A stretch of 64,000 bases of DNA from Loxodes magnus (taxonomy: Eukaryota > Ciliophora > Karyorelictea > Loxodida > Loxodidae), in assembly GCA_946699065.1 (NCBI GenBank), contig CAMPDV010001957.1, positions 1 through 64,000 on the forward strand. Direction: 5' to 3'. Both the position numbers and the translations under genes were made by a program. The notes under the pieces were generated by a model. It had not been told where the DNA came from, searched no databases, and saw nothing but the letters and a program-made list of their open reading frames with translations. The first letter of the stretch is position 1, and each line of letters opens with the position of its first letter. This document shows positions 1 to 64,000 of this stretch, in pieces.

Positions 1-53
1 GTAGTATTACGATTAATCTTTTCGATAAGAAAACCTTTGTTCCAACTCTCCAT
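1..53 (-). CDS. Half-LINE ORF1, N-terminal fragment cut by the window edge
   Basis: The minus strand from an ATG at position 53 reads M-E-S-W-N-K and runs off the window. It is the same sequence as the start of the complete ORF1 at 48974, with a few substitutions. That copy continues into a coiled coil and a CCHC knuckle, so this is the first 17 codons of the same protein. It lies directly next to the 3' part of a LINE, exactly as at 48974/48985, because positions 1-10525 and 48921-59426 are a segmental duplication. Confidence 0.6.
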   Translation of the reverse strand, partial: MESWNKGFLIEKINRNT

Positions 54-59
54 CTTTTT

Positions 60-820
60 TTTATGACTAAACTATATTAATAAATTGTTTACAATAAATT
101 AAAGCTATTTAGTAATAATATTTCAATTTAATGAAAGAGTTGTTGTACGAAACTGTTTATTTAAATTTTAAATAAAAAACAATTTTTTGACATCTATAAC
201 TGCATGAATTGCTTCAATTATATACATTAGTAAATGTTTTTAATGCTTTTAATATAATCTCGAAATCATCAATTTTAAATTACTCTTGTTATAGTCTCAT
301 CTTTTATTTCTCTATTTTTGCCTTTTCCATTTCTAATAATTCTAATCTTCTTGATAAAGTTTCTTGTGAAATATTTTTATTTATAAATCTAAATATCCCA
401 AATAAGACTTTGGAAGGGAGTTTATAAGTCCTTAATCATATAATATAAGGTGTCTTAAGTCATAATACTTAATCTTTTACGATAGTCAATCTCTTGTATT
501 ATAATAGTATATATATTTAAAAATGTGCTCAAATGTATCATACTCTCCCCACATAAAGTAGGGATTATCAATAGGATAATGACGATCTTAAAGATCTTTT
601 CTAAAATTATAAGATTGGGTTCTAAGTTTATATATACTGATAATTTCTTATCTAAATTATTTGTTCAACTTATGTAAGTAATTATTAGAAATTGGTTAAG
701 ATACGAAACTGCTTAATATATATTTTAGCTTTTTTCATTCTCTTAAACTTTTGAGTAGCTATATTATAGAAATATTATTGTATTTTGTCTCTTATATGTT
801 TAGTAAAATTTTTTTAATTG
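60..820 (-). pseudogene. LINE-B ORF2 C-terminal fragment
   Basis: Read on the minus strand, the segment around 547-585 gives HYPIDNPYFMWGEYDTFEHI. It aligns with HYPIENP-C-x-C-GE in the intact L1 element, so the zinc cysteines are lost here (C to F and W). The copy at 30534-30545 keeps C-I-C-G. The 3' end near 100-200 resembles the L1 3' end (gacatctataa against gacatcttta). This is a decayed non-LTR element C-terminus with no complete frame. Confidence 0.6.
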
Positions 821-1116
821 AAAGTTTAAAAAAACAAAACAAAAAAGAAACTTTTACTTCTAAATGGAGATGCTAAAGAAATATTTTCACATACTAAGAA
901 AATTAAAAACACTAAAAAATAAATTAAATGAACTTTAATTAAGAAATCAAAAATAAATCCATTGATTAATGGAAGAATTTATTTTTAACAAAAATTTTAA
1001 TCTAACTAAATAATATAATTTTCAGTAATTAAAAAATAGATAAAATATAAGATAGTATTTAGGAAATTAAAGATTATCAACTCTCATATTTATAAGGATT
1101 TTATCTTTTTACCATA

Positions 1117-1691
1117 CAAGAAATACAAGAAATTATAAAAGAAATTACGAATGGAAAAGCAGCTGTTTCAGCTTGCATAAAAGGTGAACTTCTGAAATAT
1201 GGTGGATAATATTTGTTAATAATTCTTCACTCTTTTCTGAATAATATGTTAAAATTTGGAATAATCCTTAGGAATTAAATACATTGTCGGTAATTCCAAT
1301 ATTTAAAAAAGGAAATAAAGATGACTGGAAAAACTGACTACCTATTACTCTTATTAATATTATTATAAAACTATATGATAAAGCTTTAACAAAAAGACTA
1401 TACAATCTGATTTATTAGAGAAATTTGATTCACCCTTCATAAATGGGATTTATAAAAATCAGATAAACAAATTAATAAATTTAATAATATAACAAATAAT
1501 TGATAACTATCGGAAACGTGCTAAGATAAGACTAAATTGATAGCAACACTAATAGATGTTGGAAAAATGTTTGACTCAATAAAAAGAAGACTTTTATTAG
1601 ATCAATTAAAGAGAGTTAAATTACCATTTGGGCTAATAAAAGCCTTAGAGTGGTTTTACAAAAACCTAAATTCTTCATTTAAAATAGATGG
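1117..1691 (+). pseudogene. LINE-B reverse transcriptase fragment, inverted
   Basis: Plus-strand reading in the ciliate code gives recognisable non-LTR RT blocks. These are NGKAAV..KGELLKYGG and LHSFLNNML near 1150-1260, then after a frameshift DDWKN-(TGA)-LPI at 1318-1345, then motif A as LIDVGKMFDSIKRR at 1543-1590 followed by ALEWFYKNLNSSF. L1 has TGG where this copy has TGA at 1335-1337 (NWRPI box), a Trp-codon exchange. The fragment stops at 1691, before motifs B and C, so it is inactive. Confidence 0.75.
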
Positions 1692-3395
1692 AGATAAGTT
1701 TGCAGAAAAGATTCTAAATATTTTTGACGATATATTGCATCTTATAACCTATTTATTTTATATTTCCTCAAATTCTTGCTCATCTTCAATTAATCTCACA
1801 TAAAATTAAGTTTTTTTTATAAATAAATTTGCAGAAAAAATGTTATTTTTAAGCTATAATATCATCTTATCACTGTTTATCTTATAAAAGAATTGTTTTA
1901 AGAATTAAGTTTTTATCTTTAAATAATCTAGCAATTTTCAGTTGATATCATACTTTATGAATAAATATAATTACAATCTTTAAAACATCAATCAAATAGA
2001 TAAATATAAATAATGACTATTTAATTAGAAAATGAATATGAAAATATTTTAATTTAATTTCTTGATAAGATCTTTTAAATTTAAATAAGTGCTTAATCAA
2101 ATCCTATTTATTAAACCACTTTAAATGTTTTTATGTTTATGAATATTTAGCATCTTAAATTAAAAAATACTATATTGTATATTAAACCAAACATTTATTA
2201 AAGCAATCCTTAAATTATCAATTATCATTTAGTTGTCTAATCATTTAGAATCAAACAAAAATACCTCATTTTTAAGGTCATTTATGAAATTGTGTATTAT
2301 TCGCTTTATCATCTTAGAAAAAGCTTTGCTTTTTATTATGCTATATATGTTTCTTTTTATATTGTACGAAATATTTCCCATATAGATATAATTATAATAG
2401 TTATTAAATTACACTTTGTATATTATTTTAATTAATACAAAAAATTAAAGCTTTTAACCTTTTTTGATATAATGAAAACTATATTGATTTCTTAATTATT
2501 TACACTTTCATTTTGGTAATTCCTATTATTTAATATTAGAATATCATTTTATTCTTATTTTAGATGCAAATATAAGATAATTTACAAGAAACTTAAGATT
2601 TTTATCATTTTCCATATATTCAAATTATTTATATACTTTACTACCAAATCTTTCTTAATCATAAATAGTCAATCCATTTTTTAAAAAACCTTTCAACTTT
2701 AATCAAATAGCTTCATTAGAAATTACAACATTAATAAATAAAATCTATTTTCTATATACATAGTAGATATATTCAACTTCCTAATCATCAGAAACCTAAA
2801 CCTATTCCTTTTAATATTACCAAATTAGAACTAATTTTTAAGAGAAAAAATACTTAATATAGCTATTTTTTCTTAAAAACTTATTTTTCTCTTCTAAATT
2901 AACATCTTTTCGAAAACTAAAAACAGATAGTTAGTCGTAGTAAGCTCTTTTCTTTTACTCATCTTTTTAAATTTTTAATGTTTTTCTAATTATTATAATA
3001 AAGCAGAATATTTTTAAGCTTGATTAATAAATTTTTGTTTCTATATTTTATATAGTTAGGTTAGATATATTATTTAGATCCTTGTTTAATTACTTTTTTT
3101 AGATTCTTTGTAAATTGGCCTAAAATTTATTATTACAGATGTATTGTACCTCATTTTTTCTATTTGATTGATCATATTTTTATAAAGAGATTTTTTAGTT
3201 CTTTTTGATTAGTTATTTTTAAAATTCACAATATCTATTAAAAAGTTAGTTTTAAGCCCTCTTATTGAAAAATTTTTTACTGATTTTGTTTCTTCCTAAA
3301 ATTGTCATTTATTTTGTTATCTTTACTTCTTAAAAGTCATTTAAAAAACTTTTCAAATCTTTTAAAATTCTATCCCTTTAAGAAAAAGATTTATC

Positions 3396-4490
3396 TATCC
3401 CGAAAATCTTTTATAGTGAATAACTCAGATCGAAAAAAGGATAATTTTTTCACGATTTCATTGCTTATTTTATTATATCTCCTTTTACTTGAGATCCTTT
3501 TTATTTAAGTAAATTCTTATAACATTAAAAATTTTTAAAGCGAATTTTTTAATTTACTCGAAAAGAAGTTCAAAATAAAAAAACGTATAATTTTCTTCAA
3601 AACATAAACAATAAATTATTTTATAATTTCAAAAATAATTTACCTTATCAAAAATATATTTTTAAATCAAAAAAAAAACTATTTTGTTAAAAAATTTAAA
3701 ATCAAAAAATTTTCCTTAAAAAAAAACATTTTTTTTATTTTTACAAAATACCATTCAACAAAAAAAATTTCCAAATTCTATTTCGAATATAAAAATTTTT
3801 TTATTCCTATTTTTTTCTAGAAAATCTTTTATATTTGGAATTTTTTCTTGAAAATTTATTCCAATTTTAAAATTTTTTATTCCGAAATAATTAAATTTAT
3901 TCTGTGCCGAAAATCTTTGGTAGTGTAAAACGCTGAGTAAAAAAACAAATTTTTATTTTCATGAAATTTAAGCTCTAAAATTGAAAAATAAATTAAAAAA
4001 ATACAATCAGAAAATTTTATTTTCCAATCAGAAACGAAACATATTAAACATAAAAATTAAAATTTATTATTGAACTTAAATACAAGAATAAAAATATTTT
4101 AATAAATTTATATAGCATATAAATTAAAAAATTAAATTAGCATCCCAAAATTCAAAATTTTTTAGTTTTAATCTATTTAAAATAAAATTTCCCTTTTTTT
4201 TACATATTAAAAAAAAAATATCCGTCCCAGAAATATTTATCAAAAAAATTCCTTAAACAAAATTTTAATATTTTTTAAATTAATTTCCAAATTTTATTTC
4301 CAAAACGATTTTAGATAACTATTTTCAAAATTTTTTAAAAATTACTTTTAAAATTTTTATTCCAATTTTAAAATTTTTTATAACGAAATCAAAAATATTA
4401 TTCCTATTTAGAATTTTTTATCCCGAAATAAAAAAATTTATTCCGTACCAGAAATCTTTGATAGTGTAAAACGCTAAGCAAAAAACAAAT
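3396..4490. repeat. Three dispersed copies of a GAAATCTTTGrTAGTGTAAAA motif
   Basis: Related blocks occur near 3396-3436, 3906-3946 and 4446-4486, about 510 and 540 bp apart. Each begins with a tatycCG..CC(G/A)GAAATCTTT core followed by AGTG(T)AAAACGCT and an A-rich run. The sequence between the second and third blocks is also alike (runs such as aaaattttttat and ttccaattt), suggesting an old tandem duplication with a period near 0.5 kb. The same triplet is kept in U2 and U3. Confidence 0.6.
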
Positions 4491-4613
4491 TTTTCATTTT
4501 CATGAAATCCATGCTCTAAACCTGAAAGATAATGATAAATAAAAAACTTAATATCAAAAAATTTTATTTTCTAATCGGAAACGAAAAATCTTAAACATAA
4601 AATTTTATAATTT

Positions 4614-4676
4614 ATAATTATAATAAATAATTAATAATAATTAATAATAATTAATAATTAATAATTAATATCAATC
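4614..4676. repeat. TAATAAT-type microsatellite
   Basis: Runs of taataat/aattaat repeat here in the 3' flank of WD-1. The lengths and interruptions differ at the matching places in U2 (35290-35360) and U3 (53570-53640), as expected for replication slippage. Confidence 0.7.
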
Positions 4677-5136
4677 ATAAAAAATAAATAAAATACTTAA
4701 TTACATTTTTTTTAATTATAATCAAGATTATAAACTAACATTAAACTTATAAATAATATTTTAACTACTCCACAAAAAAATGATAATTTATACTCAACTT
4801 GAAATTTTTACAAAATCTAAAAATTAATCAATAAAAATTTTATAGTATAAAATTAAACTTAAACTTATTTTACGTCTTCATTTAACAAAATTATTCTTTA
4901 ATATTTTTTAAGCATAAACACTTTAAATAACATACCTCACTAATTTCTATAACCTATATTACTCAACCTTTTTTTAAACCAATAATATTTAAGAATATAA
5001 CAAATCTTAAATAAATATATAAAGCAAATACTTCATATAACTACAAACATAGTTATCTTTAGGCATTCATTTAAATTCATTATCAATATCTTATATCTTT
5101 AATAGCAAAATTTAATTAAGTCAAATAGCAAGTTAC

Positions 5137-6220
5137 TCAACTCGAAACCCTCCACTTTCTTATCGTCTCGTCAAGTCCTCCCGATACCAACCATCTATTA
5201 TCAACACTCAATGCTATAGAAAGTATTTCATATTAGTGCCCTTATAAAGTCTATATACACTCACCCGTATCAAAGTTCCATATCTTGATTGTTTTATCCC
5301 ATGAACCAGAAAATATAACACTTGAATCAACACTTAACTGAATACCTGATACAGAACTTGAGTGACCTTGAAGAATTCGAATACACTAACCAGAAGAGAA
5401 GTCCCATATCTTAATAGTACTGTCATAAGAACCTGATATGATATACCTATTATCCTTAGACACTATCACCGATAAAACAGAACCTGAATGCCCAGTAAGA
5501 GTTCGCACAAGCTGACCAGTCTAGAAATCCCAGATCTTTATGGTTTTGTCATAAGATCCCGATATAATATATCTAGAGTCATAGGAGAGTACTACCGATC
5601 TAACTACATTAGTATGTCCCGTTAAAGTTCTTTGGAGAGCACCATTGTGGAAATTTCAGATCTTTATGAAGTAGTCAGAAGATCCTGATATAATATACTT
5701 AGATTCATAGGAGATTATTACCGAGTAAACTGTAAAAGTATGTCCTGATAAATTTCTTATGAGAGCACCAGTCTATAAATTTCAGATCTTTATAGTTTTA
5801 TCAGCAGATCCTGATACTATACAATTAGAGTCTGGGGAGATTACTACCGATGAAACATGAAAAGTATGTCCTGTTATAGTTCTTATGAGGGAACCTGTCA
5901 GGAAATTCCAGATCTTTATCAAATTTTCAGGATATCCTGCACCTGATACAATTCAATTCAAGTCACTTGATATGGCTACCGATAACACAGCTGAAGTGTC
6001 AGTAAGGATTTAGTCTAAAAAATATTAAAGAAATACCTTTACTTTAGTCATAACTGATCTTGTTTATTAACTTTTAGTAGCATAAATTAGGCAGAATTTC
6101 ATACTTAAAATGAAGTAGAGATATTTTCCCTAAAATGTGGCTTCTCGCTCTTAAGAGTTTTCTTAAAAAAATACTTTTAGTAAATTGCTTTTCTTTTTTC
6201 TCCGTTTCTTTTTTCACCAT
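5137..6220 (-). CDS. WD-1: seven-bladed WD40 propeller protein
   Basis: Likely a beta-propeller protein-binding scaffold; the ligand is unknown. The two exons (6220-6037 and 6014-5137) total 1062 nt, giving 353 residues before a TGA stop. After a basic N-terminal stretch of about 60 residues, seven WD40 blades follow, each of the form SVxxSxDSxYIxSGSxDxTIKIWxFxTG..RTLTGH. Blade 7 ends RKWRVSS and TGA follows at once. Three internal TGA codons fall at Trp sites: KIW at 5656-5658 and 5782-5784, and LNW at 5953-5955. TAG and TAA occupy Gln sites (FQTG, SGQC, CIQTLQG). Against WD-3, exon 1 shows AGA/AGG, AGC/AGT, ATT/ATC and TTA/CTA changes, all synonymous, so the gene was under constraint. The start is the first in-frame ATG; the other copies have an extra Met a few codons in. 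No NACHT or other enzymatic domain is attached. Confidence 0.9.
6015..6036 (-). other. 22-nt intron of WD-1
   Basis: On the minus strand the intron reads GTATTTCTTTAATATTTTTTAG. It starts with GTA and ends with TAG. Removing it joins the N-terminal exon (..SYDQSK) to the first blade (DQ.LT) in one frame. The flanking exon bases show synonymous change between copies (CAA/TAA in the Gln codon just upstream). All four WD genes keep the same 22 nt at the same place. Confidence 0.75.
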
Positions 6221-6545
6221 TTTAATTTTATAACTTAATTCATAAATATTTAATTAAAATAATTCAATAAATTTTACTTACTTAATTTCAATTTAATTAA
6301 ACAATTAAATTATTTATTAAGCATATTTATAAATATCTCATTTCTTAAAAATTGATTTTTCTATTTTTGTCTTAAAACAAGACAAGATATAAAACTAATA
6401 GTGTGCAAGCTTTTACATTTTTAATTATTTTATATCTTTTTACTTTTAAATGAAAGGATAAGTTATTATATCAAAAGTTTATAACGAAGAATTATATCCT
6501 TATTATAATAACTTTAATATGCATCCATTAATTACAACTTGTTCG
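6221..6545 (-). promoter_or_regulatory. Shared 5' flank of the WD40 genes (promoter candidate)
   Basis: About 300 bp upstream of the start codon is kept in all four WD genes, including WD-4, where homology to the WD block begins at 17766, 301 bp before its ATG. The block is AT-rich with a run reading cttattataataactttaat near 6499. Because this is the only upstream sequence WD-4 shares with the others, the promoter probably lies in it. No specific promoter element is recognised. Confidence 0.35.
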
Positions 6546-9500
6546 TGCTTTAAATCAAAGACTCTTAATAAGAAAACCTTATTTAGTTGTAGAGCTTTTA
6601 AATGATAAATAAAATATTATAATTCTTTAAAAAATTATTGCTATTAATTATTATTTTTCACTTACATTTAATCAAAAAAAATTATTTCTTTAAGCTTTTT
6701 ACTAATAAAAAAAATGAAACAAAATAAGTTTCTTATTAACTAGTTTGAATAAATATTAAAAAACATAAAATTATTTAAAATAAAGTATTTTTAGAATTTG
6801 TAAGATAAAATCTTTTATTTTTCCACTTTCTTACTACTATTTGATTAAAATTTTTTATTTATAAAGTTCTCTCTTAAAATAATAAACTAATATAATTTAT
6901 TTTAATGTTGATTCTAAGCAAGTTATATAAATGTAATAAATATAAGTAGTAGAAAGTAAATATTTAAAACTAACTAGAAATGGTGTATCACTAATTTTAT
7001 CTTACAATTATTAAATAGTAATATTTAATTTTATTATTAAAATAAGCTTTAATATGTTTAATTATGTCTATTAAATACTTAATATTTTATCCTTTTAGCT
7101 TTATTAGTTATTAATTTCTCTTTAATTTAGATATTAGATTAGTTATAATAAATAGATTTAGATAAGTTTCTGTTTTTATAGCAAAGTAATATTAATTATT
7201 TGTGTTATTTTAGTAATGATAATTTCTAATTAATAATAGCTAAATGATTCTAGATAATTTAAAGATAAAAACTTAAATCTATTATTCTATACAAATCTAT
7301 ATTATATAGTTAGCACTATTAATAGTCTATTTATTAGAATTAGTAGTTTGATATTTAGAAAATGATAAGCTTTTAAGTAAGCATATTTATAATATCTTGT
7401 ATTATTATTTTCTGAATGAAAGAACTTAGCATAATATGTTTGTTTGTAAGATAATATAAGTATTAGATTAGGTAATATAACTAATCTAAGAGATTATGAT
7501 TTACTGTTAATACATTTGATTAGTGTACTATTATTGTATAGGTTTGTGTTGGTAATAAAGAATTGTACATGTTTTGCTTTATACATTTATTAATCTGATT
7601 AGAAAAGATTGAAATCTGATGATATAGATAGTTAATGATTTGAAAGTTAGGCATTAAAATAAGTTTGATTTTTAGATGATTTATAATTTTGCTAAATTTA
7701 AATTATATTTATATATTCCTTTTTATTAACTATCTTTTGTAATTAACTTTTGTTTGGAAAGCTGATAGGTACATTTTGTAAAAAATGTAGTCTTAATTTA
7801 TCTAAGTTTATTTTAGTGAGTATAAGAATATATTTAAAGTATTAATGATACTAGTTCTATAAAACATTTAGGTAATTATATAAAATAAATAGTAAAGAGA
7901 AAACATTATTCTTTTATATAATTAAACCAAGAAAAGCTAGCTCTTCAATAGAGTCAATTATTCATATATCTAAAGTCCTCTATTTATCTTAAAATCAAGT
8001 GCTTAATATATTATAGCCTCCTTATTTAGTAATATTAATTCATAAAAACTTAAAAGAAAATTCCTTTTTACTTGTACTTGCAAATATTCTAAGTCCTTTA
8101 ACTATTATAGGTTTAATTAGAGACTAATAAGAAATTTTGTTATCCTCTAGATAAAATATTTAATAAAATTGTGATTTCTTATTAAGAATAATATTTTAAA
8201 TGAAAATAAGGAAAATTAATATTTTTCTATTTGTAAAAATTTAAAATAATTTATATAAAATCTCTTAATATTTTATAAAAAACAAAGTAAATGCAAAATA
8301 ATTAATTAAATATAATTTAAAAAATATTAACAAAATATATAATTCTAAATGATATTATAAATTAATATTTTCAATATTCATCTTTAGATCAAACATATAA
8401 TCAATTATGTAATCTAGATTTTAACCAAATCTACTCAAATATCAAACTTAAATTATAACCAAAACTTAAGAAATTTCATTTTTCAAAAATTAAAATAAAA
8501 TTTACTAATTATTTAATTGACACTATCAACTTAAATTATTTAAAAGAATTACTAAAAGAGAAAAAAGTATAAATTAATTAATTAAAAAAATTAAAAAATA
8601 TTATAATTTAAAACTTTATATTTAACAATATTTAAGATAAATATTAAAAATACTAATTTTATAAATCTACCATTTATTTACTTTTTAAATAAACTAATTC
8701 AACAAAAAAATTATTATTCTTAGAAATTTTACATTTAAAAATATAAAAAATTAAAAATCTTAAAAATCTTAAAAAATTCTCTAACTCTCAGATTTTTATA
8801 ATCAGCCTATTTAGTTTATTTTTACTATTTTTCATCGATTATGGATATATATATAAGTACTAATTATTTTACTAATCTAAAATTTTAACTTCTTCTTAAA
8901 TGGAAACTATTCAATATTTGAATAAATAAGTAAAAAAATTATTTAATTTTTTATTTTCTAATTCTTTTTCTAAACTTAATATGAAATCCCGCTAAATGTT
9001 TTTAAAAATAATTTAATTCATATCAATATTAAGATTCTTAAATATTAAGTAAAGTAGCAAACTAAATTAAAATTTTGAATTAAAAACATATTTATAATTT
9101 TATTGATTCAAATATGCCTAAAATATGAAATTAGAAGCATTTTTTAGGAGAGTTAAAGATTGTCTAAGAAGAATAATTAAATTAAATTAAAGTTTTTGAT
9201 AAATTTGTATAAAATATAAATGATAGAAATTTGAATATTATTCTTGCTTATTTAAAATTTAATATTATTTAAATATTTTAAATATTTCTGGTAATTAAAT
9301 TTTATAAAAACTTACTCATTTATAGTTATTAATTATTAGTGAAAATAATATTATTATAATACTATTTATAATTTATTTACGTATATTTATTATTTTTATA
9401 GATTAATCTTCATAGAAAAATCATTAGTAATAATTAGTATTTAATAATAATTGTACTAATTATAATTAAAATCCAAGTTTTCAAATTCTAGCTTTAACAG

Positions 9501-10396
9501 ACTGGAAAATGCTATTTTTTTACTTAAAATAGGTACATAAGGAAAAATTATTTATTTATAAAATAAATTATATCAATAGAGTATATATCCCTTCTTATTT
9601 TTAGTTTCAAATATCCCTTTCTATTAAAAATCATTTTTTAAACAGACGAAACTTATTATAAAAATCTATTTTATAATCAATTAAAAACTCTATCAAGTTG
9701 ATAAGTAATATTTATACTTTTATCAAAGAAAATTTCTAACTATAGCAAGTGGTTATCATACTTTCAAATTTATATAAAAATTAAAAAATGTGAGACTAGA
9801 ATTTTAAAGCCTTTGCATTGTAAAAAAATGTATTTATAGATAATAAATTTAAACAAAGAAATTATAAAGTAAATAAATAAAATAATAATCAATTTTACAT
9901 CATGATCGGATTCTTTTTATCTATTATAAAAATATTTCTTATTATATATTAAAATAATATATTTTTATAAAATAGTTTTAATTAATTTTTCATATAACTT
10001 TAGTTTAGCAAAATATAAATTAAAAAGAATTTAGATATCAAATTTAAAATATTTAATTTGTAAAATTATTAAAAATTAAAATATCATATTATTTTAAGAT
10101 ATAATTAGAAATAAAAGAAACTATCAAATTTATGTATTTAAAAAATATAATTAAACTTATTTAATATATTTAAATACCTTAAAAAATAATTTTCTTTATT
10201 TTTAAACATTTTAAGCATAGTTTTAAATAATTTTAACTTATATATAAATATTACTATTTTAATAAAAATTACAAATCAAATACTTTAATTTATATCATTC
10301 TTTCAAACTTTATAGCATTTTCATTTCTTATTATTTTTATTGTTTATGCTTATTTATTTATAATTTTTATTATTAGATTCTAAATATTTTTAATAG
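6546..10396. other. Gene-free AT-rich core of U
   Basis: No coding frame is supported in this stretch. From about 7000 it is almost base-for-base identical in U2 and U3 despite being noncoding, so the duplications are recent or the copies have been homogenised. The inverted copy (22961-27120) carries the same sequence with many more substitutions. Confidence 0.6.
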
Positions 10397-10733
10397 TCAA
10401 ATTTTATATTTAGTTTTTATTTCAATACATTTTTCTTCCTAATCATTTTATTATTAAATTGTGTCATTTATAATATTTATCATATTCTTTTAGATTAAAT
10501 ATTATATTTCTTAAATTCTTGTCATAATCACTTATTTATATCGTAATTATATTACTTCAAATTTAGGCTCCAATTCATTTAATTCGAATATCTTCCAATA
10601 AACTAAGTTTCTTCACTAATAAATCAATCTATTTTTCTATATAAATTATGTTCTTTCAAATTGCCATATTCTATTCAAAAATTACGATGATGTTAAATAA
10701 AGTTCGAAAAGCTTATTTTGCTGATCATTTTTT
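10397..10733 (-). CDS. Gene M: unrecognised coding-like stretch, C-terminal part
   Basis: The minus strand reads about 111 codons to a TGA at 10397-10399. It starts QQNKLFELYLTSSQ, contains NLVYWKIFELNELEPKFEV and ends KCIEIKTKYKI. The composition suggests an alpha-helical or coiled-coil segment; no family is recognised. The coding strand is purine-rich, as in the better supported genes. One Trp is TGG here (10664-10666) but TGA in the inverted copy (22672-22674), a TGG/TGA exchange in the same reading frame. The upstream boundary is unclear and the frame upstream seems shifted, so this may be the tail of gene K or a relic. A plus-strand open frame over 10648-10830 is judged to be its antisense shadow. 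Confidence 0.4.
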
Positions 10734-11099
10734 CACTTTCAATTTTTTAATTCAAGACATTTTTTACGCAAATCATATTTATCATAGTATTAGATCTGGC
10801 TTGTTTGCTAAACTAAAATCGAGAAATTAAACTTAAATGAAATTATATTTATTTAAAAAGTATAATTTTATCATTAGTATTATTGAATTCCTTCTTTTTT
10901 ATAAAAACTCCTAATTTTTGGAGGAAAATAAATATCTATGTTATGAATGTAAAGAAATACCACACTTTAAATGAAGCTATTTGATTTTATATTAATTTTA
11001 GATAAAACAGCAAATAATTATTTATTTATAATTTTATGAAATTGTTTCTCTGCTATTAAGAAAATTCAAGAAGTACAGTGTTTCTAGCTCCTCGCTGTT

Positions 11100-11970
11100 C
11101 GTTCAAATTTTTGGGCAACTTTATGATTTCGTGTTCCCATCTGCGATTTTTTTAGATAGTTTTACCTTTCCACATTCCTGTCGGGCTTGGTTATAACTCC
11201 ATATTCTTCCTCTTGTACATACTTCCATTCTCGTGCAAAAAATCTTGTTCAGCCCAATTGCTTCTGTTCGCTTTGCTTATCAGAAATTCCTTTATTTCTA
11301 TTGAAACTTCTTACAGTTCCGATATAGCTTTTATTGGTTTTAGCAGCGAAAGTATCTCTTCCTAATCGGAATTAGTCTCATTTGAGGTTAAGCTTAGGGT
11401 TTGACGAATATTAAGATCGATCCAGCATTTAGCTATTCCATTCTTGATTCTTTTAGGAGTTGAATTTCCTATTCTTATTTCACTACTTAATCCCTCAGCT
11501 AAGTTGTGTTTTTATCCTAATTGTGTTGGATACCGAAGAACGCATCCATTTGCGTTCATAGTCATCTATACGATCCCCATCCATTTAATTATTTTCTTTG
11601 TAGCTTGAAAATTAGTTTTTTGTTATAGTATTTTAACTTTTAAACCTCTTCATTGAAGTTCATCATCCATAATGCAAACTACGCTACATCAAATTGCTCA
11701 GAGTTAAAGCCAAAGTATCGTTTCTAGTCACGCAATAACATCTCCTACTGCCTTCGAGGTCTCTCTTCCGTGTCCGGAGTTTACCAAGTTTGTTTCTGTT
11801 GTTTACCCGGCTTTGAAAGTTGTTAGGTTCATTATTAAGTTTTTTTGCTGATCAAAAGGTTGGTCTAATTAAAGAAAAGACGTGAAGTTAGAAGAAATGG
11901 CATCTCGCTTGCTCTCTTCCTTTTTGTCTTTGGATGAGGTAGTAAAGAAGCCCTATTGGAAGTTTGGCAT
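11100..11970 (-). pseudogene. Gene K, copy 1 (unrecognised, frameshifted)
   Basis: A GC-richer island begins at a minus-strand ATG (11970). It reads MPNFQQGFFTTSSKDKKEES and later ..LAEGLSSEIRIGNSTPKRIK.. and SLLKPIKAISELQEVSIE. The first and last thirds lie in one frame and the middle third reads better in another, and the copies differ by single-base indels (for example ttgca.gag near 11240). Substitutions between copies are mostly non-synonymous in every frame, so the island is probably decaying. The purine-rich strand and the ATG at the start of the island favour the minus strand. No domain is recognised. The antisense plus-strand reading is also open and cannot be fully excluded. Confidence 0.4.
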
Positions 11971-12154
11971 TTTTTAAATTTGATATAAATAGATGTAATT
12001 TATAATTATCCAAACTAGAAAAAACTTAAAATTTTATAAAGTTAATAATTTAAAATCATTAAACTTAAACTAAACTTAAAATGTCTGGTGACATCTTTAA
12101 TTGTTAGAATTACTTCCTTCAATTAAAGATGCTTTAGAATTATTAATAAGTTTT

Positions 12155-15100
12155 TCATCTCCCGCTTTCATCTTCATCTTATACTTTAGCTTAATCATCT
12201 TAGTTATCAATTTTTTCCTTCTATTCTCCCACTTATTCTTTTAGCTCTTCTTATTATTTCTTTTCTTCCTCATTCTCTTTACTATTTTCTTGATTTTTTA
12301 CTTCCTATTCCTTAGATTCAGGACTTTCCAATCATTCTTCTTCCATTTCGAATAGTTCCAATCTCCTTTTGAGCAGCATCCTGTGGAAAAATTTTATTTG
12401 TAAATCTATGTATTCTATCTTGTTTTTTTTGGAATTAGTTGATATAATTTTAATCATAGGTTATTAATCTTCCTATATCACCTTATTCAATCTTTGTTTT
12501 TAGCCATTCTTTTATATCTATGTAACAATTGCAATCCATAATATGTTGAAACTTGTCCAATTCTCCACAGATGCAATGAGGATTCTCGATAGGATAATGT
12601 CTATCTTGAAGATCTTTCCGAAAGTTGTAGCTTTAAGTTCTGAGTTTGTATATACTGATTATTTCTTTTCTATATTATTTATTTAGTTTCGGATATGTAA
12701 TTTCTGGGAATTATCGTTAGTTACAAAATTATTCTATAAAAATCTTTGCAGTTGGCGTACATTTAAGTTTTTACTAAGTTATTTTATAGAATTTTTGTTG
12801 AATCTAGTTCTTTACATATTTCGTAAGGGTAGTTAAGCTACTATTATATTCCTAATTATTAAAGTCAATTTCGTAGTATTCAGATAATCTTGTTAATTAG
12901 TCTCTATATTAATATCCTTCCTATCAATTATTCATAAAGAGATTCCCTAATGTTGATTATGGAAGGTTAATACTTTCTTATCGTATTTTATAAAAAAATC
13001 TAAAAACCTCAAAGCCATAATATCTTTAAATGGCATTCAGTTAAGATCTTTATAACAGGACTCATTAAAAGTGTTTTCAGGTGCTTAGAAGGCTTTCCTT
13101 GCCATCAATCTCATACTTTTGCCAATTTTATTTAGTGTTCCAGTTGCTCCATTTTAGACTGCTCAAGGTATTAATTCTCCTCCATATTCAACTTTAGAGA
13201 GCGTGAACATCCGGCACAAAGTCTTAAAATGTCAAGGTGTCACATTTTTATATCTTGATAATGTATATACTACTTTCTTCATACTAGACAGATAATTAGA
13301 TGAAACCGATTTGCAGTGATTAATTAGATCCTTTTTTTTATGAAGAATTACTCCTAAATATGTTACTTATTACTTTTAAACAATTGGATTGTCTTTTATT
13401 TTAAAGTTTAACTTAATTTCTTTTTGATTCTTTTTTAAGAATTAAAGAGCTTCGCATTTTGAAGTATTAATATTCAATTAAGTTAATTCGAATACTTTTT
13501 ATGTTTCATTTATTAAAATCTGCATGGACTTTTCAGATTTGGATAGGAGAATTAAATCATCTACCCATCCTCTACATGTGAAGCTTCTGCCAATAGTATT
13601 ACATTTGAATCCTATTATGTTACTTTTACTTACTAAATATCTGATTACAATATCATAGTACAGCAAAGTAAGCACTGGACCATGTGAGCTACCTTATATA
13701 ACTCAATTATTGTATTTTATCTTCCTAGATAAGGTTCCATCTATAAGAAAGGAGGAATTTATGTTTTTATAGAAAGATTCAAGGGCATTTATAAGTCCTA
13801 AAGGAAGCTTGACTCTCCTGAGTTAATCGAAAAGCAATCTTCTTTCTATAGTATCAAACATTTTCTCTACATCTATTAGTGTGGCTAGGAGTTTTGTCTT
13901 CCCTTTTGCTTATTTGCGATAGGATTCTATTATTTACTATATTGTCCAAATTTGCATAGTAGTTTATTTCCTTTTCATGAATTAAGTTTCTTTTATATAT
14001 TTAGTCATATAACCTTTTAGTTAAAGCTTTATCATATATTTTTAGTATAGAGTTCATCAAAGAAATAGGTCTCCAATTTTTCCAGTCATCTTTGCTTCCT
14101 TTTTTAAATATAGGAATAATGATTGACGTATTAAGTTCTTCAGGTATTCTACCTAACCTCAGCATATTATTCAAGAAAGAATGAAGAATCAAAGTAAGAT
14201 AATAACCTCCATACTTCAATAATTCTCCCTTTATGCCATCTGGACTAGCTGCTTTTCCATTAGGGATTTATTGAATAATTTCCTAAATTTCTTAAATCGT
14301 AAAGAGTTGGAATTCTTGTAAATAGGAAGGTATTTAATCTTAAATTTCTTTAATATTTCAATAAACTAGATTAAAACTTTTGTTACTATTGTCAAGCTAC
14401 TATTAAGAAAGATTTTAATTTTTATTAAAAACAAAATTCTCTCATGAATCAACGAATTGGTTTTTAAGCTCTTAATTAAAGTCCATTTTGTTTCTTATTT
14501 TTTGGTTCAGAATCTTTTTCGCTTGCTAAAACATAATTTTTGGTTCTTCATTAAGATTTAGAAATTTCTTCTTTGCTTTATCTTTTAACCATTTTCATAG
14601 ATGATATTTATATTTATTTCAAAGTTTATTAGCTGATTTCTGAAGATTAAGGACTCTTTAATTAATTCTTCCAAAATAAATTTGCACTTCTTTATACTCT
14701 TAGTTAGCTCTTTTCGCATCTATATACTTTCTTGCAAGATCTTGAGGAAGTTTGCTGTATTTAGGATCAGGAATAAATGATCCTAGTACTGAATCTGCGT
14801 TTTCTTGAATATTTCTGCTAATGTACATGTACTATTCCTCTAAATTATTTCTATCTATTTGAAGGTAATCATTACAAGTTTGTATAAATGATTGCTAATA
14901 TCTTTATCTATCAATTGGATCTTACAAACGATTAATTTTATATTTTCTCTAAATTATTTTTTCATCATCATAATATTTTGTATTAAACAAAAAGTTAACT
15001 GTAATTGGAATGTGATCAGTGTTTAAGCAGCCATTGTGAACCTAAAAATTTACAAATTAATTATTATTTAAATGACTACTAATTAAAATATAGTCATTAC

Positions 15101-16246
15101 AGTACAATTTTCCCGTTCCTTTGTGTATGCATGTATTACTAATCGTATTATTAACTATTTGAAGATCATTTTATTGCAAGAATTCTTAAAATCTAGATGT
15201 GTTGTCATAATCGTTTTAAGTATTATTTCCGTAATTTTATAATAGAGCATTGAAATCTCCTATCAATATATGAGGATTATTTGGAAATTATGCAATATAT
15301 GTATTAATATAATCATAAGCTTAATCTTTAATAAGACTACTTTTATTATTGTCAGGCATATAACAAGATGTGATTAATATATTTTCCATTTTGACTGAAA
15401 CAAATCGATTTTAGGTTTATATATTTACTCTAGATTCAGTAATATGATTTCATCTCTAATAATCAAGCTTACACCTCCTCCTTTATCTGCATTTCTAAAG
15501 TATATCCTATATCCTTTTATTAGTATAGGAGGAAAATCTTACTTTTGTCATGTTTCATTAATTGAGAAGATGTCTATGTCATTACTTTTGATAAATTCTT
15601 CAATCATTAACTGTTTTCCTGCTATTCCATTAATGTTAACGTGTCCAATCTTGATTCGAGTTCTATATTAATATTAATATTAATTATTATCTTTATTACT
15701 TTCTTTTGATCCAGCTGGAAGTCCATTTTCGTAAATACAAATATTTTGATTCTCTTGTTAATCATAATCAACATTTACAAATTTTTTACCATATTCCGGA
15801 TGCTGATGAAAGAATTAGATAATTATAAAAATTACTTATTTATTATATTTTTATAACAGCTTTTGATCCACAAATATTTTGGTTTTTTTAATACTATCAA
15901 TAGTTCCAAATGTTAATTCTTAATTTATTGTCACATACCTGCCTTAAATATTACTCATTTCATACTGTGTTTTTCTTCAAGAACCCTATAATATAAATTC
16001 CTTGAGTAAAGGCGATTTAAAATTTAAAAATTGCATTATTTTTTCACTTTCTTTTTGATCTCTATATTTAATACTACGTTTAGCTACTGGAATTTAAATA
16101 TAATATTTTTCCTATTTTCTTTTAAGAGGGTTTGATTTTTTAGCAACAGAACATTTTTAGTTTTCAATTTTATTGAAATCTGTCTAGTTCTATTAATCTT
16201 TTGATTAATTTTTAGCTTTAAGGCTAAATAATCCATTCATTAACAT
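12155..16246 (-). CDS. L1 ORF2: APE endonuclease and reverse transcriptase
   Basis: The ORF2 polyprotein nicks the target DNA and copies the element RNA. From the N-terminus there is a basic linker, then an APE endonuclease opening IGHVNINGIAGKQ and FSINE-T-W (TGA as Trp at 15548-15550), with LIGDFNA at 15246-15260 and NTDHIPI. The RT follows: KGELLKYGGYYL, PIFKKGSKDDWKNWRPISLM, motif A LIDVEKMFD, motif B QGSSHGPVL, motif C as W-V-D-D-L (13556-13564, in place of the usual Y-A-D-D) and YLGVIL. A C-x-C-G..H..C zinc motif at 12563-12574 and an E/K/Q-rich acidic tail close the protein, with TGA at 12155-12157. One base is missing near 15440 relative to L2, which breaks the endonuclease frame, and motif B has TGA where L2 has GGA (Gly). 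This copy is therefore probably inactive. Confidence 0.88.
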
Positions 16247-16818
16247 TTTATTAATTTCTTATTATTTTCTCAGATTTTCCTCTTACTTTTAATTGTTACA
16301 TATGAAATCTATATTTAACTAATGATAGGATTACTAGAGTTTTATATAATTCTTTTCTTACAAATTCACTTGGCAAAATTGGTCTAATTGATCAACTTTT
16401 ATTGTGTTAGATGATATATCTAAACACTGGATTTTTACTTAAATTTGCTTATCGTATCCTATAACATCTGTTTAAGTTTAATTAATTTTGGTTTAATTTG
16501 TTTCTGTTTATGTTTACATTTCAAAATATATTTTTTAATATTTTTATAGTTGCTTAGTATAAAAGCTTGTTATGTTTTAAATTTCATTTTATTTTTATGT
16601 TAAAAATCCTTACAGGATTTATTCTTTTTATTACTGCTGTGCTTGTAATATCCTGATCTGTTCAGAATTATATTGTTATTGATTCTCTAATTCTTAACTA
16701 AAAATAAGATTTAATTTTGTAACTCCTAGCACTGTTTATTGTATTATTGATTTTCAAATTACTAATTTTTTAATTCGACTTCAGTCTTATTCTTTAGCTA
16801 ATAAACTTATTAAAGTTC

Positions 16819-17337
16819 TCATTATATTTGGTCTGATTATTATTGTTGATATTAATATAGTTCAATTAAACATTGCAGATAGTTCATTTATTAATAAGTA
16901 AATATTTCATTGAATTACAAATTTGTTTATATCGATTTATGATTTTCAACTAACTCAGTTTAAGTCATCTATTGATTAAAATAAGTTTATTCAAATTATT
17001 AGTTTAAAAAGTCTGTTTAAATTTCCATCTCTCTAGTATTATTCCTTTATTTATAAACTTCTTAAAGTAACTATTAAGTATGATATAATATAGATTATTT
17101 GATATCCTTAATTTTCTTATTAATTTTATTTATATAAATCTTGTACTGCTCATAGATAGCTTCATAAGAGTTTATCATGTCTTAATTGTTTTGATTAATT
17201 TGTACAAGAATATTTTTTTATTTTTCTAAAGAAATGTTATTATCTGTTAAGTTTTTTATTTATGTCTGAAGCTTTTTTACTTCATTCAAAAGCGTTTCAT
17301 TTTATTTTTTAATTAAAAAAATATATTAAATATCCAT
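16819..17337 (-). CDS. L1 ORF1: coiled-coil protein, about 172 residues
   Basis: A minus-strand frame runs from ATG 17337 to TGA 16819-16821 with no other TGA. It begins MDIQYIFLIKKQNETLLNEV and continues with heptad-like KKLQTQIKNLTDNNISLEK, then polar Q/N-rich sequence. ORF1 proteins of LINEs bind element RNA and trimerise through coiled coils; its place upstream of ORF2 fits. There is no CCHC knuckle, unlike the half-LINE ORF1 proteins. Gln is encoded mostly by TAA/TAG. Confidence 0.6.
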
Positions 17338-17653
17338 ATTATTATTTCCTGCTTAAAACTGGTTAGATAATATAATATCCAAAGTATCTTACTATAAAAA
17401 GGATATTTTTGATACGATTGGTAAGACTGAGGTACCAAACTATTTTTTTATCTATAAGTATATTTCTCAATCTTTAAAATTCTTGATAGTTAATTTCCAC
17501 TTTTTAGGGAATTTCGAAGTAATTTTAACGGAATACGAAGGAACTTGTTAACTGGAGATTAACTACATATATTTAGTAAAGCTCTTAGCAAGTTAATTAT
17601 CTTCTTTACGGATTTTAATTGAAATGAATTAGGGTAACTTTTTAGAAAGTAGT

Positions 17654-17713
17654 CGAGCATCTGCCTATGCTCGTTTCATAAGATGGCAGCTTCTTTATTT
17701 TTAGATAAAGAAG
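17654..17713 (-). other. Two perfect hairpins in the L1 5' region
   Basis: CGAGCAT-ctgcct-ATGCTCG (17654-17673, 7-bp stem) and CTTCTTTAT-ttttag-ATAAAGAAG (17690-17713, 9-bp stem) lie close together near the element's 5' end. Such clustered stems are unusual for the AT-rich background and may structure the 5' UTR. I could not fit them to a hammerhead or HDV-type ribozyme core. Confidence 0.55.
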
Positions 17714-17765
17714 AGCTTTCAAGATTATAATCCTGCAATATTTAGAAATCATCCATTTTTTTTCT

Positions 17766-18066
17766 ATTAAAGTTATTATAATAAGGATATAATTCTTCGT
17801 TATAAACTTTTGATATAATAGATTATCCTTTTATTTAAAAGTAAAAAGATATAAAATAATTAAAATTTTAAAAGTTTGTACACTATTAGTTTAATGTCTC
17901 ATCTTGTTTTAAGACAAAAATAGAAAAATCAATGTTTTAGAACCAAGATATTTATAAGTATGCTTAATAAATAATTTTATTGTTTAATTGTATTGAAATT
18001 AAGTAAGTAAAATTAAGTGAAGTTATTTTATTTAAATAGTTATTAAAGTAAGTTATAAAAATTAAA
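17766..18066 (+). promoter_or_regulatory. 5' flank of WD-4, shared with the other WD genes
   Basis: This is the reverse complement of the WD-1 upstream block (about 6221-6545), with scattered differences. Upstream of 17766 lies the L1 5' end, so all native upstream sequence of WD-4 is within these 301 bp. It is the best bound on the extent of the WD promoter if WD-4 is expressed. Confidence 0.35.
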
Positions 18067-19138
18067 ATGGAGAAAAAAGAAAAGCAATTTACTAAAATTA
18101 TTTTTTTAAGAAAACTCTTAAGAGCGAGAAGCCACATTTTAGGGAAAGTATCTCTACTTCATTTTAAGTATGAAATTCTGCCTAACTTATGCTACTAAAA
18201 GTTAATAAACAAGATCAGTTATGACCAAAGTAAAGGTATTTCTTTAATATTTTTTAGATTAAGTCCTTACTGGTCACACTTCAGTTGTTTGCTCGGTATC
18301 CATATCAAGTGACCTGAATTGAATTGTATCAGGTTCAGCATATCCTGAATATTCGATAAAGATCTGGAACTTCCAGACAGGTGCTCTCTTAAGAACTATA
18401 ACAGGACATACTTCTGAAGTTTTATAGGTAGTAATCTCCCCTGACTCTAGCTATATCGTATCAGCATCTGGTGATAGAACGATAAAGATATGAAACTTAT
18501 AGACTGGTGCTCTCATCAGAATTATAACGGGGTATATTTCTCCTATTACTTCGGTAGTAATCTCCCTTGACTCTAGGTATATAGTATCGGCATCTAGAGA
18601 TACAACCATAAAGATCTGAAATTTCCTCAATGGTGATCTCCAAAGAACTATAATGGGACATACTGATATAGTTAGATCGGTAGTAATCTCCTTTGACTCT
18701 AGATATATTATATCGGGATCTTGGGATAACACTATAAAGATTTGGGATTTCTAGACTGGCCAGCTTGTGCGAACTCTTACTGGGCATTCAGGTTCTGTTT
18801 TATCGGTGATAGTGTCTAAGGATAATAGATATATAATATCTGGTTCAGATGACAGTACTATTAAGATATGGGATTTCTCTTCTGGTTAGTGTATTCGTAC
18901 TCTCCAAGGTCACGTAGATGATGTACGTAGTATCCAGTTAAGTGTTGATTCAAGTGTAATATTTTCTGGTTCATGGGATAAAACAATCAAGATCTGGAAC
19001 TTTGATAGAGGTGAGTGTATATAGACTTTGTAAGGGGATACATCGTAGATAAATTCTATAGCATTGAGTGTTGATAATAGATGGTTGGTATCGGGAGGAT
19101 TTGACAATACTGTGAGAAAGTGGAGGATTTCGAGTTGA
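18067..19138 (+). CDS. WD-4: seven-bladed WD40 propeller, plus strand
   Basis: The exons 18067-18235 and 18258-19138 total 1050 nt (349 residues), ending RKWRISS-TGA. It is the most diverged paralogue, yet every indel against WD-1 is a multiple of three (for example +3 at the start of blade 1: TGHT against TDT). TGA stands for Trp in LNW and in the KIW of two blades. Blade entries differ from the other copies (TSEVLQ, TDIVRS, VDDVRS, DTSQINS), as do the residues either side of the Asp in SxSxDxT. Homology to the other WD genes spans only 17766-19191, a transcription-unit-sized cassette that keeps the intron, so it is not a retrocopy. It abuts the start of gene N's inverted copy. Confidence 0.88.
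18236..18257 (+). other. 22-nt intron of WD-4
   Basis: The sequence GTATTTCTTTAATATTTTTTAG is identical to that in the other WD genes. Splicing joins the frame ..SYDQSK to DQVLTGHT. The Gln codon before it is CAA here and TAA in WD-1, a synonymous exchange that supports both the exon frame and TAA=Gln. Confidence 0.75.
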
Positions 19139-19192
19139 GTAACTTATGATTTGACTTAATTAAATTTTACGATTAAAGATATAAGATATTGG

Positions 19193-21010
19193 TGTATTTA
19201 GTGCTCGTTTTTTAATTACCGGAAATAGACGTAACATTACAAACGGAACTGTACCTGTTTGTATTTTAGAACAAATAATTCGGTCTAGATGAAGCGTGTA
19301 AATTAGCGAGGTGTTTTAGGATTATTATCTTGCAGTATAATTAATAATGCATTTTGGAGAGAGAATATGCAAGAGAACTAAAACTGATTAATATCATTTT
19401 TCGTACATCTAGAGCCTGATGCATAGAATAAGTTTTTAAGATCAGAGGAGAAATGAAAAATATATGCTTTGAAATGGTTTATTCTTACCTATCATGCATT
19501 CATAGTACTTTAATGGCTTATTATAGATCAGGAGAAGACATATATTTAACCTATATATGGCTAAGATAAACACTGTATAAATAATTCTAAGAGAATAATC
19601 CGTGAAAGTTCCTAACTTGGTAATCTTTTAGTAGAAATTGTAAGGAATATAACTATTGGAAGAACTGATGATGAAGAGAAATAGTTCTCTTGAAGCAGCT
19701 TTAAGTATAGAGATTATATAAATTTTCTTCATCCTAGTGACTATGACTTCATACTTTATAATATGAGAGATTTTGAAATAGCAAAGCATTCTTAAATAAC
19801 CGATTATGGTGTTTTTTTATGGTTTATTTTTTACTCATCAATAAAATATAACAGTTGATGGATTATCTGACTAAATCCTAAGAATGATTTGGGTAAGATT
19901 TGCTAGAAATATTCCAAGTCTTTAAATGAAAAGAATATTTGAAAGAGACTAACTGATTGAATATTTACAAAAAAAAAGCCTTAAGCTCAGTGCAAAATAC
20001 GACAATAAGCTGAAATTTTGTATTGGGTTGCTTCAGAACAGTATCTTAGAGACCGCTAAGAATGTTTAGCTTATATGGTACTTAGAAGAATTTATCTTTA
20101 GTAAGGTAATTTTGTAAAAATTTGAATGGAATTACTACTCTATGTTTAGCAATCTGTCTAAGTGTGAAAAGCTCCTTAAGTGATGCAGAAGTTGCCGAAT
20201 TTATTCTAGGAGCTAGTAAGTTTAATAGATGTGCTGTTTGAACAGGAGATGCTTAGATTAGTATAATAAAATGCTGCCATACCTGTTTAGATTAAAAAAT
20301 AGACTAAAATACTTAAAATGTTCTTAGTATTTAATAAAAGGAATAAGAAAAAGTAAATAAAACTAAATAAATGTTAAATATTTATCAAATCTTAAGATCT
20401 CCCTTTTCAAATCAAATTCATACATCTTAAAATAACAAAGAATGGAAAATTATTATTTTCGGTTTAGCAAAAGATTGAACTGAAAAAAATACTAGAGCTA
20501 TCTAAGAGAAAATTAGATGGTTATAAAGAAGAAAAATCTATGCCACCTTTAGGAGTCAAATTTATTTTACTTATAATTGCAAGAATAGTTTCTTAAGATA
20601 GTCCAGTATATAAGGTTTTCAAGGAAAGATTTCCTAAGCTTAACAGTTACGATATGAAGAAATACAAGAAAATCAGGTAAAGAATAAGCAAGTCTTATAG
20701 CAATGTAATTAGGATATACTATACAAATCAGGATGTATAACAAAAATATGTAGAAGAAAGTGAAGAAAAGCAGGAAGAAATATAAGAGGAAACGTAAGAG
20801 GAAATTGAGTATATTCAATCAGAAAAAGCTATTCAAACAGTAGGTATCTTCGACAAGAAAAAGAAAGAATATAGCAGCAAATAGAAGACGAGGCAGGATA
20901 TCCTATATGTTTTTCATCTTTCTCATAGATTTAGGGGGCTGCTTTGCACGGTGATCCACGTCATTTGAAATGCGAAATATATCTATAGAGTTTGAGTTTT
21001 TATCTCTATA
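19193..21010 (+). pseudogene. Gene N, inverted copy (unrecognised large protein, frameshifted)
   Basis: Plus-strand counterpart of the reading at 43000-44850. Shared stretches include NITNGTV, FVHLEPDAQNKFLRSEE, RTDDEEK, SSFKYRDYINFLHPSDYDF, LSDQILRMI.RFARNIPSLQ, SLSDAEVAEFILGASKFNR and an acidic Glu-rich run. A one-base change in the A-run near 19970 shifts the frame relative to copy 2. TGA falls at several places read as Trp in both copies (QNW-LIS, FSW-SSF, AVW-TGD). No known domain is recognised. It is either a gene of the duplicated unit or part of an unidentified element. Confidence 0.45.
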
Positions 21011-21339
21011 TAGATAGAAACTTTAAAAAGGCTTTTAATTAAACTACGTTTAAATATTTATATTCTAATAATATTGGAAGCTCTTATTGAAGCAATATTA
21101 AAAGCTAAAACTAATTAAGATTATTTACTTTAACATATTTAATTTAAAATTTAATTTTCAAAACTTAAAATAAAAAATGTTTAAGATGCTTTCTTAAAAG
21201 AAATAATATTTAATAAGCTATTTGAAAACTAAATTTTATTTAAAAAGGTTAAATCTAATAATTAAATCATTTTAAATTATTAGTTTCATAAAACTATAAG
21301 TTTTTTCTAGCTTGGATATTAAAAATTACATCTATTTAT

Positions 21340-22230
21340 ATGAAATTCAAAAAATACCAAACATTCAATAGGGCTTCTTTACTACCTCTTCCAAAGATAA
21401 AAAAGGAAGAGAGTAAGCGAGATGCCATTCTTCTAACCTCACGTCTTTTCTTTAATTAGACCAACCTTTTGATCAGCAAAAAAACTTAATAATGGACCTA
21501 ATAACTTTCAAAACCGGGTAAACAACAGAAACAAACTTGGTAAACTCCGAACACGGAAGAGAGACCTCGAAGGCAGTAGGAGATGTTATTGCGTGACTAG
21601 GAACGATCCTTTGGCTTTAAGTCTGAGCAATTTGATGTAGCGCAGTTTGCATTAAGGGTGATGAACTTCAATGAAGAGGTTTAAAAGTTAAAATACTAGA
21701 ACAAAAAACTAATTTTCAAGCCACAAAGAAAAGAATTAAATGGACGGGAATCGTATAGATGACTATGAACGCAAATGGATGGGTTCTTCGGCATCCGACA
21801 CCATTAGGATAAAAACACAACATAGCTGAATAATTAAGTAGTGAAATAAGAATAAGAAATTCAACACCTAAAAGAATCAAGAATGGAATAGCTAAATATT
21901 GGATTGATCTCAATGTTCGTCAAACCCTAAGCTTAACCTCAAATGAGACTAATTCCGATCAAGAAGAGATGCTTTCGCTTCTAAAACCAACAAAAGCTAT
22001 ATCGGAACTGTAAGAAGTTTCAATAGAAACAAAGGAATTTGTGATAAGCAAAGCGAACATAAAAAATTTGGCTGAACAAGATTTTTTGCACGAGAATGGA
22101 AGTATGAACAAGAGGAAGAAAATGGAGTTATAATCAAGCCCGACAGGAATGTGGAAAGGTAAAACTATCTAAAAAAATCGCAGATGGCAACGTGTAATCT
22201 TTCTGTTGCCCCAAGTATTTTAACGAACAG
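21340..22230 (+). pseudogene. Gene K, inverted copy (unrecognised)
   Basis: Plus-strand counterpart of gene K in U1 and U2, starting in the same GC-richer island just after an AT-rich spacer. It keeps FFTTSSKDKK and SSEIRI-type stretches but has its own one-base indels, so no single frame spans it. CAG here replaces TAG of the other copies at one site. Inactive or decaying. Confidence 0.4.
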
Positions 22231-22611
22231 CGAAAAGCTTTAAGCGCTGTACTTCTGAGATGGTAAAACTTCTTAATAATGGAGAAACAATATTATATAA
22301 TAATAATTGCAAAACCTAATATTTGTTGTTTTATCTAAAACTTTATAGTATCAAATGATTTAATTTTAAGTATGCGTTTTCTCCTCATTAATTCCAAAGA
22401 TATTTATTTTACTCCAAAAGTTAGAAGCCTTTATATAAAAAAGGATATCGATAATACAAATGAAAAATTAAAATAATGATATTAAATAAACTATAAATTT
22501 CATTTAAACTTAATCATTTGATTCTAGTTGAGAAAAAAAGCTTTATCTGATACTGAGATAAATAAGATTTTAGTCAAATTTTTCTTGATTTAAAAAAATT
22601 TAAGTGAAAAA

Positions 22612-22960
22612 ATGAGTAAAAAATAACTTTTCGAACTTTATTAAACATCAGAGTAATTTTTTAATAAAACATGACAATTTGAAATAACATAATTTAAAAA
22701 TATAGAAAAAATAGATTAATTTAATTTATTAGTGAAGAAACTTAATTTATTGGAAGATATTCACTAGAATTAAATTAATTGGAGCTTAAATTTTAAGTAA
22801 TATAATTATGATATTAATAAGTTATTATGACAAGAATTTAACAAATATAAGATAATATTTAATCTAAAAGAATATGATAAATATTATAAATGACACAATT
22901 TAATAATAAAATTATAACGAAGAAAAATATATTGAAACAATTAAATACTAAATATAAATT
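22612..22960 (+). pseudogene. Gene M, inverted copy
   Basis: It reads ELYQTSEQFFNKTWQFEITQ, matching ELYLTSSQFLNRIWQFERTQ of copy 1. The Trp codon is TGA here (22672-22674) and TGG in copy 1. The TGA that ends copy 1 is not kept. Confidence 0.4.
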
Positions 22961-25926
22961 TCACTATTAAAAATATTTAGAATCTAATAATAAAAACTAT
23001 AAATAAATATGCTTAAACAATAAAAATAATAAGAAATGAAAATGCTATAAAGTTTGAAAGAATTATATAAATTAAACTATTTGATTTATAATTTTTATTA
23101 AAATAGTAATATTTATTTCTATATAGCTTAAAATTATTTAAAACTATGCTTAAAATGTTTAAAAATAAAGAAAATTATTTTTTAAGCTATTTAATATATT
23201 AACCAGTTTTAATTATATTTTTAAATACGATAAATAAATTTTATACTTTCTTTTATTTCTAATTATAGCTTAAAATCATATGATATTTTTATTACATTTT
23301 TAATCATTTTACAAATTAAATATTTTAAATTTGATATCTAAAATCTTTTTAATTTATAAAGATTTTGATAAACTAAAGTTATATGAAAAATTAATTAAAA
23401 ATATTTTATAAAATATAAAAAATATATTATTTTAATATATAATAAGAAATTAAATATTTTTATAATAGATAAAAAGAATCCATCCATGATGCAAAATTAT
23501 TTATTATATTCTTTATTTACTTTATAATTTCTTGTTTAAATTTACTATCTATAAAATACATTTTTTTATATTGCAAAGGCTTTAAAATGCTAGTCTCATT
23601 TATATTTTAATTTTTATATATATTTGAAAGTATGATAAATACTTGCTATAATATATTTAGAAAAAAATTCTCTTCAATAAAAGTATAAATATTACTTATC
23701 AACTTGATAGAGTTTTTAATTTATTATAAAATAGATTTTTATAATAAGTTTCTTCGAAAATGTTTAAAAATGATTTTTAATAGAAAGGGATATTTGAAAC
23801 TAAAAATAAGAAGGGATTTATACTCTATTGATATAATTTATTTTATAAATAAATAATTTTTTCTTATGTAATTTTAATTATCTATTTTAAGTAAAAAAAT
23901 AGCATTTTCCAATCTCTTAAATCTAGAATTTGAAAACTTTTATTTTAATTATAAATAAGATACAATTTCCTTAATTATTAAATACTAATTATTACTAACT
24001 ATTTTTCTTTTCTATGAAATTAAATTTATAAAAATAATAAACATAAGATACGTAAATAAATTATTGATAGCGTTATTATAATAATATTATTTTCGCTAAT
24101 AACTTGTAATTATAAATGAGTAAGTTTTTATAAAATTTAATTACCAGAAATTTTAGTTTTAGATTAAAATATTTAAATAATATTAAATTTGTAATTAAAC
24201 AAGAATAATATTCAAATTTACTATCATTTATATTTTATTTTTTTAATAGAAATTAAAAAATATAATCTTATTTTATTTGTATATCTATTGTTCTTAGACA
24301 ATCTTTAACTCTCCTTTTAATAAAAAATGCTCCTAATTTCTTATTTTTTTATTTATAGGCTTATTCTAATCAATAAAATTAAAATAAATATGTTTTTATT
24401 TCAAAATTTTAATTAATTTTGCTACTTTACTTAATATATAAAGTTAGAATGCTAATATTTAAATAAAATAAATAATTGAAAAAATGAATCTGGATTTCAT
24501 ATTAAGTTTAGAAAATAAAATAAAAAATTTTTACTTATTTACTCAAATATTGAAAAGTTTCCACTTAAGTAGAAGTTTAAAATTTGAAACTAATAAAAAA
24601 ATTAGTAATTTTAACATAATATACATACATAAAGGATGAAAAATAGCCTATCTTCGAATAGGCTGATTATAAAAAAACTGAGAGTTAGAGAATTTTTTAG
24701 CATTTTTAACATTTTTAATTTTTTATATTTTGAAATTGAAAATTTCTAAGAATAATTATTTTTATGTTGAATTTCTTTATTTAAAAAGTCAATCAATGCT
24801 AGATTTGTAAAATTTTTATTTATAATATTTATCTTAGACACAATTATTGCTAAATATAAAATTTAAAAATATATTTTTTTTATTTATTTATTAAATTAAT
24901 TAATTTATACTTTATTTTTTTTTATAATATTTTTAAATAATTAAATAAAACTGATAGTATCAATTAAATCATTAGTAAATTTTATATTCATTTTTTATAG
25001 AAAAATAAAATTTCCTAAGTTTTCCTTATAATTTTCATTTAACTTTTAAAAATATTTTACTACATTTCTAAAGTTAAAATCTAGATTACATAATTTATTA
25101 AATGTTTTAAGATATTAAATAATCCAAGTCTTTCAATTCTAAAATATTAAAAAGAATAAGGAATTTAAAATTCCTTTACATGTAAAAGGAAATTTAATAT
25201 TTAAATTCTAAAGATTAATAAAATATTAAAATATTTATTTATAATATAATTTAGAATTATATATTTTCTTAATATTTTTTTTAATTATATTTAACTGATG
25301 TTTTCGCATTTACTTTGTTTTTTTATAAAATATTAAGAGATTTTATATAAATTATTTTAAATTCTTATTAAACATAAAGAAAAATATTAATTTTCCTTAT
25401 TTTAATTTAAAATATTATTCTTAATAAGAAATGCAATCACAATTTTATTCAATATTTTATCTAGAGGATAAGAAAATTTCTTATTAGTCTCTAATTAAAC
25501 CTATAATAGTTAAAGTACTTAGAATATTTGCAAGTAAAGCTAAAGTAAAAAGGAATTTTCTTTTAAGTTTTTATGAGTTAATATAATTAAGTGAGTTAGT
25601 AAAGGAGGCTATAATATATTAAAAACTTGATTTTAAGATAAATAGAGGATTTTAGATATGTGAATAACTGAATCTATTGAAGATTTAAGCTAGCTTTTCT
25701 TTATTTAATTATAATAAAGAATAATGTTTTCTCTTTACTATTTATTTTAGTGCATATAATTACCTAAATGTTTTATAGAACTAGTATCATTAATACTTTA
25801 AATTTAATATATTCTTATACTCATAAAAATTTTTAAACTTAGATAAATTAAGACTAAATATTTTACAAAATGTATCTTTTTATCAGTTTTCCAAACAAAA
25901 GTTAATTATAAAAGATAGTTAAAGTT
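22961..25926. other. Gene-free AT-rich core of inverted U
   Basis: Reverse complement of about 7740-10396 with many substitutions and small indels. I see no coding frame in it. Confidence 0.55.
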
Positions 25927-26800
25927 AAAGTTAAAAAGCTTTGTTAAAGCATTAGTAGTCAGCCATCTGACCTATTCTATCAGCTTGTCTCTATTAGTTT
26001 GTCTTGAATTCCTACTAGGCTTAGTTAGGCGGTGTAGCACTTCATTAGTGCACCATCCTTTAATATTCGGAATAGTTTTGGTCTTGCACTTAGCGTTCTT
26101 TATTATTTATCCAAGGATTAAGATTTGAATTAAAGAATTTTTTTCTATAAATTTTTCCGCTTTATGTTGGATATATCCTAAATAGTTTTCTAAAAATATC
26201 TTATTTATTCTTTCTTTAAATTTCGCTCAGTTAGTAGCAGTATTTTCATTGGTGTTATTTATTGCACACGTAGCATTTTATTCTTCTTTTAAACTATTAT
26301 TCCTGTAACACTTATTTAATTTAAATTTACTACTTATTTTAAATAAACGTTTGCTATTTATTTTAATTTGAGGCTTCATTTTCTATTTCCATAGGATCTG
26401 ATTAATTCTGTTAAAACAAAAATGGCGTTACCTGAATTTATTATTAAATTTAAAGAATTCTTTGTTCCAGTTTGTCTTCTATTTCTTATGATTATTAATA
26501 TTGTTTCTCAAGTAAAGACGTTATTAGTTTTTCTAATTTTTCTACTTTATCAGTGAGGTATCTATTTTTAAACATAAACTCTTTTAATGACTTAGATAAT
26601 ATTTCTATTTGAGTTTGTGTAGGAAGTTTTTTTAATTCTGGATTTCCAAGTGGTTAATGTTCGTCATATCAATCATATTTCTCACTTTCACTCATTGTAA
26701 TTATTTCGCTTTTTTATTTTTTAGAGAATTTTCCTGTTTAAATGTTTTGTTCAAAGTTCTGTTATTTCTTAGAAGCCATTTTATTTATAATTTAATAAAA
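25927..26800 (-). mobile_element. Half-LINE 1: ORF1-only retroelement with short-repeat tail
   Basis: This 0.87-kb insertion splits the inverted U. The uninterrupted sequence (about 7715-7740) reads gatagttaataaaaagg on the inverted strand; here gatagttaa precedes the insert and ttaataaaaaagg follows it, consistent with a TTAA target duplication. On the minus strand the element starts just before the ORF1 ATG and ends in AACTTTAACTTTAACT. It holds a LINE-type ORF1 and no ORF2, like the ORF1-only half-LINEs (HAL1) of mammals. Confidence 0.75.
25930..26779 (-). CDS. Half-LINE ORF1: coiled coil plus CCHC zinc knuckle
   Basis: Probable RNA-binding ORF1/gag-like protein. From ATG 26779 it reads about 283 codons into the tail. 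The order is a basic N-terminus (MASKKQQNFEQN), an acidic patch with TGA as Trp (YDWYDEH), a coiled coil (TDKVEKLEKLITSLLEKQ), a Q-rich linker, and a CCHC knuckle C-YV-C-NKQ-H-QWKY-C (26237-26275), with Trp again TGA at 26246-26248. The C-terminal block has YPTQSGKIYRKK. The half-LINE at 48158-48974 shares the layout, including H-x-W and YPxxxGxxxRKK. No stop codon falls inside the element; the first TGA lies in flanking DNA. Confidence 0.75.
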
Positions 26801-27120
26801 AAGGAATATTCAAATATAGTTTAAATTTAGGAAAATTATAAATAATCTAAAATTAAAACTTATTTTAATGCCTAAGTTTCAATTAATTCTATAACTATCT
26901 ATATTTCTTTTTATATTTTAATCTTTTGTAATGTATAAGATTAATAAATGGTGATGTGCTATAAAGCAAAACATGAAGTATTGTTGATTAGGAACAGAAA
27001 GATATAGAATAATAATAGACTAATAAAATGTATTAAGAGTAAATAATAATCTGTTAGATTAGTTTTAAATAGCTTATATTGGCTAATCTAATACTTATAA
27101 TAAACTTACAAAAGACCTCA

Positions 27121-28085
27121 TAAAGAAGTATATTGAAGCTAATCAAGTACATAAAGAAACTCACGCGTAGTTAGGAAGAATTAATTAATAAGTAATTCCC
27201 TTTTTAAGAACAATTGGTAAACAGGATATTATTATAGAGATTAAGTAACAAGACTATCTGAATGTTATGAAATAGATATTAATAATTAGGAATATAATAG
27301 TAGCTTAAATACTTTTACAAATATATTAAAAGTAAGATTCAACATAAATTTTATGAAGTAACTATTAAAAGACTAAAAGGAGGCCCATTGCAAAGTTATT
27401 TATAGAATAATTAGAATAATAATAATAATTCCCGTAAATTACCTATCCAAAACTAAATAAATAGTATCGAAAAGAAATAATTAGTATATACAAACTCAGA
27501 ATCTAAAGTTACAACTTTCGCAAGGATCTTTAAGACAAACATTTCTTAGTTGAGAATTCCCATTGTATGTGTGGAGATTTGATTAATTTGAACATATTCT
27601 GGAATGCGATTGCTATATAGATATGCGAGAATGGTTAATAGCAAAAATTGGAAAATGCGACATTATAAATTAATAACCTATGACCAAATTATATCAATTA
27701 ATTTCCAAAAAACAAATTAGAATACATTGATCTGTAAATTAAAATTTTCCATAGGATGTTACTTAAAAGGAGATTAGAATTATTCGAATTAGAAAAAAAC
27801 TTATAATAAGAAAGTTCTGAGACTAAGGGTAAAGAAGCGAAAGAGCAAGATAAAGATGAAGAGAATAATGAAAATAAGGAAGGAAAAGAAGAACAAGAAG
27901 AAAAAGATGAGCAAGTGGAAGATCAGAATGAATAAACTGATAACGAAGATAATAAAGCTGAAGAAGAAGATGAATTAGAAAGTGTTTGAGTTGAAAAACT
28001 TTTAAAAAACATTATAACATCTTTAATTGAAGGAAGTAATTCCAACAATGAAAAGATGTCTCAAGACTCTTTTAGTTAAATTTAA
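27121..28085 (+). mobile_element. LINE 3' fragment (L1 family), plus strand
   Basis: 5'-truncated copy similar to reverse-complemented 12056-12900, inserted in the inverted U. It ends in ttttagttaaatttaaatttaag, the same TTTAAG-type tail as L1 and L2, and is followed directly by repeat R (28086). Confidence 0.8.
27150..27989 (+). pseudogene. LINE ORF2 C-terminal fragment with zinc motif and acidic tail
   Basis: The plus-strand reading contains ENSHCMCGD, then after a one-base shift FEHILECDCYIDMREWL, the C-x-C-G..H..C motif of the L1 family. MLLKRRLELFELEKN follows, then about 70 residues rich in Glu/Asp/Lys/Asn. TGA at 27987-27989 follows the acidic run at the same place as the L1 ORF2 stop. 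Truncated upstream of the RT catalytic motifs, hence inactive. Confidence 0.7.
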
Positions 28086-28737
28086 ATTTAAGAACAACAT
28101 GTGTAAGAGAAAGATTTACATTAGCTAACTATAAGTCATTAAATATTGCACTAGTGTTGGGAATAATAGTTGATTTTTACCTTTCATTATAATATCAGCA
28201 ATGCTAGCTCAAAAATAATTCTACTTAGTAAAAAGATAAAAATTACACCATTTAATCTTTATTCTCAAAATCAGAGCAAAGAAATAAATTTGAAGTAAGA
28301 TAACTATTTATTAAAAATGCAGAGTTGTCAAGATAATCAAAATCTTGCTTACTTATGAATATTTGCAAATAGATATTATAATTGATGATTTCAAAGAGTT
28401 TAATAAGCATAGCAATATTTAAAAAAATTTATTCTAAGAATGCCTTTAAAGAATGCAGTCATGTCAACAGTAAAATTATTAGTTGATTTAATAAAAAATA
28501 TATAAAACGTTTTCTCTTTAATAATATACGCTAAGTACAATAGACATCTAATTTAAGAAACTATTTCAATCTAAAAACTAATTACTTATACATATAATTT
28601 TTAATATGAACTGAATCATCGATATATCAAATTCAATTTAATAAACTTTGCTAAAGTAGATAGGAATTTGATACATTTGAGTACATTTTCAAGCTTTTTA
28701 CAGATATTTTTAAAATTTGTAATAAACTTAAAATAAT
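28086..28737. repeat. Repeat R, copy 1 (direct repeat of 47104-47757)
   Basis: About 650 bp, starting aagaacaacatgtgtaagag and ending aataaacttaaaata, is nearly identical to 47104-47757. The only notable differences are near the start: a one-base shift at cactagtgttgg and an extra caatttagtaa-type insert in copy 2. It lies inside gene R. Flanks differ on both sides, so this is a duplication distinct from U. Confidence 0.85.
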
Positions 28738-29042
28738 TAATGAAAATATTGTAAAAGACTTGTTTTATATGGCTAAAACTATATTAATAAATAGTTTAAA
28801 AAGATAAGATAATTAAATTAGATAAGTACATAAAAATATTTCATCAATAATATTTAGAAGTCCATTAAAGATTTTAAGAACTAGAGTGAAAAGAAAATAG
28901 ATTATATTAAAAACCCATAAACAGATTTAGCTAAAAAATTGTTTATCAAGATGAGAGTGAAAGAGAAGCATGAAATATAGAAAGTTTGAAATTTAGCGTA
29001 ATTTGGCTGGTTAAATGGCAATAATTATGCAATGATGTCTGA
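28090..29042 (+). CDS. Gene R: unrecognised helical protein, N-terminus unclear
   Basis: One plus-strand frame runs about 310 codons across repeat R and past its end, stopping at TGA 29040-29042 if that codon is the stop. It reads ..SKKIKITPFNLYSQNQSKEI.. then LRMPLKNAVMSTVKLLVDL, NRHLIQETISIQKLI, LEVHQRFQELEWKENRLYQ and SLKFSVIWLVKWQ. TGA inside the frame falls where Trp reads well (AYLW-IFANRYYNWW, ELEW, REAW). No family is recognised. Because all frames are open here, support comes only from composition and frame continuity over R and its unique 3' half. Confidence 0.35.
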
Positions 29043-30079
29043 ATATTTAAACTGTTATAGTTGATTATTATGATTTATGATATAAATTTTGAAATAGTAA
29101 ATAAGATTTTGAAATGATTAATTTTTAAAAATGAAAATAAATAATTTTAATAATTATCATTTATTTTATTATTTTAAGCTAAAATATGAAAATTTTCTAA
29201 TATAATTGTTGATATAAATAATAAAAATGATAAATAAAATTTAATCTTTTAGCATTTATAATTTTAAAGGATAGTTTTAGTTAAAATATGTTTTTAAAGA
29301 AATAAAGTAATTTAATTATAGTTAAATATGTAAGTATAATTTTCTTATTATTAGCAAATTAATAATAATGGCTTATATTTAAATTTCTTTAAGCTGACAA
29401 TTATAAAATAATTAATTTTACATAATTATGTTTAATTAAATTTTGATATATAAATTAATAATTTATACTTAACTTATAATAAAAGTTAGTTAAGATTATT
29501 ATTATAATTACTTATATTATTTAGAACTAAAAATTATACATTCATTAAATTTATAATTATTGATAATTCTTTATTAATTTTATTTTATACAGTTATCTCT
29601 AAAGATATGTTTAACTATATTTACTTTTTAATTAACTAAATTATTGTTTTAATTATTGTAGACATTAATTATCAAATGAGAATTTTTATATTTTTATAAT
29701 CTAGTAATCAAATGCTTATTGTTAACCAATTATTTAAATTCATATCAAAATTATGAAAAGCTTCCTCTTTATTAATTTTTAATTATACAAAGATAATTAA
29801 TTCTAGCATATAATTATTTAATTATTTTAGATTTTTGATATAGTATTTTTAATATTAATATCTTACTATTATAAAGGATTATTTTTAACTTGCTATCATT
29901 TAGAATTTTATATTATTAAAGTAATAAAGCTAAAGTTTCCTTTGGTTTACTTAGCACTTCAATTCCTTTAAAATATTTCTTCCTTTATATTATCTATGTT
30001 TTATTAATTATAGTTAAGAGTTCATGGCTTAGCAATTTAATTAGTTTTTAGAACTTAAATTTTAATATTTATTTATAAA
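29043..30079. other. AT-rich stretch with no visible gene
   Basis: Nearly pure A/T with many poly-A and poly-T runs. I see no motif, repeat or coding pattern. It separates gene R from LINE-B copy 2. Confidence 0.55.
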
Positions 30080-32367
30080 AATAAATGCTATAAATTAAAG
30101 CTATTTAGTAATAATATTTCACTTTAATAAAAGAGTTATTGTATGAAACTGTTTATTTCAATTTTAAATTAAAACAGTTTTTTGACATCTATAACTGCAT
30201 GAATTGCTTCAATTATAGACATTAGTAAATGTTTTTAATGCTCTTTAATTATAATCTTGATCTCATCAATTTTAAATTACTCTTGTTATAGTCTCTCTTT
30301 TATATTTTCCTTTTTTACTTTTTCCATTTCTAATCATTCTAATCTTCTTGATATAAGTTTCTTATACTTTTATTTAGAAATCTAAATATCCCAAATAAGA
30401 CTTTGGAAACTATTTTATAAGTATTTAATCATATATTATAAAGCGTCTTAAGTCATAATTCTCAATCTTTTACGATAGTCAATCTCTTATATTAGAATAG
30501 TATATATATTTAAAAATGTGCTGTACCATACTCTCCACATATACAGTAGGGATTATCAATAGGATAATGAAGATCTTAAAAATCTTTTCGGGGATTAAAA
30601 GATTGGGTTCTAAGTTTATATATACTAATAATTTTTTGTCTAAATTCTTTGTTCAACTTAATGTAAGTGTTTATTGGAAATTTGGTTAAGATTACTGAAC
30701 TTTTCAGTATATATTTTAGCTTTTTTCATTCTCCTAAACTTTTGAGTAGCTGTATTATAAAAATATTATTGTATTTTGTTCTCTTTAGTAAACATTTTTT
30801 AATTTATACTAATCTTGGAATTCTACAGGTAGAGGTCTGATAATTGCTAAACTTTATCATAGCATTGAAATCAAATAGTTGGTAATGAAAAGAGAGCCTA
30901 TTGTCGATGTTGAAAAATCAATACTTTCTTATTTAATTTTATAATAGAATTTAAAAAACTTTATTGCCATAATGTGTTTGAAAGATAACCAGTTTAAATC
31001 TATGAAACATAACTTATTAATGTTGCTGCTTAAATTGCTTGAAATCATTCTCATACTCAATTCTATTCAAAACTCAAGTTATTCCTCTCTGAATACACCA
31101 TGGTACTAGTTCTCTCCATATTCTGCTTTAGGTAAAAAGTTTGCATAAAGTTTTAAAATGCCAAACATTCTTATATCTCATAAGTTAAAAAACAGCTTTT
31201 TCATTGCAACTAAATACTTGATCACGACTTCTCTACAATGAGAATTAAAATTCTTCTTCTAATGTAGCATTACATCTAAATATGTTACTAGTTCCTTTTA
31301 AATAATTGGTTAATTATCTAATCATAAATTTTATTATTTCTAATGTTTCTTTAAAATTTAGATGCATTCAGATTTGATAAATTTGATCTTTAATTGAGTT
31401 TATGTAAAAATGCTTACCTTTAGCACGTTTCCGATAGTTATCAATTATTTGTTATATTATTCAAATTTATTAAGTTGTTTATCTGATTTTTATAAATCCC
31501 ATTTATGAAGGGTGAATCAAATTTCTCTAATAAATCAGATTGTATAGTCTTTTTGTTAAAGCTTTATCATATAGTTTTATAATAATATTAATAAGAGAAA
31601 CAGGTAGTCAGTTTTTCTAGTCATCTTTATTTCCTTTTTTAAGTATTGGAATTACTGCCCATTTATTTACCTCCTAAGGAATTCTTCCAAATCTTAACAA
31701 ATTATTCAGAAAAGAGTGAAGAATTATTATCAAATATTATCCACCATATTTCAGAAATTCACCTTTTATTCTGTCTGAATCAGCTGATTTTCCATTCGTA
31801 ATTTCTTGATAATTTGTTGTATGGTAGATAAAATCCTAATAAATAGTTGATAATCTTTAATTTCTTAAATACTATCTTATATTTTATCTATTTTTTAATT
31901 ACTAAGATTTATTTATTATTTAGTTAGATTAGAATGCTTTTTAAAAATAAATTCTCCCATGAATCAATGGATTTATTTTTGATTTCTTAATTAAAGTTCA
32001 TTTAATTTATTAGGCTTTTTAATTTTCTTAGTATGTGAAAATATTTCTTTAGAATCTCCATTTAGAAGTAAAAGTTTCTTTTTTGTTTTTTCAAAATTTC
32101 ACAAATTAGAATTGAAGTCATTCAGAATGTCGTTTTTTCATGAATATTAGTTACTTATTAGTTTATTCTTCCAGATATAATGTATGCTTCTTATATACTG
32201 AGTTAGCTCTTTTAGGCCTAAATATTTCTTAGTAAGATCTCGAGATATTTGTTATAACTTGAATCTGGAATAAAGGATCCTAATGTTTAATCAGCATTGT
32301 ATTAGATGTTATTTTTGATAAATTTATATTAAACTTCAAGATTATCTTAATCTATCTAAAAGAATTC
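30080..32367 (-). mobile_element. LINE-B copy 2: 5'-truncated, not inverted
   Basis: Minus-strand LINE collinear with L1 from the endonuclease end to the 3' end. It keeps C-I-C-G at 30534-30545 after HYPIDNPY, the RT blocks opposite copy 1 (KYGG, LHSF near 31735) and the linker. Motif frames are broken by several indels, and the NWRPI box reads N-TGA-LPV. Its 5' truncation point abuts U2 at the same base of U at which the twin-primed LINE-B copies abut U1 and U3. Confidence 0.75.
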
Positions 32368-34075
32368 TAGATAAGTTTGCAGAAAAGATTCTAAATATTT
32401 TTGACGATATATTGCATCTTATAACCTATTTATTTTATATTTCCTCAAATTCTTGCTCATCTTCAATTAATCTCACATAAAATTAAGTTTTTTTTATAAA
32501 TAAATTTGCAGAAAAAATGTTATTTTTAAGCTATAATATCATCTTATCACTGTTTATCTTATAAAAGAATTGTTTTAAGAATTAAGTTTTTATCTTTAAA
32601 TAATCTAGCAATTTTCAGTTGATATCATACTTTATGAATAAATATAATTACAATCTTTAAAACATCAATCAAATAGATAAATATAAATAATGACTATTTA
32701 ATTAGAAAATGAATATGAAAATATTTTAATTTAATTTCTTGATAAGATCTTTTAAATTTAAATAAGTGCTTAATCAAATCCTATTTATTAAACCACTTTA
32801 AATGTTTTTATGTTTATGAATATTTAGCATCTTAAATTAAAAAATACTATATTGTATATTAAACCAAACATTTATTAAAGCAATCCTTAAATTATCAATT
32901 ATCATTTAGTTGTCTAATCATTTAGAATCAAACAAAAATACCTCATTTTTAAGGTCATTTATGAAATTGTGTATTATTCGCTTTATCATCTTAGAAAAAG
33001 CTTTGCTTTTTATTATGCTATATATGTTTCTTTTTATATTGTACGAAATATTTCCCATATAGATATAATTATAATAGTTATTAAATTACACTTTGTATAT
33101 TATTTTAATTAATACAAAAAATTAAAGCTTTTAACCTTTTTTGATATAATGAAAACTATATTGATTTCTTAATTATTTACACTTTCATTTTGGTAATTCC
33201 TATTATTTAATATTAGAATATCATTTTATTCTTATTTTAGATGCAAATATAAGATAATTTACAAGAAACTTAAGATTTTTATCATTTTCCATATATTCAA
33301 ATTATTTATATACTTTACTACCAAATCTTTCTTAATCATAAATAGTCAATCCATTTTTTAAAAAACCTTTCAACTTTAATCAAATAGCTTCATTAGAAAT
33401 TACAACATTAATAAATAAAATCTATTTTCTATATACATAGTAGATATATTCAACTTCCTAATCATCAGAAACCTAAACCTATTCCTTTTAATATTACCAA
33501 ATTAGAACTAATTTTTAAGAGAAAAAATACTTAATATAGCCATTTTTTCTTAAAAACTTATTTTTCTCTTCTAAATTAACATCTTTTCGCAAACTAAAAA
33601 CAGATAGTTAGTCGTAGTAAGCTCTTTTCTTTTACTCATCTTTTCGATTTTAATATTTTTCTAATTATTATAATAAAGCAGAATATTTTTAAACTTGATT
33701 AATAAATTTTTGTTTCTATATTTTATATAGTTAGGTTAGATATATTATTTAGATCCTTGTTTAATTACTTTTTTTAGATTCTTTGTAAATTGGCCTAAAA
33801 TTTATTATTAAAGATGCATTATACCTCATTTTTTCTATTTGATTGATCATATTTTTATAAAGAGATTTTTTAGTTCTTTTAGATTAGTTATTTTAAAAAT
33901 CCGTAATATCTATTAAAAAGTTAGTTTTAAGCCCTCTTATAGAAAAATTTTTTTGCTGATTTTGTTTCTTCCTAAAATTGTCATTTATTTTGTTATCTTT
34001 ACTTCTTAAAAGTCATTTAAAAAACTTTTAAAATTTTTTAAAATTCTATCCCTTTAAGAAAAGGATTTATCTATC

Positions 34076-35160
34076 CCGAAAATCTTTTGTAGCGAATAAT
34101 TCAGAGCGAAAAAAGATAATTTTTTCACGATTTCATTGCTTATTTAATTATATCTCCTTTTTTCTTGAGATCCTTTTTATTTAAGTAAATTCTTATAGCA
34201 TTAAAAATTTTTAAAGCGAATTTTTTCATTTACTCAAAAAGAAGTTCAAAATTAAAAATTGTATTTTTTCCAAAGAATAAACAATAAATTATTTTATAAT
34301 TTCAAAAATAATTTACCTTATCAAAAATATATTTTTAAATCAAAAAAAAAACTATTTTGTTAAAAATTCTTAAAATCAAAAAATTTTCCTAACAAAAAAA
34401 ATGTTTTTTATTTTTACAAAATACCATTTCAACAAAAAAAATTTCCAAATTCTATTTCGAATATAAAGTTTTTTTATTCTTATTTTTTTCTCAAAAATTT
34501 TTTATATTTGGAATTTTTTCTTGAAAATTTATTCCAATTTTAAAATTTTTTATCCCGAAATAATTAAATTTATTCCGTGCCGAAAATCTTTGGTAGTGTA
34601 AAACGTTGAGAAAAAAACAAATTTGAAATTTTTCGAAATTCAGGCTCTAAAATTAAAAAATAAATAAAAACAATACAATCAGAAAATTTTATTTTCCAAT
34701 CAGAAACGAAACATATTAAACATAAAAATTAAAATTTATTATTGAACTTAAATACAAGAATAAAAATATTTTAATAAATTTATATAACATATAAATTAAA
34801 AAATTAAATTAGCATCCCGAAATTCAAAATTTTTTAGTTTTAATCTATTTAAAATAAAATTTCCCTTTTTTTTACATATTAAAAAAAATATATCCGTCCC
34901 AGAAATATTTATCAAAAAAATTCCTTAAACAAAATTTTAATATTTTTAAAATTAATTTCCAAATTTTATTTCCAAAACGATTTTAGATAACTATTTTCAA
35001 AATTTTTTAAAAATTACTTTTAAAATTTTTATTCCAATTTTAAAATTTTTTATAACGAAATCAAAAATATTATTCCTATTTAGAATTTTTTATCCCGAAA
35101 TAAAAAAATTTATTCCGTCCCAGAAATCTTTGATAGTGTAAAACGCTAATCAAAAAACAA
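34076..35160. repeat. GAAATCTTTG motif triplet in U2
   Basis: Blocks near 34076, 34583 and 35117 match the three blocks of U1, with the same half-kilobase spacing. The rest of 32368-35830 is AT-rich with no gene seen; a TAATAAT-type microsatellite lies at 35290-35360. Confidence 0.6.
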
Positions 35161-35830
35161 ATTTTTCATTTTCATGAAATCCATGCTCTAAACCTGAAAG
35201 ATAATGATAAATAAAAAACTTAATATCAAAAAATTTTATTTTCTAATCGGAAACGAAAAATCTTAAACATAAAATTTTATAATTTATAATTATAATAAAT
35301 AAATAAATAATTAATAATAATTAATTATAATTAATAATAATTAATAATTAATAATAAATATCAATCATAAAAAATAAATAAAATACTTAATTACATTTTT
35401 TTAATTATAATCAAGATTATAAACTAACTTTGCATGTACAAATAATATTTTAACTACTCCACAAAAAAATGATAATTTATACTCAACTTGAAATTTTTAC
35501 AAAATCTAAAAATTAAATCTATAAAATTTTATAGCATAAAATTAAACTTAAATTTATTTAGCGTCTTCATTTAACAAAATTATTCTTTAAATATTTTTAA
35601 ATATTACAACTTTAAATAAACATACCTCACTAATTTCAATAACCTATATTACTCAACCTTTTTTTAAACCAAGAATATTTAAGAATATAACAAATTTTAA
35701 TAAATAAATAAATAAAAAGCAAACACTTCATATAATAAAAACATAGTTATCATTCAACTTTCATTTAAATGCATTACCAATATCTTATATCTTTAATCGT
35801 AAAATTTAATTAAGTCAAATCATAAGTTTC

Positions 35831-36914
35831 TCAACTCGAAATCCTCCATTTTCTTATCGTCTTGTCATATCCTCCCGATACCAACCATCTATTATCAACA
35901 CTCAATGCTATAGAAAGTATTTCATATTAGTGCCCTTATAAAGTCTAGATACACTCACCCTCATCAAAGTTCCAAATCTTGATTGTTTTATCATAAGAAC
36001 CAGAAAATATAACACTTGAATCAACACTTAACTGAATACTACGTACAGCATCTGTATGACTTTAAAGAGTACGAATACACTAACCAGAAGAGAAGTCCCA
36101 TATCTTAATAGTACTGTCATAAGAACCTGATATGATATACCTATTATCCTTAGACACTATCACCGATAAAACAGAACCTGAATGCCCAGTAAGAGTTCGC
36201 ACAAGCTGACCAGTCTAGAAATCCCAGATCTTTATGGTTTTGTCATAAGATCCCGATATAATATATCTAGAGTCATAGGAGAGTACTATCGATCTAACTC
36301 AATCAGTATGTCCCGACAAAGTTCTTTGGAGATCACCATTGTGGAAATTTCAGATCTTTATGGTTTTGTCATAAGATCCTGATACTATATAGCTAGAGTC
36401 ATAGGAGATTACTACCGAGGTAATAGGAGAAATATGCCCCGTTAAAGTTCTTATGAGAGAACCAGTTTATGAATTTCAGATCTTTATAGTATTGTCTTCG
36501 GATCCTGATACAATATATCTAGAGTCTGAGGAGATTACTATCGATCAAATAGTAGAAGTATGTCCTGTTATAGTTCTTAGGAGAGCACCTGTCTGGAAAT
36601 TCCAAATCTTTATCGAATTTTCAGGATATTCTGAACCTGATACAATTTAATTCAGGTCACTTGATATGGCTACCGATAACACAGCTGAAGTGTCAGTAAG
36701 GATTTAGTCTAAAAAATATTAAAGAAATACCTTTACTTTAGTCATAACTGACCTTGTTTATTAACTTTTAGTAGCATAAATTAGGCAGAATTTCATACTT
36801 AAAATGAAGTAGAGATATTTTCCCTAAAATGTGGCTTCTCGCTCTTAAGAGTTTTCTTAAAAAAATACTTTTAGTAAATTGCTTTTCTTTTTTCTCCATT
36901 TAATTTTTCTCCAT
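35831..36914 (-). CDS. WD-2: seven-bladed WD40 propeller protein
   Basis: Exon lengths equal those of WD-1 (184 and 878 nt; 353 residues, TGA stop at 35831-35833). Its TGA codons are the clearest case for Trp. HTD-TGA-VRS (36299-36301) is the textbook GHTDWVRS blade start, and HTSTI-TGA-SIVIS matches the common VWSV form. LNW of the other copies is LNQ (TAA) here. Blade entries differ from WD-1 in blades 2, 3, 4 and 6 (TSTIWS, ISPITS, TDWVRS, TDAVRS) and agree in 5 and 7. Two in-frame start codons lie at 36914 and 36899. Confidence 0.9.
36709..36730 (-). other. 22-nt intron of WD-2
   Basis: Same position and same bases as in the other WD genes (GTA..TAG on the minus strand). Removal preserves the reading frame from the N-terminal exon into blade 1. 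Confidence 0.75.
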
Positions 36915-39900
36915 TTTAATTTTATAACTTATTTTAATAAATATTTAATTAAAATAACTCAATAAATTCTACTTACTTAATTTCAACACAATTAAATAAT
37001 AAAATTATTTATTAAACATATTTATAAATATCTTATTTCTTAAACATTGATTTTTCTATTTTTGTCTTAAAAACAAGACGAGATAATAAACTAATAGTGC
37101 ACAAACTTTTACAATTTTAATTATTTTATATCTTTTTACTTTTAAATGAAAGGATAAGTTATTATATCAAAAGTTTATAACGAAGAATTATAACCTTATT
37201 ATAATAACTTTAATATGCATCCATTAATTACAACTTGTTCGTGCTTTAAATCAAAGACTCTTAATAAGAAAACCTTATTTCGTTGTAGACCTTTTAAATG
37301 ATAAATAAAATATTGCCATTTTTTTAATCTATTGCTATTAATTATTACTTTTCACTTACATTTAATCAAAAAATTACTTATTTAAGCTTTTTACTAATTA
37401 AATAAAATTAAATAAAATAAGTTTCTTATTAATTAGTTTAAATAAATATTAAAAAACATCAAATTATTTAAATCAAAGCATATTTAGAATTTATAAGATA
37501 AATTCTTTTAATTATCCACTTTCTTACTACTATTTCATTAAAACTTTTTATTTATAAAGGTCTTTCTTAAAATAACAAACTAGAATTATTTATTATAATG
37601 TTGATTCTAAGCAAAATATATAAATGTAATAAATATAAGTAGTAGAAAGTAAATATTTAAACTAACTAGAAATGGTGTATTACTAATTTAATCTTACAAT
37701 TATTAAATAGTAATATTTAATTTTATTATTAAAATAAGCTTTAATATTTTAATTATGTCTATTAAATACTTAATATTTTATCCTTTTAGCTTTATTAGTT
37801 ATTAATTAATTTCTCTTTAATTTAGATATTAGATTAGTTATAATAAATAGATTTAGATAAGTTTCTGTTTTTATAGCAAAGTAATATTAATTATTTGTGT
37901 TATTTTAGTAATGATAATTTCTAATTAATAATAGCTAAATGATTCTAGATAATTTAAAGATAAAAACTTAAATCTATTATTCTATACAAATCTATATAGT
38001 TAGCACTATTAATAGTCTATTTATTAGAATTAGTAGTTTGATATTTAGAAAATGATAAGCTTTTAAGTAAGCATATTTATAATATCTTGTATTATTATTT
38101 TCTGAATGAAAGAACTTAGCATAATATGTTTGTTTGTAAGATAATATAAGTATTAGATTAGGTAATATAACTAATCTAAGAGATTATGATTTACTGTTAA
38201 TACATTTGATTAGTGTACTATTATTGTATAGGTTTGTGTTGGTAATAAAGAATTGTACATGTTTTGCTTTATACATTTATTAATCTGATTAGAAAAGATT
38301 GAAATCTGATGATATAGATAGTTAATGATTTGAAAGTTAGGCATTAAAATAAGTTTGATTTTTAGATGATTGATAATTTTGCTAAATTTAAATTATATTT
38401 ATATATTCCTTTTTATTAACTATCTTTTGTAATTAACTTTTGTTTGGAAAGCTGATAGGTACATTTTGTAAAAAATGTAGTCTTAATTTATCTAAGTTTA
38501 TTTTAGTGAGTATAAGAATATATTTAAAGTATTAATGATACTAGTTCTATAAAACATTTAGGTAATTATATAAAATAAATAGTAAAGAGAAAACATTATT
38601 CTTTTATATAATTAAACCAAGAAAAGCTAGCTCTTCAATAGAGTCAATTATTCATATATCTAAAGTCCTCTATTTATCTTAAAATCAAGTGCTTAATATA
38701 TTATAGCCTCCTTATTTAGTAATATTAATTCATAAAAACTTAAAAGAAAATTCCTTTTTACTTGTACTTGCAAATATTCTAAGTCCTTTAACTATTATAG
38801 GTTTAATTAGAGACTAATAAGAAATTTTGTTATCCTCTAGATAAAATATTTAATAAAATTGTGATTTCTTATTAAGAATAATATTTTAAATGAAAATAAG
38901 GAAAATTAATATTTTTCTATTTGTAAAAATTTAAAATAATTTATATAAAATCTCTTAATATTTTATAAAAAACAAAGTAAATGCAAAATAATTAATTAAA
39001 TATAATTTAAAAAATATTAACAAAATATATAATTCTAAATGATATTATAAATTAATATTTTCAATATTCATCTTTAGATCAAACATATAATCAATTATGT
39101 AATCTAGATTTTAACCAAATCTACTCAAATATCAAACTTAAATTATAACCAAAACTTAAGAAATTTCATTTTTCAAAAATTAAAATAAAATTTACTAATT
39201 ATTTAATTGACACTATCAACTTAAATTATTTAAAAGAATTACTAAAAGAGAAAAAAGTATAAATTAATTAATTAAAAAAATTAAAAAATATTATAATTTA
39301 AAACTTTATATTTAACAATATTTAAGATAAATATTAAAAATACTAATTTTATAAATCTACCATTTATTTACTTTTTAAATAAACTAATTCAACAAAAAAA
39401 TTATTATTCTTAGAAATTTTACATTTAAAAATATAAAAAATTAAAAATCTTAAAAATCTTAAAAAATTCTCTAACTCTCAGATTTTTATAATCAGCCTAT
39501 TTAGTTTATTTTTACTATTTTTCATCGATTATGGATATATATATAAGTACTAATTATTTTACTAATCTAAAATTTTAACTTCTTCTTAAATGGAAACTAT
39601 TCAATATTTGAATAAATAAGTAAAAAAATTATTTAATTTTTTATTTTCTAATTCTTTTTCTAAACTTAATATGAAATCCCGCTAAATGTTTTTAAAAATA
39701 ATTTAATTCATATCAATATTAAGATTCTTAAATATTAAGTAAAGTAGCAAACTAAATTAAAATTTTGAATTAAAAACATATTTATAATTTTATTGATTCA
39801 AATATGCCTAAAATATGAAATTAGAAGCATTTTTTAGGAGAGTTAAAGATTGTCTAAGAAGAATAATTAAATTAAATTAAAGTTTTTGATAAATTTGTAT

Positions 39901-41086
39901 AAAATATAAATGATAGAAATTTGAATATTATTCTTGCTTATTTAAAATTTAATATTATTTAAATATTTTAAATATTTCTGGTAATTAAATTTTATAAAAA
40001 CTTACTCATTTATAGTTATTAATTATTAGTGAAAATAATATTATTATAATACTATTTATAATTTATTTACGTATATTTATTATTTTTATAGATTAATCTT
40101 CATAGAAAAATCATTAGTAATAATTAGTATTTAATAATAATTGTACTAATTATAATTAAAATCCAAGTTTTCAAATTCTAGCTTTAACAGACTGGAAAAT
40201 GCTATTTTTTTACTTAAAATAGGTACATAAGGAAAAATTATTTATTTATAAAATAAATTATATCAATAGAGTATATATCCCTTCTTATTTTTAGTTTCAA
40301 ATATCCCTTTCTATTAAAAATCATTTTTTAAACAGACGAAACTTATTATAAAAATCTATTTTATAATCAATTAAAAACTCTATCAAGTTGATAAGTAATA
40401 TTTATACTTTTATCAAAGAAAATTTCTAACTATAGCAAGTGGTTATCATACTTTCAAATTTATATAAAAATTAAAAAATGTGAGACTAGAATTTTAAAGC
40501 CTTTGCATTGTAAAAAAATGTATTTATAGATAATAAATTTAAACAAAGAAATTATAAAGTAAATAAATAAAATAATAATCAATTTTACATCATGATCGGA
40601 TTCTTTTTATCTATTATAAAAATATTTCTTATTATATATTAAAATAATATATTTTTATAAAATAGTTTTAATTAATTTTTCATATAACTTTAGTTTAGCA
40701 AAATATAAATTAAAAAGAATTTAGATATCAAATTTAAAATATTTAATTTGTAAAATTATTAAAAATTAAAATATCATATTATTTTAAGATATAATTAGAA
40801 ATAAAAGAAACTATCAAATTTATGTATTTAAAAAATATAATTAAACTTATTTAATATATTTAAATACCTTAAAAAATAATTTTCTTTATTTTTAAACATT
40901 TTAAGCATAGTTTTAAATAATTTTAACTTATATATAAATATTACTATTTTAATAAAAATTAGAAATCAAATACTTTAATTTATATAATTCTTTCAAACTT
41001 TATAGCATTTTCATTTCTTATTATTTTTATTGTTTATGCTTATTTATTTATAATTTTTATTATTAGATTCTAAATATTTTTAATAG
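36915..41086. other. WD-2 5' flank and gene-free core of U2
   Basis: The first 300 bp is the conserved WD upstream block. From about 37690 on, the sequence is nearly identical to U1 7000-10396. No gene is seen. Confidence 0.55.
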
Positions 41087-41423
41087 TCAAATTTTATATT
41101 TAGTTTTTATTTCAATACATTTTTCTTCCTAATCATTTTATTATTAAATTGTGTCATTTATAATATTTATCATATTCTTTTAGATTAAATATTATATTTC
41201 TTAAATTCTTGTCATAATCACTTATTTATATCGTAATTATATTACTTCAAATTTAGGCTCCAATTCATTTAATTCGAATATCTTCCAATAAACTAAGTTT
41301 CTTCACTAATAAATCAATCTATTTTTCTATATAAATTATGTTCTTTCAAATTGCCATATTCTATTCAAAAATTACGATGATGTTAAATAAAGTTCGAAAA
41401 GCTTATTTTGCTCATCATTTTTT
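41087..41423 (-). CDS. Gene M, copy 2
   Basis: Nearly identical to copy 1, ending at TGA 41087-41089. The few differences (for example GAT/CAT near 41411, a G/C change) do not discriminate between coding and noncoding. Function unknown. Confidence 0.4.
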
Positions 41424-41792
41424 CACTTTCAATTTTTTAATTCAAGACATTTTTTACGCAAATCATATTTATCATAGTATTAGATCTGGCTTGTTTGCTA
41501 AATTAAAATCGAGAAATTAAACTTAAATGAAATAATATTTATTTAAAAAGTATAATTTTATCATTAGTATTATTGAATTCCATCTTTTTTATAAAAACTC
41601 CTAATTTTTGGAGGAAAATAAATATCTATGTTATGAATGTAAAGAAATACCACACTTTAAATGAAGCTATTTTATTTTATATTAATTTTAGATAAAACAG
41701 CAAATAATTATTTATTTATAATTTTATGAAATTGTTTCTCTGCTATTAAGAAAATTCAAGAAGTACAGTCTTTCTAGCTCCTCGCTGTTCGT

Positions 41793-42660
41793 TCAAATTT
41801 TTGGGGCAACTTTATGATTTCGCGTTCCCATCTGCGATTTTTTTAGATAGTTTTACCTTTCCACATTCCTGTCGGGTTTGGTTATAACTCCATATTCTTC
41901 CTCTTGTACATACTTCCATTGCTATTGCAAAAAATCTTGCTCAGCCCAATTGCTTCTGTTCGCTTTGCTTATCACAAATTCCTTTATTTCTATTGAAACT
42001 TCTTACAGTTCCGATATAGCTTTTATTGGTTTTAGAAGCGAAACTATCTCTTCATAATCGGAATTAGTCTCATTTGAGGTTAAGCTTAGGGTTTGACGAT
42101 CATTGAGATTGATCCATTATTTAGCTATTCCATTCTTGATTCTTTTAGGAGTTGAATTTCCTATTCTTATTTCACTACTTAATCCCTCAGCTAAGTTGTG
42201 TTTTTATCCTAATGGTGTCGGATGCCGAAGAACGCATCCATTTGCGTTCATAGTCATCTATACGATCCCCATCCATTTAATTCTTTTCTTTGTAGCTTGA
42301 AAATTAATTTTTTGTTCTAGTATTTTAACTTTTAAACCTCTTCATTGAAGTTCATCACCCTTAATGCAAACTACGCTTCATCAAATTGCTCAGAGTTAAA
42401 GCCAAAGGATCATTCCTAGTCACGCAATAACATCTCCTACTGCCTTCGAGGTCTCTCTTCCGTGTTCGGAGTTTACCAAGTTTGTTTCTGTTGTTTACCC
42501 GGTTTTGAAAGTTGTTAGGTCCATTATTAAGTTTTTTTGCTGATCAAAAGGTTGGTCTAATTAAAGAAAAGGCGTGAGGTTAGAAGAAATGGCATCTCGC
42601 TTGCTCTGTTCCTTTTTGTGTTTGGAAGAGGTAGTAAAGAAGCCCTAGTTTGGGATTTTT
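41793..42660 (-). pseudogene. Gene K, copy 2 (start codon lost)
   Basis: The last 180 or so codons form one minus-strand frame with no TGA before 41793-41795. It reads LAEGLSSEIRIGNSTPKRIK.. NLNDRQTLSLTSNETNSDYE.. SLLKPIKAISELQEVSIEIK.. WKYVQEEEYGVITKPDRNVE and ends HKVAPKI. The ATG of copy 1 is ATC here, and the middle third is out of frame with both ends unless an unrecognised intron is removed. A plus-strand frame over 42103-42300 encodes a hydrophobic peptide but is pyrimidine-rich, unlike the better supported genes. Confidence 0.45.
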
Positions 42661-42999
42661 TAAATTTGATATAAATAGATGTAATTTATAATTATCCAAA
42701 CTAGAAAAAACTTAAAATTTGATAAAGTTAATAATTTAAAATAATTTAATTATTAGATTTAACCTTTTTAAATAAATTTAGTTTTCAAATAAGCTTACTA
42801 AATATTATTGCTTTTAAGAAAGCATCTTAAATATTTTTTATTTTAAGTTTTGAAAATTAAATTTTATTTTAAATTTAATTATTAAATTAAATATGTTAAA
42901 GTAAATAATCTTAATTAGTTTTACCTTTTAATATTGCTTAAGAGCTTCCAATATTATTACAATATAAATATTTAAACGTAGTTTAATTAAAAGCGTTTT

Positions 43000-44850
43000 T
43001 AAAGTTTCTATCTATATAGAGGACAATAACTCAAACTCTATAGATATATTTCACATTTCAAATGACTTGGATCACCATGCAAAGCAGCCCCCTAAATTTA
43101 TGAGAATGATGAAAAATATATAGGATATCCTGCCTCGTCTTCTATTTGCTGCTATATTATTTCATTTTCTTGTTTAAAGATTCTTACTACTTAAATAGCT
43201 TTTTCTGAAGGAATATAGTCAATTTCCTCTTACGTTTCCTCTTATATTTCTTCCTATTTTTCTTCACTTTCTTCTACATATTTTTACTATACATCCTGAT
43301 TTTTTCTTATAGTTTATCCTAATTACATTACTATAAGACTTGCTTATTCTTTACATGATATTCTTCTATTTCTCCAATTCATATCGTAATTGTTAAGCTT
43401 AGGAAGTCTTTCCTTTTAAAATCTCATATACTGCGCTATTTTAAGAAACTGTTCTTGCAATTATAAATAAAATAAATTTGACTCCTAAAGGTGGCGTAGG
43501 TTTTTCTTCTTTATAACCATCTAATTTTCTCTTAGATAGCTCGAGCATTTTCTTCAGTTCAATCTTTTGCTATACCGAAAATATTAATTTTTTATTCTTT
43601 GCTATTTTAAGATGTATAAATTTGATTTGAAAAGGGAGATCTTAAGATTTGATAAATATTTAGCATTTATTTAGTTTTATTTACTTTTTCTTATTCCTTT
43701 TATTAAATACTAAGAACATTTTAAGTATTTTAGTCTATTTTTTAATCTAAACAGGTATGGCAGCATTTTATTATACTAATCTAAGCATCTCCTGTTCAAA
43801 CAGCACATCTATTAAACTTACTAGCTCCTAGAATAAATTCGGCAACTTCTGCGTCACTTAAGGAGCTTTTCACACTTAAACAGATTGCTAAACATAGAGT
43901 AGTAATTCCATTCAAATTTTTAAAAAATTACCTTACTAAAGATAAATTCTTCTAAGTAGCATATAAGCTAGGCATTCTTAGCGGTCTCTAAAATACTGTT
44001 CTGAACCAACCCAATACAAAATTTCAGCTTATTGTCGTGTTTTGCACTGAACTTCATGCTCTTTTGTGTAAATATTCAATCAGTTAATCTCTTTCAAATA
44101 TGCTTTTCATTTAAAGACTTGGAATATTTCTAGCAAATCTTTTCTAAATCATTCTAAGGATTTAGTCAGATAATCCATCAGCTGTTATATTTTATTGATA
44201 AGTAAAAAATAAACCATAGACAAGACACCATAAATCGGTTATTTAAGAATGCTTTACTATTTCAAAATCTCTCATATTATAAAGTATGAAGTCATAGTCA
44301 CTAGGATGAAGAAAATTTATATAATCTCTATACTTTAAAGCTGCTTCAAGATAGCTATTTCTCTTCATCATCAGTTCTTCCAATAGCTATATTCCTTACA
44401 ATTTCAACTAAAAGCTTACCAAGTTAGCAACTTTCACGGATTATTCTCTTAGAATTATTTATACAGTACTTATCTTAGCCATATATAGGTTAAATATATG
44501 TCTTCTCCTGATCTATAAAAACCATTAAAGTACCATGAATACATGCTAGGTAAGACTAAACCATTTCAAAGCCTAAATTTTTTATTTCCTCTGATCTTAA
44601 AAATTTATTCTATGCATCAGGCTCTAGATGTACGAAAGATGATATTAATCAGTTTTAGTTCTCAGGATGTTTCTTTCTCCAAAATGCATTATTAATTATA
44701 CTGAAAGGTAATAATCCTAAAACACATCGCTAATTTACACGCTTCATCCAGACCCAATTATTTGTTCTAAAATACAAACAGGTACAGTTCCCATATGTAA
44801 TGTTACGTCTGTTTCTGGTAATTAAAAAACGAGCACTAAATACACATAAA
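43000..44850 (-). CDS. Gene N, copy 2: unrecognised protein of about 600 residues
   Basis: The minus-strand reading is coherent over most of the length. Order: NITYGNCTCLYFRTNNWVWM, FVHLEPDAQNKFLRSEE, GRTDDEEK, INFLHPSDYDFILYNMRDFE, LWCLVYGLFFTYQQ, ITADGLSDQILRMIQKRFAR, SLSDAEVAEFILGASKFNRC, AVW-TGDAQISIIKCCHTC, KDW-TEENARAIQEKIRWLQ, then an acidic run (EESEEKQEEIQEE) and GAALHGDPSHLKCEIY. Synonymous pairs with the inverted copy include GAT/GAC in SLSDAE and CTA/TTA in CLSV. A one-base insertion near 44335 and others toward the C-terminus break the frame. No known domain is recognised; Cys-rich patches near both the N-terminus and the middle may bind metal. Confidence 0.5.
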
Positions 44851-45599
44851 CTTCAGTTTTACCATAATGATTTTTAAAGGTATCATTAAGCATTTAAAAT
44901 CCTATATTTTATCTAAATAAATTTGATCTCTCTGCAGCTCACTAAGTATGAGATGGTATTTATTAATTATTGGAGGCAATCTTAATAAGATATAAAAAGT
45001 ACAGGGACTGTAAATTTAATGGCAATAAAAAGTGTTAATTAATATATAATAGATTTTTAGAATATTTATACTAGCGAAGACTTGGTATGGGTGAGAAGTA
45101 ATTCTTTGAACTATTGTTATAAAATGATATAATGACTAGCTAAAGATAAGTAGCAAGATGTGGTTTAAAAAAGTGTTAATTCTACTTTTAATGAATCTTA
45201 CTTTATTGTCTTGAATTGGTTATTGTTTTAAAATTACATTGCAATGTATTATTTAAAATTGTATATAAAACTTCACACTGAATCTCAAATGGATCCCAAC
45301 TCTGATGTAGCATTTATTTTAAGAACAGTAACCTTAAATATTTAAAGAATTTAAAATAAATGACTTAACATTTTCAAATAGAACTTTAAGATGCTAGTAG
45401 TAGCAAATAATTTTAAATAAAATAGAATAAACATTTTATTCAGATGTAATAGGAAAGTTGAGTGCGATACCTACTACACGTATTTATTTTTAAGATTAAG
45501 ATAATAACATTGATTAATAGAAATTTCCAACTTATACTTACACAATATTAAACAAGACAATGATTCGAGAAATAGTATCAATTTTCAAATTAATGACCT
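44851..45599. other. Region between gene N and a LINE fragment
   Basis: Unique in the window and somewhat less AT-rich than U. It may hold the decayed upstream part of the LINE C-terminus at 45600 (a frame reading MDPNSDVAFILRTV starts at 45290), but no RT motif is visible. Confidence 0.35.
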
Positions 45600-46040
45600 T
45601 TAGTTACAATTTTTAGTATTATTTGAAATATAGGTACTATTAAATAAAACACTCTGAAATTTGCATTTGCGGAGAATAAGAAACCTATTAACATATTTCT
45701 TAATGTGAAGCTCTGCAAGATTTAATGGAAGAATTTAAAGACTTGAAAAATTATGATTTGCTTAAACTTATAACTTACAAAAAATCTAAATTAATCCTAA
45801 CTTCCATACTCTAAGATAACTTTAAAAAATTGACTACAGAATTAAATACTTTCATTCAAAATTGCTTCAAAGAAGAATTTAAATTTTAGAGTAAAAAAAC
45901 GAACAAGTGGAAGAGTTAATGGAATAATTTGGCTTGTGAGCAAGTGCAGAAGAAAATAATTAAAGAAAATTAAATCAAGATTATTGAGATGGAAGTTGTA
46001 AAACATTTTTTATTATCTATATGAAATATGGTAAACACAT
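45600..46040 (+). pseudogene. LINE ORF2 C-terminus with C-x-C-G..H..C zinc motif
   Basis: Plus-strand frame reading HSEICICGEQETYQHISQC near 45650-45715. This is the C-x-C-G-x-x-ET-x-x-H-x-x-x-C signature found after the RT domain of many non-LTR elements. Basic and helical sequence follows (LQDLMEEFKDLKNYDLL, TNKWKSQWNNLACEQVQKK). The first possible stop is the TGA near 46022. Different from L1 in sequence, so a separate LINE lineage. No catalytic RT motif is left. Confidence 0.6.
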
Positions 46041-46380
46041 ATAAATTTTAATTATTATATATATTAATCAATATAAGTCAAAAAAATAACCATTTTTAAT
46101 TTTTAACTTAGTTTTTAAATTATATATCAAAAAAATTTAACTTAAATTACAATTATAATTGAAAATATTATTAAAGTTAAGCCTTTAAAAATTAAAGCTA
46201 ATGTTTTCATAATTAAATCATTTTTTTCATTAAATTAGTAATTAGTTATCATTTTCATATTATATCAAGATTCAAAATTGCTTTGCAAGTACAACAATCT
46301 TTTTGCTTAATTAAAATGCTCAAAAAATTTCAATTCATTATAAATAATAAAAATAAAAGTTTAGGTTTAAATCTTAAGTT

Positions 46381-47090
46381 ATTGTCACCTTCAATTATCA
46401 TTGGATCATTTCTTTATTCTTTCAATTCCATTTAAAGATGCAGTTTGTACTGATTTTCTTCTATTTTTCTAATTTGCTAATCAGTTCTTTCTGCTTCTAT
46501 TGTTAGTTTTGAGATAAATACTCTAGTCTTGTGATATATTTCAAAATGCGTTAAGGTCTCTTTCTTAGAGTCTCGATTCTATTTCCTCTGCAAGTTCAAG
46601 TTTTACATTAACTTCTTATTGTCTTTCTTCAACATTTTTACCTCTTCCTGGAGGTCTAGCACCATTTTAATGAGTTAATCATAGCTTATTTATTATTATG
46701 TGGTGAGATTCAAAGACTTCCGAGCGCATAATATTCTTAGCCCTAGGCTTTTCTTCAAAGGTGATTCATGCTGATTGATGATTTTTTGATTACTGTTTTG
46801 TAGAATTAAAAGCAATTATAAGGTATTTGAGTTCTACTAAATCCAAAGGCATAGGTAGTTATTAGATAATTAAAAAGTAAATGATTAGCATTTACTTTAT
46901 TCCTATTAATATCAAAGCTGTACTCTAATGATTTGTATTTCTTAAATAAGAAAGCCAGCAATAGTTTAAAGGGTACTTCTGAAATTAAAATTTAGAAATT
47001 TAAAATGTTTGCTTCAAAGTTTCCTCCTTAATAATCGTTACTTTAATTATTTGCATACTATAATGTAACATACTATTGTTTCCTAAAATA
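46381..47090 (-). pseudogene. Coiled-coil coding relic, possibly ORF1-like
   Basis: On the minus strand, 46740-47090 reads GGNFEANILNFQILISEVPF..KSLEYSFDINRNKVNAN, and 46381-46720 reads DLQEEVKMLKKDNKKLMQNL..AERTDQQIRKIEENQYKLH..NDPMIIEG. The DPMIIE end recalls DSMIIEEQ before the CCHC knuckle of the half-LINE at 48158-48974, suggesting an ORF1 relative cut before its knuckle. A second frame over the same bases is also plausible, so the frame is not settled. Confidence 0.35.
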
Positions 47091-47103
47091 GTATTTTAAC
47101 ATA

Positions 47104-47757
47104 AGAACAACATGTGTAAGAGAAAGATTTAGATTAGCAATCTATAAGTCATTAAATATTGCACAAGTGTATTGAAATAATAGTTGATTTTTACCTTTCA
47201 TTATAATATCAGCAATGCTAGCTCCAATTTAGTAAAAATAATTCTACTTAGTAAAAAGATAAAAATTACACCATTTAATCTTTATTCTCAAAATCAGAGC
47301 AAAGAAATAAATTTGAAGTAAGATAACTATTTATTAAAAATGCAGAGTTGTCAAGATAATCAAAATCTTGCTTACTTATGAATATTTGCAAATAGATATT
47401 ATAATTGATGATTTCAAAGAGTTTAATAAGCATAGCAATATTTAAAAAAATTTATTCTAAGAATGCCTTTAAAGAATGCAGTCATGTCAACAGTAAAATT
47501 ATTAGTTGATTTAATAAAAAATATATAAAACGTTTTCTCTTTAATAATATACGCTAAGTACAATAGACATCTAATTTAAGAAACTATTTCAATCTAAAAA
47601 CTAATTACTTATACATATAATTTTTAATATGAACTGAATCATCGATATATCAAATTCAATTTAATAAACTTTGCTAAAGTAGATAGGAATTTGATACATT
47701 TGAGTACATTTTCAAGCTTTTTACAGATATTTTTAAAATTTGTAATAAACTTAAAAT
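47104..47757. repeat. Repeat R, copy 2
   Basis: Nearly identical to 28086-28737, including the gene R reading from LYSQNQSKEI to the end of the repeat. Here it is cut off at 47757, so this gene R copy lacks its C-terminal third. Different flanks on both sides show that R moved or was duplicated independently of U. Confidence 0.85.
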
Positions 47758-47785
47758 AAATATTATTATCATAAAGATTAAAAAA

Positions 47786-48157
47786 ATGAAGCCCGGCTTT
47801 TTTACCAAATAAAATTAGAAAGGTAAAAATTAATAAGAATATGAAGTGAAAAAGTAGAAACGATCAAAACCTAGGAAGAGAATGTCCACACCTCCAAAGT
47901 AATAAGAAACTCCAGTTGACTAAGATTTTTCAGAAATTAATCTTAGTGAGGATCGAAATAGCATTGAATAACTTAAAGAATTAGTAAAAATTTTGCTTAA
48001 TGAGGTTAAAAAACTTAAGGAGTAAAATAAAATATTGATAGAGAATAGTGAAAGCGTAGAAGATAGATTAATTAAATAAGAAAGAGAAATGGATGCCTAA
48101 TGAAATATTAAAACTGACTGCTCTTAGTAAATATAGTAAATGAAATTAGACTCATAA
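47786..48157 (+). CDS. ORF1-like coiled-coil protein, truncated
   Basis: From ATG 47786 the plus strand reads a basic Pro/Gln-rich head (MKPGFFTKQNQKGKNQQ, SKPRKRMSTPPKQQETP), then a clear coiled coil (IEQLKELVKILLNEVKKLKE, SVEDRLIKQEREMDA), then a Q-rich stretch. The head, coiled coil and Q-rich layout is that of the half-LINE ORF1 proteins. It is cut at about 48157, where the tail of the convergent half-LINE 2 begins. Confidence 0.5.
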
Positions 48158-48974
48158 TCATTAAATTAAATTAAAAATTTTAAGGTTAATGGAGTGTTCC
48201 CTTAAAAGATCCATAACCCCTGTATTACCTTTTGCAGGGTCTCGGACTCCCCGGTTCTCCACCCAAGTTTACTCCCGAGCTTTCCAAACGGTCTTGGAGT
48301 TATCTTCTTACGTCATAATAAACCATCCGAGGAAGGATAAAACATGGTCAATTCATTTCAAATCTTTTTTCTAATTTCCTTATTTCCCTAGCATCTTCTT
48401 CAAAGATGATATTGACTGCCACATATGTAGCACTTTTTTTTGAAGTATTTTTCTTGAGTCATGGGTTGTTCTTCTATTATCATTGAATCTTTATTTTTTT
48501 ATGGTTATTAGCTCTCTAATTTCTCTAACCTTTGCTTAATTTCTTTAATTTGCTAAAAGGCATTTTCATATTTTTAAAAGTCTATTCCCATTTAATCATC
48601 TAGTCTAACAATATCGCATTCTATTTCTTGAATCTGTTATTAATATCCTATTTTGTAAAAAATTCAGTGTGTGGTTTCTCATCGTCCACATGATCTTATA
48701 AATCTTGTTATAAACTGATAACATAATGCTCAAGATTCTCGACTTTATCAGTGTAGTCGAAAATAATCTCCACAAGTTATTCCTTGTCTAAATTAATTAG
48801 TTGATTAAATGTATGCCTCTTTTTAGGAATTTTTTCAGGTAGTTATTTTTATTCTGATATTTAGTAATATTTTTTCTTTTAAATCTTAGTTGGTGTTTGT
48901 TAATTTTAGAAAGATTGATCAGTAGTATTACGATTAATCTTTTCGATAAAAAAACTTTTGTTCCAACTCTCCAT
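48158..48974 (-). mobile_element. Half-LINE 2: ORF1-only retroelement
   Basis: Minus-strand element from ATG 48974 to a TTTTTAATTTAATTTAATG tail at about 48158-48180. It has the same plan as half-LINE 1: ORF1 with a CCHC knuckle, no ORF2, short-repeat tail. It sits head-on against the ORF1-like relic on one side and the 3' end of LINE-B copy 3 on the other. Confidence 0.65.
48187..48974 (-). CDS. Half-LINE 2 ORF1: coiled coil, CCHC knuckle, GC-rich C-terminus
   Basis: Reads MESWNKSFFIEKINRNTTDQ, then KRHTFNQLINLDKEQLVEII, DYTDKVENLEHYVISLQQDL and, after a one-base shift near 48665, IECDIVRLDDQMGIDFQKYE and IKEIKQRLEKLE. Then comes C-YI-C-GSQY-H-LWRR-C at 48391-48432, with Trp as TGA (48400-48402). 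The C-terminal block YPSSDGLLWRKKITPR, again TGA for Trp, aligns with YPTQSGKIYRKKFFNS of half-LINE 1. This explains the unusually GC-rich stretch 48187-48370 as ORF1 coding sequence. Function inferred: RNA binding. Confidence 0.7.
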
Positions 48975-48984
48975 CTTTTTTTAA

Positions 48985-50630
48985 TGACTAAACTATATTA
49001 ATAAATAGTTTACAATAAATTAAAGCTATTTAGTAATAATATTTCAATTTAATGAAAGATTTGTTGTACGAAACTGTTTATTTAAATTTTAAATAAAAAC
49101 AATTTTTTGACATCTATAACTGCATGAATTGCTTCCTTCAATTATAGACATTAGTAAATGTTTTTAATGCTTTTAATATAATCTTGAAATCATCAATTTT
49201 AAATTACTCTTGTTATAGTCTCATCTTTTATTTCTCCCTTTTTGCTTTTTCCATTTCTAATAATTCTAATCTTCTTGATAAAAGTTTCTTATATTTTTAT
49301 TTATAAATCTAAATATCCCAAATAAGACTTTGGAAGGGAGTTTATAAGTCCTTAATCATATAATATAAGGTGTCTTAAGTCATAATACTTAATCTTTTAC
49401 GATAGTCAATCTCTTGTATTATAATAGTATATATATTTAAAAATGTGCTCAAATGTATCATACTCTCCCCACATAAAGTAGGGATTATCAATAGGATAAT
49501 GACGATCTTAAAAATTTTTTCGGGGATTAAAAGATTGGGTTCTAAGTTTATATATACTGATAATTTTTTGTCTAAATTATTTGCTCAACTTAGTGTAAGT
49601 AATTACTGGAAATTGGTTAAGATACGAAACTGCTTAATATATTTTAGCTTTTTTCATTCTCTTAAACTTTTGAGTAGCTATATTATAGAAATATTATTGT
49701 ATTTTGTCTCTTATATATTTAGTAAAATTTTTTTAATTGAAAGTTTAAAAAAACAAAACAAAAAAGAAACTTTTACTTCTAAATGGAGATGCTAAAGAAA
49801 TATTTTCACATACTAAGAAAATTAAAAACTCTAAAAAATAAATTAAATGAACTTTAATTAATAAATCAAAAATAAATCCATTGATTAATGGAAGAATTTA
49901 TTTTTAACAAAAATTTTAATCTAACTAAATAATATAATTTTCAGTAATTAAAAAATAGATAAAATATAAGATAGTATTTAGGAAATTAAAGATTATCAAC
50001 TCTCATATTTATAAGGATTTTATCTTTTTACCATACAAGAAATACAAGAAATTATAAAAGAAATTACGAATGGAAAAGCAGCTGTTTCAGCTTGCATAAA
50101 AGGTGAACTTCTGAAATATGGTGGATAATATTTGTTAATAATTCTTCACTCTTTTCTGAATAATATGTTAAAATTTGGAATAATCCTTAGGAATTAAATA
50201 CATTGTCGGTAATTCCAATATTTAAAAAAGGAAATAAAGATTACTGGAAAAACTGACTACCTATTACTCTTATTAATATTATTATAAAACTATATGATAA
50301 AGCTTTAACAAAAAGACTATACAATCTGATTTATTAGAGAAATTTGATTCACCCTTCATAAATGGGATTTATAAAAATCAGATAAACAAATTAATAAATT
50401 TAATAATATAACAAATAATTGATAACTATCGGAAACGTGCTAAGATAAGACTAAATTGATAGCAACACTGATAGATGTTGGAAAAATGTTTGACTCAATA
50501 AAAAGAAGACTTTTATTAGATCAATTAAAGAGAGTTAAATTACCATTTGGGCTAATAAAAGCCTTAGAGTGGTTTTACAAAAACCTAAATTCTTCATTTA
50601 AAACAGATGGAGATAAGTTTGCAGAAAAGA
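48985..50630 (-). mobile_element. LINE-B copy 3: twin-primed, duplicate of copy 1
   Basis: Nearly identical to 60-1691: 3' part on the minus strand up to about 49725, then the RT part on the plus strand to 50630. Plus-strand motif A (ATLIDVGKMFDSIKRR) lies at 50459-50510. Copied together with U as one segmental duplication (1-10525 against 48921-59426). Confidence 0.7.
50030..50630 (+). pseudogene. LINE-B reverse transcriptase fragment, copy 3
   Basis: Same blocks as at 1117-1691. DDW is DYW here (gat to att change near 50240), and the TGA in the NWRPI box is kept. Cut before the catalytic aspartate pair, so inactive. Confidence 0.7.
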
Positions 50631-52319
50631 TTCTAAATATTTTTGACGATATATTGCATCTTATAACCTATTTATTTTATATTTCCTCAAATTCTTGCTC
50701 ATCTTCAATTAATCTCACATAAAATTAAGTTTTTTTTATAAATAAATTTGCAGAAAAAATGTTATTTTTAAGCTATAATATCATCTTATCACTGTTTATC
50801 TTATAAAAGAATTGTTTTAAGAATTAAGTTTTTATCTTTAAATAATCTAGCAATTTTCAGTTGATATCATACTTTATGAATAAATATAATTACAATCTTT
50901 AAAACATCAATCAAATAGATAAATATAAATAATGACTATTTAATTAGAAAATGAATATGAAAATATTTTAATTTAATTTCTTGATAAGATCTTTTAAATT
51001 TAAATAAGTGCTTAATCAAATCCTATTTATTAAACCACTTTAAATGTTTTTATGTTTATGAATATTTAGCATCTTAAATTAAAAAATACTATATTGTATA
51101 TTAAACCAAACATTTATTAAAGCAATCCTTAAATTATCAATTATCATTTAGTTGTCTAATCATTTAGAATCAAACAAAAATACCTCATTTTTAAGGTCAT
51201 TTATGAAATTGTGTATTATTCGCTTTATCATCTTAGAAAAAGCTTTGCTTTTTATTATGCTATATATGTTTCTTTTTATATTGTACGAAATATTTCCCAT
51301 ATAGATATAATTATAATAGTTATTAAATTACACTTTGTATATTATTTTAATTAATACAAAAAATTAAAGCTTTTAACCTTTTTTGATATAATGAAAACTA
51401 TATTGATTTCTTAATTATTTACACTTTCATTTTGGTAATTCCTATTATTTAATATTAGAATATCATTTTATTCTTATTTTAGATGCAAATATAAGATAAT
51501 TTACAAGAAACTTAAGATTTTTATCATTTTCCATATATTCAAATTATTTATATACTTTACTAGCAAATCTTTCTTAATCATAAATAGTCAATCCATTTTT
51601 TAAAAAACCTTTCAACTTTAATCAAATAGCTTCATTAGAAATTACAACATTAATAAATCAAATCTATTTTCTATATACATAGTAGATATATTCAACTTCC
51701 TAATCATCAGAAACCTAAACCTATTCCTTTTAATATTACCAAATTAGAACTAATTTTTAAGAGAAAAAATACTTAATATAGCTATTTTTTCTTAAAAACT
51801 TATTTTTCTCTTCTAAATTAACATCTTTTCGCAAACTAAAAACAGATAGTTAGTTGTAGTAAGCTCTTTTCAAAACTCTTTTACTCATCTTAAATTTTTA
51901 ATGTTTTTCTAATTATTATAATAAAGCAGAATATTTTTAAACTTGATTAATAAATTTTTGTTTCTATATTTTATATAGTTAGGTTAGATATATTATTTAG
52001 ATCCTTGTTTAATTACTTTTTTTAGATTCTTTGTAAATTAGTCTAAAATTTATTATTACAGATGTATTGTACCTAATTTTTTCTATTTGATTGATCATAT
52101 TTTTATAAAGAGATTTTTTAGTTCTTTTTAATTGTTATTTTAAAAATCCGTAATATCTATTAAAAAGTTAGTTTTAAGCCCTCTTATAGAAAAATTTTTT
52201 TGCTGATTTTGTTTCTTCCTAAAATTGTCATTTATTTTGTTATCTTTACTTCTTAAAAGTTATTTAAAAAACTTTTCAAATCTTTTAAAATTCTATCCCT
52301 TTAAGAAAAGGATTTATCT

Positions 52320-53640
52320 ATCCCGAAAATCTTTTGTAGCGAATAACTCAGAGCGAAAAAAGAATAATTTCTTCACGATTTCATTGCTTATTTAATTATA
52401 TCTACTTTTTTCTTGAGATCCTTTTTATTTAATTAAATTCTTATAACATTAAAAATTTTTAAAGCGAATTTTTTTATTTACTCGAAAAGAAGTTCAAAAA
52501 TAAAAATTGTATTTTTTCCAAAGCATAAACAATCAATTATTTTATAATTTCAAAAATAATTTACCTTATCAAAAATATATTTTTAAATCAAAAAAAATTT
52601 TTTGTTAAAAATTCTTCAAATCAAAAAATTTTTCTAACAAAAAAAGATGTTTTTTATTTATACAAAATACCATTTAAACAAAAAAGATTTCCAAATTCTA
52701 TTTCGAATATAAAAATTTTTTTATTCTATTTTTTTCTCAAAAATCTTTTATATTTGGAATTTTTTCTTGAAAATTTATTACAATTTTAAAATTTTTTATC
52801 CCGAAATAATTAAATTAATTCTGTGCCGAAAATCTTTGATAGTATAAAACGCTGAGCAAAAAAACAAATTTTTTGTTTTCATGAAATTTAAGCTCTAAAA
52901 TTGAAAGTTAATGATAAATAAAAAACTTAATATCAGAAAATTTTAATTTCCAATCGAAAAGGAAACATATTAAGCATAAAAATTAAAATTTATTATTGAA
53001 CTTAAACACAAGAATAAACATATCTAAATATATTTATTAACATATAGCTTAAAAAATTAAATCAGCATCCCAAAATTCAAAATTTTTTTAGTTTTAAGTC
53101 TATTTATAAAAATTTCCCCTTTTTTTACATATTAAATAAAATGTATCCCGTCCCAGAAATATTTATCAAAAAAAGTTTGCAAAAAAATTAAAATATTTTA
53201 AAATTAATTTCCAAATTTTATTTTCAAAACCATTTTAGATAACTATTTTCAAAATTATTTTAGAAACACTTTTCTAAGAAATTTTAAAAACTTTTTTAAA
53301 AATTGCTTTCAAATTTTTATTCCAATTTTTAAATTTTTTATTCTGAAATTAAAAAAATTATTCCTATTTAGAAATTTTTATCCCGAAATAATTAAATTTA
53401 TTCCGTCCCAGAAATCTTTGGTAGTGTAAAACTATGAGCGAAAAAACAAATTTGAAATTTTTCGAAATTCAGGCTCTAAAATTGAAAAATAAATTAAAAA
53501 TATAGAGTCAGAAAATTTTTCCTCAATCGGAATCGAAAAATTTTAAACATAAAATTTTATATTTTATAATTATAATAAATAAATAATTAATAATAATAAT
53601 AATAATAGTAAATAATATTAATTAATAATCAAAATTATAA
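52320..53640. repeat. GAAATCTTTG motif triplet and microsatellite in U3
   Basis: Blocks near 52320, 52825 and 53405 correspond to those of U1, with extra indels between them. A TAATAAT-type run lies at 53570-53640. The remainder of 50631-54050 has no gene that I can see. Confidence 0.55.
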
Positions 53641-54050
53641 ACTAACTTTTACCTTATAAATAATAACTACTTCACAAAAAAAATGATAATTTATACTCAA
53701 CTTGAAATTTCTACAAAATCTAAAAATTAATCTATAAAATTTTATAGCATAAAATTAAACTTAAACTTATTTCATGTCTTCATTTAACAAAATTATTCAT
53801 TAAATATTTTTAAATATTTTTAAATATTACCCACTTTAAATCAACATACCTCACTAATTTTCAATAACCTATATTACTCAACCTTTTTTAAACCAATAAT
53901 ATTTAAGAATATAACAAATTTTAAATAAATATATAAAGCAAACACTTCATAAAATAACAAACATAATTAACATTAAACATTCATTTAAATGCATTACCAA
54001 TATCTTATATATTTAATCGTAAAATTTAATTAAGTCAAATCATAAGTTTC

Positions 54051-55122
54051 TCAACTCGAAATCCTCCACTTTCTTATCGTGCTGTCACCCGCTCCCGATA
54101 CCAACCATCTATTATCAACACTCAATGCTATAGAATTTATTGTTTATTCATGCCCTTGTAAAGTCTAGATACACTCACCCGTATCAAAGTTCCATATCTT
54201 GATTAGATGATCATTTGAACCAGAAAATATAACACTTGAATCATCACTTAACTGAATACTACGTACACTATCTACGTGACCTTGAAGAGTACGAATACAC
54301 TAACCAGAAGAGAAGTCCCATATCCTAATAGTACAGTCATAAGAACCTGATATGATATGCCTATTATCCTTAGATTAAACATAATCTGAATGCCCAGTAA
54401 GAGTTCGTTCAAGTTGACCTGTCTAGAAATCCCAAATCTTTATAGTTGCATCCCAAGATCCCGATATAATATATCTAGAGTCATAGGAGAGTACTACCGT
54501 TCTAACTGTATAAGTATGTCCCGACAAAGTTCTTATGAGAGCACCATTGTGGAAATTTCAGATCTTTATGGTTTTGTCATAAGATCCTGATACTATATAG
54601 CTAGAGTCAGTGGAGATTACTACCGAGTAAACTGTAGAAGTATGTCCTGATAAATTTCTTATGAGAGCACCAGTCTATAAATTCCAGATCTTTATGGTTG
54701 TATCACCAGATGCTGATACGATATAGCTAGAATCTGAGGAGATTACTACCGATGAAACATATGAAGTATGTCCTGCTAAAGTTCTTATGAGAGCACCTGT
54801 CTGGAAATTCCAGATCTTTATCGAACTTTCAGGATATCCTGAACCTGATACAATTCAATTCAGGTCACTTGATATGGCTACCGATAAAACAGATGAAGTG
54901 TCAGTAAGGACTTAGTCTAAAAAATATTAAAGAAATACCTTTACTTTAGTCATAACTGATCTTGTTTATTAGCTTTTAGTAGCATAAGTTAGTCAGAATT
55001 TCATACTTAAAATGAAGTAGAGATATTTTCCCTAGGATGTGACTTCTCGCCCTTAAGAGTTTTCTTAAAAAAATAATTTTAGTAAATTGCTTTTCTTTTT
55101 TCTCCATTGAATTTTTCTCCAT
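54051..55122 (-). CDS. WD-3: WD40 propeller protein with a shortened fifth blade
   Basis: The exons (184 and 866 nt) give 349 residues and TGA at 54051-54053. Relative to WD-1, blade 5 lacks exactly 12 nt, so SxSVLSVIVSKD becomes SDYVQSKD. The first strand of that blade is lost but the frame is intact. At the blade 3 KIW it has TGG where WD-1, WD-2 and WD-4 have TGA. Other TGA-for-Trp sites (LNW, blade 4 KIW) are shared. Blade-top residues are again different (TSYVSS, TYTVRT, VDSVRS, EQTINS). In-frame start codons lie at 55122 and 55107. Confidence 0.88.
54917..54938 (-). other. 22-nt intron of WD-3
   Basis: Identical position and bases to the other WD introns. Exon 1 is 184 nt, as in WD-1 and WD-2, so the phase is the same. 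Confidence 0.75.
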
Positions 55123-58100
55123 TTTAATTTTATAACTTACTTCAATAAATATTTAAATAAAATAACTCAATAAATTTTACTGACTCAATTTCAATAAAAT
55201 TAAACAATTAAATTATTTATTAAGCATATTTATAAATATCTTATAACACGTTTATTTTTCTATTTTTGTCTTAAAACAAGACAAGATATTAAACTAATAG
55301 TGTACAAACTTTTACATTTTTAATTATTTTATATCTTTTTACTTTTAAATAAAAGGATAAATTATTATATCAAAAGTTTATAACGAAGAATTATATCCTT
55401 ATTATAATAACTTTAATATGCATCCATTAATTACTACTTATTTGTACTTTAAATCAAAGACTCTTAATAAGAAAACCTTACTTCTTTGTAAACTAATTTA
55501 AATGATAAATAAAATATTACAATTCTTTCAAAAGCTATTGCTATTAATTATTACTTTTCACTTACATTTAATCAAAAAAAACATTTATTTAAGCTTTTTA
55601 CTAATTAAATAAAATGAAATAAAATAAGTTTCTTATTAATTAGTTTAAATAAATATTAAAAAGTATCAAATTATTTAAAACAAAGTATTTTTAGAATTTA
55701 TAAGATAGAATCTTTTAATTATCCACTTTCTTACTACTATTTCATTAAAACTTTTTATTTATAAAATTCTCTCTTATAATAATAAACTAATATAATTAAT
55801 TATAATGTTGATTCTAAGCAAAATATATAAATGTAATAAATATAAGTAGTAGAAAGTAAATATTTAAACTAACTATAAATGGTGTATCACTAATTTAATC
55901 TTACAATTATTAAATAGTAATATTTAATTTTATTATTAAAATAAGCTTTAATATTTTAATTATGTCTATTAAATACTTAATATTTTATCCTTTTAGCTTT
56001 ATTAGTTATTAATTTCTCTTTAATTTAGATATTAGATTAGTTATAATAAATAGATTTAGATAAGTTTCTGTTTTTATAGCAAAGTAATATTAATTATTTG
56101 TGTTATTTTAGTAATGATAATTTCTAATTAATAATAGCTAAATGATTCTAGATAATTTAAAGATAAAAACTTAAATCTATTATTCTATACAAATCTATAT
56201 TATATAGTTAGCACTATTAATAGTCTATTTATTAGAATTAGTAGTTTGATATTTAGAAAATGATAAGCTTTTAAGTAAGCATATTTATAATATCTTGTAT
56301 TATTATTTTCTGAATGAAAGAACTTAGCATAATATGTTTGTTTGTAAGATAATATAAGTATTAGATTAGGTAATATAACTAATCTAAGAGATTATGATTT
56401 ACTGTTAATACATTTGATTAGTGTACTATTATTGTATAGGTTTGTGTTGGTAATAAAGAATTGTACATGTTTTGCTTTATACATTTATTAATCTGATTAG
56501 AAAAGATTGAAATCTGATGATATAGATAGTTAATGATTTGAAAGTTAGGCATTAAAATAAGTTTGATTTTTAGATGATTTATAATTTTGCTAAATTTAAA
56601 TTATATTTATATATTCCTTTTTATTAACTATCTTTTGTAATTAACTTTTGTTTGGAAAGCTGATAGGTACATTTTGTAAAAAATGTAGTCTTAATTTATC
56701 TAAGTTTATTTTAGTGAGTATAAGAATATATTTAAAGTATTAATGATACTAGTTCTATAAAACATTTAGGTAATTATATAAAATAAATAGTAAAGAGAAA
56801 ACATTATTCTTTTATATAATTAAACCAAGAAAAGCTAGCTCTTCAATAGAGTCAATTATTCATATATCTAAAGTCCTCTATTTATCTTAAAATCAAGTGC
56901 TTAATATATTATAGCCTCCTTATTTAGTAATATTAATTCATAAAAACTTAAAAGAAAATTCCTTTTTACTTGTACTTGCAAATATTCTAAGTCCTTTAAC
57001 TATTATAGGTTTAATTAGAGACTAATAAGAAATTTTGTTATCCTCTAGATAAAATATTTAATAAAATTGTGATTTCTTATTAAGAATAATATTTTAAATG
57101 AAAATAAGGAAAATTAATATTTTTCTATTTGTAAAAATTTAAAATAATTTATATAAAATCTCTTAATATTTTATAAAAAACAAAGTAAATGCAAAATAAT
57201 TAATTAAATATAATTTAAAAAATATTAACAAAATATATAATTCTAAATGATATTATAAATTAATATTTTCAATATTCATCTTTAGATCAAACATATAATC
57301 AATTATGTAATCTAGATTTTAACCAAATCTACTCAAATATCAAACTTAAATTATAACCAAAACTTAAGAAATTTCATTTTTCAAAAATTAAAATAAAATT
57401 TACTAATTATTTAATTGACACTATCAACTTAAATTATTTAAAAGAATTACTAAAAGAGAAAAAAGTATAAATTAATTAATTAAAAAAATTAAAAAATATT
57501 ATAATTTAAAACTTTATATTTAACAATATTTAAGATAAATATTAAAAATACTAATTTTATAAATCTACCATTTATTTACTTTTTAAATAAACTAATTCAA
57601 CAAAAAAATTATTATTCTTAGAAATTTTACATTTAAAAATATAAAAAATTAAAAATCTTAAAAATCTTAAAAAATTCTCTAACTCTCAGATTTTTATAAT
57701 CAGCCTATTTAGTTTATTTTTACTATTTTTCATCGATTATGGATATATATATAAGTACTAATTATTTTACTAATCTAAAATTTTAACTTCTTCTTAAATG
57801 GAAACTATTCAATATTTGAATAAATAAGTAAAAAAATTATTTAATTTTTTATTTTCTAATTCTTTTTCTAAACTTAATATGAAATCCCGCTAAATGTTTT
57901 TAAAAATAATTTAATTCATATCAATATTAAGATTCTTAAATATTAAGTAAAGTAGCAAACTAAATTAAAATTTTGAATTAAAAACATATTTATAATTTTA
58001 TTGATTCAAATATGCCTAAAATATGAAATTAGAAGCATTTTTTAGGAGAGTTAAAGATTGTCTAAGAAGAATAATTAAATTAAATTAAAGTTTTTGATAA

Positions 58101-59288
58101 ATTTGTATAAAATATAAATGATAGAAATTTGAATATTATTCTTGCTTATTTAAAATTTAATATTATTTAAATATTTTAAATATTTCTGGTAATTAAATTT
58201 TATAAAAACTTACTCATTTATAGTTATTAATTATTAGTGAAAATAATATTATTATAATACTATTTATAATTTATTTACGTATATTTATTATTTTTATAGA
58301 TTAATCTTCATAGAAAAATCATTAGTAATAATTAGTATTTAATAATAATTGTACTAATTATAATTAAAATCCAAGTTTTCAAATTCTAGCTTTAACAGAC
58401 TGGAAAATGCTATTTTTTTACTTAAAATAGGTACATAAGGAAAAATTATTTATTTATAAAATAAATTATATCAATAGAGTATATATCCCTTCTTATTTTT
58501 AGTTTCAAATATCCCTTTCTATTAAAAATCATTTTTTAAACAGACGAAACTTATTATAAAAATCTATTTTATAATCAATTAAAAACTCTATCAAGTTGAT
58601 AAGTAATATTTATACTTTTATCAAAGAAAATTTCTAACTATAGCAAGTGGTTATCATACTTTCAAATTTATATAAAAATTAAAAAATGTGAGACTAGAAT
58701 TTTAAAGCCTTTGCATTGTAAAAAAATGTATTTATAGATAATAAATTTAAACAAAGAAATTATAAAGTAAATAAATAAAATAATAATCAATTTTACATCA
58801 TGATCGGATTCTTTTTATCTATTATAAAAATATTTCTTATTATATATTAAAATAATATATTTTTATAAAATAGTTTTAATTAATTTTTCATATAACTTTA
58901 GTTTAGCAAAATATAAATTAAAAAGAATTTAGATATCAAATTTAAAATATTTAATTTGTAAAATTATTAAAAATTAAAATATCATATTATTTTAAGATAT
59001 AATTAGAAATAAAAGAAACTATCAAATTTATGTATTTAAAAAATATAATTAAACTTATTTAATATATTTAAATACCTTAAAAAATAATTTCCTTTATTTT
59101 TAAACATTTTAAGCATAGTTTTAAATAATTTTAACTTATATATAAATATTACTATAAAAATTAGAAATCAAATACTTTAATTTATATCATTCTTTCAAAC
59201 TTTATAGCATTTTCATTTCTTATTATTTTTATTGTTTATGCTTATTTATTTATAATTTTTATTATTAGATTCTAAATATTTTTAATAG
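55123..59288. other. WD-3 5' flank and gene-free core of U3
   Basis: Conserved WD upstream block, then AT-rich sequence nearly identical to U1 and U2 from about 55900. No gene seen. Confidence 0.55.
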
Positions 59289-59426
59289 TCAAATTTTATA
59301 TTTAGTTTTTATTTCAATACATTTTTCTTCCTAATCATTTTATTATTAAATTGTGTCATTTATAATATTTATCATATTCTTTTAGATTAAATATTATATT
59401 TCTTAAATTCTTGTCATAATCACTTA
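59289..59426 (-). pseudogene. Gene M, copy 3, truncated by L2
   Basis: Only the last 46 codons or so of gene M remain, ending at TGA 59289-59291. The L2 insertion at 59427 removes the rest of the gene and all downstream U sequence within the window. Confidence 0.45.
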
Positions 59427-62400
59427 TACTTAAACTTAAACTAAACTAAAATAGTCTGGTGACATCTTTAATTGTTAGAATTACTTCCTTCAATTAAAGA
59501 TGCTTTAGAATTATTAATAAGTTTTTCATCTCCCGCTTTCATCTTCATCTTATACTTCAGCTTAATCATCTTATTTATCAATTTTTTCCTTCTATTTTTC
59601 CACTTATTCTTTTAGCTCTTCTTATTATTCCTTTTCTTCCTTGTTCTCTTCACTATTTTCTTGATTTTTTACTTCCTATTCCTTAGATTCAGAACTTTCC
59701 AATCATTCTTCTTCCATTACGAATAATTCCAATCTCCTTTTGAGCAGCATCCTGTGGAAAATTTTTATTTGTAAATCTATATATTCTATCTTGTTTTTTG
59801 GGAATTAGTTGATATAATTTTAATCATAGGTTATTAATCTTCCTATATCACCTTATTCAATCTTTGTTTTTAGCCATTCTCTTATATCTATGTAACAATT
59901 GCAATCCATAATATGTTGGAACTTGTCCAATTCTCCACAGAAACAATGAGGATTCTCGATAGGATAATGTCTGTCTTGAAGATCTTTCCGAAAGTTGTAG
60001 CCTTAAGTTCTGAGTTTGTATATACTGATTATTTCTTTTCTATATTATTTATTTAGTTTCGGATAGGTAATTTCTGGGAATTATCGTTAGTTACAAAATT
60101 ATTCTATAAAAATCTTTGCAGTTGGCGTACATTTAAGTCTTTAATAAGTTATTTTATAGAATTTTTGTTGAATCTAGTTCTTTACATATTTCGTAAAGGT
60201 AGTTAAGCTACTATTATGTTCCTAATTATTAAAGTCAATTTCATAGTACTCAGATAATCTTGTTAATTAGTCTCTATATTAATATCCTTCCTATCAATTA
60301 TTCATAAAGAGAGTCCCTAATGTTGATTATGGAAGTTTAATACTTTCTTATCGTATTTTATAAAAAAATCTAAAAAACCTCAAAGCCATAATATCTTTAA
60401 ATGGCATTCAGTTAAGATCTATATAACAGGACTCATTAAAAGTGTTTTCAGGTGCTTAGAAGGCTTTCCTTGCTATTAATCTCATACTTTTATCAATTTT
60501 ATTTAGTGTTTTAGTTGCTCCATTTTAGACTGCTCAAGGTATTAATTCTCCTCCATATTCAACTTTAGGGAGCGTGAACATCCGGCACAAAGTCTTAAAA
60601 TGTCAAGGTGTCACATTTTTATATCTTGATAATGTATATACTACTTTCTTCATACCAGACAGATAATTAGATGAAACCGATTTGCAGTGATTAATTAGAT
60701 CCTTTTTTTGATGAAGAATTACTCCTAAATATGTTACTTATTACTTTTAAATAATTGGATTGTCTTTTATTTTAAAATTTAACTTAATTTCTTTTTGATT
60801 CTTTTTTAAGAATTAAATAGCTTCGCATTTTGAAGTATTAATATTCAATTAAGTTCATTCGAATACTTTTTATGTTTCATTTATTAAAGTCTGCATGGAT
60901 TTTCAGATTTGGATAGGAGAATTAAATCATCTGTCTACCCTCTACATGCGAAGCTTCTGCCAACATTATTACATTTGAATCCTATTATGTTACTTTTACT
61001 TTCTAAATATCTGATTACAATATCATAATACAGCAAAGCAAGCACTGGACCATGTGAGCTACCTTACATAACTCCATTATTGTATTTTATCTTCCTAGAT
61101 AAGGTTCCATCTATAAGAAAGGAGGAATTTATGTTTTTATAGAAAGATTCAAGGGCATTTATAAGTCCTAAAGGAAGCTTGACTCTCCTGAGTTAAACGA
61201 AAATCAATCTTCTTTCTATAGTATCAAACATTTTCTCTACATCTATTAGTGTGGCAAGGAGTTTTGTCTTCCCTTTTGCTTATTTGCAATAGGATTCTAT
61301 TATTTACTATATTGTCCAAATTTGCATAGTAGTTTATTTCCTTTTCATGAATCCCATCTAGCTTTCATGAATTAAGTTTCTTTTATATATTTAATCATAT
61401 AACCTTTTAGTTAAAGCTTTATCATATATTTTTAGTATAGAGTTCATCAAAGAAATAGGTCTCCAATTTTTCCAGTCATCTTTGCTTCCTTTTTTAAATA
61501 TAGGAATAATGATTGACGTATTAAGTTCTTCAGGTATTCTACCTAACCTCAGCATATTATTCAAGAAAGAATGAAGAATCAAAGTAAGATAATAACCTCC
61601 ATACTTCAATAATTCTCCCTTTATGCCATCTGGACCAGCTGCTTTTCCATTAGGGATTTATTGGATAATTTCCTAAATTTCTTAAATCGTAAAGAGTTGG
61701 AATTCTTGTAAATAGGAAGGTATTTACTCTTAAATTTCTTTAATATTTCAATAAACTAGATTAAAATTTTTGTTACTATTGTCAAGCTACTATTAAGTAA
61801 GATTTTAATGTTTATTAAAAACAAAATTCTCTCATGAATCAACAAATTGGTTTTTAAGCTCTTAATTAAAGTTCATTTTGTTTCTTATTTTCGGGTTCAG
61901 AATCTTTTTCGCTTGTTAAAACATAATTTTTGGTTCTTCATTAAGATTTAGAAATTTCTTCTTTGCTTTATCTTTTAACCATTTTCATAGATGATATTTA
62001 TATTTATTTCAAAGTTTATTAGCTGATTTCTGAAGATTAAGGACTCTTTAATTAATTCTTCCAAAATAAATTTGCACTTCTTTATAATCTTAGTTAGCTC
62101 TTTTCGCATCTATATACTTTCTTGCAAGATCTTGAGGAAGTTTGTTGTATTTAGGATCAGGAATAAATGATCCTAGTACTAAATCTGCGTTTGATCGAAT
62201 ATTTCTGCTAATGTACATGTATTATTCCTCTAAATTATTTCTATCTATTTGAAAGTAATCATTACAAGTTTTTATAAATGATTGTTAATATCTTTATCTA
62301 TCAATTGGATCTTACAAACGATTAATTTTATATGTTCTCTAAATTATTTTTTCATCATCATAATATTTTGTATTAAACAAAAAGTTAACTGTAATTGGAA

Positions 62401-64000
62401 TGTGATCAGTTTTTAAGCAGTCATTGTGAACCTAAAAATTTACAAATTAATTATTATTTAAATGACTACTAATTAAAATATAGTCATTACAGTACAATTT
62501 TCCCGTTCCTTTGTGTATGCATGTATTACTAATCGTATTATTAACTATTTGAAGATCATTTATTGCAAGAATTCTTAAAATCTAGATTTGTTGTCATAAT
62601 CGTTTTAAGTATTATTTCCGTAATTTTATAATAGAGCATTGAAATCTCCTATCAATATATGAGGATTATTTGGAAATTATGCAATATATGTATTAATATA
62701 ATCATAAGCTTAATCTTTAATAAGACTACTTTTATTATTGTCAGGCATATACCAAGATTTGATTAATATATTTTCCATTTTGACTGAAACAAATCGATTT
62801 TAGGTTTCTATATTTACTCTAGATTCAGTACTATTGATTTCATCTCTAATAATCAAGCTTACACCTCCTTCTTTATCTGCATTTCTAAAGTATGTCCTAT
62901 ATCCTTTTATTAGTATAGGAGGAAAATCTTACTTTGTCATGTTTCATTAATTGAGAAGATGTCTATGTCATTACTTTTGATAAATTCTTCAATCATTAAC
63001 TGTTTTCCTGCTATTCCATTAATGTTAACGTGTCCAATCTTGATTCGAGTTCTATATTAATATTAATATTAATTATTATCTTTATTACTTTCTTTTGATC
63101 CAGCTGGAAGTCCATTTTCGTAAATACAAATATTTTTATTCCCTTGTTAATTATAATCAACATTTACAAATTTTTTACCATATTCCGGATGCTGATGAAA
63201 GAATTAGATAATTATAAAAATTACTTATTTATTATATTTTTATAACAGCTTTTGATCCACAAATATTTTGGTTTTTTTAATACTATCAATAGTTCCAAAG
63301 GTTAATTCTTAATTTATTGTCACATACCTGCCTTAAATATTACTCATTTCATACTGTGTTTTTCTTCAAGAACCCTATAATATAAATTCCTTGAGTAAAG
63401 GCGATTTAAAATTTAAAAATTGCCTTATTTTTTCACTTTCTTTTTGATCTCTATATTTAATACTACGTTTAGCTACTGGAATTTAAATATAATATTTTTC
63501 CTATTTTCTTTTAAGAGGGTTTGATTTTTTAGCAACAGAACATTTTTAGTTTTCAATTTTATTGAAATCTGTCTAGTTCTATTAATCTTTTGATTAATTT
63601 TTAGCTTTAAGGCTAAATAATCCATTCATTAACATTTTATTAATTTCTTATTATTTTCTCAGATTTTCCTCTTACTTTTAATTGTTACATATGAAATCTA
63701 TATTTAACTAATGATAGGATTACTAGAGTTTTATATAATTCTTTTCTTACAAATTCACTTGGCAAAATTGGTCTAATTGATCAACTTTTATTGTGTTAGA
63801 TGATATATCTAAACACTGGATTTTTACTTAAATTTGCTTATCCTATTCTATAGCATCTGTTTAAGTTTAATTAATTTTGGTTTAATTTGTTTCTGTTTAT
63901 GTTTACATTTCAAAATATATTTTTTAATATTTTTATTGTTGCTTAGTATAAAAGCTTGTTATGTTTTAAATTTCATTTTATTTTTATGTTAATAATCCTT
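59427..64000 (-). mobile_element. L2: LINE, second copy of the L1 family, cut by the window end
   Basis: Nearly identical to L1 from the 3' tail (agtttaagtttaag) to the window edge, which lies upstream of the ORF2 start. It is inserted in U3 at a different site from L1 in U1, so these are independent insertions of one recently active family. A short direct duplication (atgaattaag/catgaattaag) near 61347-61380 is specific to this copy. Confidence 0.9.
59526..63635 (-). CDS. L2 ORF2: APE endonuclease and reverse transcriptase
   Basis: Same domain order as L1 ORF2: IGHVNINGIAGKQ, GDFNA, KGELLKYGGYYL, NWRPISLM, motif A, NNGVMQGSSHGPVL, motif C, a C-F-C-G zinc motif, acidic tail and TGA at 59526-59528. 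Motif B has GGA (Gly) where L1 has TGA. Motif C reads Q-T-D-D (60926-60934) where L1 reads W-V-D-D, so the residues before the catalytic pair vary. The endonuclease frame is intact at the site where L1 lost a base (DEINSTESR), but one base is missing near 62935 next to NETW. Probably just disabled. Confidence 0.85.

Follow-up and report, generated by a model that had tools for sequence, protein, structure and literature searches.

Matched tryptophan and terminal TGA codons in a duplicated WD40 gene family from probable karyorelict DNA

The window, by which we mean the whole 64-kb stretch of DNA analysed here, is AT-rich, with 17–26% GC per 4-kb step, and under the standard code it holds a single open frame of at least 120 residues. 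Once TAA and TAG are read as glutamine and TGA as tryptophan, the minus strand from 6051 to 5140 spells out seven WD40 blades, and four WD40 copies (WD5, WD18, WD36 and WD54; Table 1) are open only with this reading. WD5 lies on the strand and at the position given in a preliminary description of the same DNA, which had treated it as one continuous reading frame. This is correct for the propeller; the segment at 6043–6220 is in another frame and is probably joined to it through a GT..AG intron of 22 or 28 bases. The window is pieced together from segmental duplications of up to approximately 10 kb, mostly 87–97% identical, and the WD40 gene is therefore present several times.

Table 1 Features of the 64-kb window
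Feature	Position	Strand	Remarks
WD5 gene	5137-6220	-	Propeller and N-terminal exon
WD5 exon 1 (N-terminal)	6043..6220	-	From ATG 6220; frame differs from that of the propeller, frame join presumed
WD5 probable intron, GTAAAGGTATTTC..TTTTTTAG	6015..6042	-	28 nt, or 22 nt from second GT
WD5 seven-bladed propeller exon	5137..6014	-	PF00400 E=4.3e-73; model pLDDT 96.9, 28 strands
WD5 internal TGA (Trp)	5953-5955, 5782-5784, 5656-5658	-	Read from the sequence; the last two in KIW
WD5 terminal TGA (stop)	5137..5139	-	60-nt GC 0.47 before, 0.20 after; in 4/4 copies
WD18 copy	18067..19138	+	Exon 1 18067-18229, intron 18230-18257, stop TGA 19136-19138
WD18 internal TGA (first bases)	18320, 18491, 18617	+	Read from the sequence
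WD36 copy	35831..36914	-	Stop TGA 35831-35833; intron 36709-36736
WD36 internal TGA	36545-36547, 36476-36478, 36350-36352, 36299-36301	-	Read from the sequence; the last in GHTDW
WD54 copy	54051..55122	-	Stop TGA 54051-54053; intron 54917-54944
WD54 internal TGA	54855-54857, 54558-54560	-	Read from the sequence
Duplicate pairs	1-10535 vs 48922-59427; 1692-12063 vs 32369-42749; 12059-16611 vs 59430-64000		
Inverted duplicate pair	19192-25107 vs 39081-44845		
LINE family A copy	13302..15769	-	Endonuclease and RT in different frames (decayed); TAA on motif B Gln
LINE family A, second copy	60650..63060	-	In a block with 97% identity to 12059-16611
LINE family B RT fragment	780..1700	+	Similarity to family A only, without own Pfam match
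LINE family B RT fragment	31300..32140	-	Without own Pfam match
LINE family B RT fragment	49700..50620	+	

The GT..AG stretch between exon 1 and the propeller has the same sequence in all four copies. Both possible lengths, 28 nt and 22 nt (from the second GT), equal 1 modulo 3, so that removal of either would put exon 1 in frame with the propeller. Loxodes introns have a mean length of 19.3 nt and 93% of them are no longer than 25 nt (PMC11441545), which favours the 22-nt length. At the 5′ end, a 14-nt deletion in WD18 took away the upstream ATG that WD5 uses; WD18 has a second in-frame ATG, at a codon that is ACG in WD5. Blade 5 of WD54 carries an in-frame deletion of 12 nt.

The four propellers together contain 1,210 codons, among them 12 internal TGA and 29 TGG, counted from the ATG at 6051 and its counterparts, so that about 10 codons per copy fall within the presumed intron. 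The 28 conserved blade tryptophan positions (KIW) are occupied by 21 TGG and 7 TGA codons and by nothing else; TGA is thus found at 7/28 of these sites and at 5/1,182 codons elsewhere (Fisher p=1.2e-9, with copies that are not independent). The two TGAs that the preliminary description had placed in KIW motifs of WD5, and the one in GHTDW of WD36, are present on checking. TGG and TGA also exchange between WD copies: the blade-2 KIW codon is TGG in WD54 and TGA in the other three. The four paralogues are not independent, and the internal TGAs fall into only five distinct columns, two of them at the invariant tryptophan. At both KI[TGA] columns, 97–99% of the aligned homolog residues are tryptophan. 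The remaining columns are neutral, as tryptophan is absent or in the minority among homologs there (0 of 75–96 at DLN[TGA], 6% at STI[TGA] and 13% at HTD[TGA]).

The TGA positions were also scored against profiles. The blade profile reaches 1,369.1 bits with tryptophan, 1,331.9 with tyrosine and 1,298.5 with an unknown residue, and this 37-bit preference for tryptophan over tyrosine is partly circular because tryptophan was required for cutting the blades. The curated Pfam model PF00400, which is free of such cutting, places tryptophan at the top of the 14 residues tried on WD36 (262.1, with tyrosine at 258.5, a margin of 3.6 bits). Two longer Pfam propeller models rank other residues above tryptophan on the same copy: WDR3_2nd gives tyrosine 225.1 and tryptophan 203.4, and WDR3_1st gives arginine 240.2 and tryptophan 236.6.

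For TAA and TAG, the propeller profile scores glutamate (1,330.1), arginine (1,330.0) and glutamine (1,329.3) inseparably, and by itself still allows glutamate at TAR. The choice of glutamine is made from two other observations. The conserved glutamine of reverse transcriptase (RT) motif B is a TAA codon in LINE family A, as aligned with R2 proteins, and CAA and TAA replace each other between copies at two propeller codons and one codon of exon 1. Both observations disagree with TAR as glutamate, the assignment of the Blastocrithidia code (table 31), which shares TGA as tryptophan with the window. Matches to tRNAs and Rfam families were absent from the 64-kb window.

At the other end of the genes, TGA directly follows KWR(I/V)SS in all four copies, and the last codon of WD5 is indeed the TGA after blade seven that had been described. 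GC content over 60 nt drops at these terminal TGAs, from 0.40–0.48 before to 0.20–0.22 after, whereas the 12 internal TGAs show no step (0.28–0.42 before, 0.32–0.40 after). The WD5 propeller was modelled with AlphaFold from a 24-row alignment and the unspliced frame; the model has a mean pLDDT of 96.9, a pTM of 0.93 and 28 strands, the last of which stops two residues before the terminal TGA. Judged by the WD40 fold, these strands would form seven blades of four, and the first strand would complete blade seven; since the unspliced frame was modelled, that first strand (residues 9–16) is partly presumed intron. TGA, TAA and TAG are all missing from the last 20 codons before the stop (each 0/80 over the four copies, a tiny and non-independent sample), where both tryptophan codons are TGG in every copy (8/8).

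The preliminary description had also drawn support for a dual TGA from unrelated genes. The TGAs that it listed exist, and much of the support that they lend is weak. In the LINEs, the TGA of the endonuclease NETW motif (15550) and that of the RT motif given as NWRPI (1335, reading NWLPI) are real, but both lie in LINE frames broken by indels. The codon at 1335 in family B is TGG in family A; overall, the two families offer seven alignable TGA sites over 382 codons, of which three face TGG and four face other codons. The TGA at 13705 in family A is GGA in the sister copy and glycine in relatives, and is probably a lesion. As three of seven sites face TGG and this one faces glycine, the LINE TGAs are likely to be a mixture of sense codons and lesions, and constitute weak support for TGA as tryptophan. 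TGAs are also present in the two CCHC knuckles (26248 and 48402), but tryptophan is not diagnostic at that position. The swap in gene M (TGG at 10666, TGA at 22672) exists, but lies outside the GC-rich body at 10961–12040 and among indels that are not multiples of three.

Gene M, whose three copies (10961–12040 and 41641–42720 on the minus strand, 21281–22380 on the plus strand) stand out as GC-rich at 33%, went without a Pfam match in scans of its first and third copies and has no clearly constrained frame, for which reasons it was dropped as a second gene. Above the Pfam cut-off, only WD40 and LINE domains were found in the stretches scanned, which were 1–2102, 6100–13400, 16500–35700 and 44100–49000 in six frames and 5071–6093, 12100–17002 and 59430–64000 on the minus strand; much of the remaining window repeats scanned blocks, and two matches below the cut-off were set aside. 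Two LINE RT pieces had no match among public proteins, and viral contigs scanned for LINEs yielded none. Other routes to further genes were abandoned: self-training on codon usage overfitted to the WD40 genes, all-frame BLASTP returned composition noise, and scans for synonymous excess were too weak in duplicates 95–97% identical, with only the more diverged LINE pairs giving a clear signal. Of two further matches, L001 belongs among WD40 relatives and has frames in the standard code, and L002, with a frame that we take to read like a uracil-DNA glycosylase, looks like a chance match. Further GC-rich stretches at 19821–20340, 20601–21100, 43721–44980 and 48021–48560 may be genes. The C-terminal part of one family B element (240–820) is inverted beside its RT part (780–1700), an arrangement as in twin-primed LINE insertions.

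Variation among the WD40 copies is concentrated within each blade at four residues, two around a conserved valine and two around a conserved aspartate. At these positions 25/28 codons differ in amino acid, against 49/216 others (p=6e-12). In the fungal genes HET-D and HET-E, positive selection has been reported at codons 7, 9, 25 and 27 of the repeat, around conserved positions 8 and 26 (PMC1805685). The 18-residue spacing leads us to match the numbering, by which the variable positions here would correspond to those four codons. In blades 4–7, 15/16 codons at HET-E-type positions are variable and 21/123 elsewhere (p=1.5e-9), a test that is not fully independent, as the published positions (PMC1805685) were compared after the pattern had been seen. 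In blades 5–7, downstream of every internal TGA, the counts are 12/12 and 16/92. These figures count variable codons and are not likelihood estimates of selection.

Whether the copies are live or decayed is the key question, because decay of TGG to TGA would mimic the pattern at the tryptophan sites. Under the ordinary ciliate code (table 6), with TGA only a stop, the WD40 genes and LINEs would be pseudogenes, and a single transition from TGG would likewise land TGA on tryptophan sites. The LINE copies in this window are clearly decayed, with endonuclease and RT pieces in separate frames, and the average constraint on the propellers is weak, with pairwise dN/dS of 0.35–1.13; the argument that the WD40 genes are live thus rests on the pattern of sites. 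The four propellers differ by two indel events, of 3 and 12 nt, whereas the 5′ flank has five indels over 315 columns (1, 4, 1, 1 and 14 nt), none a triplet, and of 29 gap runs counted between pairs of copies over the 3′ flank, 22 are not multiples of three. TGA stands at KIW in three or four copies, yet the blades downstream are free of frameshifts and vary mainly at four positions. Exon 1 has pS 0.106 and pN 0.017 in its own frame (four copies, six pairs; pN/pS approximately 0.16), and the other two frames of the region give pS/pN of 0.078/0.030 and 0.000/0.046. Two TGAs of WD36 fall exactly on variable positions, where tryptophan also occurs in HET-E repeats (PMC2873952). DNA without protein function should not vary in this way, and the four copies do not look decayed; the indel and variable-site patterns disagree with a code in which TGA is only a stop, and of all the readings weighed here we consider wholesale decay the least probable.

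If TGA were instead always tryptophan, the WD40 proteins would run on to a TAA that stands seven codons beyond each terminal TGA. The copies do remain similar for about 60 nt beyond the TGA, and in the WD frame pN (0.053) is lower than pS (0.148) there, on few sites. Against this, GC falls exactly at the TGA, the propeller is predicted to be complete already, the last KIW lies no more than 10 residues from the end in 63/119 homologs, and most changes past the TGA, as read from the alignment of the copies, alter the amino acid. We regard such an extension as very improbable, and the similar sequence is perhaps 3′-UTR. The same TAA would suit a code of the Condylostoma or Amoebophrya type, with three dual codons and with TAA and TAG as stops elsewhere too, for which the window leaves room. 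However, TGA stands at 4/4 gene ends (all of one family), the inferred intron of 22 or 28 nt is longer than the 15–16 nt of heterotrichs, and the LINE domains and GC content match Loxodes, so that we give this kind of code little credence, if somewhat more than the other two. For the four WD40 genes, the reading proposed in the preliminary description, with TGA as tryptophan internally and as stop at the gene end, is supported as the best one, given the conserved tryptophan sites, the triplet-only indels of the propellers, protein-level selection downstream of the TGAs, a complete propeller and a GC step at the terminal TGA only.

This reading, which we consider very likely to hold, is that of the karyorelict nuclear code, NCBI table 27 (Loxodes magnus, Parduczia sp.), in which TAA and TAG are glutamine and TGA is both tryptophan inside genes and stop at their ends. 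In Loxodes spp., UGA is reported as stop with UAR as glutamine (PMC6935857), and for Loxodes with table 27 as the sole stop that is also tryptophan upstream (PMC11441545). GC content in Loxodes is 33.5% in coding sequence and 18.6% in 3′-UTRs, and its genome carries about 2,700 copies of RVT_1 and about 1,200 of Exo_endo_phos_2 (PMC11441545). The propellers here have 35.5–36.9% GC and the 60 bases beyond the stop 18–20%, and the window shares with Loxodes coding sequence about 15 GC points above post-stop sequence, LINEs with RVT_1 and Exo_endo_phos_2 domains, the lack of TGA and TAA just before the stop and, as inferred here, a short intron; among the features measured we see no difference from table 27. 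The match to the karyorelict code that had been suggested fits the code, GC, intron and LINE features published for Loxodes (PMC11441545), and the window is most likely nuclear DNA of a karyorelict, probably Loxodes or a close relative. Because table 27 is already published for Loxodes (PMC11441545), the code itself is known; what the window adds is a new locus that uses it.

Other known codes are less similar. Condylostoma magnum (table 28), a heterotrich, shares the context-dependent TGA and differs in having TAA and TAG stops, unseen here at four gene ends of one family. Amoebophrya sp. ex Karlodinium veneficum also has in-frame TAA, TAG and TGA, probably read as glutamine, glutamine and tryptophan, with the terminating codons left open in PMC12005148. 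For Condylostoma and Parduczia, closeness to the transcript end has been proposed to turn a codon into a stop (PMC4967479), and a dependence of termination on how near a codon is to the mRNA end and the poly(A) tail is stated for Loxodes (PMC11441545). The WD40 genes would be translated in the same manner, with termination at TGA presumably set by its closeness to the end of the mRNA and the poly(A) tail. A codon that serves as both amino acid and stop is known yet striking, and the window offers a clean natural example. Standard gene finding would miss these genes. With internal and terminal TGAs matched across four similar copies, they lend themselves to tests of the conditions under which TGA becomes a stop.

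Beyond the code, the WD40 genes look like fast-changing recognition proteins. They share with HET-D and HET-E (NWD) similar blades and variable pairs flanking the conserved valine and aspartate, and differ in that all four copies have seven blades. When the copies are compared, blades 2 and 3 have a mosaic appearance, which suggests that blades may have been exchanged. No Pfam family, whether NACHT, HET or another effector domain, was found beside WD18 (16502–18058 and 19139–21500 in the WD18 frame, and the other five frames of 16500–21500) or near WD5 (6100–8400, six frames). Among the papers listed by a literature search for such a system in ciliates, none is by its title about ciliates, and the word WD40 is absent from the main text of PMC11441545. 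It is conceivable, although less likely than not, that a karyorelict is duplicating a WD40 family and diversifying it at the four surface positions per blade that vary in fungal allorecognition receptors, some of them occupied by UGA-encoded tryptophan, as a candidate recognition system in a ciliate whose code has no dedicated stop codon. This hypervariable WD40 family deserves more follow-up than the code, and if it varies in the same way between isolates, self/non-self recognition in a ciliate would be opened to study.
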